A DNA stretch of 56,838 nt, taken from NCBI GenBank assembly GCA_002706085.1, contig PAJO01000028.1, positions 152,923 to 209,760 on the forward strand, written 5' to 3'. Below are positions 1 to 56,838 of the stretch, piece by piece. Below the pieces are notes generated by a model. The model saw only the letters and a program-made list of their open reading frames with translations. It was not told the DNA's origin and made no database searches. The stretch is from Alcanivoracaceae bacterium (GTDB lineage Bacteria > Pseudomonadota > Gammaproteobacteria > Pseudomonadales > Alcanivoracaceae). Each line of letters opens with the position of its first letter. The first letter of the stretch is position 1. A program made the position numbers and the translations under genes.

Positions 1-51
1 CTCGCGAATCAGTTCCTGAAGGGTATCCGCAAGGCGTTGATACAAAGTCAT
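1..51 (-). CDS. MocR-type (GntR/aminotransferase) regulator, N-terminal fragment
   Basis: Only the first 17 codons lie in the window; the ATG is at 51-49 and the gene runs off the left edge. The visible peptide, MTLYQRLADTLQELIRE, is the usual opening of the winged-helix domain of MocR/PdxR-like regulators, which continue as a fold-type I aminotransferase domain. The gene is divergent from a LysE-family exporter, a common MocR arrangement in which the regulator controls the exporter. The family assignment rests on this short peptide and the context, so it is a reasoned guess. The aminotransferase part cannot be seen. Confidence 0.5.
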   Translation of the reverse strand, partial: MTLYQRLADTLQELIRE

Positions 52-60
52 GGCAATTAC

Positions 61-151
61 CGATACAGATAGCGTTACAACAGGCAGCACAGTTTTATAA
101 AAATACAATCTGTACTGCATCAATTTTGTTTTCTTATATCTGTATCGATAC
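61..151. promoter_or_regulatory. candidate operator repeats between MocR-type and LysE-type genes
   Basis: The divergent intergenic region repeats one octamer. CGATACAG (61-68) is the inverse of CTGTATCG (140-147), and a related CTGTACTG lies at 110-117. The last copy is embedded in the perfect palindrome GTATCGATAC (142-151). MocR-type regulators often bind spaced repeats of this kind in the shared promoter. The assignment to the neighbouring regulator is inference. Confidence 0.4.
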
Positions 152-192
152 GGCTTGTCCACCTACTCTGGAACACCTTCCAGAGCCAATGG

Positions 193-894
193 ATGCCAGC
201 CATGCCAATGGAGCAGATTTTCGCCCTTGTCGGCTTTGTTGCCGTAATGACCGGAACCCCCGGCCCCAACAACCTGATGCTGGTTTCTTCCGGCGCCAAC
301 GCCGGCTTCATTCGTTCGTTGCCGCATATTCTGGGTATCGTGATCGGCTGTCAGATCATGCTGCTGTGCATCGCGCTGGGGCTCGGCCAGCTGCTGAGTC
401 ACTCCCCCTCTCTGATCAACGGGTTGCGCATAACCGGTGCCCTTTATTTACTGTGGCTGGCCTGGCAGCTGGTGCGAAACCGATCCCTGCAGGACCACCC
501 GCAGCAGCAACAGCCCCTGACCTTTATCCAGGCGGCGCTGTTCCAATGGGTTAATCCCAAAGCCTGGATGATGACGTTGACCGGGGTGGCCACTTTTACC
601 CAACCCCACAACTTTACCCCCAGCATGCTGCTGCTTGCCGGCACCTTCGTGGTTGTGGGTTTGCCGCTGATCAGTAGCTGGAACCTGTTTGGCGCGGCAT
701 TAAAGAACGGCTTGAAAAAAGGAAAACGTCTGCGGTATTTCAATCGCGTCATGGCGGTACTGCTGGTTGCCTCCTTGTATCCCACCTTTGGCATACAACC
801 CAGTCAGGCCAGCGAGGTGCAGCCGAGCTCCTCCCCCGCGCCTCAGCCAGAGCTGAAACGGGACAAGCTGGGATGGTGGATGAGCGTGATGTAA
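193..894 (+). CDS. LysE/RhtB-family amino-acid exporter
   Basis: A hydrophobic protein of 233 codons at most. Near the N-terminus it carries the LysE/RhtB signature TPGPNNLMLVSSG, followed by several membrane helices and the typical FxWVNPKAW segment before the third helix pair. The family exports amino acids or related small molecules by proton exchange across the inner membrane. The usual family length is about 205 residues. This one has a charged, proline-rich C-terminal tail of about 35 residues (SQASEVQPSSSPAPQPELKR) beyond the last helix. The start is uncertain: ATGs at 193, 202 and 208 are all in frame and none has a strong Shine-Dalgarno sequence; homologues would favour 202 or 208. 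It is divergent from the MocR-type gene. The substrate cannot be told from sequence. Confidence 0.85.
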   Translation: MPAMPMEQIFALVGFVAVMTGTPGPNNLMLVSSGANAGFIRSLPHILGIVIGCQIMLLCIALGLGQLLSHSPSLINGLRITGALYLLWLAWQLVRNRSLQDHPQQQQPLTFIQAALFQWVNPKAWMMTLTGVATFTQPHNFTPSMLLLAGTFVVVGLPLISSWNLFGAALKNGLKKGKRLRYFNRVMAVLLVASLYPTFGIQPSQASEVQPSSSPAPQPELKRDKLGWWMSVM

Positions 895-999
895 ACCGGC
901 GACACACGTAAAGTCAGGGCAGAAAACCGCCTTGGCCCTTCCTCCCTTCGACGGACTCCCTTAGGCTTGGCGTTTGGCAATGCTATCCAAGGAATGTCC

Positions 1000-3900
1000 A
1001 TGCAAAACGGGCTGATGGTGCTACACAGCAACCGTCTGGAAACCCTCACTGAACTGGTGGCGGACTGGCTTCGTCGCCAGCCGTTGTCCCCGTTGGAAAC
1101 AGAGACGTTTCTGGTGCAATCCAATGGCATGGCCCAATGGCTGAAACTGCAACTTGCCCAATCTCTGGGGATCAGTGCCGGCTACCAGTTCCAGATGCCC
1201 GCCCGTTTTTTATGGAACGCCTATCGCGCCGTGCTGGGGGAGGAACAGGTCCCACGCACTTCGCCCTTCGACAAATCCCGGTTGCTGTGGCGTCTGTATC
1301 GTTTGCTGCCGACTCTGCTGGACGATCCACACTTCGGCCCGCTACGGCACTTTCTTACCGATGACCAGGACTGCCGCAAGCGGCATCAGCTGGCGGAACG
1401 GTTGGCGGATCTCTATGACGCCTACCAGGTGTATCGCGCCGACTGGCTGACCGACTGGGAAGCCGGCCGCGATCAACTGCGCAAGGCCCACGACCGCAAC
1501 GCCCACGATGATTTCCCCGACAGCCAGCGCTGGCAGGCCCATCTATGGCGCGCCGTACTGACAGACATGGACGACGACAAACAGGGCCTCAGTCGCAGCG
1601 CCATCCATGACCGTTTTATCGAAACGTTGAAGAGCGGCGAAACGCCACCCGGCCTGCCGCGTCGCCTGATCATCTTTGGCATCAGCGCCCTTCCCCAGCA
1701 ATCCCTGGAGGCCCTCGCCGCACTCAGCCAGCACTGCCAGATCCTGATGCTGGTGCAGAACCCCTGCCAGCACTACTGGGCAGATATCGTGGAAGACCGT
1801 CATCTGCTCCGACGTCAACTGGACGAGCGCAAACGTCACCTCGACCTGCTGCCAGAGAACCGGGTCAATCCGCTGCTGGCCGCCTGGGGCAAACAGGGCC
1901 GGGACTTTATCGGACTGCTCTATGATCACGATGATCCGGACAGCTACCGCAGCGCGTTCCAGAACCAGATCGACCTGTTCACGGATTTAACACCGGGCAC
2001 GCTGCTGGAACAGTTGCAGCAGGATATTCTCGATCTGGAACCGCAGCCGGCTCCGGATCAGCGACCGCTCCTGCAACCGGATTCGTCCCTGCATTTCACC
2101 ATCGCCCACAGCCCCCAGCGGGAGGTAGAGATCCTGCAGGATGCGTTGCTGAAACGCTTTGCCGAGGACCCCACCCTGCAGCCCCGGGACGTGATTGTGA
2201 TGGTGCCGGATATCGAGGCCTACGCGCCCTACATTGATGCGGTGTTTGGTCGCATGGAGCGGGACGATCCCCGCTACCTGCCTTACACCCTCAGCGACCG
2301 CAGTGCCGGTGCCGCCTCGCCCATGGCCCAGGCCATGGAGTCCCTGCTGCACCTGCCCCAATGGCGCTTCACCGCCAGCGACATTCTCGACCTGCTGGAG
2401 GTGCCTGCAGTGCGCCAGCGCTTTGCCATCGAGGAAAGCGACTTGCCCCAGCTGGCCAGCTGGATTGATCAGGCCCGTATCCGCTGGGGGCTCAACAGCG
2501 ACCAGCGCCACACCCTGGACGTCCCCGGCTTTGAACAAAACAGCTGGGCGTTCGGGCTCAAACGCATGCTGGCCGGCTACCTGATGGGCGATGGCCCCGC
2601 CTGGAATAACATCCAGCCGCTGGACGAAGTAGCAGGGCTGGGCGCCGAGCTGGCCGGGCGACTGTCACGCTTGCTGGAGAATCTGGAACAGCACTGGCTG
2701 GCCTTCCGGGACAGCGCCACTCCGACCCAGTGGCAGCTGCGTTTCAGCCAGTTGCTGGACGATCTGTTTGCCCCCGACGAACAGGACGATCAGGGCCTCG
2801 ATGCCGGCCTGCGCGATGCCCTCAACGACTGGCTGGCGGCCTGTGGCGAAGCGGATTTCGACAAGGCCCTGCCGCTGACCGTGGCCCGCCGCCCATTACT
2901 GGATGCACTCAATTCCGAAAGCCTGTCGCAGCGCTTTATGGCCGGCCGCATCAACGTCTGTACCCTGATGCCCATGCGCGCCATTCCGTTCCGCCATGTC
3001 TGCCTGTTGGGCATGAAAGACGGCGATTACCCCCGCCCGCAGCAGCCCATGGATTTCGACCTGATGCGCCAGTGGGGCAACTATCGCCCGGGGGATCGCT
3101 CCCGGCGGGACGACGACCGTTACCTGTTTCTGGAAGCCCTGCTCAGCGCCCGCGACAGCCTTTATATCAGCTGGACCGGCCGCAACGTGCGCGACAACAG
3201 CGAACGTCCGCCTTCGGTACTGGTGGCCCAGCTGCGCGATCACATCAACCAGCGCTGGCACTGCGACCATGGCGACCCGGTAGAGGCCCTCACCCAGGCC
3301 CATCCCCTGCAGCCCTTCAGCGGCCAGTACTTTGATGCCGCCAACGATGCCCTCAACACCTATGCCAATGAATGGCGTGTACTGCATGATGGCGAGGCCC
3401 CGCGGGTGGACAATCGCCAGCCGTTGCCGCCACTGGACGTGGACGAACCGGTGAACTGCAGCGTCCTGGGTCGCTTCCTCAAACAACCGGTGGCGCATTT
3501 TTTCGAACGCCGGCTCAAGGCAAAACTGAAACTGGAACGCCAGGTACTCGAAGACAGCGAACCCTTCGGTTTCGATGGGCTGCAACGTTATCAACTGCAG
3601 GATCAGCTGGTCAGTGATGCCCTGCAGGTGGGTCCGGAACAGGCACAAAGCACCATGCAGGCCACTCTGAACCGGCTGGCCGCCAGCGGCGACCTGCCCC
3701 TGCATCCGTTTGAAGAAGGTAGCCGTGACAGCTTGTTGGTGCCGCTGGCCGATCCGCTGGACGATTACTTTGCCCTGTTGGCCCGGAGCGGCAGCCCGCA
3801 GCCCCAGCAGGAAATCCGTCTGACCGCTGGCCCCCTGCCACTGGAAGACTGGCTCACCGATCTGCGCGGCGCCACCGCCAACCCCCAGCGGCTGGTCCTG

Positions 3901-4371
3901 CAGACCGGCAGGCTGGAAAACCGTTACGACAAGCTGTGTCGCGACTGGGTAATTCATCTGGCTGCCTGTGCTGCCGGTTACCCGCTCACCACCCGCATAC
4001 AGGGCCAGGATGGGCGCTTTACCTTGCTACAGGTGACCCAGCAGGCAGCCCAGCAGCATCTCGACCAGCTTGGTCATGCCTGGCAACAGGCGCTCTGCCA
4101 TCCGCTACCGGTGGCCTGTGCCACCGCCTTTGCCTTCCTGGCGGAAGAAGATGAAGAGAAAGGCGTGAAAGCAGCAAGGAACAAATACACCAGCAGCGAT
4201 TTCAGCCGAGGGGAAGTGGATGACCCGTCACTGGCCCGCGCCTGGCCGGATTTCGATACGCTCTGGGCACAGACAAAAGAGGAAGAACCGCTGTTTCTTT
4301 ACTGGACAGAACAACTCTATGCGCCCCTCTTCCTGAACAGCCAGTGGGCCGAACTGGGGGACCTGTCATGA
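1000..4371 (+). CDS. recC: exodeoxyribonuclease V gamma subunit RecC
   Basis: RecC is the Chi-recognising scaffold of the RecBCD helicase-nuclease that resects double-strand breaks for RecA-dependent repair. The N-terminus MVLHSNRLETL...VQSNGMAQWLKLQLA matches the start of RecC (HSNRLD...VQSTGMAQWL), and the inactivated helicase-like core follows. The ATG at 1000 is chosen because AAGGA (989-993) lies 6 nt upstream; the ATGs at 967 and 994 have no suitable site. It gives 1123 residues, close to the E. coli length. The stop overlaps the recB start (ATGA at 4368-4371), so the genes are translationally coupled. recC is directly followed by recB, without the ptrA gene that separates them in E. 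coli. Confidence 0.95.
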   Translation: MQNGLMVLHSNRLETLTELVADWLRRQPLSPLETETFLVQSNGMAQWLKLQLAQSLGISAGYQFQMPARFLWNAYRAVLGEEQVPRTSPFDKSRLLWRLYRLLPTLLDDPHFGPLRHFLTDDQDCRKRHQLAERLADLYDAYQVYRADWLTDWEAGRDQLRKAHDRNAHDDFPDSQRWQAHLWRAVLTDMDDDKQGLSRSAIHDRFIETLKSGETPPGLPRRLIIFGISALPQQSLEALAALSQHCQILMLVQNPCQHYWADIVEDRHLLRRQLDERKRHLDLLPENRVNPLLAAWGKQGRDFIGLLYDHDDPDSYRSAFQNQIDLFTDLTPGTLLEQLQQDILDLEPQPAPDQRPLLQPDSSLHFTIAHSPQREVEILQDALLKRFAEDPTLQPRDVIVMVPDIEAYAPYIDAVFGRMERDDPRYLPYTLSDRSAGAASPMAQAMESLLHLPQWRFTASDILDLLEVPAVRQRFAIEESDLPQLASWIDQARIRWGLNSDQRHTLDVPGFEQNSWAFGLKRMLAGYLMGDGPAWNNIQPLDEVAGLGAELAGRLSRLLENLEQHWLAFRDSATPTQWQLRFSQLLDDLFAPDEQDDQGLDAGLRDALNDWLAACGEADFDKALPLTVARRPLLDALNSESLSQRFMAGRINVCTLMPMRAIPFRHVCLLGMKDGDYPRPQQPMDFDLMRQWGNYRPGDRSRRDDDRYLFLEALLSARDSLYISWTGRNVRDNSERPPSVLVAQLRDHINQRWHCDHGDPVEALTQAHPLQPFSGQYFDAANDALNTYANEWRVLHDGEAPRVDNRQPLPPLDVDEPVNCSVLGRFLKQPVAHFFERRLKAKLKLERQVLEDSEPFGFDGLQRYQLQDQLVSDALQVGPEQAQSTMQATLNRLAASGDLPLHPFEEGSRDSLLVPLADPLDDYFALLARSGSPQPQQEIRLTAGPLPLEDWLTDLRGATANPQRLVLQTGRLENRYDKLCRDWVIHLAACAAGYPLTTRIQGQDGRFTLLQVTQQAAQQHLDQLGHAWQQALCHPLPVACATAFAFLAEEDEEKGVKAARNKYTSSDFSRGEVDDPSLARAWPDFDTLWAQTKEEEPLFLYWTEQLYAPLFLNSQWAELGDLS

Positions 4372-7300
4372 GCCATAACGACGGATGTCAGGCCCCACCG
4401 CTACCGATCACCTTCCCTCTGCATGGCACCCGGTTGATCGAAGCCAGCGCCGGTACCGGCAAGACCTTCACCCTGGCAGCGCTTTATCTGCGCCTGGTGC
4501 TGGGACATGGTGACGACCGGGCCTTCCACCGCCCGCTGCTGCCACCGGACATCCTGGTGGTGACCTTTACCGAAGCCGCCACGGAAGAATTGCGCGAGCG
4601 GATTCGGGACCGCCTGGCCGATGCCGCCCGTACCTTTGCCGACCCGGACGCCACTGCCAGCGACCCGGTGCTGTCACAACTGCTGGCCGACTACGCCGAG
4701 CCGCAGGCGCGCAAGCAATGCGCCCAGCGTCTGGATGCCGCCGCCCAGTGGATGGACGAAGCGGCCATCTACACCATCCACGGTTTCTGTAATCGCATGC
4801 TCAAGCAGCATGCGTTTGATTCCGGCAGCCTGTTCAGCCTGGAACTGCAGGAAGATGCCAGCGATGACCAACTGCAGGCGGCACGGGATTACTGGCGCAA
4901 CATCATCAACCGCTTCCCGGTGAGTGCCGCCAACCAGTTGCAAAGCGAAGGCCTGGGCAACCCGGATGCCCTGCTCAAGCAAGCCCGTCCCCTTCTGGGG
5001 CTCAAGGAAGCCGATCCGGCGAACCTGCCAGACAGTGTCAAAAAATGGCTGACGCAAACCGATCCCCAGGCCGAGCTGGACCGGCTGGCTCGCCAGCAAC
5101 TGGCGGAGGCCTTGCCGGACTTTCTTCACTGGGTACGTGACGCCCAGGAGAACAAGTGGCTGAACGGCAACAGCTACCGGGCGAAAAGTGTGCCCGGCAT
5201 GCTCAAGCTCCTGAAGCGCTACGCCAAGGGTGAAGGCCTGCGCGACAAGGATTACGACGTCCTCTTCAAGTTTTCTGAAGACGGCCTGAAGCTGACCAAG
5301 GCGGGTCAGGACCACCGTCCGGACTTCCTGTTCTGCAAGACGCTTGATCGGGTCCTGATGGGGCGCGAAAACACCCGCCTGCCACGCACGGACCTGCTGG
5401 CCCATGTGGCCGCCTGGATTGACCGGCGGGTGGACCAAGTGCGCCGCCAGACCGCGACGCTGGGCTTCGATGACATGCTCACCCGCCTGCGTGATGCCCT
5501 GGAAGGGTCCAACGGCGAGCGGCTGGCCGCGGTGATTCGTGAGCAATTCCCGGTAGCGCTGATCGACGAATTTCAGGATACCGATCCGGTCCAGTACGGG
5601 ATTTTCTCTGCACTCTATGGGAATCAGCCGGAGATCGGCTGGTTCATGATCGGCGACCCCAAGCAGGCCATCTATGCATTCCGCGGCGCGGATGTATTCA
5701 CCTACCTGAAAGCCCGCACGGCCACCGAAGGCAACCACTACACACTCAAAAAGAACTTCCGTTCTGCCCATGCCATGGTCTCCGCTGTGAACGAGTTGTT
5801 CACTTACAGCGACCAGACCTTTGGTGATGTCTTCCGTATGGCCAAAACCGGCAGCCCCTTTCCTTTCGACCCGGTGGAAGCCCAGGGTCGCAAGGAACAA
5901 CTGGAAGTGGATGGGCAGGTCAAAGCAGGCATCACACTGTGGGTGGAAGACCGCGACAGAGCGGTCAGTGCCGGTCAGTACCGCCAGCAACAGGCGGACC
6001 GTTGCGCCACCGAAATCGCCCACCTGCTCAACGGCGCGGAAAAAGGCGACACCGGTTTCCGCAAAGGCGAACAATTCCGGCCGCTCCAGCCCAACGACAT
6101 TGCCATCCTGGTTCGTGACCGCACCGAGGCCAAAGCCATTCGTGATGCGCTGATGGAACGTGCGGTGCGCAGCGTGTATTTGTCTGACCAGGATTCCGTC
6201 TTTGCCCAGCCGGAAGCGATCGACCTGCTGCTGATCCTGCACGCCTGCGCCAACCCGGAATCGGACAGCAAGGTGCGCAGCGCCCTGGCCAGTGCGTCAC
6301 TGGATATAGCCTATACGGAACTGGATGCCATCAACCAGGATGAGGTGCGCTGGGAGCGTATGGTGGAACAGTTCCATGGCTATCGGCACCAGTGGCAACA
6401 GCAAGGCGTGCTGCCCATGCTGCGCAGTTTGCTGATGGATTTTCATGTCCCGGTGCGCCTCAGCCAGAGCCTGGATGGCGAGCGGGCACTGACCAACCTG
6501 CTGCACCTGTCTGAATTGCTGCAGCAGATGGCCACTCAACTGGATGGCGAGCAGGCCCTGATTCGCTATCTGGAAGAAACCCTCGAACAGCAGAGTAACA
6601 GCAGCAAGGAAAGCATCCTGCGGCTGGAAAGTGATGATGACCGGGTCAAGGTAATCACCATCCACAAATCCAAGGGGCTGGAATACCCGCTGGTGTATCT
6701 GCCCTTTATTTGCAGCTTCCGCCCCGCCGACAAGAGCAAGCCGCCGCTGCGTTTCCATGATGATGACCGGCTGCATGTGTCACTGGAGCCGGATGCAGAA
6801 GACGAGCGCAAGGCTGACGAAGAGCGCCTGGCGGAAGACATGCGCCTGCTCTATGTGGCACTCCCCCGGGCCTGCCATACCTGCACCCTGGGCATTGCCC
6901 CCTACGTGAAAGGCAACAGTAAAACCAACCAGCTGGAGAAAAGTGCCATTGGCCGCCTGCTGTTTGGTGATGGTGTGGAAAATGAAAAACTCACCGAAAC
7001 ACTGAGACCAGTCATCAGCGACTCGGTGAGCGTGATCGCGCCACCGCAGAGCAATGATCTGCCGTATCAACCGGCCACCCGGAAGCTGACCCTGAAACCG
7101 GTACAAGTGCCCCCCCGACATCAACGCCAACCCTGGTGGATTGCCAGCTACAGTGCCCTCAAGCAGGTTCAGGAAACCCTGGCCCCGGCGGACCCGCGCA
7201 GCGACCAGTTGGCCGAACAACCGGATCAGGACAGCATGCCGGAACAGGAGCCCTTGGCGGGTAGCATCCACGCCTTCCCGCGCGGCGCCGCCCCCGGCAC

Positions 7301-7988
7301 CCTGCTGCATGATGTTCTCGAGCAGGCAGCAAACCAGGACTTTGTTGCGACCCTGGCGTCCCCTGCCCCCTTCGAACAGGTTGTGGCAGAAAAACTGCAG
7401 GCTCGCGGCTGGCAGGATCACGCGGCGGTGATTGAGGACTGGTGGAAAACCGCCCTGCAAACCCCGTTACCGCTGGCCGCTGATCAGGTGGCACTGAGCG
7501 AGATGGCCACCTATGTGGCAGAGATGGAATTCATGTTGCCCGCCAACCAGGTGAGCGTGGCTTCACTGGATCAGGCCATCCGCGATGCCATCCACCCTGA
7601 CCTGCCCCGCCCGCGACTGGAAGCGGACACCCTCAACGGCATGCTCAAGGGCTTTATCGATCTGGTGTTCGAACACCGCGGCAAGTACTACGTGCTCGAC
7701 TACAAATCCAACTGGCTGGGCGTGGATGACACCGCCTACACCACCGACGCCATGACCCGTGCCATTCTCGACAAGCGTTACGAGGTGCAGTACGTACTCT
7801 ACCTGCTGGCCCTCCATCGTCTTCTCAAGAACCGGCTTGGCGAAGACTACAATCCGAATCAACACCTGGGCGGCGCCGTCTATGTGTTCCTGCGCGGCAT
7901 GCAGGGGCCAGCCGCGGGCACGGTCTTCGACCGGCCGGCGACGGAGTTGATTGAAAGGCTGGATGCGATGTTTGGAGGGAAACAATGA
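4368..7988 (+). CDS. recB: exodeoxyribonuclease V beta subunit RecB (helicase-nuclease)
   Basis: A 1206-residue UvrD-like superfamily 1 3'-5' helicase with a C-terminal nuclease, the sole nuclease of RecBCD. Visible motifs in order are the Walker A EASAGTGKTFT near residue 25, motif Ia VTFTEAATEELRERI, motif II DEFQDTDPVQY, KNFRS, motif V ITIHKSKGLEYPLV, LLYVALPRA, and the nuclease signature GFIDLVF...YYVLDYKSNWLG near the end (metal-binding Asp and Lys). The start at 4368 overlaps the recC stop, with a GGGGGA site upstream. The stop codon lies at the outer edge of an intergenic inverted repeat (7984-8158) that separates it from recD. Confidence 0.96.
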   Translation: MSHNDGCQAPPLPITFPLHGTRLIEASAGTGKTFTLAALYLRLVLGHGDDRAFHRPLLPPDILVVTFTEAATEELRERIRDRLADAARTFADPDATASDPVLSQLLADYAEPQARKQCAQRLDAAAQWMDEAAIYTIHGFCNRMLKQHAFDSGSLFSLELQEDASDDQLQAARDYWRNIINRFPVSAANQLQSEGLGNPDALLKQARPLLGLKEADPANLPDSVKKWLTQTDPQAELDRLARQQLAEALPDFLHWVRDAQENKWLNGNSYRAKSVPGMLKLLKRYAKGEGLRDKDYDVLFKFSEDGLKLTKAGQDHRPDFLFCKTLDRVLMGRENTRLPRTDLLAHVAAWIDRRVDQVRRQTATLGFDDMLTRLRDALEGSNGERLAAVIREQFPVALIDEFQDTDPVQYGIFSALYGNQPEIGWFMIGDPKQAIYAFRGADVFTYLKARTATEGNHYTLKKNFRSAHAMVSAVNELFTYSDQTFGDVFRMAKTGSPFPFDPVEAQGRKEQLEVDGQVKAGITLWVEDRDRAVSAGQYRQQQADRCATEIAHLLNGAEKGDTGFRKGEQFRPLQPNDIAILVRDRTEAKAIRDALMERAVRSVYLSDQDSVFAQPEAIDLLLILHACANPESDSKVRSALASASLDIAYTELDAINQDEVRWERMVEQFHGYRHQWQQQGVLPMLRSLLMDFHVPVRLSQSLDGERALTNLLHLSELLQQMATQLDGEQALIRYLEETLEQQSNSSKESILRLESDDDRVKVITIHKSKGLEYPLVYLPFICSFRPADKSKPPLRFHDDDRLHVSLEPDAEDERKADEERLAEDMRLLYVALPRACHTCTLGIAPYVKGNSKTNQLEKSAIGRLLFGDGVENEKLTETLRPVISDSVSVIAPPQSNDLPYQPATRKLTLKPVQVPPRHQRQPWWIASYSALKQVQETLAPADPRSDQLAEQPDQDSMPEQEPLAGSIHAFPRGAAPGTLLHDVLEQAANQDFVATLASPAPFEQVVAEKLQARGWQDHAAVIEDWWKTALQTPLPLAADQVALSEMATYVAEMEFMLPANQVSVASLDQAIRDAIHPDLPRPRLEADTLNGMLKGFIDLVFEHRGKYYVLDYKSNWLGVDDTAYTTDAMTRAILDKRYEVQYVLYLLALHRLLKNRLGEDYNPNQHLGGAVYVFLRGMQGPAAGTVFDRPATELIERLDAMFGGKQ

Positions 7989-8158
7989 GCTATGAGCTGC
8001 GAGCTACCAGCGACCAGTCGCAAGACAACACACCGTTAATGGATTCGCCATGCCCGCGGAGACAAAGCATCAAGGCAATGAAACGAGATTGTTACTCCTG
8101 CCTTCGTAATACCAGATTTACAACTGGCAGCTCACCGCTCGTAGCTCATAGCTGCTCT
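7984..8158. repeat. large intergenic inverted repeat of AGCT-containing words (recB-recD)
   Basis: The left arm (7984-8015) reads ATGAGCTATGAGCTGCGAGC and continues with AGCT words. The right arm (8124-8158) is its approximate reverse complement (GCTCGTAGCTCATAGCTGCTC). Each arm is itself a degenerate tandem of a 7-8 nt word. About 110 nt of non-repetitive DNA lies between them. The left arm begins at the recB stop codon. A second element of the same word family lies at 34592-34752. Confidence 0.7.
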
Positions 8159-8174
8159 CCCCGGAGGGGCTTCG

Positions 8175-10106
8175 ATGCAATCTGATCTATTCTCCGCCCT
8201 CAACTGGGAAGACGCCCTGGAGCAACTGCGTGACGGTGGCCTGTTGCGGGATCTGGATGTGGCCATCGCCCGCTTTCTGCATCAGCAATGCAGTGAGGCA
8301 AGCTATGAAGTGCTGTTACTCGCAGCCTTTACCAGCAACCAGCAGGCCAGTGGCCATCTCTGTCTGGATTTTGAGAATGACGCCCTGAGCACGCAGCTGT
8401 GGGGCACATCACCGCCTGCGGAACTGACGCAGTTACTCCCCGGGACACCGGACCAATGGCTCACAGCCTTGCAGCAAAGCCCGCTGGTCAGCAACGACGG
8501 CAGCACACCGCTGGTGCTGGATCAGCATCGACTTTATTTGCGCCGTAGCTGGTCACAGGAACGGTCGGTTGCCGACGCCATTGCAGCACGGCTGGCCACG
8601 CCTTCCGGACTGTCTGCACAGCAACTGCATGGCCCGTTGCAGGCGCTGTTCCCTGACAGTGGTAACGGCACCAACTGGCAACAGGTGGCCTGCGCGCTGG
8701 CCAGCCGCGTTGGAATCGGCATCATTACCGGCGGGCCGGGGACCGGCAAGACCACCACAGTGGTAAAACTGCTGGGCCTGCTGCAAAGCCTGGCCATGGA
8801 AAACCATCAGCGCCTGCGCATTCGTCTCGCCGCCCCCACCGGCAAAGCCGCCGCACGACTCACCGAATCCATTGGCGACCAGGTCGCCGCCCTGCCGGTA
8901 TCTGATGCGGTTCGCGACAGCATTCCCACCGACGTGACCACCCTGCACCGTCTGCTGGGCACCCGGCCAGATTCGCGGCACTTCCGTCATCACGCCCACA
9001 ATCCCCTGCACGCGGATCTGGTGGTGGTAGACGAAGCCAGCATGATCGACATGGACATGATGGCCAGCCTGCTGGCGGCCCTCCCCGCCCATGCGCAACT
9101 GATCCTGCTGGGCGACAAGGACCAGTTGGCCAGCGTAGAAGCCGGCGCAGTCATGGGTGATTTGTGTCGCCATGCCTTTGAGGGGCGTTACCACGCCGAC
9201 ACCGTGGAGTTCGTGGCACAGAGTTGTGGCGCCGACATTCGTGACTTCTGTGAAGAGCCTGACCAGCCCGGCACGGCACTGGCACAGTCCACGGCCATGC
9301 TACGGACTAACTGGCGCTCCAAAGACAGCCCCGGCATTGGCGCCCTGGCTACTGCAATCAATCAGGCGGACCTGGGCAAGTCACGGGAGGCATTCCGGGA
9401 TTACCCGGAGAGCCTCAACCGTCACCGGTTGCAAAACGACAATACACAGCTGGAAAACCTGTTGGTGGAAGGCAGCGCAGGTCACGCCGGCTTACGCAGC
9501 CTGTTTGCCGCGGTGGACTCCCCGCCCGGCAACGAAGAACGGGATCCATGGGCAGCGGGTCTGCTCAAACAGTTAACCCACCAGCAATTGCTCAGTGGCC
9601 TGCGCAGCGGCCCCTTTGGGGTAGAGCAGCTCAATCAGCGCCTCACCCATTACCTGCAACAACAGGATCTGGCACCGGAACGGGAGTGGTATGCGGGCCG
9701 CCCGGTGATGATGACACGCAATGATTACCAGCTGGGGCTGATGAATGGCGATGTGGGCCTGACGCTCCCCGGCGAGACCGATGACAACGGCAACCACCGG
9801 TTGAGGGTGGCCTTCCAGTTGCCCGACGGCCGAATCAAGTGGGTGCTGCCTTCGCGGCTGGACGGGGTAGAAACCGTGTACGCCATGACCGTGCACAAAT
9901 CCCAGGGTTCGGAGTTTCGTCACACCTTGCTGGTGCTGCCGGATGCGCCGCACCCGCTGCTGACCCGGGAGTTGGTTTACACCGCGATTACCCGCGCTCG
10001 TGATACCTTTACCCTGCTGGAGTTCGGCAAACCGTCCGTGCTGGAAAGTGCCATTCGCAAGCCGACCTGGCGAGCCTCCGGGCTGGCAGACCGGCTCCAG
10101 GGCTGA
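8175..10106 (+). CDS. recD: exodeoxyribonuclease V alpha subunit RecD (5'-3' helicase)
   Basis: The fast 5'-3' motor of RecBCD. It has 643 residues (E. coli 608). Walker A is IITGGPGTGKTTTVVKLL near residue 185, followed by APTGKAAARLTESI, the Walker B region VVVDEASMIDMDMMASLL, LLGDKDQLASVEAGAVMGDL, and the C-terminal motifs YAMTVHKSQGSEF and LVYTAITRA. The ATG at 8175 is supported by GGAGGGG at 8162-8168. It follows recB across the inverted repeat and probably belongs to the recCBD transcription unit. Confidence 0.95.
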   Translation: MQSDLFSALNWEDALEQLRDGGLLRDLDVAIARFLHQQCSEASYEVLLLAAFTSNQQASGHLCLDFENDALSTQLWGTSPPAELTQLLPGTPDQWLTALQQSPLVSNDGSTPLVLDQHRLYLRRSWSQERSVADAIAARLATPSGLSAQQLHGPLQALFPDSGNGTNWQQVACALASRVGIGIITGGPGTGKTTTVVKLLGLLQSLAMENHQRLRIRLAAPTGKAAARLTESIGDQVAALPVSDAVRDSIPTDVTTLHRLLGTRPDSRHFRHHAHNPLHADLVVVDEASMIDMDMMASLLAALPAHAQLILLGDKDQLASVEAGAVMGDLCRHAFEGRYHADTVEFVAQSCGADIRDFCEEPDQPGTALAQSTAMLRTNWRSKDSPGIGALATAINQADLGKSREAFRDYPESLNRHRLQNDNTQLENLLVEGSAGHAGLRSLFAAVDSPPGNEERDPWAAGLLKQLTHQQLLSGLRSGPFGVEQLNQRLTHYLQQQDLAPEREWYAGRPVMMTRNDYQLGLMNGDVGLTLPGETDDNGNHRLRVAFQLPDGRIKWVLPSRLDGVETVYAMTVHKSQGSEFRHTLLVLPDAPHPLLTRELVYTAITRARDTFTLLEFGKPSVLESAIRKPTWRASGLADRLQG

Positions 10107-10249
10107 GTTGGCAACAAACGGAGAGCACCAGACGCCTCTGCCGGCATCCGCCTCCGCCCGCCCCGTAGACCTACCCTGCGGGGCCATCGCCGATTAGAAT
10201 CCGCATCTGAATCTGTTGAGCCACACTGCACACAGGACCGCAACCCGTC

Positions 10250-11077
10250 ATGTCATCCGAATTGACCCAGCCCGCCTCCACGCTCGAGTACCTGCGCCGC
10301 ATCGAATCCAGCAAGCTGTTTCAGGGCGCGGTCATTGCCATCATTATCCTGTCGGCACTGACCATCGGAGCCAATACCTACACCCTGCCACCGCTATTCA
10401 GCGACACCCTGGCGCTACTGGACAACGCCATCACGGTTTTCTTTCTGGTAGAAATTCTGTTCCGCCTGGGCGTACACCCCGACAAGAAGCGGTTCCTGCT
10501 GGATGGCTGGAATCTGTTCGATACGCTGGTAGTCATCGGCAGCCTGATCCCCATGGACAATGCCGAAGTGGTTCTGCTGGGCCGGCTACTGAGGGTATTT
10601 AGGGTATTGCGACTGGTATCGGTGGTGCCGGAACTGCGCTTCCTGATCAACTCGCTGATCAAGGCCATCCCGCGCATGGGCTACATCGCACTGTTGATGT
10701 TCATCATTTTCTATATCTACGCGGCCATGGGCTCCATGTTCTTCTCCAGTGTCGATGAAACCCTGTGGGGGGATGTGGCCATCTCCATGCTGACCCTGTT
10801 CCGGGTGGCCACCTTCGAAGACTGGACCGACGTGATGTACGCCACCATGGAAAGCTACCCGTTAAGCTGGCTGTATTACCTCAGCTTTATTTTCCTGACC
10901 GCGTTCGTCTTCCTGAACATGATGATCGGGGCCATTCTGGAAGTGATGAGCGAGGAACAAAATGCCAAACAAGCGGAGCAGGCCCATGACGAGCGCGAAA
11001 AAATGACACGGCAATTGGCAGAGATGCAGTCGCAACTTACCGAGCTCACAGCCCTGATGAAAGCCCGCAAAGAGTAA
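10250..11077 (+). CDS. bacterial voltage-gated cation channel (BacNav/Cav type)
   Basis: A 275-residue single-domain, six-helix Ion_trans protein that would form a homotetramer in the inner membrane. S1 is near residues 27-42. S3 contains FDTLVVIGSLI (90-100). S4 has arginines at every third position (R112, R115, R118, R121). S5 is near 143-165, the pore helix and filter TLFRVATFEDWTD end at D194, and S6 is near 208-232. A charged coiled coil (235-275) follows, as in the NaChBac family. The filter TFEDWTD carries three acidic residues (E190, D191, D194), against one in typical sodium-selective channels (TLESWSM). This resembles engineered calcium-selective filters. Ion selectivity is inferred. 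It stands alone, ending before a terminator that belongs to the opposite strand. Confidence 0.9.
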   Translation: MSSELTQPASTLEYLRRIESSKLFQGAVIAIIILSALTIGANTYTLPPLFSDTLALLDNAITVFFLVEILFRLGVHPDKKRFLLDGWNLFDTLVVIGSLIPMDNAEVVLLGRLLRVFRVLRLVSVVPELRFLINSLIKAIPRMGYIALLMFIIFYIYAAMGSMFFSSVDETLWGDVAISMLTLFRVATFEDWTDVMYATMESYPLSWLYYLSFIFLTAFVFLNMMIGAILEVMSEEQNAKQAEQAHDEREKMTRQLAEMQSQLTELTALMKARKE

Positions 11078-11125
11078 GTTTTCCTCTTTACACTACAGGC
11101 CGCCCGGTTATCTTTCAGCCTAAAA

Positions 11126-11147
11126 AAGGGACACCATGGTGTCCCTT
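11126..11147 (-). terminator. rho-independent terminator of LolB-DUF2236 gene 1
   Basis: A perfect 22-nt palindrome (AAGGGACACC joined to its own reverse complement) lies directly below the minus-strand stop. On the minus strand the stem is followed by a run of six T. The convergent channel gene ends 48 nt away on the other side. Confidence 0.8.
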
Positions 11148-11156
11148 ACCACACAG

Positions 11157-12806
11157 TCAGTTAACGATCCGTTCCTTGTCGAAAAAGGCTTCGATCAGCC
11201 ACTGGTTATAACCGCCCAGTCGCTTGCCTTCGAGGCGGGCCTGCGCCTCATGATAAATCGGATGGTGCTCCATGCTTTTGGGCAAAAGTACTTGTGCGGT
11301 CCAGGTAAAACCCCGAATCCAGGCGTAATTGAATTTCTGCCACCAGCCGTATTTCATGTCGTACTGATCCCGGATACGCGGCGGTAGTTCGGCCGAGGTG
11401 ATGATTTCCTGCCCCCACAGCGGAGCAATCATCCAGATGGATTTGGGATCAAACAGGTCGTCCTTGAGTTGCATCGCATTGGGCGTGACCGTCAGCTGCG
11501 GGCTCGCCCACATGGCCTCGTTGTAGGCCATAAATTCATCCCAATCCGACGGCAAGGCACTTTCCGGGATGCCGAACAACATGGCGAACAGCTTGGTCTC
11601 TTCGTAGAACTGGTCTTTTTCTTGTGGTGTCAGTTTGTGTTCCAGCTTTTCGTACATGTGCACGATGGTTTCCCACAAGGTGGCATGCACCCAGATCATG
11701 GCGCTGACTTCATTGGCACGGTACGCCGAGCCATGATGGAACGCACCGGCCTGCTCGGTCATTTCTCCTTCAATTTCCTCATGGATATTGCGCACCTGGT
11801 TCGCCGACGCCATGACCTGCGGCATGCTGCCAAAGACCATGCTGGAAATGTGATAGAAGGTGCGCCGCGCCCGGCCAAGAGGGTCATTGCGGACTTCAGA
11901 GTGCTGGTCGATCCCCGCAGTGACCCAAGGATGAGCGACTTGTAACAACAAGGCACGACCCGCCCCAAAAGCCGGCGGCGCCCCAAGCCCATCGAGCTTC
12001 CACATCATCGAATCCGGACCGAACAAACCTTCGCGGGAGCTGGGCAGTTTGTTATCGTGAATTTTTGCCAGCTGACGACAGAAATCCACTTCGTTGATCC
12101 ACCGTGGTAACGGCGCGCGGCCGTCGCGTGGCACCAACTGCCCGACCACATCCTGTGCCCGTACGGGGTCAACACTGGCCGCTACCGTGGTGTCACTTAC
12201 CCCTTGTTCACAAGGGTGGGAAAGGAACCCAGTGTCGCCTCGCACCATCTCCCATACCAGGCTTTTGCCATCAGCCTCGAACTTGATCTCTGAAGGCAGG
12301 CGATAGCCACCCTGCAGGGACATGTAATCGCGGTATTCGATCTCCCAGCCCGCTTCTTCAATGCGGTCAGCCAGGTACATGTCTTCCTGATAAAGGGTTG
12401 CGTCCTCGGTAGCGGGCAAACCGCGTAACCAGTAAGACAGCTTGGCAGTGTCGATTGCATCATGCAGATGGCGGGCAATGGACAGGGCCTCGGCCCCGCC
12501 AGAGGCGTCGACCGTGGAGCGACCGGATTCGAATACATTGCCGCGAATGACCGCCCGCGGAGCCCCCACCGGGTCATCCATCAAGACAGCCAGTTCATAG
12601 TTTTCACCCACTTGCTGGTAAGTGAAGTAACTTTTGCTTTTCCCCTGATCGGCGAAAAGCGCAAATTTCCCTTCTACTCGCCACTCACTCAACCCCTCAG
12701 GGGACTGAGGGACAAAGTGAGATTCCTTAAGAGAGGAACAGCCTTGCAACGTCAGCAGTAACGCAAGGAACAGCAGCTTGCTCCGGCACAACAGCACAGC
12801 GCACAT
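11157..12806 (-). CDS. LolB-like / DUF2236 (MpaB-Lcp type oxygenase) fusion lipoprotein, copy 1
   Basis: 549 residues. The signal peptide ends in lipobox LQGC (Cys23). Ser follows the Cys, so outer-membrane sorting is expected. Residues 40-195 resemble LolB, the outer-membrane lipoprotein acceptor: WRVEGKFAL, a DDPVG loop (77-81) where LolB has its membrane-inserting NPLG loop, SYWLRGLP (124-131), and GWEIEYRDY...LPSEIKF. Residues 230-549 are a DUF2236 domain: GPDSMMW (263-269), QVAHPWVTAG (289-298), DPLGRARRT (308-316) and IWVHATLWE (371-379), with H374 the likely haem ligand by analogy to latex-clearing protein. A 39-nt gap separates it from the upstream acyl-CoA ligase, so the two are probably co-transcribed. 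Copy 2 at 15596 is collinear with it. The domain calls are by eye; the substrate is unknown. Confidence 0.8.
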   Translation of the reverse strand: MCAVLLCRSKLLFLALLLTLQGCSSLKESHFVPQSPEGLSEWRVEGKFALFADQGKSKSYFTYQQVGENYELAVLMDDPVGAPRAVIRGNVFESGRSTVDASGGAEALSIARHLHDAIDTAKLSYWLRGLPATEDATLYQEDMYLADRIEEAGWEIEYRDYMSLQGGYRLPSEIKFEADGKSLVWEMVRGDTGFLSHPCEQGVSDTTVAASVDPVRAQDVVGQLVPRDGRAPLPRWINEVDFCRQLAKIHDNKLPSSREGLFGPDSMMWKLDGLGAPPAFGAGRALLLQVAHPWVTAGIDQHSEVRNDPLGRARRTFYHISSMVFGSMPQVMASANQVRNIHEEIEGEMTEQAGAFHHGSAYRANEVSAMIWVHATLWETIVHMYEKLEHKLTPQEKDQFYEETKLFAMLFGIPESALPSDWDEFMAYNEAMWASPQLTVTPNAMQLKDDLFDPKSIWMIAPLWGQEIITSAELPPRIRDQYDMKYGWWQKFNYAWIRGFTWTAQVLLPKSMEHHPIYHEAQARLEGKRLGGYNQWLIEAFFDKERIVN

Positions 12807-12845
12807 GGGAGACTCGCTTTATTATTCTGATTGTTAACGCCGGCG

Positions 12846-14516
12846 TTATGCCGGCTGTCTCAGGGATTTCTTGTCAATCTTGCCAACGGAGGTCAGCGGA
12901 ATCGCATCAATAAAGAACACTTCCTTGGGGACTTTATACGGCGACATGTTTTCCCGGCAGAAACCCTCCAGCTCGGCCTTCAGCGCTTCTTCAGACTGTT
13001 GGCAATCCGGGGTGCGTTCCACGTAAAGCTGAACGACGTCATTACCTGGACGTTTAGTATCAGGGCGGCCAACAACGGCACACATGGCAACCCAGGGCAG
13101 GCTTTGTACCTTGCCTTCCACTTCCACGGAAAACACTTTGTAGCCACCCACAATCAGCATGTCCTTGCTGCGGTCGCAGACACGAACGAAACCGTCTTCG
13201 TCCATGACGCCCACGTCCCCGGTGTGCATCCACAACTTGCCGTCCATCTCGCGCAAGGATTTCTTTGTCGCTTCAGGCATTTCAAGATACCCCTGCATGA
13301 CCTGCGGACCGGAGGCGATGATTTCACCGGCTTCGCCCAGCGGCATCAGGGTGGTGCCATCTTCAGCATCCACGATACGCACATCGGTGCCCGGCAGGGG
13401 AATGCCCACATGGGCTTCCTTGAAGTGCGAGGCCGGGTTCAGAGTGATCACCGGGCTGGTTTCGGTCATGCCATAGACTTCACAGAACTTGCCTGCACCC
13501 ACCACGCTTTCCAGCTTCTGGACTTCTTCCTTGGCGAACGGAGCCGCTCCGGAAATAGCCATCCGCAAACCGGAGAAATCCAGGCCCTTGAACGTTTCAT
13601 TGGCGCACAGCATCTGATAAAGCGCCGGCACCGCGGCCAGCACGGTCGGGGTGCGTGTTTTCATTTCGCTGACGAAGTGATCGATATCACGAGGGTCCGG
13701 GATCAGCAGGAACGTGGCAGCGGTGCGCAGCGCGTTAAATACCACCGCCGCACCACCGATGTGGAACAACGGGAAGGCGGACGCCACGGTTTCTTCACCG
13801 GTGCGGTAGCCATAAAACTCGTTGGCCTGCAGATTATTCATGAACAGGTTGCGTGAGGTGAGCTTGGCGCCCTTGGGCAGCCCGGTGGTGCCCCCGGTGT
13901 ACTGCAGGTACAGCACCTTATCCATGTCCACACGGGTGTCGACAGGCTCCGCCGTAGCTGGCAGGTGATCATGCAGGGAAATCCCCTGAACCCCTTCCAC
14001 CGTGGCGTCAATCGCTTCACCCTGTCCGGTCATGATATCCATGGGGCCGGAGACGATCACCGTCGACAGGGTGGGTACCTTGCCCAGCACCGGCTGGACT
14101 GAGGTTTGCCAGAACGGTACCAGCGTCATCAGGATCTTCACCTTGGCATCGTTGGCCTGGTGAGTAATTTCTGGCGGGGTCATCAGTGGCGAAATACTGG
14201 TGGTCACCATGCCAAGGCGGGCGGCAGCAATAAAACCAATCACATATTGCGGCGTGTTGGGCAACTGCATGCCCAGCACGTCACCTTCACCCGCGCCTTG
14301 TTCAGCAAACAAGGCCGCCATGCGGTCTGCCAGTTCATCCAGCTGCTTGTAGGTAATTGCCTGCCCCAGAAATACCAGCGCTTCGCGATCCGGGAATTGT
14401 GCTGCATAGCCACGAACATAATCGGACAGGGTTTTTTCCGGCAACTCAGGCAGGGTATACCAGTCCTTGCCAAGAGATTCGTAGGTGGACAGCCAGGGGC
14501 GATTTTCCTGATTCAT
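12846..14516 (-). CDS. long-chain acyl-CoA ligase (AMP-binding family)
   Basis: A 556-residue ANL-superfamily adenylate-forming enzyme that would activate a fatty or other carboxylic acid to its CoA thioester in the cytoplasm. Motifs are the P-loop YTGGTTGLPKGA (206-217), the acyl-binding YGMTETSPV, MHTGDVGVMDEDGFVRVCDRSKDMLIVGGYKVFSVEVE, and the C-terminal lysine region VGKIDKKSLR. The family is FadD-like, but substrate chain length cannot be read from sequence. It is followed 39 nt downstream by the LolB-DUF2236 copy 1 gene. Its placement suggests it handles acids released by the oxygenases. The ATG is at 14516-14514. Upstream lies a gene-poor stretch. Confidence 0.9.
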   Translation of the reverse strand: MNQENRPWLSTYESLGKDWYTLPELPEKTLSDYVRGYAAQFPDREALVFLGQAITYKQLDELADRMAALFAEQGAGEGDVLGMQLPNTPQYVIGFIAAARLGMVTTSISPLMTPPEITHQANDAKVKILMTLVPFWQTSVQPVLGKVPTLSTVIVSGPMDIMTGQGEAIDATVEGVQGISLHDHLPATAEPVDTRVDMDKVLYLQYTGGTTGLPKGAKLTSRNLFMNNLQANEFYGYRTGEETVASAFPLFHIGGAAVVFNALRTAATFLLIPDPRDIDHFVSEMKTRTPTVLAAVPALYQMLCANETFKGLDFSGLRMAISGAAPFAKEEVQKLESVVGAGKFCEVYGMTETSPVITLNPASHFKEAHVGIPLPGTDVRIVDAEDGTTLMPLGEAGEIIASGPQVMQGYLEMPEATKKSLREMDGKLWMHTGDVGVMDEDGFVRVCDRSKDMLIVGGYKVFSVEVEGKVQSLPWVAMCAVVGRPDTKRPGNDVVQLYVERTPDCQQSEEALKAELEGFCRENMSPYKVPKEVFFIDAIPLTSVGKIDKKSLRQPA

Positions 14517-15044
14517 ACAAGCACCTTAAGCATATTATTCACGTTATTGACTTGAGGGTGGGAAGCGTCCGTCTTCGGAAGCGACTCCATCAGCTCCCTC
14601 GTAACCCTTGCCTGTTGGCAGGCAAGGCCCCATCACCGCCCGGAGCGCATTGCCAGGCAAACCCCGGCAGCCATTCGACCGGGATTATTCCTGTCCAAGA
14701 TAGAGGCAGACGGGATACAGGTCTTTAGCCATATCTGCCATCCGGGGTTTATCTTTGATCATGCCGAAGATCGCTTTCGCGCCTTCTCCGCATTGACACA
14801 CAGCTCCGCTGCTTGCCGCTCTCAACTCAGCTACGTAGACGATGCCAGGCGAGTATCCCTGCCATTTCGCGCCAGAAAATATATTTTCAATATCTTTGTT
14901 TACCTTGGGTGCATTCCGATAATCCTTAACGACCAAGAGGCGGGAAAAGTGGCAAAAAAAAGACCTGGCCAGTCCCCCTTTCAGAGGCCCGGCACAGGTC
15001 GAACGCACACTACTTAACAACGAGAATCCAAACCTTGCCTGGAA
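14517..15044. other. 528-nt gene-poor stretch with hairpin and possible degenerate ORF
   Basis: Between the FMN-binding gene and the acyl-CoA ligase on the minus strand. It holds the terminator at 14954-15000, an A+T-rich patch near 14876-14935, and a perfect 9-bp hairpin at 14606-14627 (CCTTGCCTG, loop TTGG). A minus-strand reading frame of up to 111 codons (15020-14685) contains the peptide KDIENIFSGAKWQGYSPGIV and ends in a cysteine-containing tail. It has only TTG-type starts, begins upstream of the terminator hairpin, and matches nothing I recognise. It could be a gene remnant. Confidence 0.4.
14954..15000 (-). terminator. rho-independent terminator after the FMN-binding gene
   Basis: On the minus strand GACCTGTGCC pairs with GGCCAGGTC and is followed by eight T (complement of the A run at 14954-14961). 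It lies 45 nt below the stop of the FMN-binding gene and probably ends the LolB-DUF2236 copy 2 / FMN transcript. Confidence 0.75.
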
Positions 15045-15596
15045 CTATGGGGAAGCCTGTACCGATTGGTGCAACACCAACGCCATGGCCGCCACCCGAT
15101 TCAACGCATCCACGAACAAGGTGGCACCGGTAATGCCATCCACCTGCCCTGACAAGGCATCTGCCTCGGTCAGGCGCATGCCCAAATACTGCTTCCGGAA
15201 GGCCGCTTGATGAATCTCTCCCCCACGGGGCTCGCGGTACACCAGCAGCTCAATCACCGCAATCTCACCCTCCGGATTGATGCCAATGCCGATCGTCATT
15301 GGCATATCCTTGCTCTTTTCATCAATTATCCAGGCGGTGGTGCCATCTTGCTGCCAGTAACGCAGGCGCATGCCACTGTAACGATGACCCAATACCGCTT
15401 CTGCCCGCTTGCGGGTATCACCACGCAGCGGCATCAGCGAAATGGAAGGCACATTTTCGCCATACACCTTGGCCAGGAAGGCCTCAGGTTTCAGGTATTC
15501 GGTTTCGTCGTACGCCGCCCCTGCCGGCATGACGATGACCGCCAGCATCAATACGCTTAACGCACGTATTGATGCCCAAGCTCGTATGACCCTCAT
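15045..15596 (-). CDS. exported FMN-binding domain protein (NqrC/RnfG-type flavin site)
   Basis: 183 residues. A signal peptide (to about residue 27, AGA) is followed by one FMN_bind domain. The C-terminal motif DGITGAT (153-159) matches the covalent flavinylation consensus in which ApbE attaches FMN through a phosphoester to the last Thr (T159). Such small periplasmic flavoproteins pass electrons to extracytoplasmic reductases. The ATG at 15596 shares one base with the stop of the upstream LolB-DUF2236 copy 2 gene (TGATG), so the two are translationally coupled and probably work together. A role as electron donor to the oxygenase is inference. The gene ends before a terminator. Confidence 0.8.
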   Translation of the reverse strand: MRVIRAWASIRALSVLMLAVIVMPAGAAYDETEYLKPEAFLAKVYGENVPSISLMPLRGDTRKRAEAVLGHRYSGMRLRYWQQDGTTAWIIDEKSKDMPMTIGIGINPEGEIAVIELLVYREPRGGEIHQAAFRKQYLGMRLTEADALSGQVDGITGATLFVDALNRVAAMALVLHQSVQASP

Positions 15597-17245
15597 CAAT
15601 TAACCAACCTTTCCTTATCGAAAAACGCCTCGATAAAGAACTGGTTGACGCCGCCCAGTCGCTCACCCTCAAGGCGAGCCATGGCTTCGTGATACACCGC
15701 CTGGCGCTCCATGTTCTTCGGCAGCAGCGCCCCCAGAGTCCAGGCCCCGGCACGCATCCAGCCATAGTTCATTTTCTGCCACCAGCCGTATTTCATGTCG
15801 TACTGATCCCGGATACGCGGCGGCAATTCGGCGGAAGTAATGATTTCCTGCCCCCACATGGGAAAAATCATCCAGATGGATTGAGCCTTGAACAGATCAT
15901 CCTTGAGACGCATGGCCGCTGGGGTCACTGTGAGCTGCGGACTGGCCCACATGGCGCGGTTGTAATCCATGAATTCGTTCCAGTCCGCCGGCAAGGCACT
16001 TTCCGGGATGCCGAACAACATGGCGAACAGCTTGGTTTCCTCGTAGAAACGGTCTTTCTCCTGCTGGGTCAGCGGCTCCTCCATCTTTTCATACATATGA
16101 ACGATGGTTTCCCAGAGAGTCGCGTGAACCCAGATCATGGCGTTGATTTCGTTGGCCCGGTATTCAGAACCGCGGGCAAAAGCGCCACTTTCTTCAGGCA
16201 AATGCCCTTCAATCTCTTCGTGAATATCACGAACCTGATTGGCTGACGCCATCACCTGGGGCATGCTGCCGTAGGTCACACTAAGAATGTGATAGAAGGT
16301 TCGGCGTGCGCGGCCTAACGGGTCGTTGCGTACTACCGAGTGCTCATCAATCCCTGCCGTAACCCAGGGATGCGCCACCTGGAGCAATAGCGCACGGCCC
16401 GCACCAAAGCTACCTGGCAATGCCATACCGGACAGACGCCACATCATCGAATCCGGACCATAAAGCCCCACCCGAGCATCCGGCAGCTGGTTGCCGTGAA
16501 TCTTGCGCAGCTGCTTACAGAAATCCGCCTCATCAATCCATCGAGGCAGCGGCGCACTACCATCACGGGGCACCAGCGTGCGAACCACATCTTCACCGCC
16601 GGCCTGCTCCACTGACGCTTCAATTTCTTCGTCTGTCAGGTTTTGCCCGCACGGGTTGGTCAGGTAACCCGTCTCTGCACGGACAATATCCAGCCGTAGA
16701 TTTTTGCTGTCACCATTGAACTTGATCTCCGCCGGCAACTTGTAATTGCCGGTGACAGACATGTAGTCATGGAAATAAATCTTCCAGTCGTCTTCCTCGA
16801 TTTTCTTGGCCAGATTCGTGCCCTGCTGGGTGATCTTGGCATCGGCTGTAGCCGGTAGCCCACGGATCCAGTAGGACAACGATCCCGCCTTCATTACCGA
16901 TTGCAGATGCTGGGCAACTTTTTCTGCTTCATACCCACCAATCACATCCAGGGTTTCGTTTTCCGGCTCGTAGATATTGCCCAGGATCACCGCCTTGGGT
17001 TTGCCCACAGGGTCATCACCGAGAATGGCCAGCTCGTAGTTCTCATCAATCTGCTTGAAGTAGAAATGGCTTTTGCTCTTGACGCCATCGGCGCGCAGTT
17101 CCAATGAGCCTTCGACCATCCACTCACTCAGTGTTTCGGGAGACTTGGGCACATAATCGGACTCTTTCAGGGAAGAGCACCCCTGGAGTACTACCAATAC
17201 CAACCCAACAAGAAGGACCTTCGCATTACTGCTCAGTAAGTTCAT
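15596..17245 (-). CDS. LolB-like / DUF2236 fusion lipoprotein, copy 2
   Basis: 549 residues, collinear with copy 1. The lipobox is LQGC (Cys23, then Ser). The LolB-like region (40-195) holds the same landmarks: the DDPVG loop (77-81), SYWIRGLP (124-131), W154 and LPAEIKF. The DUF2236 domain (230-549) has GPDSMMW, QVAHPWVTAG, DPLGRARRT and WVHATLWE (H374). My hand count between the copies gives about 54% identity over residues 24-230 and 78% over 231-549, so the oxygenase half is under stronger constraint. It is coupled to the FMN-binding gene. The start ATG at 17245 has only a weak site (GAGAGTCTC); copy 1 shares the GAGTCTC word upstream. Confidence 0.8.
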   Translation of the reverse strand: MNLLSSNAKVLLVGLVLVVLQGCSSLKESDYVPKSPETLSEWMVEGSLELRADGVKSKSHFYFKQIDENYELAILGDDPVGKPKAVILGNIYEPENETLDVIGGYEAEKVAQHLQSVMKAGSLSYWIRGLPATADAKITQQGTNLAKKIEEDDWKIYFHDYMSVTGNYKLPAEIKFNGDSKNLRLDIVRAETGYLTNPCGQNLTDEEIEASVEQAGGEDVVRTLVPRDGSAPLPRWIDEADFCKQLRKIHGNQLPDARVGLYGPDSMMWRLSGMALPGSFGAGRALLLQVAHPWVTAGIDEHSVVRNDPLGRARRTFYHILSVTYGSMPQVMASANQVRDIHEEIEGHLPEESGAFARGSEYRANEINAMIWVHATLWETIVHMYEKMEEPLTQQEKDRFYEETKLFAMLFGIPESALPADWNEFMDYNRAMWASPQLTVTPAAMRLKDDLFKAQSIWMIFPMWGQEIITSAELPPRIRDQYDMKYGWWQKMNYGWMRAGAWTLGALLPKNMERQAVYHEAMARLEGERLGGVNQFFIEAFFDKERLVN

Positions 17246-17370
17246 GAGACTCTCTACTACGTTTTGTTGTTATCGAAAGGCAAGCGGGTTAGCGCCTGCC
17301 GTCTTGCCGATATGCTTTCCCTTGCGAGACATTCTCCATCCCTGAAACACACCCCTCGCCGGCAACCGGA

Positions 17371-18267
17371 TTACCGGGCGGACGCGCTCATTCTGTAAGC
17401 TTCCGGGTGCTTTCTCGCATCTTCGAATGCCTTGCGTGCCATGGGTATCAAGCGCATTTTCTTCGGCGTCAGTGCGTACATGACCCGATAGAACCGGCAC
17501 CAGAGACGAAAACGACGCTCGTCACCCTTGCTCCATGGAATATCAAATTTCTCACGAAACTGGTGCGGCAACGTGGCCCGCAGATTGAAACGCAGGAACC
17601 GGCCAACCACCGCACGAAGCATTTTCCAGGCCGTATCAGGCAGCCAATCCACCGGCGGCTTGGGGATTTCCAGATAATGGTTATGGGCCAGCAAGTCTGA
17701 CGCCACCTCCCCCATTTCCAGCTTGTTCTCGATCATGCCATTAAAGTAGGCCCAGTATTCACTCTCGTTGACCGGTAGATCCTGCTCGCGGATCCCCATC
17801 AGCAAACCCAGCTGACGCCATTCATTGAACATGACGGTGCGTTCTTCCGTGGTTGGGGATTTACCCAGCATCTCATGCATGCGGATCGTAGCGTCATAAC
17901 CGGTGATATGGACCCAGCTATACGCTTCCGGGTCCAGCGAAAAGTATTTTTTGCCGTGCTTGTCGACGCCTTTGATCGAACGGTGCAGGTCATACAGCTT
18001 GACCCCCATTTCAATCGCTTTCTGGGGGCGCGCATACACAATGGGCCAAAGCAGCGCAGTGGAGCGCTTGGCTCGCCCCCAGGGATCCGTTTTGTAAACC
18101 GAATGCTCGCCTACACCCGCATCCACAATCGGATGAGCCACCTGCAGAACAAATGCCTGGGGCAGCATCAGATTGAAACGCCAGGAACCGAAGTCTTGCC
18201 AGGTCATGGAATCCGGGCCGAGGGGCTTCAGCACATCACGGCGTGATCGCTCGGGGGTTTGTGTCAT
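17371..18267 (-). CDS. stand-alone DUF2236 (MpaB/Lcp-type oxygenase) protein, no signal peptide
   Basis: 298 residues from the ATG at 18267, chosen because AGGAG lies 7 nt upstream; longer upstream reading is not supported. DUF2236 landmarks are LGPDSMTW (16-23), LQVAHPIVDAG (41-51), DPWGRAKRS (61-69) and YSWVHITGYDATIRM (116-130), with H120 the candidate haem ligand. It lacks the LolB-like domain and any export signal, so it is predicted to be cytoplasmic or membrane-peripheral. The C-terminal third is basic (LRFNLRATLPHQFREKF). It is the first gene of the minus-strand accessory cluster, 125 nt above copy 2, and is divergent from the Ig-like lipoprotein gene. Its reaction is unknown. Confidence 0.8.
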   Translation of the reverse strand: MTQTPERSRRDVLKPLGPDSMTWQDFGSWRFNLMLPQAFVLQVAHPIVDAGVGEHSVYKTDPWGRAKRSTALLWPIVYARPQKAIEMGVKLYDLHRSIKGVDKHGKKYFSLDPEAYSWVHITGYDATIRMHEMLGKSPTTEERTVMFNEWRQLGLLMGIREQDLPVNESEYWAYFNGMIENKLEMGEVASDLLAHNHYLEIPKPPVDWLPDTAWKMLRAVVGRFLRFNLRATLPHQFREKFDIPWSKGDERRFRLWCRFYRVMYALTPKKMRLIPMARKAFEDARKHPEAYRMSASAR

Positions 18268-18574
18268 CGAGTACTCCTGACATCCTGTTTTGAGACAAAA
18301 ATAAAAATACGTCTCAGGACGCATCATAACAAGACAGAGAAACAAATTTGTTTCATCTGTCGACTCCCAGAAGCGCCTCTTTCCGGCAGACTGACCGGAA
18401 GTGATAAATAAATGGCATATGTTTGTCTCGAACAATGATACAAACATTGATTTCTGTATCATAGTGTGTTTTTTTGAATACGCAACCATTCTGGACCGAT
18501 CCGGGCAAAAACCCGCCGGAAGGACCAACCAGCCCTCTTCCAACAACACCCAATAACGGTGCTGGAGAAAAACA
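18268..18574. promoter_or_regulatory. divergent control region of the oxygenase cluster
   Basis: This 307-nt region separates the minus-strand DUF2236 genes from the plus-strand Ig-lipoprotein/OmpW pair. A perfect 16-bp palindrome, GAAACAAATTTGTTTC, lies at 18339-18354, flanked by GACAGA (18333-18338) and TCTGTC (18356-18361). A second inverted repeat is ATGATACA (18435-18442) / TGTATCAT (18455-18462). Both look like dimeric-regulator operators, and the TetR-type protein encoded at 22905 is the nearest candidate to bind one of them. I cannot place promoter hexamers with confidence. Confidence 0.55.
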
Positions 18575-21500
18575 ATGACGAATCGCTCACAGTTACGCCT
18601 CGGCATACTGCTCCCCGCATTCGCCGCCGCCATCACAGGCTGCGGGGGGGAGAACCAACCGTTTGTTAGTCAGGAACCCGGCAACGCACTGATCTATACC
18701 TACCCGGTAGAGGGCATGGTCGATGTCCCGACCCCAAGCAAGGCGTTGATGGTGTTTTCCAGCGGTGTTAGCGAATCCGCCGTGATGTCCAACTGCACCG
18801 GCACGGCAGATGACCCCGTGGGTGGCTTTTGTGTAACCGGCCCTGACGGGCCGGTCGATACCGCCAGCCACACCAATATCATTAACGACGGCCGTACCAT
18901 CGAATTCAGCATGAAGGGGCTGAAGCCCGGCACCACCTATCAGGTCTGGCTGCACCGGGAAGTCTCTCCCAGCGCCGAAAACCTGGATAACAGCAAACCG
19001 GTGTTCAGCTTCACTACCCGTCAGGAAAGCCCGATCAAGGGTCAGCAACCTGCGGTTCTGGCGTTTAACCAGGACAATCCAGAAGCGTTTATTGACGGCA
19101 GTGAGGTGACAACTCAGTTCCCGATCGTGGACATTTCCCCTGTTCGTCTTACCTTCAATGAACCCTTGTTCGAAGACTCCCTGGTACTCGGCGAGTCGGT
19201 CCAGTTCATCAAGATCAATGACGACAACAGCGAAGAGGCAGTGGATGTAGACATGCTTGCCGAGCGTCACTACATCACCTTGCAGCCCCAACAGGACATG
19301 CAGCCTGACACCCGCTATGAAGTTCGCCTGAGTGGCGACATTGTGGATCTGAATGGCGAAGCACTGTCACCGGTGACCTACAGTTTTGAACCTCGTGCCT
19401 CGAAGGCCTCGCCGGACGCCGCCAATCCACCGGTTGGCCAGACACTGCAAACCTTCCCCGACATGGAAACCCCTGGTTACCCGGGCCGCTCCAAGATTAC
19501 CGGCGGGCCAACCAACCAGTTCACTCTGGAAAGCACCGCATTGGGTACCAACGTGGCCAACTCCCTGCCCAATGGCCTGGAAGCCTTCCTTGCCAACCCG
19601 CAGGATTTTGGTGGCGTTGTCACCCCGGTTCTGGCCCGCAAAGGCCAGCAGCTGCAACTGACCGGGATTGACCCGGCCAAGCTTGGCGGTGAAGTCCATA
19701 CAGACCTGAGCACGGGTTTGATCACGGGCACTTTCCTGAGCAACGTGACCGGCTACCTGATGCCCAATATTTATCGTCCTGCAGGCTTCCAGCCTGATGA
19801 CGAACGGGCACCACTCTACGTCTATATGGATTTTGATCTGTCGCTGCAGACTGAAAACCTGCAAGGCAATGCCACACTGAACCAGAACCTGATGCACATC
19901 CGTGCCATTGGTGTGGCCACCATTGAAAACCACGTCCTGACGCTGGAAGTGTTCCGCACATTGCAGCTGGATGTTCTCGGTGGCGCCACCAAGGTGGCCG
20001 CAGACTTCAATCTGCAAGCCAAAGCGGATCCCGCTGTTGTCGTGGACTACACCAACCATGATGCGCCCTTTGTCAGCGGAGCCTATCCGTCTGATGGCAA
20101 AGTTGGCGTAGAAACCAACGACAATATTCTGTTGGCGTTCAACGAGCCCCTGAGCCCCGCCGGTCTGGATGAAATCCAGCTGCTGGATATGGGCAATGGC
20201 GGCACCCCTGTCGAGGTCATGGTCAAACGTAGCGGCACCAGCCTGACCATCTCGCCCCAGGCCCGCCTGAATCCGGCTACTGAATATCAACTGATTCTCA
20301 GCAGCAACATCACCGACATCCATGGCAGTAATCCGCTGCCGCTGTCCTCCAGCGCAGAAGACGCCCTGGGGGGTGATAACACCCTGACCTTCACCACTGC
20401 CGACTACACCCGTACCGCCAATGCCGCTGAAGGGGCTCCGCCAATCATTCTTGGCCTGCATCCGGGTATCGGATGTTCTCTGGTTGAGACCGGCGTGCCG
20501 GGTTATGCCGGTCGCTGTAAGGGCGGCCAGGATGATGACGAGCTCTACCTGGACTTCCAGTACGAGATCGGTCGTGTCATCGAGGCCTCATTCAGCCAAC
20601 CGATGGATACCGATTCCATGGTGCTCGGCACCATTGCCGCAGATGGCAACTCCTGTGTAGACGGGCCGATCTGTCTGGCTCGCAATGTGGATGAAAACTG
20701 GGAAAGCATTACCGCAGCACTGGTTCCCAGTAACCTGAAGTTCCAGATTTACCCTGCCGACAGCACTTTTGTAGACGGCGAGGAGTATCGACTGGTCGTA
20801 AATGGTGACAGCTCACCGAAGTTCTACAGCCATGACACCTTGGGCCACCTGCCGCTGAACACCACCCCAATGGAGGGGATTGGCAAGACCAGCACCCATA
20901 ATTCCGAAGGGGGTAGCAATATCGTCATCGACTTCAAGGCGGTGGCGCCATTCGACACCGTATACGCCACCGTCTATACCCGTCCGTATTCCGACTATAA
21001 CGGCAGCGGCGGCTGGGATGATGGTGAGCCCCAGCCCTGCACCGAATGGAACGGGGATGGCACTCCGGTAGAAGAGAGCTGCAGCAACTTCGCCACCGCC
21101 GATGTACTGGACACCGGAGGGCTGATTACCAGCGCCAGCCTGATCGAAGGTCGAGACAAGATCTTTGCTACCGGGGCGCTGCCCATGGCGTTTAAACCCA
21201 AACAGCCACTGGACCTGGCCCTGCCTGACCTCGGCCTCGAAGAACAGGGCGATGGCAGCTGGTGCATGCCCGAACCCGATGACCTGGGCGAGACCCCATG
21301 CCTGAATGTGGTAGGCGACACCATGATCCCCGTGGAGGTTAACCATCAGGTTATTCTGGGCACCGGCCTGACCATCAATGCAAATGTCGGTCTCGATTTT
21401 GGCTTCACTGAACTGGCCATTCCGCTCAAGCTCAACACACGTTCCGTTCTGCTGCGCACCCGTCCAGAGCGCCCTGATCCGCAGAGCGATGTACTGCCGC

Positions 21501-21934
21501 TGAATGGCTACATCGTGAACCTGGAAGGTGAACAGAAGCCTTACTTTGTGGTGCGCCTGCCTGCCTGGCTGGATGTCCCCGATCTGGATCTGGTCGCAGC
21601 CCTTCAGGAGTCCATCTTCGGCGCGGGCAATGACTTTCTGTCTTTCGCTCAGCTGAATGATTTTGTCGACCAGTACGGAGCTTCACATACGGCAAAGAGC
21701 CTGCCGATCGTCGCTTACCTGTATGGCCCAATCAGCTTCCAGGATGACGGCCGCATCACCCTCAAGGTAAGCAACCTCAACAATATTCAAGCCACGCTTG
21801 GCATTGAGCTGCTGCCCGGTCTTTTGGGGCTCAGCGCAGGTTCAGCAGACCTGCTGCTACCCGCAGAGCAGGTCAGCCTGCAGGTCATGAACCTGCCCTC
21901 CCGTGCCCGCAAACTGCCTGAGAACGCACAATAA
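18575..21934 (+). CDS. large multi-domain Ig-like outer-membrane lipoprotein
   Basis: 1119 residues. The signal peptide ends in lipobox ITGC (Cys23). It carries repeated SbsA/Big_5-type Ig-like modules, each opening with a YPxxGxxxVxxxxxxxxxFS/NE pattern: about 42-148 (ends FSFTTRQ), 185-272 (TFNEPLFED...YSFEPR), and 500-610 (GAYPSDGKVGVETNDNILLAFNEPL). A further SFSQPMDTDSM element is near 670. The C-terminal 300 residues contain acidic, cysteine-bearing segments and no recognised enzyme motif. Such proteins are surface adhesins or scaffolds. It is followed 10 nt later by the OmpW-like gene, so the two form an operon. GGAG lies upstream of the ATG at 18575. A role in binding an insoluble substrate is inference. 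Confidence 0.75.
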   Translation: MTNRSQLRLGILLPAFAAAITGCGGENQPFVSQEPGNALIYTYPVEGMVDVPTPSKALMVFSSGVSESAVMSNCTGTADDPVGGFCVTGPDGPVDTASHTNIINDGRTIEFSMKGLKPGTTYQVWLHREVSPSAENLDNSKPVFSFTTRQESPIKGQQPAVLAFNQDNPEAFIDGSEVTTQFPIVDISPVRLTFNEPLFEDSLVLGESVQFIKINDDNSEEAVDVDMLAERHYITLQPQQDMQPDTRYEVRLSGDIVDLNGEALSPVTYSFEPRASKASPDAANPPVGQTLQTFPDMETPGYPGRSKITGGPTNQFTLESTALGTNVANSLPNGLEAFLANPQDFGGVVTPVLARKGQQLQLTGIDPAKLGGEVHTDLSTGLITGTFLSNVTGYLMPNIYRPAGFQPDDERAPLYVYMDFDLSLQTENLQGNATLNQNLMHIRAIGVATIENHVLTLEVFRTLQLDVLGGATKVAADFNLQAKADPAVVVDYTNHDAPFVSGAYPSDGKVGVETNDNILLAFNEPLSPAGLDEIQLLDMGNGGTPVEVMVKRSGTSLTISPQARLNPATEYQLILSSNITDIHGSNPLPLSSSAEDALGGDNTLTFTTADYTRTANAAEGAPPIILGLHPGIGCSLVETGVPGYAGRCKGGQDDDELYLDFQYEIGRVIEASFSQPMDTDSMVLGTIAADGNSCVDGPICLARNVDENWESITAALVPSNLKFQIYPADSTFVDGEEYRLVVNGDSSPKFYSHDTLGHLPLNTTPMEGIGKTSTHNSEGGSNIVIDFKAVAPFDTVYATVYTRPYSDYNGSGGWDDGEPQPCTEWNGDGTPVEESCSNFATADVLDTGGLITSASLIEGRDKIFATGALPMAFKPKQPLDLALPDLGLEEQGDGSWCMPEPDDLGETPCLNVVGDTMIPVEVNHQVILGTGLTINANVGLDFGFTELAIPLKLNTRSVLLRTRPERPDPQSDVLPLNGYIVNLEGEQKPYFVVRLPAWLDVPDLDLVAALQESIFGAGNDFLSFAQLNDFVDQYGASHTAKSLPIVAYLYGPISFQDDGRITLKVSNLNNIQATLGIELLPGLLGLSAGSADLLLPAEQVSLQVMNLPSRARKLPENAQ

Positions 21935-21944
21935 GGACAACAAC

Positions 21945-22835
21945 ATGCAGAACATGAAACACGTTCTGCGCCTGCCGGCGCTCGCCGCCGGCCTGGCGCT
22001 GTGCGCCCCGCTGATGGCGCAAGAAAGAACCATCCCGGAATACGATGATGTACGTGTCGATTACCCCGGCTCGGACTTTGTCCGCGATGTCGCGGGCGAA
22101 GATCGCTTCTTCTTTCGTTTTGGTGCCATGCACTTTGCCCCGGATGTGAAAACCAATTACATCCAGGCCAAAAACCTGTCCGAAGTGGCTGAGACCGCCC
22201 TGGGCGGACCGGGCCCACACTACCTGGAAGGGGAAGCCGCTGCAGATCCACTGCTGCTACCGGGCATCATTCTTGGCTACAAGCTCCCCTGGGGGAAAGG
22301 TTGGTCCGTGGAGTTGATTGCCTCGGCCCCCCCGACCCTGGAACTTAAAGCCGAAGGCAAACTGGCCAATGAACCTCTGGTACCGGAAGTGAATGGTATC
22401 CCCACAGGTGTGCCGGCACTGGGTGAAGAAATCGCAGAAACCAAGGCCGCCCCCCCGCTGGTGACGCTGGTTAAACGCTTTCGCCTGAACAAGGGTATTC
22501 AGCCCTACCTGGGGGCGGGTATCGGGTACCTGTTCACCTTTGATACCAAGGTCACCAACCCGATCGCCACAGCGCTGGGTGAACCGGATATCGAGGTAGA
22601 CAACAAGTTCGGCTGGGCTGCCCAGGCGGGTCTGGATTTCCACCTTTCAAGGCACTGGTGGCTGTCACTGGATACCAAGTACATCAGCTTCCCGGACGTT
22701 TCTGCCACGGTGTCCAACATGGTGGTCGAAGCACCCGGCATTCCCCAGTTCCCTTATGCGGAAGTGGGTGATGTGGAGTACAACGCTGACATCAATGTAC
22801 TCGCCTACACACTGGGTATCGGTTTTACCTTCTAA
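21945..22835 (+). CDS. OmpW-family outer-membrane beta-barrel
   Basis: 296 residues. A signal peptide ends near ...PLMA at residue 25. The mature protein has the OmpW pattern: FFFRFGAMHFAPD near the start, PGIILGYKLPWGKGWSVEL, PYLGAGIGYLF, WAAQAGLDFHLSRHWWLSLDTKYI, and a terminal aromatic strand ending TLGIGFTF. OmpW/AlkL proteins form eight-stranded barrels that admit small hydrophobic molecules. The central loops are longer than usual. The ATG at 21945 is chosen for AAGGA at 21933-21937; longer upstream reading overlaps the preceding gene. It ends before a bidirectional terminator. Confidence 0.88.
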   Translation: MQNMKHVLRLPALAAGLALCAPLMAQERTIPEYDDVRVDYPGSDFVRDVAGEDRFFFRFGAMHFAPDVKTNYIQAKNLSEVAETALGGPGPHYLEGEAAADPLLLPGIILGYKLPWGKGWSVELIASAPPTLELKAEGKLANEPLVPEVNGIPTGVPALGEEIAETKAAPPLVTLVKRFRLNKGIQPYLGAGIGYLFTFDTKVTNPIATALGEPDIEVDNKFGWAAQAGLDFHLSRHWWLSLDTKYISFPDVSATVSNMVVEAPGIPQFPYAEVGDVEYNADINVLAYTLGIGFTF

Positions 22836-22841
22836 AAACAC

Positions 22842-22869
22842 AAAGACCGGCGGGTCCCCGCCGGTCTTT
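22842..22869. terminator. bidirectional terminator between ompW-like and tetR genes
   Basis: AAAGACCGGCGGG (22842-22854) pairs perfectly with CCCGCCGGTCTTT (22857-22869). The stem begins and ends with A and T runs, so it can serve both convergent genes. Confidence 0.85.
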
Positions 22870-22904
22870 CTCTCGATACCCCATGCTGTCAGCCCGACCT
22901 GGAC

Positions 22905-23531
22905 TCACCCCTGCATCAGAGGCCGCAGGCAATCTTCCGCCACTTTGCGAATCGAGGCTTCATCAGAGGGATTCATCACCCCTTCCGGTGACAGCAACAT
23001 GGACTGCATCAGGCGGAGCATCAGCTCAGCCAGAAATTCGGTCGACAGGTCACTGATCTTTTCTTCTTTCTTGACCCGCTCCAGCATGCCCGCCAGGTAC
23101 ATACGGAAAAAAGCCATCATTTGCCAGATCCGCTGGGTAAAGAACGGCAGAATCATTTCCGAATCAGACGTTAACAGCCTGCGCCACAACGGGTGAGCAT
23201 GGGCCCGGGTAACCGCCAACACAAAAGATTCGAGCAACCGGTTCAATCCGCCCTCAATCTCTTTCAGGTCTTCCTCGATCTTGTCCAGTTCCCGCTTGGC
23301 TTCACGCAGAATCACCACCTGTATCAGCTGATCCTTGTCGGCAAAGCGCCGATAGGCCGTAGCCCGTCCAATGCCTGCACGGTTGGCCACGTCTTCCATG
23401 GTCGTGCGCCGCAGGCCAAACTCGATGAACAACGCCAGGCCGGCATCAAGAATCTTTACATAGGTCTTGTCACCCTCGGGGAGCTGAAAGCCTTGAAGAA
23501 GCGCGTTGGACGCGGCAGTAATCCGTGACAT
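22905..23531 (-). CDS. TetR-family transcriptional regulator
   Basis: 208 residues from the ATG at 23531 (GGGG upstream; a longer frame exists but lacks a better start). The N-terminal helix-turn-helix is typical: KILDAGLALFIEFGLRRTTMEDVANRAGIGRATAYRRFADKDQL. The C-terminal ligand-binding part is helical and rich in hydrophobic residues, as in regulators that sense acyl-CoA or lipids. It lies between the OmpW-like gene and the RoxA-like gene and is a likely local repressor. Repeats in its own leader (23540-23586) suggest autoregulation. The ligand is unknown. Confidence 0.9.
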   Translation of the reverse strand: MSRITAASNALLQGFQLPEGDKTYVKILDAGLALFIEFGLRRTTMEDVANRAGIGRATAYRRFADKDQLIQVVILREAKRELDKIEEDLKEIEGGLNRLLESFVLAVTRAHAHPLWRRLLTSDSEMILPFFTQRIWQMMAFFRMYLAGMLERVKKEEKISDLSTEFLAELMLRLMQSMLLSPEGVMNPSDEASIRKVAEDCLRPLMQG

Positions 23532-23950
23532 TGAGACCCCGTTATGATCATCGTTATGAAGGCAGTCGTTACCCAAAAGAGTAACGGTAGCAAATACTTA
23601 CCTAAACGTGAACGGTGGTGAAAGGACAAACCCCACCCTCTCGAAAAAAACGGCCCAGACGGGCTCAAACATACTCAAAACCTTGCATTTCATTTACCCC
23701 TCGGCCTCCGTCTGATGGCACACATCCAAATTATGACTAACAAGTCACATTATGGGATTGTGCACTGGAATCAATGAGACGATTAGAATAATCTGTATCA
23801 CAGTCGCATTTGTCCTCTTGATGCTCCACGCATGAATTCCTGAGCGCAGCGATCCGGGCAGACGTACCGGCGCAGACGCAGGCCTGCCAAATACCCCGCC
23901 CGGAGATAACAACAAATAAATTTCGACACAAAGTCGGAGGTATGCGTGCA
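23532..23950. promoter_or_regulatory. divergent control region tetR / RoxA-like gene
   Basis: A CGTTATGA word occurs at 23540-23547 and 23552-23559. CGTTAC (23567-23572) is followed by its inverse GTAACG (23581-23586). All lie just above the tetR start and are candidate TetR operators. Nearer the RoxA-like gene is the palindrome GATTAGAATAATC (23781-23793). The remainder holds no gene that I can support. The RoxA-like start is served by GGAGG at 23936-23940. Confidence 0.45.
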
Positions 23951-26254
23951 ATGAAAACCCCAACCCCACGAAGATTCTATTCACGCTGGAAAGCATGGGC
24001 CCTCATGGTCACGGCTGCCGCGATCACCACCGGGTGTGGCGGCTCCGGAGATGTGGATACTGTGAAGCATTCCAGTAACGATTCCCCCCCACAGGCCACC
24101 AGCAACACCGCCCAGCTTGGCCCGACTGCCGACAACATCGTACCGCTCTCGACGCAAAGCGCTGTCAGTAAGGCGTCCTACGCTGCGGGTCAGGGAAGCG
24201 CACCGCCAGCCTATGATGGCAGCGCTGCCGACCCTTACCATGACGAACCGCCCGTTAACGTCTACAACCGCCCCGCCGACTATGACCCCTATGCGCTGCT
24301 CGGCGAAAGTAGCCGTGGCGGCTGGCCGGTGTGGGATTTTTGCTATGGCCAGCCGGACGATACCGCCCTGCCCCAAGACCCACGGTCCATGGTCCAGCCC
24401 GGCGTCAGCTACGGCAAGGCCGTTCACTTCAACGCCTACTGGAAAGACTGCCACGTGGACCCGGAAGCGGTGCAGGAAGTGGGCAGCGCCAAGACCTGTG
24501 GCGAACTGCGTGAACGCTTTGAATGGGGCGGTCGACTGCTAACGGGGGGCTCCGAAGGCGTTGGCGCCCTGTTTGCCGGCACCGATCCCTACACGCTGGA
24601 AGGCGCCATGGGGATCTCCACCCTGACCGCCGGGCAATACCGGCGCCTGTGGAAGTCCTGGGGCAAGTATCTGGCGCAACCGGGTGATTATGATCGTCGC
24701 GTTGCCGAACGTTATGGCTCCCCGCTGAGCGACGTCCGCAACCCCTACCCGCTGGCCGGGGAAGACCCGAACAAAACCGATGGCGGTTCCGGTCAGCTGC
24801 CTCTCATGTTCACCCAGATGCGCCTGAAAGACGGCTCCTGGTCCGGGCGAATCGGGGTGACCTGTCACGCTTGCCACAGTGGCAATGTGGAACACAACGG
24901 CATGGGCAACACGCTGGGTAGCGGCAGTCCGCTGGCCGATCTGGATCTGTTCCTGCGTGACGCACTGCCGCAGGGTTATCTGGCCTCAGTCGCCACCATC
25001 GCCAACCTGAGCCATGGGCGTGGCACCAACAACGCCTCTGACGTGAACCTGGCCTTTATCTTTCCAGACGAGGGTCTCTACTCTGCCCGCGATTTTGTTG
25101 GCCTGATTACCAGTGGCTCCACCGCGTCCATGGACACCCCAGCCTGGTGGAACCTGGGCCACCGTCCGGTGAAATTTGTGGACGGCCTGTTCCCCGCTGA
25201 TGCGCACCGGGTCGATCAGGTGTTCTACACCCCCATCTTTGGTCTCTTTGGTGCTGTGCTTGGTCCATTGAGCGAAGCCGGCCAGGACTACATGCGCGCC
25301 GCAGGGCCGCCCATCAATGCCTGGATCGAAACCCTCAAAGCACCAGAATATCCCGGACAGATCGATACCGCTCTGGCCGAACAGGGGGCAGTGCTGTTCC
25401 ATGAACTGGACATGTGGGGGCCGGATCGCAATAACCCGGTTGATCGCCCTGAAGGGAATGGTTCCTGTGCAGGCTGCCACGGCGCCTACTCGCCACGCTA
25501 CGTGAACGACCCGAACTTCCTCGCCGACCCGGCACTGGAAGGGGTTGCCTCCTACATCGTACCGCAACGCATTATCGGCACGGATGCCGTGCGCTGGCAG
25601 ACCAACAACGAAAGCATGCAGCGCGCAGGCACCGTGAACTTCTTCGGCTATCCGCCCACCCATGGCACCGAGAATGACTGCGGCCCCCAAAATCAGGAAC
25701 GTCTGCGTGGCGACCGCGAACTGGGTTACCTGGCACCGCCCCTGTACGGCGCCTGGGCCACCGCCCCGTATCTGCATAACGGTGCCATCCCGGACATGTG
25801 GACACTGCTCAAGCCGTCGGAACGTCCCGCCATCTGGCGACGGGTATCCGCGCCGAAGATGAAAAACCCGTGGTACAACAACGGCAACGTCGTCATGGGC
25901 TTCGACACCAACTTCGAGCGCGCCTATGACGAGCAGAAAATGGGCTGGAAGTACGACAAGATCCAGTGCGAATGGCGCACCTGGTGGAACCCGGCTGTGA
26001 CCCCGGGCTATACCTGTGATCCCAACGATGAACGTAACACCCCGTTGGCACAGAACATCCTGGGCGCCCTGTTCGACAACCTGATCCTGGCATGGAATAT
26101 CTGGGCACCGCCGACCATTACCAACGCCCAGGTGGAAGATCGCAAGATCTACAACACCATCCTCTACAGCCAGGGGAACGAGGGACACGAGTTCAACAGT
26201 GTACTGACAGACCAGGAACGCCTGGCCATTATCGAGTACCTGAAGACACTCTGA
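23951..26254 (+). CDS. RoxA/RoxB-like dihaem c-type cytochrome lipoprotein
   Basis: 767 residues from the ATG at 23951, chosen because GGAGG ends 10 nt upstream; the in-frame ATG at 23942 is only 1 nt from it. Lipobox TTGC gives Cys29. Two haem-c motifs are CHACH (305-309) and CAGCH (506-510), about 201 residues apart, close to rubber oxygenase RoxA (195 and 394 for the two His). PPLYGAWATAPYLHNGAIP (His609) is the MauG/RoxA signature. GHEF (His746) near the C-terminus sits where RoxA has the distal ligand of its second haem. The RoxA family cleaves polyisoprene double bonds outside the cell. This protein would be anchored to a membrane rather than secreted. The substrate is inferred only. 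Confidence 0.82.
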   Translation: MKTPTPRRFYSRWKAWALMVTAAAITTGCGGSGDVDTVKHSSNDSPPQATSNTAQLGPTADNIVPLSTQSAVSKASYAAGQGSAPPAYDGSAADPYHDEPPVNVYNRPADYDPYALLGESSRGGWPVWDFCYGQPDDTALPQDPRSMVQPGVSYGKAVHFNAYWKDCHVDPEAVQEVGSAKTCGELRERFEWGGRLLTGGSEGVGALFAGTDPYTLEGAMGISTLTAGQYRRLWKSWGKYLAQPGDYDRRVAERYGSPLSDVRNPYPLAGEDPNKTDGGSGQLPLMFTQMRLKDGSWSGRIGVTCHACHSGNVEHNGMGNTLGSGSPLADLDLFLRDALPQGYLASVATIANLSHGRGTNNASDVNLAFIFPDEGLYSARDFVGLITSGSTASMDTPAWWNLGHRPVKFVDGLFPADAHRVDQVFYTPIFGLFGAVLGPLSEAGQDYMRAAGPPINAWIETLKAPEYPGQIDTALAEQGAVLFHELDMWGPDRNNPVDRPEGNGSCAGCHGAYSPRYVNDPNFLADPALEGVASYIVPQRIIGTDAVRWQTNNESMQRAGTVNFFGYPPTHGTENDCGPQNQERLRGDRELGYLAPPLYGAWATAPYLHNGAIPDMWTLLKPSERPAIWRRVSAPKMKNPWYNNGNVVMGFDTNFERAYDEQKMGWKYDKIQCEWRTWWNPAVTPGYTCDPNDERNTPLAQNILGALFDNLILAWNIWAPPTITNAQVEDRKIYNTILYSQGNEGHEFNSVLTDQERLAIIEYLKTL

Positions 26255-26280
26255 TTCCCGCTCGTCCTGTAAACCACAAG

Positions 26281-26310
26281 AAACCCGCGCAGCGTCCGCT
26301 GTGCGGGTTT
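26281..26310 (+). terminator. rho-independent terminator of the RoxA-like gene
   Basis: AAACCCGCGCAGCG pairs with GCTGTGCGGGTTT, followed by a T-rich tail, 27 nt below the stop. Confidence 0.8.
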
Positions 26311-26390
26311 TCTTTTGGGCTCCAGAAGCGTCTGCCTAAAGGCGGTATGACGCTTGTACAACCTCCGACTATCCCGCGGCACGAAGCCAC

Positions 26391-26424
26391 TGTGGGAGCC
26401 CACCTGCTGGCGATGGAGCCCACG
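26391..26424. repeat. REP-like element
   Basis: The sequence TGTGGGAGCCCACCTGCTGG and its continuation to 26424 have the form of the repetitive extragenic palindromes seen in Pseudomonas and relatives (GTGGGAGC head followed by an imperfect palindrome). It lies between two convergent terminators. Only one copy is seen in the window, so the repeat nature is inferred. Confidence 0.45.
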
Positions 26425-26481
26425 ATTACGGCACCATCGAACCTCCTGCAGCCAGCCGACGCGCAGAACCCGGACAATAAA

Positions 26482-26503
26482 AAAGCGGCCCGCAGGCCGC
26501 TTT
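26482..26503 (-). terminator. rho-independent terminator of the acyl-CoA dehydrogenase operon
   Basis: AAAGCGGCC and GGCCGCTTT form a perfect 9-bp stem with a CGCA loop. On the minus strand it is followed by T-rich sequence. Confidence 0.85.
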
Positions 26504-26522
26504 CGTCACGTCTCTCGCGTGA

Positions 26523-27647
26523 TTACGCGGAGCGGGCAATTTCCATCAAGTGCACATCCGCGTTACCGAACAGGCCATCCACCGCACTCAGGCGTTTGAC
26601 GAAATGGCCCACATTCAGCTCGTCAGTCATACCCATGCCACCATGAATCTGAATGGCTTCCTGACCGATCTTGCGACCGGCACGACCCAGTTGGGCCTTC
26701 ATGGCGTGGACAGCCTTGGCCGCATCATCGTGACCTTCCACCAGTTTCATGGTGGCAGCCATCAGCAGCGATTTGGTCTGCTCCATGGCAATGAACATGT
26801 CTGCCATACGGAATTGCAGCGCCTGAAACTTGCCGATGGGCAGGCCGAACTGCTTGCGGGTCTTGCTGTATTCCACCGTGTCGTTCAGCAGCACGGTGAG
26901 GCTGCCGGTGCACTCAGCCGACAAGGCCAGCAGCCCTTCCAGCAGCACAGTGCGGGCGATGTCATAGCCCTGGTTCAGCTCGCCGATACGGGCAGCCTCT
27001 GCCACCTTCACGTTGCTGAAACGGATTTCCGCGCCCTGACGACCGTCCACAGTGCGGTGCGGCGTACGTTCAACACCATCAGCGTTGGCATCCACCAGGA
27101 ACAGGCTAAGGCCGTCCTTGTCACCGGGCTGACCCGCGGTACGAACCAGCACGATCAGTTGATCCGCATGATCCCCATTGATGACACACGCCTTGGTGCC
27201 ATTGAGCACCACATCGCCACCCTGCACCTCGCCTTTCATGGCGGTGTTTTCCAGGGTAAAGACGCGCTCGTATTCCTCTGCCGCAAACGCCAACTGCAGA
27301 CCACCTTCCAGCAGGGAAGGAATGGTTTCTGCCTGCTGCGCGTCAGAGCCGTGACGCAGGAAACCGCCGCCCAATACTACGGTGGCAATGTACGGCGCCA
27401 TGATCAGGCCTTCGCCCAGTTCCTGCAGCAGCACCATGGTTTCCAGCGGGCCCATGCCCAGACCACCGTGCTCTTCAGCGAACGGTACAGCCAGCCATCC
27501 CAGTTCGGCAAACTGTGCCCAAGTGGCTTCATCCAGCGGCATCAACTTCTTGTTCTGGCGGTGCTTTTCCACGTCGTGGTTGTCACGGACAAAACGCTTG
27601 GCGCTGTCCGCCAGCATTTGCTGTTCTTCACTCAACTGAAAATTCAT
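26523..27647 (-). CDS. acyl-CoA dehydrogenase family protein, second subunit type
   Basis: 374 residues from the ATG at 27647 (AGGAG upstream; the longer frame runs into the preceding gene). It begins MNFQLSEEQQMLADSAKRFV and has the acyl-CoA dehydrogenase fold: GWLAVPFAEEHGGLGMG, a beta domain, ARTVLLEGLLALSAECTG, YSKTRKQFGLPIGKFQALQ, and IQIHGGMGMTDELNVGHFVKRL. It is paired with a second acyl-CoA dehydrogenase 25 nt upstream. Such unequal pairs often form a heteromeric enzyme in which one subunit holds FAD and the other the catalytic base, as in sterol side-chain oxidation. The substrate here is unknown but may be branched or bulky. Confidence 0.9.
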   Translation of the reverse strand: MNFQLSEEQQMLADSAKRFVRDNHDVEKHRQNKKLMPLDEATWAQFAELGWLAVPFAEEHGGLGMGPLETMVLLQELGEGLIMAPYIATVVLGGGFLRHGSDAQQAETIPSLLEGGLQLAFAAEEYERVFTLENTAMKGEVQGGDVVLNGTKACVINGDHADQLIVLVRTAGQPGDKDGLSLFLVDANADGVERTPHRTVDGRQGAEIRFSNVKVAEAARIGELNQGYDIARTVLLEGLLALSAECTGSLTVLLNDTVEYSKTRKQFGLPIGKFQALQFRMADMFIAMEQTKSLLMAATMKLVEGHDDAAKAVHAMKAQLGRAGRKIGQEAIQIHGGMGMTDELNVGHFVKRLSAVDGLFGNADVHLMEIARSA

Positions 27648-27672
27648 CTGACTTCTCCTTGTTGGCGGACGC

Positions 27673-28875
27673 TTACAAACCCAGCACGGCTTTGGCAATA
27701 ATGCCGCGCTGGACTTCGTTGGAGCCGCCGTAGATGGAGCAGGCTCGTGAGTTCAGGTAGTGAGGCATGGCGGTAAGCGCATACTCAGGGCCAATGATCG
27801 GCTGTTCGCTGCCCGGCACCAGTGCCTGGGGCTGCCAGATAGCGGCCTGGGCCCCCAGGGTTTCAATGCGCAGCTCGGTGACCTTCTGCAGCAACTCGGT
27901 GCCGAGAATCTTGGTCATGGAAGACAGCGCCCCCGGATCCTTGCCGGAAGACAACGCGGACTTGATGCGCATCTCGGTGAATTCCAGTGCCAGCACGTCA
28001 GCGGAGACTGAAGCAAACTTGTGCTGCCACAGCGGATCCTGGCTCATCGGGCCGTGTACGGTCTGCTGCTTTTCCGCCATCAGACGGATCTTTTCCAGCT
28101 GCACGTTCAGGCCCGGCGCGTATTCCTGGCCTCCACGCTCAAAGGTGAGCAGGTACTTGGCCACGGTCCAGCCATCGTTCTCGGCACCGACACGGTTCGC
28201 CTGGGGCACTCGCACGTTATCGAAGAACACCTGGCACTGCTCGGTCACTTCATCCAGACCCACGATGGGCTCGATGGTGATACCCGGCAGGTCCATATCC
28301 AGCAACAGGAAGGTAATGCCCTGCTGGGGCTTGCCGTCTTTATTGGTACGCACCAGCGCAAACATCTTGTTGGCGTAGTGGGCGTAAGTGGTCCAGATCT
28401 TGGTGCCGTTGATGATGTAGTCATCACCGTCTTTTTCAGCAAAGGTCTTCAGGGACGCCAGATCAGAACCGGAACCCGGCTCGGAATAACCCTGACACCA
28501 GAAGTGCTCACCATTGAGGATCTTCGGCAGGTATTCTTTCTGCTGTTCTTCAGTGCCGCAGCCGATCAGACAAGGACCGCACATGTGCAAACCCATGGGC
28601 ACCAGCGGCGGGGTTTCCGCACGCACCAGCTCTTCGGCAAAAATGGCACGCTGGGTCACGCTCCAGCCGGTACCACCATGTTCCTTCGGCCAGTGCGGTG
28701 CCGCCCAACCCTTGTCATTGAGGATTTTTTGCCAGGCCATGGCTTCCTTCACCGGCGCGAACACCGAGGTCACCATCTTGCCCGCCTCACGAATTTCAGG
28801 GGTCAGGCTTTCTTCCAGAAAAGTCCTTACCTCGTCCCGAAATGCCTTCTCCTGCTCCGGCACACGCAGATCCAT
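27673..28875 (-). CDS. acyl-CoA dehydrogenase, first subunit
   Basis: 400 residues. It has the FadE features QGYSEPGSGSDLASLKT (flavin and substrate region), NGTKIWTTYAHYANKMFALVRT, FDNVRVPQANRVG, and the C-terminal SIYGGSNEVQRGIIAKAVLGL. The ATG is at 28875-28873 with GGAG upstream. The first gene of a two-gene operon with the acyl-CoA dehydrogenase at 26523. It would catalyse the FAD-dependent alpha,beta-dehydrogenation of an acyl-CoA. A near-palindrome, GTATACAGTGTAC (28904-28916), lies just upstream and could bind a regulator. Confidence 0.92.
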   Translation of the reverse strand: MDLRVPEQEKAFRDEVRTFLEESLTPEIREAGKMVTSVFAPVKEAMAWQKILNDKGWAAPHWPKEHGGTGWSVTQRAIFAEELVRAETPPLVPMGLHMCGPCLIGCGTEEQQKEYLPKILNGEHFWCQGYSEPGSGSDLASLKTFAEKDGDDYIINGTKIWTTYAHYANKMFALVRTNKDGKPQQGITFLLLDMDLPGITIEPIVGLDEVTEQCQVFFDNVRVPQANRVGAENDGWTVAKYLLTFERGGQEYAPGLNVQLEKIRLMAEKQQTVHGPMSQDPLWQHKFASVSADVLALEFTEMRIKSALSSGKDPGALSSMTKILGTELLQKVTELRIETLGAQAAIWQPQALVPGSEQPIIGPEYALTAMPHYLNSRACSIYGGSNEVQRGIIAKAVLGL

Positions 28876-28903
28876 ACCGTACTCCGCTTTATCAGAATCA
28901 ATG

Positions 28904-28916
28904 GTATACAGTGTAC
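28904..28916. promoter_or_regulatory. candidate operator upstream of acyl-CoA dehydrogenase operon
   Basis: GTATAC-A-GTGTAC is a near-perfect 13-nt dyad, 29 nt above the start codon. TetR- or GntR-type lipid regulators use dyads of this size. The binding protein is not identified. Confidence 0.3.
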
Positions 28917-29025
28917 GTTAGGGCCATTGAGACACTCATGACACGACGTTTCAGGGCACTGGCGAAAACCGTCATAAGCGCGGTTTTTCAGCACCCGGCA
29001 CGCCACAGACAACATGATAAACGGC

Positions 29026-29031
29026 TATAAT
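29026..29031 (+). promoter_or_regulatory. -10 element upstream of ylqF-type gene
   Basis: TATAAT, 35 nt before the start codon. No convincing -35 hexamer is visible at the usual distance. Confidence 0.4.
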
Positions 29032-29065
29032 GCCCCCTCATTTACCCCCAGACAGGCGAGTATCG

Positions 29066-30010
29066 ATGAGCATCAACTGGTTCCCCGGCCACATGAACAA
29101 GGCGACCCGTGAGATTCACGATATTCTCCCCAAGGTAGACCTGATCATCGAAGTCGTAGACGCTCGCCTGCCCTACAGCAGTGCCAACCCGGTGATCGAG
29201 AACTTCCGTGCCGACAAGCCCTGCCTGAAACTGCTCAGCAAAAGCGACCTGGCCGACCCGGCGGTAACCGCACAATGGCTGGAGCATCTGCAGCAAGATC
29301 CCAAGGTTCGCGCACTCGCCATTAGCACCCAGAAACCGGACCCCATTCGCAAGCTGGCAGATACCTGCAAGCAAATGGTCAACAAGAAAATTGACCGGGC
29401 TACCACCATTACCGCCCTGATCACCGGCATCCCCAATGTGGGCAAATCCACTCTTATCAACACCCTGGCCGGACGCCCCGTTGCCAAAGCCGGCAACGAG
29501 CCGGCGGTCACCCAGCGCCAGCAACGGATTGAACTGGGCGGCGGCCTGATCCTGATTGATTCTCCCGGCATCCTCTGGCCCAAAATTGAAAACGCCGCCA
29601 GCGGCTACCGGCTGGCCCTGTCCGGCGCCATCAAGGCCACCGCCATGCAGGAAGATGACGTGGCGCTCTACGCGGCCGAATATTTCATGCAGGCCTACCC
29701 CGAGCTAATGAAAGAGCGCTTCAAGCTGGACACCCTGCCCAACGAAGGCGTCCCCATGCTGGAAACCATTGGCAAACAGCGCGGCTGCCTGGGCCGCGGC
29801 GGGCACGTGGATTTCGATCGCACTGCCGCCCTGCTGATCAACGAATTCCGCAGCGGTAAACTCGGCCAGATCACCCTGGAAACCCCTGCGATGGCGGAAA
29901 AAGAACACGTAAAAGTGGCAGAAATCCGGGCGAGAAAAGCAAAAGAAAAAGAAGAAAGAAAGAAGGCAAGAAAAGCCGCTTACAAGGCCAAGGCCAAAAA
30001 GAATACCTGA
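29066..30010 (+). CDS. ylqF: YlqF/RbgA-type circularly permuted ribosome-assembly GTPase
   Basis: 314 residues. It begins INWFPGHMNKATREI, the YlqF/RbgA signature. The GTPase motifs occur in permuted order: G4-like SKSDL near residue 66, then G1 [14 protein letters not shown] near 127 and G3 DSPGILWP. This order defines the family that assists large-subunit ribosome maturation. The C-terminus is a lysine/arginine/glutamate-rich tail (KAKEKEERKKARKAAYKAKAKK) that may bind RNA. The ATG at 29066 is preferred over the frame-extending one at 29030 because the protein core starts there. A terminator and tRNA-Pro follow. Confidence 0.92.
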   Translation: MSINWFPGHMNKATREIHDILPKVDLIIEVVDARLPYSSANPVIENFRADKPCLKLLSKSDLADPAVTAQWLEHLQQDPKVRALAISTQKPDPIRKLADTCKQMVNKKIDRATTITALITGIPNVGKSTLINTLAGRPVAKAGNEPAVTQRQQRIELGGGLILIDSPGILWPKIENAASGYRLALSGAIKATAMQEDDVALYAAEYFMQAYPELMKERFKLDTLPNEGVPMLETIGKQRGCLGRGGHVDFDRTAALLINEFRSGKLGQITLETPAMAEKEHVKVAEIRARKAKEKEERKKARKAAYKAKAKKNT

Positions 30011-30112
30011 CGCAGGGCCACAGCCAGGGAAGAGAATCTCGCCAGGACATCTCTGTCCCCTGACCGGCTACCGGCCTTGAAGATCGGCTGACACAACGCG
30101 GGAAACGCGCAT

Positions 30113-30143
30113 AAAAAAAGCCCGGCCAGTGCCGAGCTTTTTT
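30113..30143. terminator. terminator between ylqF-type gene and tRNA-Pro
   Basis: A7 followed by GC-CCGGC, loop CAGT, GCCG-A-GC and T6. The A/T runs on both sides allow it to act in both directions. Confidence 0.7.
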
Positions 30144-30157
30144 AATCCGACCAAATT

Positions 30158-30235
<78 letters not shown>

Positions 30236-30356
30236 GATGTCTGGCAACCACTGGCTACCAAAGCGGCGTGCATAATAGCGGATTTGATGGGGGGATGGAA
30301 CCTGCAAGATGCTGTTTGCTCAGGGTTTGATCGGCCAATGGGGTCAAGGCATGAAA

Positions 30357-30384
30357 AAGCCCCGCCAGCAGGCTGGCGGGGCTT
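30357..30384 (-). terminator. terminator of the pheST-ihfA-merR unit
   Basis: AAGCCCCGCCAGC pairs with GCTGGCGGGGCTT over 13 bp. On the minus strand it ends in TTTTT. It lies 40 nt below the merR-type stop. Confidence 0.85.
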
Positions 30385-30423
30385 GATCGTCATGCTGAAG
30401 CATGGCGCGTCACGTATGACTCG

Positions 30424-30783
30424 TCAGGACGCCTTGAGTACGTCCAGCACTTCTTCCAGCTCGGTGATCATTTGCTTGATCAGCTGGTGATACTGCGTGG
30501 CCTGCTCCGCGTTGGCACCACCGGTAAGCTGCTGACGCGCGCCACCGATCGTAAAGCCCTGATCGTACAGCAAGCTGCGAATCTGGCGGATCATCAGCAC
30601 GTCCTGGCGCTGATAGTAACGACGGTTACCGCGTCGTTTCACCGGCTTGAGCTGGGGGAATTCCTGCTCCCAGTAGCGCAGTACGTGTGGTTTCACATCG
30701 CACAGGTCGCTGACTTCGCCAATGGTGAAATAACGCTTACCCGGGATCGCCGGGAGTTCGTCGTTATGGCTTGGTTCCAGCAT
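30424..30783 (-). CDS. MerR-family transcriptional regulator (downstream of ihfA)
   Basis: 119 residues. The N-terminal MerR helix-turn-helix is clear: [47 protein letters not shown], followed by a dimerisation helix and no metal- or drug-binding domain. A MerR-like gene just after ihfA is a standard feature of pseudomonad-type genomes; its target is not known. The ATG at 30783 lies inside the ihfA 3' end (20-nt overlap), with GAGG upstream, so it is translationally coupled. Confidence 0.9.
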
Positions 30784-31066
30784 AGGCCTCAACCCGTTGT
30801 TTTAGTTTTTGTCCTGGACGGAAGGTCACAACCCGTCGGGCGGTGATGGGAATTTCCTCACCGGTTTTAGGATTACGGCCGGGTCGCTCGCTCTTGTCGC
30901 GAAGGTCAAAATTACCGAAGCCGGAGAGTTTCACGGGAACGTTGCTCTCAAGGGAATGGCGGATTTCCTCGAAGAACATTTCCACCATTTCCTTGGCTTC
31001 GCGCTTGTTCAGGCCAAGCTCTTCGAACAGGCGCTCGGCCATGTCCGCTTTGGTCAGCGCACCCAT
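30764..31066 (-). CDS. ihfA: integration host factor alpha subunit
   Basis: 100 residues. [39 protein letters not shown] and [30 protein letters not shown] are the IHF-alpha hallmarks, with the DNA-bending arm [16 protein letters not shown]. With IHF-beta it forms the sequence-specific DNA-bending heterodimer. The ATG at 31066 with GGGAG upstream is chosen over a longer frame. It lies 23 nt below pheT, the conserved pheST-ihfA order. Confidence 0.97.
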
Positions 31067-31089
31067 GAAAAGACTCCCAAATCCCTGAA

Positions 31090-33468
31090 TCAATCCCTCA
31101 AAGTGGCGTTAAACTGCTGTTTTACTTGAGAAACAACAGCCTCCACCAAGTCGTTGACTTCTTGATCCTTAAGAGTGCGCGAACGGTCCTGGAAGGTCAA
31201 GCCCAAGGCGAGACTTTTGCGATTTTCACCAATGCTATCACCTTGATATATATCGAAAATCCGAACATCAGTGAGACGTTCGTCACAGGTGTCGCGAACC
31301 GCTGCCACCAAATCCCCTGCCGGAACGCCAGCGTCCACGACAAAAGCCAGGTCGCGACGCATCCGCGGCTGATCGGAAACACCGGCAAAGTGAGGCAGTA
31401 TTCCTTGCTGCAGTGGCGCCAGCGCCAACTCAAAGGCATACAGGTTGGCCGGCAGGTCCAGATCTGCCGCCAGGCGCGGGTGGATGCGGCCAAGGTAGCC
31501 GACCACCTCACCACCGCGACTCAAGGCCGCCGTCTGCCCCGGGTGCAGGGCAGGATGCTCACCCGCGGTAAAACTGAACGCGCTGGCATCGGACAGACTG
31601 AGCAGGGCTTCCACATCCCCTTTCAGATCAAAGAAGTCTGCCGCCCGCTTGCCTTCCCAGTTTTGCGGCTGGGCGCTGCCGTAGACCAGCCCGGCAATCA
31701 TCGGGGTTTGTTCCAGCTCGCCTTGCGCTTGAGGCATGAAACGCAGGCCGGTCTCGAACAGACGCAGACGATCCGCCTGACGGTTCAGGTTGTGGCGCGC
31801 CGTGCTGAACAAACCGGCCAGCAGCGTGGTGCGCATGACGCCCAGATCAGCAGAAATCGGATTGAGCAGCGGCAGCGGCTCAACGCGAGGCTCCACCTGC
31901 TTGAGCAAACCCGGCTCCACAAAGGTATAGGTAATCGCTTCAAGATAGCCGCGATCGATCAAGGTATCGGCCAGACGGCGCACTGCCACCACATTCTCGC
32001 CGACGGTATCGCCCGACGGAGAGCCTGCCGGCACGCGACTCGGCAGCTTTTCATAGCCATAGATCCGCGCCAGCTCTTCGATCAGGTCGGGCTCGATGGC
32101 CATGTCAAAGCGCCAGCTCGGCGCCAGCACGGTCCAGGCATCACCGCTGGCGGCGGGCGTGATGGCCATGCCCAGACGACCAAGGATGTCTTCGACCTGC
32201 TCGGCGGGCAAAGCCATGCCCAACAACCCTTCGATACGCTCTGCGCGCAAGGCAATCTCGGCCTGTTGTGGCAGTTTGGCGTCTTCCACGGCCTCACACA
32301 CAGGCCCTGGCTGACCGCCGGCGATCTCAAGGATCAACGCGGTAGCCCGCTCAATCGCATCCTGCTGCAATTGCGGATCGACCCCGCGCTCAAAACGGTG
32401 AGAAGAGTCGGTGTGCAGGCCGTAGGAACGGGCCTTGCCGGCAATCGCCAGCGGCGCAAAGAACGCACACTCCAGGAAAATGTCCTGGGTCTGATCGGTG
32501 ACCGCGGAGGGCTTGCCTCCCATGACACCGGCCACGGCAAGCGCGGCGCTGTCATCGGCAATCACCAGGGTGTCATCCCGCAGCGTCAGCGTCTGCTCGT
32601 CCAGGGTTACCAATGTCTCGTCAGCCTTGGCCTTGCGCACGGTAATACCGCCGCTGATCTTGGCCAGATCAAACGCATGCAGCGGCTGGCCCAGTTCCAG
32701 CAGAACATAGTTGGTCACGTCGACAATCGGGTCGATGGTACGCAGGCCGGCCCGGCGCAGGCGCTCGACCATCCACAATGGGGTGTCGGCCTTGACGTTA
32801 ACGCCCTTGATGACCCGGCCGAGATAACGCGGGCAGGCATCGCTGTCAGCCAGGGTGATGGTCAGGGTGTCATCAATCGCAGGCGTCACCTGGCTGATGG
32901 CGACTTCGGTGAGCGGACACTGATTCATTACCCCCAGCTCGCGGGCGATACCGCGCACGCTCAGGCAGTCTGCGCGGTTCGGGGTCAGATCCACCTCGAT
33001 CACCGCATCATCCAGCTGCAGGTACTCCCGGAAATCCGTACCCACCGGCGCATCGTCTGGCAGCTCCATCAAGCCATCGATGAGGTCTTCCAGACCCAGC
33101 TCGGAGGCACCACACAGCATGCCGTTGGATTCCACGCCACGCAGCTTGGCCTTCTTGATCTTGAAGTCACCGGGCAGCTTGGCGCCCACTTGCGCGAAAG
33201 GAATTTTCAGGCCTGGGCGGACATTGCTGGCGCCGCACACCACCTGAGCTGTCTGCGAGCCGTTACTCACCTGACAGACGCGCAGTTTGTCCGCATCAGG
33301 GTGCGGCTCGCAGCTTTCTACCTGCCCCACCACGACACCGGAAAATACCGGCGCCGCCGGTTCCACGCCGTCCACTTCCAGGCCAGCCATGGTCAGCTGC
33401 TTCACCAGGGTGTCCGTATCAACCGCGGGGTTAACCCATTCCCGCAACCAGGCTTCATTTACGAGCAT
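31090..33468 (-). CDS. pheT: phenylalanine-tRNA ligase beta subunit
   Basis: 792 residues from the ATG at 33468 (AAGGA 8 nt upstream; E. coli 795). It begins [12 protein letters not shown] and carries the tRNA-binding EMAP-II-like domain ([16 protein letters not shown]), B3/B4 editing domain, B5 domain, and the C-terminal anticodon-binding domain ([18 protein letters not shown]). With PheS it forms the alpha2-beta2 synthetase. A short inverted repeat (33494-33545) separates it from pheS, upstream on the same strand. Confidence 0.97.
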
Positions 33469-33493
33469 GTTCAAATCCTTACTAGCGTCTTGT

Positions 33494-33545
33494 TACCACA
33501 GAGGGCACAGAGTCATTCTCTGTGTGCCCTGTGGGCTCTGTGGTT
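33494..33545. repeat. intergenic inverted repeat of ACAGAG words (pheS-pheT)
   Basis: ACCACAGAGGGCACAGAG (33495-33512) faces an approximate reverse complement ending CTCTGTGGT (to 33544), with the loop TCATT. Each arm is built from a reiterated CACAGAG-type word. It could form a long hairpin in the pheS-pheT transcript. Its design is like the AGCT- and GACGTC-word elements elsewhere in the window. Confidence 0.7.
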
Positions 33546-33551
33546 AATGTG

Positions 33552-34589
<1,038 letters not shown>

Positions 34590-34591
34590 TT

Positions 34592-34752
34592 ATAAGCTGC
34601 AAGCTTCAAACTGCAAGCTTCAACACGGTTCGCGACTGTTGCCATCCGAAACCGCTTTCCCCGCGCCGCTACGTTCGGGCGCGGCATTGAGGCTTTCGAA
34701 TAGCACAACGCTGAAGCCGCGTTGTAGCTTGCAGCTTGTAGCTTGTAGCTGG
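34592..34752. repeat. large intergenic inverted repeat of AGCTTG words (rplT-pheS)
   Basis: The left arm (34592-34627) is made of AAGCTGC/AAGCTTC-type words. The right arm (34718-34752) is the reverse complement pattern (TTGTAGCTTGCAGCTTGTAG). The core between them contains a GC-rich hairpin around 34660-34690. It is of the same word family as the recB-recD element. Confidence 0.7.
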
Positions 34753-34765
34753 TCTTTTAAACAAA

Positions 34766-34797
34766 AACGGGGGAAGAGCGCGAGCTCTTCCCCCGTT
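34766..34797 (-). terminator. strong terminator after rplT
   Basis: A perfect 14-bp stem (AACGGGGGAAGAGC with its complement) and GCGA loop, followed on the minus strand by TTTTTGTTT. It separates infC-rpmI-rplT from pheST. Confidence 0.9.
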
Positions 34798-34831
34798 GAG
34801 TATGCTGCTTCGTTCAGGACGAAACAGTGAA

Positions 34832-35191
34832 TCAGGCGGTGAGACTCGCTTTGGCTTTCTCGGCCAAAGCGCTAAAGGTTGCCTGATCGCGAACAGCGAT
34901 GTCCGCCAGTACTTTACGGTCGATATCGATGGATGCCTTTTTCAGGCCATCGATCAGACGGCTGTAGGACAGGCCGTTCAGACGCGCAGCGGCGTTGATA
35001 CGCACAATCCACAGACGACGGAACTGACGCTTGCGAACCTTACGGTCACGGTAAGCGTACTGACCGGCTTTGGTAACGGCCTGTACCGCTACACGGAATA
35101 CACGGCTGCGGGCACCGTAGTAGCCTTTAGCCTGCTTGAGAATTTTCTTGTGCCGACGACGGGCCTGCACACCACGTTTTACTCGTGCCAT
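34832..35191 (-). CDS. rplT: 50S ribosomal protein L20
   Basis: 119 residues, full length, highly basic: [34 protein letters not shown] opens the L20 family. L20 is an early-binding 23S rRNA protein and in E. coli also represses its own operon. It lies 25 nt below rpmI and is followed by a terminator. Confidence 0.98.
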
Positions 35192-35216
35192 TGTCTAGTC
35201 TCCAGATCCGTATCAG

Positions 35217-35411
35217 TTATGCGTAGGGCATCATGCGTTTAACCAGAGCTACATCAGACTCATGTACCTCGGTTTTCGGACGCAGCTGACGGATAGTCTT
35301 GGAGGACTTCTTGGTCAGAATGTGGTTTTTGAATGCCTGCTTGCGCTTGAAACCGGAGGCGGTTTTCTTGAAACGCTTGGCAGCCCCACGATTTGTCTTG
35401 ATTTTAGGCAT
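35217..35411 (-). CDS. rpmI: 50S ribosomal protein L35
   Basis: 64 residues: [31 protein letters not shown] and the following [11 protein letters not shown] are standard L35. Located 55 nt below infC and above rplT in the conserved infC-rpmI-rplT operon. Confidence 0.98.
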
Positions 35412-35466
35412 GGTACCTTCTCAAGTTGGTTAATTTAGGGAGTAACACTTTCCGAATCAGAAAGGG

Positions 35467-36009
35467 TTACTTCTTCTTTTTGCCCGGGCCGATCACCATG
35501 ATCATCTGGCGACCTTCCATATTCGGGCGTTGCTCCACAGTGCCGAACTCTTCCAGGTCCTTCTCGATACGCTCGAGCAGTTCCCGGCCCAGCTCCTGGT
35601 GAGCCATTTCCCGGCCGCGGAAACGGACGGTAATCTTGGTTTTGTCGCCGGCCTCGAGGAACTTTCTGAGGTTACGCAGTTTCACCTCATAGTCGCCGAT
35701 ATCGGTGCCGGGACGGAATTTGATTTCCTTGACCTGAGTCTGGCGCTGCTTCTTGCGCCCCTCTTTGGCCTTTTGCTTCGCCTCAAACAGGTGTTTGCCG
35801 TAATCCATGATTCGACAAACCGGCGGTTCCGCACCAGGGGAGATTTCTACCAGATCCAGTTGCTTCGCGGTCGCCTTGTCCAGTGCATCCTGCAGGCTGA
35901 CAATCCCTACCTGCTCACCGTCCACATCGATCAACCGAACTTCGGTTCCCTGGATTTGCTGATTGATCCGGGCGCGTTGCTCGCGGCCCTTGTTGCCTCC
36001 ACGCTTAAT
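35467..36009 (-). CDS. infC: translation initiation factor IF-3 with AUU start codon
   Basis: 180 residues, exactly the E. coli length. It reads (M)[20 protein letters not shown]..., with [54 protein letters not shown] and [16 protein letters not shown]. The start is ATT at 36009-36007, 8 nt below GGAGG. The only upstream alternative is a GTG at 36024 that is part of that same Shine-Dalgarno sequence. AUU initiation is the known basis of IF3 autoregulation in E. coli: excess IF3 rejects the AUU complex. A good promoter lies at 36074-36102. Confidence 0.95.
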
Positions 36010-36073
36010 GTCGTGAACCTCCACTCTGTTTTAGACAATGAGGCGACGCCTCGCCGCCCCAGTAAAGGCGCGC

Positions 36074-36102
36074 ATTGTATGCCACTACAATGGGCACAAC
36101 AA
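36074..36102 (-). promoter_or_regulatory. sigma-70 promoter of infC-rpmI-rplT
   Basis: On the minus strand, -35 TTGTTG (complement of 36097-36102), a 17-nt spacer, and -10 TACAAT (complement of 36074-36079). The predicted leader is about 58 nt. Confidence 0.6.
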
Positions 36103-36277
36103 CCCCAAACCCGCTGGTTTGAAGCGCGCAACTGACTGAAACGGAATGAATTCTGCCCGGCAGTGAGACTCTGCTCACGATCCGGAAGCCGTCTCAGCGG
36201 CCCCGAATTCCGGGAAGGCTGCGTATTTTAAGCAAATCCGCTTGTTTTTCAAGCAGCAAAACGGCCTGACCGCCAAC

Positions 36278-36305
36278 AAAAAAGGCGGCCACAGGCCGCC
36301 CTTTT
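36278..36305 (-). terminator. rho-independent terminator of guaBA
   Basis: GGCGGCC and GGCCGCC pair around ACA. On the minus strand the stem is preceded by AAAAG and followed by TTTTTTGTT. It is 14 nt below the guaA stop. Confidence 0.88.
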
Positions 36306-36318
36306 CGCTGATCCGGCC

Positions 36319-37890
36319 TTACTCCCACTCAATCGTGGCTGGCGGCTTGGACGAAATATCGTAGGTCACCCGGCTGATGCCAGGGATTTCATTGATAATG
36401 CGGCTGGAGACCAGCTCCAGGAATTCATAAGGCAGGTGTGCCCAGCGAGCGGTCATGAAGTCGATGGTTTCCACCGCACGCAGCGCGACCACGTATTCGT
36501 AGCGGCGGGCGTCGCCCACCACGCCCACGGATTTGACTGGCAAAAACACCGCAAAAGCCTGGCTGGTCTTGTGGTACAGCCCCGCCGCTCTCAGCTCTTC
36601 AATGAAGATATGGTCCGCCAGACGCAAGGTGTCGGCGTATTCCTTCTTCACTTCACCAAGGATACGAACCCCAAGGCCCGGACCCGGGAAGGGGTGGCGA
36701 TAGACCATGTCGTAGGGCAAGCCCAATTCCAGACCGATCTTGCGCACCTCATCCTTGAACAGCTCACGCAGAGGCTCCACCAGCTTGAGCTTCATGTCTT
36801 CCGGCAGGCCGCCCACATTGTGGTGGCTCTTGATCACGTGCGCCTTGCCTGTCTTGCTGGCGGCGGACTCGATCACATCCGGGTAGATGGTGCCTTGGGC
36901 CAGCCAGTTGGCGTTCTTCAGCTTGCCCGCTTCTTCATCGAAGATGTCGATAAAGGTATTACCAATGATCTTGCGCTTCTTCTCCGGGTCGGCCTCTCCG
37001 GCCAGCTTGCCGAGGAAATTGTCTTCCGCGTCCACACGGATCACTTTCACGCCCATGTTGTCGGCAAACATTTCCATCACCTGGTCACCTTCCTGGTGAC
37101 GCAGCAGGCCGTTGTCCACAAACACACAGGTAAGCTGCTCACCAATGGCCTTGTGCAGTAGCGCCGCCACCACTGAGGAATCCACGCCACCGGACAGACC
37201 GAGGATCACCTCGTCGCTACCCACCTGCTCGCGGATGGTCTCGATAGCGTCGTTGATGATATTGCTGGGGGTCCACAGGGCTTCACAGTCACACAACTCA
37301 CGGACAAAACGCTCGAGCAGCCGACCACCCTGCAGGGTATGTGTCACTTCGGGGTGGAACTGGATGCCATAGAACCGCTTTTCATCGTTGGCCATGCCGG
37401 CAATCGGGCAGCTGCCGGTGGTGGCGATCACCTTGAAGCCGTCCGGTGTCGCACCGACACGGTCCCCGTGGCTCATCCACACATCCAGAAATTCACTGGC
37501 ATGCTCTTCATGGTCGACAATGCCATCGAGAAGGCGGTTACTTTCTGCCTTTTCCACACGGGCGTAACCAAACTCGTGTTTCTCACCCGCGACCACCTTG
37601 CCACCCAACTGCTCGGCCATGGTCTGCATGCCATAGCAGATACCCAACACCGGCACGCCAGCGTCAAACACCGCCTGCGGTGCACGCGGGGTTTCAGCCG
37701 CTGTCACAGACTCAGGGCCACCCGACAGGATAATGCCCTTGGGCGCAAACTCGCTGATCTCTTCTGCGGTCATGTCAAAGGCACGAATTTCACAGTAGAC
37801 CCCTATTTCACGCACACGACGGGCGATCAGCTGGGTGTACTGGGAACCGAAGTCCAGAATAAGGATGCGCTGGGCATGGATGTCTTGCAT
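36319..37890 (-). CDS. guaA: GMP synthase (glutamine-hydrolysing)
   Basis: 523 residues. The N-terminal class I amidotransferase has [18 protein letters not shown], nucleophile motif GICYGMQ and HPEVTHT. The ATP pyrophosphatase P-loop is [19 protein letters not shown], and the C-terminal dimerisation domain ends [18 protein letters not shown]. It converts XMP to GMP with glutamine and ATP. It lies downstream of guaB with an inverted repeat and an internal terminator-like hairpin between them, so guaA may be partly uncoupled from guaB. Confidence 0.98.
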
Positions 37891-37944
37891 GGGGTTCTAT
37901 CCCGCGGTGGTTGCCGGCGGCTGGCACCGGGCCTTGTTGGTTAC

Positions 37945-38051
37945 GGGTCGGACGTCGGATGTCTGACGTCGGACGCTTTAAAAAAACAAAACGGCCGGAG
38001 ATGCCTCCGACCGATTCTGGCGTCAGACGTCCAACCTCAGACGTCCGACCC
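37945..38051. repeat. large intergenic inverted repeat of GACGTC words (guaB-guaA)
   Basis: The left arm (37945-37976) reads GGGTCGGACGTCGGATGTCT and onward. The right arm (38020-38051) is its approximate reverse complement, GCGTCAGACGTCCAACCTCA and onward. The core is a terminator-like hairpin. The same word family recurs at 50681-50760. Confidence 0.7.
37980..38013 (-). terminator. terminator-like hairpin between guaB and guaA
   Basis: CGGTCGGAG pairs with CTCCGGCCG (one mismatch) and on the minus strand is followed by TTTTGTTTTTT. It is nested inside the GACGTC-word inverted repeat. Confidence 0.6.
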
Positions 38052-38076
38052 CTTTCAAGTCACGATAGACCTCGAA

Positions 38077-39714
<1,638 letters not shown>

Positions 39715-39744
39715 ATTATACGTCATTTCGCCCCTTGTACACAA
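39715..39744 (-). promoter_or_regulatory. sigma-70 promoter of guaBA
   Basis: On the minus strand, -35 TTGTGT (complement of 39739-39744), an 18-nt spacer and a perfect -10 TATAAT (complement of 39715-39720). Confidence 0.6.
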
Positions 39745-39788
39745 TCCAGACAGTAGCGGGCGGCGGCGAAAGTCGCTACTCTCCCGCG

Positions 39789-41147
39789 ATGAGTTTTTCA
39801 TCGCGTACCGACCCCCTTTCCATCAGCCAGCTGAACCTGGAAGCCCAGGGACTACTGGAAGGCTCCTTTCCGCTGATCTGGCTGCAGGGAGAGCTGTCCA
39901 ACTTCTCCCGGCCTGCCTCCGGTCACTGGTACTTCAGCCTCAAGGATGCCCGCGCCCAGATTAATGGGGCCATGTTTCGAAACCGTAACAGGCTGCTGGA
40001 TTTCCATCCGCAAAATGGCCAGCAGGTGCTGGTACGGGCCAAGGTCACCCTGTATGTCCCGCGCGGCAACTTCCAGATTGTGGTGGAACACATGGAGCCC
40101 GCCGGGGAAGGCGCGCTCAAGGCCCGATTTGACGCCCTCAAGGCCCAGCTGCAGGCAGAAGGCCTGTTTGCCCAGGAGCGCAAGCAGGCCCTGCCGGACT
40201 GGCCGCGACAGATTGGCGTGATCACCTCCCCGTCCGGCGCTGCCATCCGCGATATTCTTCAGGTTCTCAAGCGGCGCTGCCCATCGATCCCGGTGGTCAT
40301 CTATCCTGCCGCTGTCCAGGGGGCCGATGCCCCTGCCCAGCTGACACAGGCGCTCAACACCGCGGTCGCACGCAATGAGTGCGACGTACTGATCATCGGC
40401 CGTGGTGGCGGCTCCCTGGAAGACCTTTGGGCGTTCAACGACGAAGCCCTGACCCGGGCCGTGGCCGCCTGTCCGATTCCCATCGTCTCGGCAGTGGGCC
40501 ACGAGGTCGATACCGGGCTGACAGACTTTGCCGCCGACCTGCGCGCGCCGACCCCGTCTGCTGCCGCCGAACTGGTGAGCCCGGATCTGTCCGTGGTCAG
40601 CCAGCGGTTCAACACCCTGCAACGTCGTCTGAAATGGGTCATGGCCCAGCAATTGCGCACGCCCGGCGATCGCCTGCGACACCTGCGCCAACGGTTGCGC
40701 TCCCCGCGTCACTCGCTGGAGCAAGGCAGCCAGCGCCTGGACGAACTCCACGCTCGCCTGCAGCGCCAGATGCAACATCGTCTGGACCTGCTTGGCAGCC
40801 GCCTGAAGCCCAGCCAGCAACGACTGGCAAGACTGTCCCCACAGCGAGTGCTGGCCGAGCGACAACAACGACTGGACAGCCTGAATAAACGGTTACCCGC
40901 CCCGCTGTTGCGACAATTGCAGCAGGAACAAGTCCGACTGGGAGGACTGGGAAAACGGCTGGATACCGCGAGCCCGCTGCGAACCCTGGCGCGGGGCTAC
41001 AGCATTACCTTCAAAGGGGAGGACGCCGTGCGCTCCGCCGCACAGCTGCAACCCGGCGACACCATCACCACACGCCTGACAGACGGGGAGTTCAGCGCCC
41101 GGATTGAGCACGTTCAGGGGTCAGATACGGGGTCAGCACACGACTGA
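39789..41147 (+). CDS. xseA: exodeoxyribonuclease VII large subunit
   Basis: 452 residues from the ATG at 39789. The OB-fold N-terminus SISQLNLEAQGLLEGSFPLIWLQGELSNFSRPASGHWYFSLKD is typical, then the catalytic domain IGVITSPSGAAIRDILQVLKRRCP, DVLIIGRGGGSLEDLWAFNDEALTRAV and AVGHEVDTGLTDFAADLRAPTPSAAAE, and a long arginine/glutamine-rich coiled coil. With XseB it degrades single-stranded DNA. The 3' end overlaps the convergent histidine kinase gene by 56 nt. No strong Shine-Dalgarno sequence is visible. Confidence 0.96.
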   Translation: MSFSSRTDPLSISQLNLEAQGLLEGSFPLIWLQGELSNFSRPASGHWYFSLKDARAQINGAMFRNRNRLLDFHPQNGQQVLVRAKVTLYVPRGNFQIVVEHMEPAGEGALKARFDALKAQLQAEGLFAQERKQALPDWPRQIGVITSPSGAAIRDILQVLKRRCPSIPVVIYPAAVQGADAPAQLTQALNTAVARNECDVLIIGRGGGSLEDLWAFNDEALTRAVAACPIPIVSAVGHEVDTGLTDFAADLRAPTPSAAAELVSPDLSVVSQRFNTLQRRLKWVMAQQLRTPGDRLRHLRQRLRSPRHSLEQGSQRLDELHARLQRQMQHRLDLLGSRLKPSQQRLARLSPQRVLAERQQRLDSLNKRLPAPLLRQLQQEQVRLGGLGKRLDTASPLRTLARGYSITFKGEDAVRSAAQLQPGDTITTRLTDGEFSARIEHVQGSDTGSAHD

Positions 41148-43011
41148 GTTGCTGACGGCGGAACGGCTTGGCCAGATGGTCGTCCATGCCTGCGGTTAAA
41201 CACCGCTCACGCTCTTCTTCCATGGCGTTGGCGGTCAGGGCAATGACCGGAATAGGTGCCCTGCCCTGCTCCCGCTCCCACTGCCTGAGCTGACGCGTTG
41301 CCTCCATGCCGTCGAGCACCGGCATCTGCACATCCATGAGGATGCAGTCAAAATCCCGTTGCTTGACCCTGTCCAGCGCCTCTTTGCCATTGATAGCCGT
41401 GACCACCGTCACGCCCATTTGCTCAAGAATGCGGCGAGCGACCATCATGTTCACTTCGTTGTCTTCCACCAGCAGCACCAGACCGCTGAGCGTGCGCGGC
41501 TCAGGTTCACCGCTAATCAGCACCACTTCATTCTGCTCTGGCATGTCTTCCCGGAACAGCATCCGCAGCGTCAGTGTGAACGTACTGCCACCACTCTCTG
41601 AGCTATCCACGGTCAGCTGGCCACCCAGCATCTCGCTAAGCCGACGGGCAATGGCCAGCCCCAGACCCGTCCCGCCAAAACGTCGAGAGGTAGAGGAATC
41701 CAGCTGGGAAAATGCCTTGAACAATTGCGCCTGTTTTTCCTGCGGAATCCCAATGCCGGTATCTTCCACCGACAGTTTCAGATCCAGCCAGTCAGGTTCT
41801 ACACGGGCACCGGCCACCCTCACGGTTACCCCACCTTCACTGGTGAACTTGATGGCATTGGAGATCAGATTATTCAGCACCTGTCGCAAACGGGTCGGAT
41901 CGGTGCGTACAACACGATCATTGATAAGCCCGGTGGCCTCAAGGTGCAGATAGATGCCTTTCTTTTCTGCCAGATAACGGAAAGTGGAGAGACAGTTCTG
42001 CAGCAATGGCATCAGCTCGAAGTACATGGGATCCAGGTCCATGCGACCGGCTTCGATACGGGAAAAATCAAGAATATCGTTAATCACATCCAGCAGGTGA
42101 CCAGTGGATTCCAGCGCTACCTGGGTGTATTCATGCTGTTCGTCGCTCTGGCGAGTTTCCTCCAGCAGCTGCAGCATACCCAGCACACCGTTCATGGGAG
42201 TACGAAGCTCGTGGCTCATCATGGCAAGAAAATCACTTTTTGCCTGACTGGCACTCTGCGCCTGCTGGTGTGCTGCCTTCAATTCACCCATGGCCAACTG
42301 CTGGTCCTCATGAGCGGTCTCAAGGCTACCAGCCAGCTGATTAATGTCATCCTGCAGTTCGCCCAATTCACCGTGCAAACGGCTGGTTCCCCGCACATGG
42401 TAATCACCGTGACGCAGGGTCCTCAGCAACCCCGAGAGATAATTGATCGGTGACGCAATCTGGCGTGCCAAGTACTGGGCAATCCACAAGCCCAGCAAGG
42501 TGGCAGATAACGCAGGAATCAAACTGGCCAGCAGGATTTCCTTTTGCCGGGCCAGCAATCTGGCGTTGGACATACCCAGTACTACAGAGCCGATACGCAC
42601 CGGCTCAAGGTTGTCATCCAGGGCCAGCCGCAAGGTATCGGTTTCCGCCACCGGCTGCTGATAGATGCCAGACTGGAACTCCATAATGCCCTGAGTACGG
42701 GGCTGATCATTGCGCCCCTCGTAAAGCAGCACTTTGCCCTTGTCATCACGGAATACCACATACTGCAAATCGGCTTGCTGCATGGCCAGCTGCGCCTGGC
42801 GGCGCAAGTCACCGTAGTTGCCCGCCAGCACCCCATACTCCGAGGAAGACGCGATCTGTTGGGCCATAAAGCTGCCCAACGCCTGTAAATCGCGATCAGC
42901 ATCTTCGAATCGCTGCCAGGTCAGCGCCACCAGTAACAATCCCAGCATGAACAGTGCGGGCACCACACCGAGAATCTGAAGCTGCTTGCGAATGCCGGCC
43001 TGCTTTTTCAT
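41092..43011 (-). CDS. hybrid sensor histidine kinase (BarA-like layout)
   Basis: 639 residues. TM1 is about 11-31, a periplasmic sensor region 32-157, TM2 about 158-178, then HAMP, a coiled coil, HisKA with MSHELRTPMNG (phospho-acceptor H267), HATPase with NLISNAIKFT, DTGIGIP and FGGTGLGLAIARRL, and a receiver domain LVLLVEDNEVN...CILMDVQMPVLDGMEA (D560). There is no HPt domain, so a separate phosphotransfer protein is expected. The ATG overlaps the stop of the periplasmic binding-protein gene (ATGA at 43011-43008), so that protein may present ligand to this kinase. It overlaps xseA tail to tail. Confidence 0.93.
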   Translation of the reverse strand: MKKQAGIRKQLQILGVVPALFMLGLLLVALTWQRFEDADRDLQALGSFMAQQIASSSEYGVLAGNYGDLRRQAQLAMQQADLQYVVFRDDKGKVLLYEGRNDQPRTQGIMEFQSGIYQQPVAETDTLRLALDDNLEPVRIGSVVLGMSNARLLARQKEILLASLIPALSATLLGLWIAQYLARQIASPINYLSGLLRTLRHGDYHVRGTSRLHGELGELQDDINQLAGSLETAHEDQQLAMGELKAAHQQAQSASQAKSDFLAMMSHELRTPMNGVLGMLQLLEETRQSDEQHEYTQVALESTGHLLDVINDILDFSRIEAGRMDLDPMYFELMPLLQNCLSTFRYLAEKKGIYLHLEATGLINDRVVRTDPTRLRQVLNNLISNAIKFTSEGGVTVRVAGARVEPDWLDLKLSVEDTGIGIPQEKQAQLFKAFSQLDSSTSRRFGGTGLGLAIARRLSEMLGGQLTVDSSESGGSTFTLTLRMLFREDMPEQNEVVLISGEPEPRTLSGLVLLVEDNEVNMMVARRILEQMGVTVVTAINGKEALDRVKQRDFDCILMDVQMPVLDGMEATRQLRQWEREQGRAPIPVIALTANAMEEERERCLTAGMDDHLAKPFRRQQLSRVLTPYLTPERAQSGR

Positions 43012-43865
43012 GGCAGCATCTCCAGCGCATCGCGCAGCGCGTCGGTGTTGCTGTAGCGCATGTCAAAGCTGCCAGCCACATGCCCATTAACGATCACCGA
43101 GGGGGTGTGCACAAAACCGGACCGACGGAACCGCTTGCGCTTTCGGAACGATTCCAGATGCACCAGGGTTTCTGATACCAGATCTCCTCCACTGGCATAG
43201 AGACTGGCGACGCTACCCGCCTGAACATAGCTTTGCTCTGGACCGAATACCGGTCGCCGCAAGCGGTAGCTGGTCAGCAAGATAAGTTTTGCTGCGGTCG
43301 GGCCAAACAAGGATTCATCCACCGGCAACAACAGCACGTCCAGATCCGGCAAGGCCTTTCGCAATACATCCCCCAGCCCATTGCGCGGGGAGACAACCAT
43401 GGGAAACAGACTCAGCCGGCCGCTATAATCCTGGAGCGCCCCTTCTGACCAGGCACTGTTCTCTCCCAGTATCACGCCCACCTTACGCGCCAGCGGCATC
43501 ATGTTTTCCAGCATGGCGAGCTGATCATCCAGCGCTACTCCCGCCCAAATCGCTGCGCAGTGACACCCCTTGCGCTCCACCTTTTCGGCAAGGGCACGGC
43601 TGACAAACACCCCCAATACCGGCTTGCCATGGGTCAGGGCTCGGCTAAAGGCCTCATCCCCCAGCCCGATGAGCATATCGCTGTCATCCACAGAGGCCAC
43701 CAAGTCCAGCGGCTGGGCATCTGCGCTCAACGCCTGTATGAAACCGCGACGAAAGTTGCCCTCAGAGCCTTCCACATACACAGCTAGTGGAGGTATTTGG
43801 GCAAAAAGGGACGGGGCCGCCAGCACCAGCAGCAGCGCTATCAGCCAATTTCGTCCCTGTCGCAT
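43008..43865 (-). CDS. periplasmic ABC-type substrate-binding-like protein
   Basis: 285 residues. The signal peptide is MRQGRNWLIALLLVLAAPSLFA. The mature protein resembles COG2984/ABC_sub_bind proteins: alternating Rossmann-like segments, ARKVGVILGENSAW, LDVLLLPVDESLFGPTAAKLILLTSYRLRRPVFGP, and YVQAGSVASLYASGGDL. No ABC permease or ATPase gene is nearby. It lies between a TonB-dependent receptor (TGATG overlap at 43867-43863) and a hybrid kinase (ATGA overlap), so a sensory rather than transport role is likely. The ligand is unknown. Confidence 0.8.
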   Translation of the reverse strand: MRQGRNWLIALLLVLAAPSLFAQIPPLAVYVEGSEGNFRRGFIQALSADAQPLDLVASVDDSDMLIGLGDEAFSRALTHGKPVLGVFVSRALAEKVERKGCHCAAIWAGVALDDQLAMLENMMPLARKVGVILGENSAWSEGALQDYSGRLSLFPMVVSPRNGLGDVLRKALPDLDVLLLPVDESLFGPTAAKLILLTSYRLRRPVFGPEQSYVQAGSVASLYASGGDLVSETLVHLESFRKRKRFRRSGFVHTPSVIVNGHVAGSFDMRYSNTDALRDALEMLP

Positions 43866-45982
43866 CAGATCTTCATCTCCAGCTCCAGCCACATCCTGTC
43901 TTCCTGGTACTGGTTTTCCTCGAAGACAATCGGTTCTTTGTTCAGCGCATGCTGAACCACCGCTCGCCACTCCAGCTCCGCCGGACCCGCGCGGTGACGG
44001 AAACGGATTTGCAAATCCGCCCGTTGGTACCGATAGTCGTTATAGTCGTTGGCCTGATAATACGCCGTAGAGAGCCCCCAGCGGGAAGCAAACTGCCACG
44101 CCCACAGGAAACTGCCAGAATCCCTGGCCGCAATTCGGCTCTCGGTCTTCTTGTTGGTATGGGTATGAATGTGCGCCCCGGTCAGCCGGAGAAGATGATT
44201 GACCGTGGGCCGAAAGGTCAGCTGAGCTTCCGTTCCCTGGTGGTTTACCCAGCCCTCATTATTGGGTTCAAACTCGAACGGATTCAGCGCATGGCTGAGC
44301 AGATCGGTGAGTTCTTCCTGAAAGTAGCGTACGTCCAGCTCCAGATAACGGAACTGACCATAATAACCCACTTCCTCTGAACGAATTTTCTCTGGTTTGA
44401 GAGTGCCAGGGCTACTCTGGGTAATAAAGAAATAGGCAGGTGACCATCCCAACAGGCCATTGGGGTTACTGGCGAAGGGCTGGGACATCTCCATCGCCTC
44501 AATATTGGTGTGCGCCTGATCCTCATAAATGTCCGGGGTACGCACCGCACGAGAATAGACATAGCGCAAGGTATGGCTTGGCGCCACCCGCCAACTCACG
44601 CCCCCACGGGGACTGAAGTGCTCACTGCTGATCTGGTCCCGCTCCCAGTACCCACCGAGGTTGAGGGTCAGCGGGCTCAACACATCGACAGCCAGATTCC
44701 CAAACAGCCGGTAACTGAGATTATCTTCAGTACCGGAGAGATAGCTATCCGAGCTGACACGGTCGTGACGCAGATTGGCGCCACTGACCAGCCGCAAACG
44801 TTCATTGATCTGCCAGGTATCCTGCACTTCAAGATCATAGCGCTCTTCCTGCAAGTCCAGTTCACTGTCAGCACAGAAGTTGCCCACCGCGCCTTGAAGG
44901 GTACCGTAACGAGACAAGACAGCCGCACTTGATGGCACGGCCGCAAAGGTAGCCCCCGTATCGCCTCCATTTTGCAGATACAGCTCGCGCAGCTCTCTGG
45001 AAAACAACAACCCGCCGCCGGGACCAGGCTGCCCGGTAAACGGATCCAGGTAACAAACCCCAAACCCCGTGGTTTCGTTGTTGTATTGCCCGTAGGTACT
45101 CAGCTTGAGCTGGTGAGTCGCCGAAAAGACATGCTGCCATTCCAGCGACAGAAATGCCTTCTCCCCTTGTTGAACCGGGTCTTGAGTGTAATTGCCAATG
45201 TCGGCAACACCGGATTCCTGCTGGCGCTCGAGCCAGCTCTGACTGCCGCCCGCCTGCACCGAAAAGGTGTTGCGGTCATCCACCTCCCAGAGCCACTCGC
45301 TGTTCAGGGTTTCAATCCGCTTTCGATCCGGACGGATATCGCCTTCAAACGGTTCGTCGTAACCGTCATCCGCGCGGCGTGACACCGAGGCTCGCCAGGC
45401 GCTGTTGTCACCATGACCCACAGCAGCGGCGCGGCCATCCAGAATGCCATTATTCCCCCCGCGGACAGACACGGAATGCTTGCTGATATCCCGCGGATCA
45501 CGGGTAATGATATTAACCACCGCCGTGAAGGCGTTGGCACCATACGCCGCCGCTGCCGGGCCGCGTGTCACCTCGATGCGCTCCACGTCCCGGATATCCA
45601 CTGGCATGTCATTCCAGCTGACCCGGGACAACCCCGGCTGATACTGGCTACGGCCATCCAGCAACACCAGCATACGACGGGAATCCCGCGCCTGGGTACC
45701 GTGATAAGCCACCGTGGGGACATTGCCATCCACTTTGATGGCCGTCATGCCGGGCACCAGTTTCAGCACTTCATAGAGTTCACGGGCGCCACTGGCCTCG
45801 ATCAGGTTTCGACCAATGACCGTGACACTGGCGGGCGCCTCAGACTGAGGCTGGCTGACCCGCGCGGGAGTGAGCACCATACCCGGCTGCTCGGCAAGAG
45901 GCATCATGGGCTCCATGGCCCACAGGCTGGCAGGCAAAAGCGTACCTGCAACAATACTTCCCCTCTTCCCCCAGCGTTTGAT
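43865..45982 (-). CDS. TonB-dependent outer-membrane receptor with non-canonical start
   Basis: About 705 residues. The plug domain is clear: ASVTVIGRNLIEASGARELYEVLKLVPGM, DGRSQYQPG, MPVDIRDVERIEVTRGPAAAAYGANAFTAVVNIITR. A beta-barrel follows and ends RMWLELEMKI. In frame upstream lies a good signal peptide, KRWGKRGSIVAGTLLPASLWA, but no ATG, GTG or TTG precedes it after the in-frame stop at 46018-46016. GGGGAGGG (complement of 45989-45996) stands before CTG-ATC-ATC. I place the start at the second ATC (45982), 7 nt below GGAGG. A TTG at 45937 would remove most of the signal peptide. Substrate unknown; the operon suggests a sensory link. Confidence 0.8.
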   Translation of the reverse strand: MKRWGKRGSIVAGTLLPASLWAMEPMMPLAEQPGMVLTPARVSQPQSEAPASVTVIGRNLIEASGARELYEVLKLVPGMTAIKVDGNVPTVAYHGTQARDSRRMLVLLDGRSQYQPGLSRVSWNDMPVDIRDVERIEVTRGPAAAAYGANAFTAVVNIITRDPRDISKHSVSVRGGNNGILDGRAAAVGHGDNSAWRASVSRRADDGYDEPFEGDIRPDRKRIETLNSEWLWEVDDRNTFSVQAGGSQSWLERQQESGVADIGNYTQDPVQQGEKAFLSLEWQHVFSATHQLKLSTYGQYNNETTGFGVCYLDPFTGQPGPGGGLLFSRELRELYLQNGGDTGATFAAVPSSAAVLSRYGTLQGAVGNFCADSELDLQEERYDLEVQDTWQINERLRLVSGANLRHDRVSSDSYLSGTEDNLSYRLFGNLAVDVLSPLTLNLGGYWERDQISSEHFSPRGGVSWRVAPSHTLRYVYSRAVRTPDIYEDQAHTNIEAMEMSQPFASNPNGLLGWSPAYFFITQSSPGTLKPEKIRSEEVGYYGQFRYLELDVRYFQEELTDLLSHALNPFEFEPNNEGWVNHQGTEAQLTFRPTVNHLLRLTGAHIHTHTNKKTESRIAARDSGSFLWAWQFASRWGLSTAYYQANDYNDYRYQRADLQIRFRHRAGPAELEWRAVVQHALNKEPIVFEENQYQEDRMWLELEMKI

Positions 45983-46007
45983 GATCAGCCCTCCCCAGGC
46001 GGGTTCG

Positions 46008-47414
46008 TCACTTCTTCATGCGTTTTATCATACGGCGCCGCTTATGAGCCTGACGCTCGGTGAGCTCATTCTTTCGACCCTCATAAGGGTTGGAGCCGGA
46101 TTTGAATTCCAGCCGGATCGGTGTGCCTTCCAGCTGCAGGGCTTCACGAAAACGGTTTTCCAGGAAGCGCTTGTAGGTGTTGGGCAACGACTCGGTGCGG
46201 TTGCCGTGCAACACGATGGTGGGAGGATTGTTGCCCCCCATATGCGCAAAACGCAGTTTGGCACGGAAACGGCCATTACGCGGCGGCGGATGCCCGGCGG
46301 TGATGGACTCCATGATCCGCGTCATTTCGTTGGTGCCAACCTTGATAAAGGCGCTGTCCCAGGCTTTTTCCACCATGCCCCAGAGGTCGCCCACGCCGGT
46401 GCCATGCAAGGCTGAGATAAATTTGATCTTCACCCAAGGGGCAAATTCCAGCCGACGCCCCAGCTCAACGCGCACCCGCTCCTTGTGGTCCGCTTCCAGG
46501 CCATCCCATTTGTTCACTGCAATCATAAGCGCACGACCGCTATCGAGAACATAGCCCAAAAGGTGAAGATCCTGATCGGTAATGCCTTCCCGGGCATCGA
46601 TCACAATGACCACCACCTGAGCGGCCTCCACGGCCTGCAGGGCCTTGATGACAGAGAACTTCTCCACCATCTCGTAGACCTTACCACGACGACGCACCCC
46701 GGCCGTATCAATCAGCGTGTAGGGCTTGCCCATGCGCTCAAAGGGAATTTCGATAGAGTCTCGAGTGGTCCCCGCGTGGTCAAACACCACGACCCGCTCT
46801 TCACCAAGCATGCGGTTGATCAGGGTGGACTTGCCCACGTTGGGCCGCCCCAGCACCGCCACACGGATGCTGTCATCCTGCCGGGGCCTCTCGGCTTCCT
46901 GCTCAGGATCAAGCGGCTCCAGATCCGGAAACGCCTCCATGACGGTTTCAATCATGCTGCGAACGCCACGCCCATGGGCGGCTGCGATGGGCAGCACGTC
47001 GCTCATCCCCAGGGCATAAAAGTCTGCCATGGCGGTATCGGCATCGATGCCATCAGTCTTGTTGACGACCAGATAGGTTGGCTTGGGCAACTTGCGTAAT
47101 TCGCCCGCGATCTGCTCATCCGCTGCGGTCAGACCGGCGCGGCCATCCACCATGAACAGCACCAGATCCGCTTCCCCTACGGCGCGCAGGGACTGGTCTG
47201 TCATGGGGGCATCAATGCCATCCTCATTCTCACCAATGCCACCGGTATCTACCACGGTATAGGGGTAATCCCCCATGCGCCCGTCACCGTATTTACGGTC
47301 GCGCGTCAGGCCCGGAAAATCTGCCACCAGGGCATCACGTGTACGGGTGAGTCGATTGAACAGGGTGGATTTGCCCACATTGGGCCGCCCCACCAAGGCG
47401 ATGACCGGTTTCAT
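46008..47414 (-). CDS. der: ribosome-assembly GTPase Der (EngA)
   Basis: 468 residues with two tandem G domains, a feature unique to Der: [14 protein letters not shown] (residues 8-21) with DTGGIG and NKTDG, and [14 protein letters not shown] with [11 protein letters not shown] and NKWDG. A C-terminal KH-like domain follows and the end is strongly basic ([14 protein letters not shown]). It acts in 50S subunit assembly. It is the last gene of the rlmN-to-der chain, 121 nt below bamB. Confidence 0.97.
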
Positions 47415-47479
47415 AGATGTCTCTGCAAGGGTGTTTGGGCGCTATGGTAACGCGAAACGTGTCTGTACGCTTTACGCAA

Positions 47480-47511
47480 AACGCCCCACAGGAGCAATCC
47501 TGCAGGGCGTT
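47480..47511 (-). terminator. terminator-like hairpin after bamB
   Basis: AACGCCC...AGGA pairs with TCCT...GGGCGTT. On the minus strand it is followed by TTTTGCG, a short T run, so termination before der may be partial. Confidence 0.5.
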
Positions 47512-47535
47512 CTGAGAAGGTTGGCCGGATGGTGC

Positions 47536-48681
47536 CTAACGTGGCGTCAGCTGATAGGCAGACAGTTTACCGTCATAGCCCAGCACATACAGGGTGCCGT
47601 CATAACTGACAGGGGTGCCGGCAAAGCCGTCACCATCATGGCGTTTGCGCGCCACAATGCTGCCATCGTCAGCGTTCAGCCAGTGGATGTAGCCCTCGTA
47701 GTCCCCCACCGCCACCAGGCCATCCTGGTAGGCCGTGCCGGTAAGGCGTCGACCGTAGAGTTTATCTTGTTTCCACAGTACCGCCCCCCCGCGCTGGTCT
47801 ACTGCGCGGACCACGCCCACATCATCTGCTACGAACAGGTTTCCGCTGCCGCTGGTGCTGATATTCAGGGCACTGGACATGTCTTTGTCCCAGTATTGGC
47901 GACCGCTGTCCTGATCCATGACGCTGATGCGGCCCTGGAAGGACACGGCAAACACCCCACCGCCTTCCACAATCAGGTTACTGTCCACATCGATCAGACG
48001 ATCCAGCTCAGAGCGGCCGGTGGCTTCGGCAATACGCTGTTCCCAGACCGGCCCACCAGAGGCGAGATCCAGTGCCGCCACTTTGGCATTGGCAAAGCCG
48101 GCATACACACGATCATTGGCAATGGTGGGCTGCGCCAGCCCCCGCAGGGTCAGGGTCGGCACCGGCGTTTCATAGTCCCAACGCTGCTCGCCCGTGGCGG
48201 CGTCCAACGCCACCACATGACCATCCTGGGTCTGGAAAATCGTCAGACTGCCATCGCTGACAGGAATGGCCAGCGCTTCACCGGAGAGCTGGGTACGCCA
48301 TAGCTCATCACCCGTTTCAGCGTCCAGCGCCACAGCCATACCTTCTCGGGTACCGTAAAGCACCATGCCGTAGCCGGCATAGAACCCACCAGCAATGCGA
48401 TCACCGGTTTTCTTGCGCCACTGACGCTTGCCCTTGTCCCGGCTTACCGCGTAGATATCGCCAAAGACATCGCCAGCAATGACTTGCTGAGTGGTTACCG
48501 CAGGGCGCAGGGTGAGCTGGCTGTCTTCAATTCCGTCCCCCACACCCTCGCTCCACAGCCGCTTGACCTTGTAGCTGGCCTCGAAGTCAGGCAGATCGTT
48601 GGGTTCAATGGCGTTGGGGTTGGAGCTACAGCCGACCAGCACCAGGCTGGCCAGCATCAGGGGAAGGAAGAAATATTTCAT
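47536..48681 (-). CDS. bamB: outer-membrane assembly lipoprotein BamB
   Basis: 381 residues. Lipobox LVGC (Cys18) with Ser following. An eight-bladed beta-propeller of PQQ-like repeats is visible: GDVFGDIYAVSRDKGKRQWRKK, GTREGMAVALDAETGDELWRTQ, QTQDGHVVALDAATGEQRWDY, and a final LYVLGYDGKLSAYQL. It is the scaffold of the BAM complex. The ATG follows the yfgM stop without a gap (TAAATG). Confidence 0.96.
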   Translation of the reverse strand: MKYFFLPLMLASLVLVGCSSNPNAIEPNDLPDFEASYKVKRLWSEGVGDGIEDSQLTLRPAVTTQQVIAGDVFGDIYAVSRDKGKRQWRKKTGDRIAGGFYAGYGMVLYGTREGMAVALDAETGDELWRTQLSGEALAIPVSDGSLTIFQTQDGHVVALDAATGEQRWDYETPVPTLTLRGLAQPTIANDRVYAGFANAKVAALDLASGGPVWEQRIAEATGRSELDRLIDVDSNLIVEGGGVFAVSFQGRISVMDQDSGRQYWDKDMSSALNISTSGSGNLFVADDVGVVRAVDQRGGAVLWKQDKLYGRRLTGTAYQDGLVAVGDYEGYIHWLNADDGSIVARKRHDGDGFAGTPVSYDGTLYVLGYDGKLSAYQLTPR

Positions 48682-49317
48682 TTAGCTCTTCAGGTCGTCC
48701 AGTTTCATTTGCACGCGGTCTTTCTCTCCACCGTCCTGGAGCGCAGCCAGCGCTTCTTCATAGCGCTGCACCGCCACTTCGGCATCGCCCTGGCCCTTGG
48801 CCAGATCACCGCGCAATTCCAGTGCCATGCCGTTGAAGGCTTCCGGGTAGCGCTTGTCCAGCTGGGTCTGCGCCTTGTCCCAAGCTTGCTGGTGAAGGTA
48901 GACACGAGCCAGGCGCAAAGCCGCGGTATATTCGATGGCGTCGGTGGCACCGTTGCTGGCAACTGACTGCAGCAGCTCCGCCGCCGGATCAAACTCACCG
49001 GACTGTACTGCAAGGCTGGCTTTGGCCAGGCGTGCATAGTCGGCATACGCAGTCTTCGGGTAGGCCTCAATCAGGGCATCGGCCTTGGCCGTGATGGAGG
49101 TCACATCCTGTTCCGGGGCGACCAGCTCACGCAACATTTCCTGATACTGGGCAGAAGCCTCAGCCGATTCCCCGGCACTGTGGTCTTGCCACTCCCGCCA
49201 ACCGATCAGAGCGGCCACCGCCAACACGATGGTAATGATGGCGGCAGTGCCATTTTGCTGCCACCAGTTCTTGAGCAGTTCTGCCTGCTCTTCTTCGTCA
49301 CGGATGTAATCGACCAC
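48682..49317 (-). CDS. yfgM: YfgM-family tetratricopeptide membrane protein
   Basis: 211 residues. A short cytoplasmic N-terminus (DYIRDEEEQAELLKNWWQQNG) is followed by one transmembrane helix (IITIVLAVAALIGW) and a periplasmic tetratricopeptide domain (EYTAALRLARVYLHQQAWDKAQTQLD). YfgM is an ancillary SecYEG translocon/periplasmic chaperone partner. It has the conserved position between hisS and bamB. Confidence 0.93.
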   Translation of the reverse strand: MVDYIRDEEEQAELLKNWWQQNGTAAIITIVLAVAALIGWREWQDHSAGESAEASAQYQEMLRELVAPEQDVTSITAKADALIEAYPKTAYADYARLAKASLAVQSGEFDPAAELLQSVASNGATDAIEYTAALRLARVYLHQQAWDKAQTQLDKRYPEAFNGMALELRGDLAKGQGDAEVAVQRYEEALAALQDGGEKDRVQMKLDDLKS

Positions 49318-49389
49318 CCTGATCTCCTTTCCTTTTTTATTGTCCGGAATGCGCGACCCCGGTGTCTGAATGTTAACCCGCCGGTGCCG

Positions 49390-50661
49390 TTATGACTCCA
49401 GCAGGGATATGACCGCGTTGGCGATATCCCCTTGTGCTACCTGTGTCTGTTCGCCCTGGCCACGTAACGGTTTCACCATTACCACACCACTGGCAAGCTC
49501 ATCTTCGCCGATAATCAAGGCAATGGCCGCACCACTGCGGTCTGCTTTTTTCATCTGGCTTTTGAAACTGCCGCCACCACAATGCAGCTGCACTGCACGG
49601 TCGGGCAGCGCATCGCGCAACTGCTCGGACAATGCCATGGTGGGAGCCAATACATCCCCCATAGCCATCACATAGACGTCAACCGGCGCCGACAGTTCCG
49701 GACGGTTCTGCTCAATCAACAGAATCAGTCGCTCAACCCCCATGGCGAAACCCACTGCCGGGGTGGGCTTGCCGCCCAGCTGCGCCACAAGACCATCGTA
49801 ACGACCGCCAGCACACACGGTGCCCTGGGCGCCCAACGCATCGGTGACCCACTCGAAAACGGTCTTGCCGTAATAGTCCAGGCCGCGCACCAGATACGGG
49901 TTCACTTTATAAGCAATGCCATTGGCATCAAGCAAGGCTTTCAAGCCCTCAAAATGGGCGCGGGCGTCCTCATTGAGGTAATCCGCCAACTGCGGCGCCC
50001 CTTCCAGCACTTTGCGGGTGCCTGAGTCCTTGCTGTCCAGCACTCGTAGCGGACTGCGCTCGATACGCTTGCGGGAGTCCTCGTCAATCTGCTCTACATG
50101 CTCCTGCAAATAGGCTACCAGCGCCTCCCGGTAGCGGGCACGATCATCCGCATCTCCCAGCGAGTTCAGCTCCAGGGTGACCTTGTCGGCCAGGCCCAGA
50201 ACTTTCCACAGACGCGCCGTCATCAGAATCACTTCTGCGTCGATGTCCGGCCCATCCATACCGAAGGTTTCCACCCCAATCTGGTGAAACTGACGATAGC
50301 GGCCAGCCTGCGGCCGCTCGTGACGGAACATGGGCCCGGTGTACCACAAACGCTGAATCTGGTTGTAGAGCAAACCGTGCTCTTCGCAAGCGCGTACGCA
50401 GCTGGCAGTGCCTTCGGGGCGCAGGGTCAGGCTGTCACCGTTGCGATCGTCAAAGGTGTACATTTCTTTTTCGACGATATCGGTCACTTCTCCGATGCTG
50501 CGCTTGAACAGATCCGTCTGCTCCACAATAGGCATACGAATTTCCTGGTAGCCATAGCTGGCCAACACATCGCGCACCTTGCCTTCCAGCCACTGCCAAA
50601 GGCCGGTTTGCTCCGGCAGGATATCGTTCATGCCGCGAATGGAAGTAATCTTTTTACTCAC
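49390..50661 (-). CDS. hisS: histidine-tRNA ligase
   Basis: 423 residues. Class II motifs are [35 protein letters not shown], motif 2 [27 protein letters not shown], the histidine-A motif [15 protein letters not shown], and motif 3 [15 protein letters not shown]. The C-terminal anticodon-binding domain ends near [11 protein letters not shown]. It is preceded by a GACGTC-word inverted repeat that separates it from ispG. Confidence 0.97.
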
Positions 50662-50680
50662 GAAAATTCCTTGCTAAAAA

Positions 50681-50760
50681 CGTCAGACGTCGGAGGCCAG
50701 ACGTCTGACGCAAAACCTTCCGGGCTCAAGCGTCAGTCGTCAGACTCCCGACGTCCGAGC
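50681..50760. repeat. intergenic inverted repeat of GACGTC words (ispG-hisS)
   Basis: CGTCAGACGTCGGAGGCCAG (from 50681, arm to 50711) faces GCGTCAGTCGTCAGACTCCC (from 50730, arm to 50760). The arms are approximate reverse complements made of CGTCAGA/GACGTC words, and the left arm is also internally palindromic. It is the same family as the guaB-guaA element. Confidence 0.7.
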
Positions 50761-50762
50761 AA

Positions 50763-51881
50763 TCATTCACTTCTCGCGATGATGCCTTTCGCTTCATCTT
50801 CGCGTTGTTTTTTTACCTTGGCGCGAACCATGCGCTCCAGCTCATCGACCAGGTCATCCTTGCTGACGTGATGGCTCTTCTTGCCATCCTCATAGGACAG
50901 ATTATTCGGGGTGCCGCCGGTCAGGCCCACATCGGCTTCGCGGGCTTCGCCCGGCCCATTCACCAGGCAACCGATCACCGCCAGATCCACGGATTCGTTG
51001 ATATCTTCCAGCCGTGCTTCCAGTTCGTTGACGGTCTTGATGACATCAAAGTTCTGCCGTGAGCAACTGGGGCAAGCAATGATGTTTACGCCTTTCTTGC
51101 GTAGATTCAGGCTCTTGAGAATATCGAAACCCACCCGAACCTCTTCCACCGGATCTGCGGCCAGCGAAATTCGGATGGTGTCGCCAATCCCTTCCATGAG
51201 TAGGGATCCCAAGGCCACGGCAGACTTTACGGTACCGGAACGGAACGTCCCGGCCTCGGTCACACCAAGGTGCAAAGGCTGCTCAATCTGAGCGGAAAGC
51301 TTGCGATAAGCCTGCAGCGTCATGAAAACGTTGGACGCCTTCACACTGACCTTGAAGTCCTGAAAATCGTGACGATCGAGAATGTCCACATGCCGCAGAG
51401 CAGACTCCACCAGCGCATCCGACGTAGGCTCGCCATACTTACGTTGCAGTTCTTTTTCCAGGGAACCCGCATTCACACCAATACGGATGGGCAACCCCTT
51501 GTCCTTGGCACACTGAATGACAGCCTTGATGCGATCTTCCCGGCCAATGTTGCCGGGGTTGACGCGCAAGCAGTCCACACCTTTTTCCGCCACTGCCAAC
51601 GCAATCTTGTAATCGTAGTGAATATCCGCCACCAGCGGCACATCCACCTGTGAACGAATCTTGCCGAAGGCGTCAGCGGCCTCCATGCTGGGCACAGACA
51701 CCCGGACGATATCGACCCCCGCATCCTGCAGCCGGCGGATCTGGCCAACCGTGGCGTCCACGTCACAGGTTTCGGTGTTGGTCATGCTCTGCACGGAGAT
51801 GGGCGCGTCACCACCCACCGGCACCTTGCCGACAAAGATCTGCCGGGTCTTGCGGCGCTCAATTTTGACTTCCGGTTCCAT
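50763..51881 (-). CDS. ispG: 4-hydroxy-3-methylbut-2-enyl-diphosphate synthase IspG
   Basis: 372 residues. It begins with [32 protein letters not shown]. The TIM barrel region includes [12 protein letters not shown] and [10 protein letters not shown]. The iron-sulfur ligands are in [14 protein letters not shown] and [12 protein letters not shown]. It catalyses the penultimate MEP-pathway step. It lies 21 nt below rodZ, the conserved rlmN-pilF-rodZ-ispG-hisS order. Confidence 0.97.
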
Positions 51882-51902
51882 GGTGTTTCCTGGTCTCGCG
51901 AA

Positions 51903-52763
51903 TCAGGGAAGGGTGATGCGGACAACCTTACCGGGTGAATCCGTCGGCAAGGTGACAGCCTCGCCATTAAGGTGAATATCAGACACCGCGCCGGCATTAC
52001 CCAAGGTGACATTGAAAGGTGCCTGGCCATCCAGTTGCAGGGAGGCGCCAGCTTGCTGCTCACCCTGTCGCAATGTACGCCCTGAGGCGTCCGTGATTTG
52101 CACCCAGCAATTGGCGGAAAAGGCCAGAATCAGACGATCAAGGCCGTTGTCCGCCAGCATCGAGGGCGCCACGGTGCCCACCTCTGCCTCAGGTTCAGGC
52201 TGCGCCGGCTCGACAGGCTCGTCAACCGGCAACATCTCTTCACTGCCCTCAGGAAATACCTGATCAGCCTCGGCGCCGGAACGGTCATCGACCGAGTCCG
52301 TTAACTCAGCGGCCTCATCGTCCGAGGCCTGAGAGGCCAGCGGCTCCTGCTGGGTACTCTCCTCGACGACAGCCGCGTCCTCACGGCCTTCCGGCCAGGC
52401 TAACAGACCGATGACCACCACGAGCAAGACCAGCACAATCCAGACCCAGGGCCGTGACAGCAAGCCCCGCTTGAGAGGCATGGACGGCAATTCAAGAGGC
52501 TTGTTGAACGCATCCTCGTTGACCATTTGCTGAAAAGTATTGGCCACCTCATCTGCGGGCAAACCCAACAAGCGGGCGTAGTTTTTCAGGTAGCCCTTGA
52601 CGAAGGTTGCCTCGGGGAGCCGCTCGTAATCGTCTGCTTCCAGCGCCAGCAGATAGGTCTGTGAAAGGTGCATGCGCTTGGCGGCTTCTGCCGGGGTCCA
52701 GCCCATGGCTTCCCTGGCTTTTCGGCAACGCTCACCGGGCAGCACAACCATGTCTTCACTCAT
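51903..52763 (-). CDS. rodZ: RodZ-family cytoskeletal / helix-turn-helix membrane protein
   Basis: 286 residues from the ATG at 52763 (overlaps the pilF stop as ATGA). The N-terminal Cro-type helix-turn-helix is LPGERCRKAREAMGWTPAEAAKRMHLSQTYLLALEADDYERLPEATFVKGYLKNYARLLGL. One transmembrane helix (WVWIVLVLLVVVIGLLAW) is followed by an acidic, proline-rich linker and a C-terminal RodZ beta domain (FSANCWVQITDASGRTLRQGEQQAG). RodZ links MreB to the membrane for rod shape. Confidence 0.93.
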   Translation of the reverse strand: MSEDMVVLPGERCRKAREAMGWTPAEAAKRMHLSQTYLLALEADDYERLPEATFVKGYLKNYARLLGLPADEVANTFQQMVNEDAFNKPLELPSMPLKRGLLSRPWVWIVLVLLVVVIGLLAWPEGREDAAVVEESTQQEPLASQASDDEAAELTDSVDDRSGAEADQVFPEGSEEMLPVDEPVEPAQPEPEAEVGTVAPSMLADNGLDRLILAFSANCWVQITDASGRTLRQGEQQAGASLQLDGQAPFNVTLGNAGAVSDIHLNGEAVTLPTDSPGKVVRITLP

Positions 52764-53545
52764 TGTCCACCCTCCGCTTTGGCTTGCTTCCAGGTCTGCC
52801 ACTCACGGTACTCTGGCGAGCGGCGGTAGAGATTTTCCAGTGCCAGCTCATAGCTGGACTGCTGGTCCTTGAGGCCACGGGCACTGGCAAGCTGGATACC
52901 CAGCCATAGCGAACGGGCACTCTGGCGATTGGTCCGCTGCAGATACTGCTTGTAATAATCCCAGGCCAGACGGGCATTGCCTTCGCTGTGATACAGATCC
53001 GCCAGCTCCAGGTTTGGCACCACAGAACGGGGATTCAGTCGCAACGCCTTGATAAAGGCCTTTTGCGCCTCCTCATCACGACCCAGCTCACGGTAGCAAC
53101 GCCCCATATTTTCCCAGGCACTGGCCCGTCCATCATAACTGGGGTCATTGGCGGCCTTGTCGAACTTGTCCAGCGCCTCTTTGTAATCCCCACGAGAGAA
53201 CAACAGGGTGCCGTAGTTGTTCAGCGCCGGAGAGTACTTGCGATCAGCACTCAGCGCCTTCTTGTAGTGGTATTCTTCCAGCTCGGGATCTTGCTCATAT
53301 TTATAGAGCAGCGCCATGGCGTTGTGCGCGATGGCGCTGTCATCATTGAGTTCGAGCGCCCGGGAAAAATGACGGCGGGCTTCGGCCGGGTTACCTTGCT
53401 GGAGATACTGAAGCCCTGCCGCCACGCGGCTGGTCACCGCTTCGTCGATCTTGACTTCCTGCTTGCCCGTTTCCACCGTCACACACCCGGTGGTCAAAAG
53501 GCCTGCCAGAAGCAGGCCCGCAAAACCGCGAATAAAAAGAGTCAT
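52760..53545 (-). CDS. pilF: type IV pilus biogenesis lipoprotein PilF/PilW (TPR)
   Basis: 261 residues. Lipobox TTGC (Cys21). Six or so tetratricopeptide repeats follow: AAGLQYLQQGNPAEARRHFSRALELN, AHNAMALLYKYEQDPELEEYHYKKAL, YGTLLFSRGDYKEALDKFDKA, NMGRCYRELGRDEEAQKAFIKALRLN, LADLYHSEGNARLAWDYYKQYL. It is the pilotin for PilQ secretin multimerisation. Its ATG shares one base with the rlmN stop (TAATG), and its stop overlaps rodZ. Confidence 0.93.
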   Translation of the reverse strand: MTLFIRGFAGLLLAGLLTTGCVTVETGKQEVKIDEAVTSRVAAGLQYLQQGNPAEARRHFSRALELNDDSAIAHNAMALLYKYEQDPELEEYHYKKALSADRKYSPALNNYGTLLFSRGDYKEALDKFDKAANDPSYDGRASAWENMGRCYRELGRDEEAQKAFIKALRLNPRSVVPNLELADLYHSEGNARLAWDYYKQYLQRTNRQSARSLWLGIQLASARGLKDQQSSYELALENLYRRSPEYREWQTWKQAKAEGGQ

Positions 53546-54687
53546 TAGGCTTGCGCTGTATTGTTATCCGAGTTTTCGGAGCGGTGAAAAATGGATTCCT
53601 TCCAGCGCTCACTGCGCCGGGTCCGGTCTTGCACCTGCCCCACCAGCTGACCACAGGCGGCATCAATATCATCGCCACGAGTCGTCCGTACCGTCGTCAA
53701 CAATCCATTGTCATTCAGATACTTATGGAATTCCAGAATATCGCTCTTGCGTGAACGCTCGTACCCGGCATGCGGGAACGGGTTAAAAGGAATCAGATTC
53801 ACCTTCACCGGAATGCCGTTAAGCAGTTTAACCAACTGGCGGGCATGTTCCGGTTTGTCGTTCACATCCCGGAGCATCACGTATTCCATGGTAATGGTGT
53901 TGTGCTTGTGGGAAATGTTCTTGGTGTAACGCTTGCAGGCCGCCATCAGCTCCCTGAGCGGATACTTGCGATTCAGCGGCACCAGTTCGTTACGCAGCTC
54001 ATCATTGGGAGCGTGCAGGCTTACCGCCAGCGCCACATCCAGATCCTGACTGAGCTGGTCCATCTTCGGAATCACCCCGGAGGTAGACAGGGTAATGCGT
54101 TTCTTGCCGATGCCGTAACCAAGGTCATCCTTCATGATGCGCATGGCGGTCAGCACACGGTCGTAATTCAACAGCGGCTCGCCCATGCCCATCATCACCA
54201 CATTGGTAATGGGATGCTCACCCAGGTTACGGCGCGGGCCGAAAGAACGGGCGGCCTGCCACACCTGGCCGATAATCTCGGCGCTGGTCATGTCTCGCTG
54301 AAAGCCCTGCTTGCCCGTGGAGCAGAAGCTGCAATCCACGGCACAGCCCACCTGGGACGACACGCACAGGGTGCCGCGACGACCATCGGGAATAAAAACG
54401 GTTTCCACGGCACCGCCGTTGTCCAGTGCAAACACCCACTTGCGGGTGCCATCACGGCTGATGCTTTCGTGGCTCACTTCCGGACCGCGAATTTCGGCGA
54501 CCTCGGCGAGTTTCTGGCGCAACGCCTTGCCCACATCGGTCATTTGCTCGAAGGAATCCGCCTGATGATGGTGGATCCATTTCAGCACCTGCTGGGCACG
54601 AAACTTCTTTTCTCCCATATTCAGGAAGAACTCTTCCATTTGCGGGCGATCAAGACCGAGCAGATTGACTTTCTGTTGGACAGTCAT
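53545..54687 (-). CDS. rlmN: dual-specificity 23S rRNA/tRNA methyltransferase RlmN
   Basis: 380 residues. A radical-SAM enzyme with CX3CX2C motif (C115, C119, C122) in [19 protein letters not shown]. It also has [64 protein letters not shown] and [14 protein letters not shown]. It methylates A2503 of 23S rRNA and A37 of tRNAs. It is the first gene of the rlmN-pilF-rodZ-ispG series and lies below ndk. Confidence 0.97.
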
Positions 54688-54727
54688 GGCATTCTCCAGT
54701 CAGGCAATTTCCAGTGCCTGTATACAA

Positions 54728-54755
54728 GTCTGCCACGGCCGGGGCCGTGGCAGAC
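54728..54755 (-). terminator. strong hairpin between ndk and rlmN
   Basis: GTCTGCCACGGCC pairs with GGCCGTGGCAGAC over 13 bp. There is no T run after it on the minus strand, so it may be an attenuator or processing structure rather than a classical terminator. Confidence 0.5.
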
Positions 54756-54773
54756 AGAGCTACACCGCTGAAA

Positions 54774-55205
54774 TTAGCGGGTGCGCGGGCACAGTTCTTC
54801 GTCAGAGAAGAAGTAGGCCACTTCGCGGGCGGCAGACTCGGTAGAGTCAGAGCCGTGTACCGCGTTCTCGTCAATGGTCTGAGCGAAATCAGCGCGAATG
54901 GTTCCAGCCGCAGCGTCTGCCGGGTTGGTAGCGCCCATCAGGTCACGATTCTTGGTTACAGCGTCTTCGCCTTCCAGAACCTGAACAACCACAGGACCGC
55001 TGGTCATGAAGGACACCAGATCCTTGAAGAACGGGCGCTCCTTGTGCTCGGCGTAGAAACCGCCCGCCTGCTCGTCACTCAGGTGTACCATTTTCATGGC
55101 AACCACTTTCAGGTCAGCCTTTTCGAAACGGGCAACGATGTCGCCGATTACGTTCTTGGCCACGGCATCAGGCTTGATGATAGAGAGGGTGCGCTCAACA
55201 GCCAT
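54774..55205 (-). CDS. ndk: nucleoside diphosphate kinase
   Basis: 143 residues. [27 protein letters not shown], then [37 protein letters not shown] and the active-site [20 protein letters not shown] (catalytic His). It moves the gamma-phosphate among NTPs. The ATG at 55205 is preferred because the family begins [15 protein letters not shown]; a GTG at 55217 is in frame. Confidence 0.97.
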
Positions 55206-55428
55206 CAGTCTGTTCACTCCAGATTTGCGTTAAATGGTCCTCGGAAACCCAAACGGCTCCCCGGGGCAATGACAGGGGTGATCGGCAGACTGGCAAAGCA
55301 GCCCACGCAGCAACCCCCTGGAACCGGCGGATTATACGCAAGCAGGGCGAATTATGATACCGTTGCCGCCCGTCGGACACGCACCGCCCCGCCGTCACCG
55401 GGCCACGGCCTTTCAGCCCCCGCCTCCA

Positions 55429-55457
55429 TTCGACAGCGCCCGCGAAAGGCGTATAAT
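55429..55457 (+). promoter_or_regulatory. sufB promoter
   Basis: -35-like TTCGAC (55429-55434), a 17-nt spacer and perfect -10 TATAAT (55452-55457). The expected start of transcription falls within the IscR-like site. Confidence 0.55.
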
Positions 55458-55480
55458 ACCCGACTAAATTACTCTGGTAT
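55456..55480 (+). promoter_or_regulatory. IscR type-1-like operator at the sufB promoter
   Basis: The 25-bp site ATACCCGACTAAA/TTACTCTGGTAT matches the IscR type-1 consensus (halves ATASYYGACTRWW and WYAGTCRRSTAT) at all but two positions, 17 and 20. It overlaps the -10 and the predicted start point, so holo-IscR would repress, linking suf expression to the iron-sulfur state of the cell. Confidence 0.7.
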
Positions 55481-55513
55481 TCACTTACACTTCTGGACCG
55501 CAGGCGCTGATCT

Positions 55514-56838
<1,325 letters not shown>

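Follow-up and report, generated by a model that had tools for sequence, protein, structure and literature searches.

LolB domains fused to MpaB/Lcp-type (DUF2236) domains in predicted outer-membrane lipoproteins of Alcanivorax and related bacteria

The window, a 56,838-nucleotide stretch of contig PAJO01000028.1 from an Alcanivoracaceae bacterium, contains two open reading frames of equal length on the same strand, A and B (Table 1), which an earlier note had read as paralogous lipoproteins joining a LolB-like to a DUF2236 domain. Both frames were confirmed, each with a lipobox at Cys23, and their products share 67% identity overall (53% in the LolB half and 78% in the haem half). The FMN_bind frame overlaps the end of B, and the acyl-CoA ligase gene and a third, unfused DUF2236 gene belong to the same strand run. 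With the methionine of MTQTPE used as start, inspection by eye of the N-terminus of the unfused protein gave no signal peptide.

Table 1. Positions of the fused genes, their domains and neighbouring genes in the window.
Feature	Position	Strand	Length	Evidence or remark
Fused lipoprotein A	11157..12806	-	549 aa	LolB domain + MpaB/Lcp (DUF2236) domain
LolB domain of A, residues 41-180	12267..12686	-		PF03550, E 5.5e-14
MPAB_Lcp_cat domain of A, residues 278-504	11295..11975	-		PF09995, E 6.9e-51
AMP-binding long-chain acyl-CoA ligase-like gene, upstream of A	12846..14516	-		PF00501, E 1.6e-82
FMN_bind protein, signal-like N-terminus, flavinylation motif DGITGAT	15045..15599	-		PF04205, 23.1 bits (cut-off 22)
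Fused lipoprotein B	15596..17245	-	549 aa	LolB domain + MpaB/Lcp (DUF2236) domain
LolB domain of B, residues 41-187	16685..17125	-		PF03550, E 2.7e-12
MPAB_Lcp_cat domain of B, residues 269-502	15740..16441	-		PF09995, E 2.3e-50
Third DUF2236 gene, unfused	17371..18267	-		PF09995, E 7e-56
Big_5 repeat protein, lipobox-like N-terminus, divergent neighbour	18575..21934	+		PF13205, E 3e-33
OmpW-like outer-membrane barrel, neighbour	21903..22835	+		PF03922, E 5.5e-16
RoxB-type dihaem rubber dioxygenase relative, neighbour; candidate member of system	23942..26254	+		NF050034, 1071.9 bits (cut-off 900)

Both domains were recovered in both proteins. PF03550 matched A and B with 52.9 and 47.4 bits (cut-off 23.7), in the region of about residues 40-195 where a LolB-like domain had been proposed, and PF09995 matched with 174 and 172.3 bits (cut-off 23; E about 1e-50). 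The DUF2236 extent given earlier, residues 230-549, was right for the whole homologous half, since alignments with close single-domain relatives begin near residue 236 and reach 547. LolB and Lcp were reached in the PDB only by profile searches: a family profile found five LolB chains at E 1.3e-6 to 2.2e-6 and 8orn_B at 0.003, and a broader DUF2236 profile found Lcp at E 9.3e-7, while single-sequence searches of the PDB gave no useful match for the fused protein and no match for the unfused DUF2236 protein. In the alignment with PDB LolB 1iwm (E. coli), the query line being the family profile consensus, the proposed LolB landmarks fell into place, with DDPVG on NPLG, WIRGLP on WILGLP and LPAEIKF on MPANMEL. 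Against the NCBI lolB equivalog model (TIGR00548, cut-off 59.6 bits), A and B scored below the cut-off at 42.9 and 39 bits, and two relatives from another family of the order scored 59.9, which passes, and 30.3.

A full-length structure model (alignment of 11 rows) had a mean pLDDT of 53, and a model of the DUF2236 half (17 rows) one of 43, both too low to resolve a pocket. A fold search with the former returned seven LolB chains (E 2.2e-6 to 2.2e-4) and, weakly, Lcp (5o1l, E 0.03, probability 0.98); with the latter, the best match had E 1.6 and Lcp was absent. In the low-confidence full-length model, the DDPVG loop lies between strands 3 and 4, as does the protruding loop of E. coli LolB, which carries an exposed hydrophobic Leu68 at its tip (PMC11885536).

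Conservation was assessed across 24 fused proteins, 12 from Alcanivorax, 4 from its sister genus (g4) and 8 from the other family of the same order (f29). In a profile alignment with 5o1m and 5o1l, R312, T316 and H342 (numbering of B) align with Lcp Arg164, Thr168 and His198, and they are kept in 24/24. The position of the distal ligand Lys167 is Arg315, present in 23/24; as Lys167 is only 59% conserved among Lcps (PMC5522427), it is not a strict criterion for Lcp membership. The lipobox Cys is present in each of the 23 rows long enough to cover it (the row of L123 is cut to start after the lipobox) and is followed there by S, G or A, never Asp; from their sequences, the fused proteins are predicted to be outer-membrane lipoproteins. 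The LolB core residues W126, L130, W154 and P171 are invariant in the 24 proteins, and the loop tip, Val80, is a hydrophobic residue other than Leu (Val in 22, Ile in 1, Gly in 1). Two cysteines, Cys199 and Cys243, are conserved throughout (24/24) and probably tie the LolB and haem halves together by a disulphide.

The architecture recurs in other genomes. A LolB match inside a frame of at least 551 aa was found in 14/17 genomes of the genus, counting G011 with its irregular 1194-aa frame, and in 4/7 of the sister genus; the fused protein was matched to residue 549 in 16/17 fetched stretches. The fusion also occurs in eight f29 genomes, and in all eight both Pfam domains score above cut-off. 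Chance, an assembly artefact and a frameshift fusion were rejected because the fused frame recurs across the genus, the sister genus and another family. Two genus genomes, G001 and G004, gave no fusion match, and the class and phylum genome samples gave none beyond the window's genome. Sequence trees of the LolB and haem halves place the fused proteins in a single clade. The LolB tree, built on frames chosen by phmmer, included 14 of 30 canonical LolBs. Both trees carried long-branch warnings, which named L123 among others and also L084 in the tree of the haem half. Between lineages, the LolB half is 33-37% identical versus 59-63% for the haem half (five comparisons). The nearest unfused relative, L125, starts with a signal-like sequence, lacks a LolB domain and is followed by an FMN_bind gene.

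A canonical LolB is encoded elsewhere in the window's genome, and an ordinary LolB match was found in 45/46 genomes of the Alcanivorax family, the one miss being a fusion-free genome of 64% completeness. Each fusion-bearing genome of the family has a canonical LolB, so for this genome and this family the idea that the fusion replaces LolB was rejected.

Newly found was the coupling of an FMN_bind gene to the fused gene, followed at some loci by a PepSY-type gene. The earlier note also made no mention of the acyl-CoA ligase, the unfused DUF2236 gene, the separate canonical LolB or the nearby RoxB-type gene. The FMN_bind gene lies directly behind the fused gene at 22/23 loci; counted per gene, 22/25 fused genes have this partner, and copy A, its L057 counterpart and L014 are without one. 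The 23-locus count leaves out L009, L011, L016, L017, L018, L058, L059, L061 and L063-L068, which are repeats of genomes already counted, close relatives or incomplete contigs; among these, the FMN gene is present in 12 and absent in L058 (same place as L014) and L011, whose contig ends inside the fused gene. All 22 partner proteins carry D[GN]I[TS]GAT, and the motif recognized by ApbE is D-x-x-[S/T]-G-A-[S/T] (PMC12052999). The partner is putatively secreted, with a hydrophobic N-terminal signal judged by eye, and one g4 relative scored 21.6 bits, below the Pfam cut-off of 22. Among 381 genomes of the order, the best 15 FMN hits fell in exactly the 15 fusion-bearing genomes, each hit adjoining the fusion; the profile was built mostly from these same loci, so part of the score gap arises by construction.

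A PepSY_TM-cluster gene comes next after the FMN_bind gene at 10/23 loci (four of the ten were tested, all over the Pfam cut-off), with 9/12 g4 and f29 loci having it; it is absent from this place at 13/23 loci, including the window. The window's genome has two ApbE and ten PepSY_TM matches. Since the unfused L125 has an FMN_bind gene and no LolB domain, it is the haem half that the flavin partner accompanies. The FMN_bind and PepSY-type pairing points to an electron-fed outer-membrane oxygenase with the FMN_bind protein as its likely electron donor. This role is not forced, because Lcp has no known electron partner. An assay of lysate containing the MpaB-family protein Nro1 used H2O2 (PMC12724181), which may have by-passed an electron donor. 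PepSY-like flavinylated electron-transfer clusters (eLife 2021, PMC8238504) likewise pair a flavinylation-motif protein with a PepSY_TM partner, but most flavin substrates in those clusters are DUF2271 proteins and the suggested role is iron reduction; the terms DUF2236 and LolB are absent from the main text of that paper. The acyl-CoA ligase cluster is present at 11/11 Alcanivorax, 4/4 g4 and 2/8 f29 loci, and one f29 locus has a FadL/TodX-type transporter gene.

Collectively, we lean towards a scheme in which a duplicated LolB became the membrane-side half of a putative haem b oxygenase of the MpaB/Lcp family, anchored in the outer membrane and facing the periplasm. The FMN_bind protein, secreted and flavinylated by ApbE, would carry electrons across the periplasm to the haem, and the PepSY-type membrane haem protein would feed the flavin at the 9/12 g4 and f29 loci; in the window, this feed would need a source elsewhere in the genome. 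The substrate of the oxygenase would be an isoprenoid or unsaturated lipid held at the inner side of the outer membrane; it would be oxidized, most likely by C=C bond cleavage, and the product activated by the operon's acyl-CoA ligase. The reading in the earlier note, an outer-membrane enzyme taking a lipid or isoprenoid into a LolB-type pocket and handing it to a haem site, stands for the joined domains, the intact haem-site residues and the predicted outer-membrane lipoprotein. The hand-off is tentative. A more specific version, which combines a flavin-to-haem wire across the periplasm with a cavity derived from LolB that would take a hydrophobic substrate from the inner leaflet of the outer membrane to the haem, is rather unlikely; under it, a lipoprotein-trafficking receptor would have become a substrate-loading module.

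A real, if minority, possibility is that the LolB half is an anchor only, docking the oxygenase through its lipid and protruding loop while substrate enters the haem domain directly. The faster evolution of the LolB half, both between A and B and between lineages, the Val or Ile at the loop tip in 23/24 proteins (Gly in one), fit for membrane contact, and the nearest unfused relative without a LolB domain are consistent with this, but the four invariant core residues seem to go beyond the needs of an anchor, for which a lipobox alone would suffice.

Less probable, and on balance unlikely, is an action on lipid of the cell's own outer membrane (unsaturated or peroxidized acyl chains, quinones), in repair or remodelling rather than catabolism. 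LolB-type cavities bind acyl chains, as such a target would have it. The same idea was proposed for RoxC haem oxygenases, lipoprotein-type RoxA/RoxB relatives that are also predicted to be anchored in the outer membrane but belong to the RoxA/RoxB-type family, have c-type haems and have no LolB domain reported in the available part of the source (PMC10837239). However, the acyl-CoA ligase and the transporter gene of one f29 locus look catabolic, and the fusion is dispensable since G001 and G004 have no match.

It appears improbable that the fusion and the nearby RoxB-type gene belong to one set for breaking down rubber-like polyisoprenoids. That gene is over the NCBI cut-off, a RoxB gene lies near the operon in L010 and L014 too, and Lcp/MpaB relatives cut C=C bonds, including those of isoprenoid chains (PMC5522427, PMC12724181). 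Yet the window's RoxB gene is on the opposite strand beyond two further genes, the fetched g4 and f29 stretches gave no RoxB match, and RoxB was rejected as a fixed partner because it is near only part of the loci. A second LolB that still inserts lipoproteins under control of a redox- or oxygen-sensing haem domain is very improbable: the LolB fold and hydrophobic loop are kept, LcpK30 has similarities to globin-coupled sensors (PMC5522427) and one f29 member passes the equivalog cut-off, but a canonical LolB beside the fusion argues against an insertion role, and not only the haem His but also the active-site Arg and Thr of Lcp are kept.

A literature search, with most subscription papers outside it, found no paper that mentions both LolB and DUF2236, in keeping with the earlier note, which knew of no described protein of this architecture, and none that mentions both MpaB and Alcanivorax. 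Relative to the MpaB/Lcp family (PF09995: LcpK30, MpaB', Nro1), the fused proteins share the catalytic domain and the Arg164/Thr168/His198 equivalents but differ in the LolB fusion, lipid anchor, flavin-protein gene, Arg for Lys167 and two extra cysteines. With LolB (PF03550, TIGR00548) they share the fold, lipobox, hydrophobic protruding loop and W..GLP landmarks, whereas here LolB makes up just the N-terminal third of 549 residues, the window's copies fall below the equivalog cut-off and a canonical LolB is separate. LolB is known for handing over lipoproteins, and an enzyme that reuses its fold would give that fold a new role. The fused proteins also add to the poorly known DUF2236 oxygenases a branch that is Gram-negative and membrane-anchored and has a likely electron donor, and they provide a concrete gene set for the handling of unsaturated or isoprenoid hydrophobes at the surface of marine oil degraders. 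Alcanivorax are oil-degrading marine bacteria, and Lcp is a rubber-cutting enzyme.

An earlier note had proposed, from the sequence alone, that lipoproteins A and B join a LolB-like region to a DUF2236 haem-oxygenase domain. Both halves of that proposal were borne out, as the LolB and MpaB/Lcp (PF09995) domains of each protein scored above the Pfam curated cut-off. A and B share 67% identity and carry their lipobox cysteine at position 23 (Cys23); the NCBI model TIGR00548 also matches both, yet under its own cut-off. The LolB fold, on which the note had staked its reading, was recovered when a family profile was searched against PDB sequences, with five LolB chains scoring between E 1.3e-6 and 2.2e-6, including 1iwm from E. 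coli, and a further LolB match, 8orn_B (X. campestris by title), at E 0.003. A full-length structure model built from 11 rows had a mean pLDDT of just 53; in its Foldseek search, LolB structures took the first seven places (E between 2.2e-6 and 2.2e-4) and Lcp came fifteenth (E 0.03, prob 0.98). We take this to mean that the folds agree, without regarding the model itself as usable.

Coordinates of features in the window and in other loci
Feature	Locus	Position	Strand	Remark
Fused lipoprotein A, 549 aa	window	11157-12806	minus	LolB + MpaB/Lcp catalytic domain
Fused lipoprotein B, 549 aa	window	15596-17245	minus	LolB + MpaB/Lcp catalytic domain
RoxB-type dihaem rubber dioxygenase relative	window	23942-26254	+	1071.9 bits, cut-off 900
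Two acyl-CoA dehydrogenase genes	window	26523-28875		
FadL/OmpP1-type gene	L117	6224-7888	-	directly downstream of PepSY gene
YdbH-like intermembrane phospholipid transport gene	L013	12228-14891		410 bits
Second FMN_bind-PepSY_TM pair	L136	5984-6493 and 6472-7248		
Fused protein near lolB cut-off	L116	9744-11327		
Fused gene over two frames	L017	10001-11597		
Unfused DUF2236 protein	L124	7131-8102		
Unfused DUF2236 protein	L117	616-1584		
PF09995 match with internal TAG	G000, C54	42003-42701		

For the haem half, neither the window fused protein in a single-sequence search nor its small unfused DUF2236 neighbour, searched alone, reached Lcp in the PDB. Lcp was reached only with a profile, built from 24 diverse members of DUF2236 (5o1m, E 9.3e-7). 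In that alignment R312, T316 and H342 correspond to Arg164, Thr168 and His198, described as crucial in LcpK30 (PMC5522427), while R315 takes the place of Lys167, for which the same paper gives a conservation of 59%. R312, T316 and H342 are invariant in 24/24 fused proteins from three lineages (Alcanivorax, its sister genus g4 and another family of the order, f29). Another MpaB family member, the nitrile rubber oxygenase Nro1, is believed to contain haem b and to cleave C=C bonds (PMC12724181).

The LolB half has diverged faster than the haem half. At the place of the E. coli LolB loop residue Leu68, crucial for lipoprotein insertion (PMC11885536), the 24 fused proteins have Val (22), Ile (1) or Gly (1), and W126, L130, W154 and P171 are invariant. 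In each of the 23 rows extending that far, the lipidated cysteine is followed by Ser, Gly or Ala. Since an Asp at this position retains E. coli lipoproteins at the inner membrane, an outer-membrane location is predicted for the fused protein.

Outside the signal peptide the fused proteins have only three cysteines: that of the lipobox, Cys199 just past the LolB domain, and Cys243 where the haem half begins. Cys199 and Cys243 occur in 24/24 fused proteins, and the extra cysteines in copy A and L062 all lie ahead of Cys23. Among the family's canonical LolBs, the final cysteine is 170 to ~175 residues from the end in 30/30, the lipobox place, so Cys199 has a counterpart in 0/30. Likewise, no cysteine occupies column 243 in the close unfused DUF2236 relatives L084, L085, L088, L109 and L110. 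The simplest reading is that Cys199 and Cys243 form an inter-domain disulphide.

The named genomes gave 11 loci: nine titled Alcanivorax, one Pseudomonadales MAG and one Porticoccaceae MAG (3.8-kb contig, 93% identity to the query). Among 46 family genomes, a second LolB match within a long frame was found in 14/17 of the window's genus (two with two copies; G011 with an irregular frame), 4/7 of g4 and 0/22 of the remainder; G009 gave only a short partial second match, and G001 and G004 gave none. The fused-protein match ran from residue 22 or earlier through 549 in 16/17 fetched stretches, the exception (L067) covering 25-440. The architecture search suggested earlier located both-domain matches in 15/390 genomes of the order, 7 in the window's family and 8 in f29. 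In draws from the class (369 genomes) and phylum (398), which overlap and in which fusion genes broken at contig ends could escape, the matches listed included the fusion in the window's own genome only. Fused proteins form a single clade in the haem-half tree (support 100/99) and separate from canonical LolBs in the LolB-half tree (100/100), a pattern that fits one fusion event with later descent or transfer. A and B fall in different haem-half subclades and are therefore old paralogues, or one was acquired by transfer.

The fused protein of L116 passes the NCBI lolB equivalog cut-off by 0.3 bits and may for that reason be labelled LolB by automatic annotation, and the fused gene of L017 seems divided over two frames, possibly by a frameshift or assembly error. 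In f29 genomes, unfused DUF2236 proteins near the fused clade (L124, L117) occur as extra copies, and the window's own genome holds twelve PF09995 matches.

In open-access journal papers, no article was found on LolB with DUF2236 or on MpaB with Alcanivorax, and none joining two or more of the topics MpaB, DUF2236, latex clearing and flavinylated includes LolB. A term search found neither DUF2236 nor LolB in the main text of the eLife flavinylation survey (PMC8238504), nor DUF2236 in a 2024 mSystems paper. Within this scope, the LolB-haem oxygenase fusion is likely new in print.

In Alcanivorax and g4 the genes typically run DUF2236 (~300 aa), acyl-CoA ligase, fused lipoprotein and FMN_bind, the last encoding a flavin-binding partner predicted to be secreted. 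The window and L057 instead have DUF2236, B, FMN_bind, ligase, A, and L009 has DUF2236, B-type, FMN_bind, ligase. FMN_bind directly follows a fused gene in 22/23 chosen loci (10/11 Alcanivorax, 4/4 g4, 8/8 f29; L014 is the single exception), or behind 22/25 fused genes, and its start overlaps or almost touches the fused-gene stop. By comparison, the ligase cluster occurs in 11/11, 4/4 and 2/8 loci and the small DUF2236 gene in 10/11, 4/4 and 3/8, so the fused gene and FMN_bind persist where the rest is lost. A YdbH-like gene lies behind FMN_bind in L013, with an ORF of similar length at that place in L016. A molybdopterin oxidoreductase-type gene of one protein cluster, its family assigned from the L117 copy only, lies near the fused operon in 4/4 g4 loci (L052-L055) and f29 locus L117.

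The sequence D[GN]I[TS]GAT is present in 22/22 FMN_bind proteins, in agreement with the ApbE motif in PMC12052999, and two ApbE genes occur in the window's genome. An FMN_bind profile of 19 proteins gave 15 matches of at least 246 bits in 381 genomes of the order, the next scoring 205.7, a gap partly built in because the profile came mostly from these fused loci. The 15 belong to the same 15 genomes that have the fusion, each directly adjoining the fused gene; independently of profile origin, no fusion-bearing genome in this draw lacked the partner. Next after FMN_bind, 10/23 loci have a PepSY_TM-cluster gene (1/11 Alcanivorax, 4/4 g4, 5/8 f29). The four of these ten run against Pfam all exceeded the cut-off, and 10/10 proteins have two conserved histidines; the solved PepSY-like protein FoxB has two per haem site (PMC11334425). 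The window's own operon has no PepSY_TM gene; a second FMN_bind-PepSY_TM pair in its genome (L136) is preceded by a gene that encodes a probable outer-membrane protein and has no DUF2236 alongside.

In the haem-half tree the unfused protein closest to the fused clade is L084/L125 of family f26 (support 100/98, long branch). Its start is signal-like, no LolB domain was found in it, and an FMN_bind gene with DGISGAT lies directly behind. The flavin partner thus seems to belong with the haem domain, LolB having been added, or lost if the tree misleads. This state is our strongest mechanistic clue, pointing to haem electron supply first and membrane placement second.

From these parts and their observed order, we infer a chemistry, substrate and direction of flow. 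A PepSY or other membrane donor would reduce the covalent FMN of periplasmic FMN_bind, which would in turn reduce the fusion's haem at the outer membrane. After binding of O2, an unsaturated hydrophobe would be oxidised, probably by C=C cleavage, its product passing through the ligase to beta-oxidation, for which the nearby acyl-CoA dehydrogenase genes are candidates. A hydrophobic substrate, its identity not fixed, fits the OmpW-like and RoxB-type genes adjoining the window's operon and the FadL/OmpP1-type barrel of one f29 operon (L117), a distant relative of FilD (399 bits, cut-off 970). Strain 35Y RoxB is described as Sec-secreted and RoxC as a lipoprotein (PMC10837239). The window's RoxB-type protein has an N-terminal extension with a lipobox-like ITTGC, and RoxB is possibly lipid-anchored in Alcanivorax.
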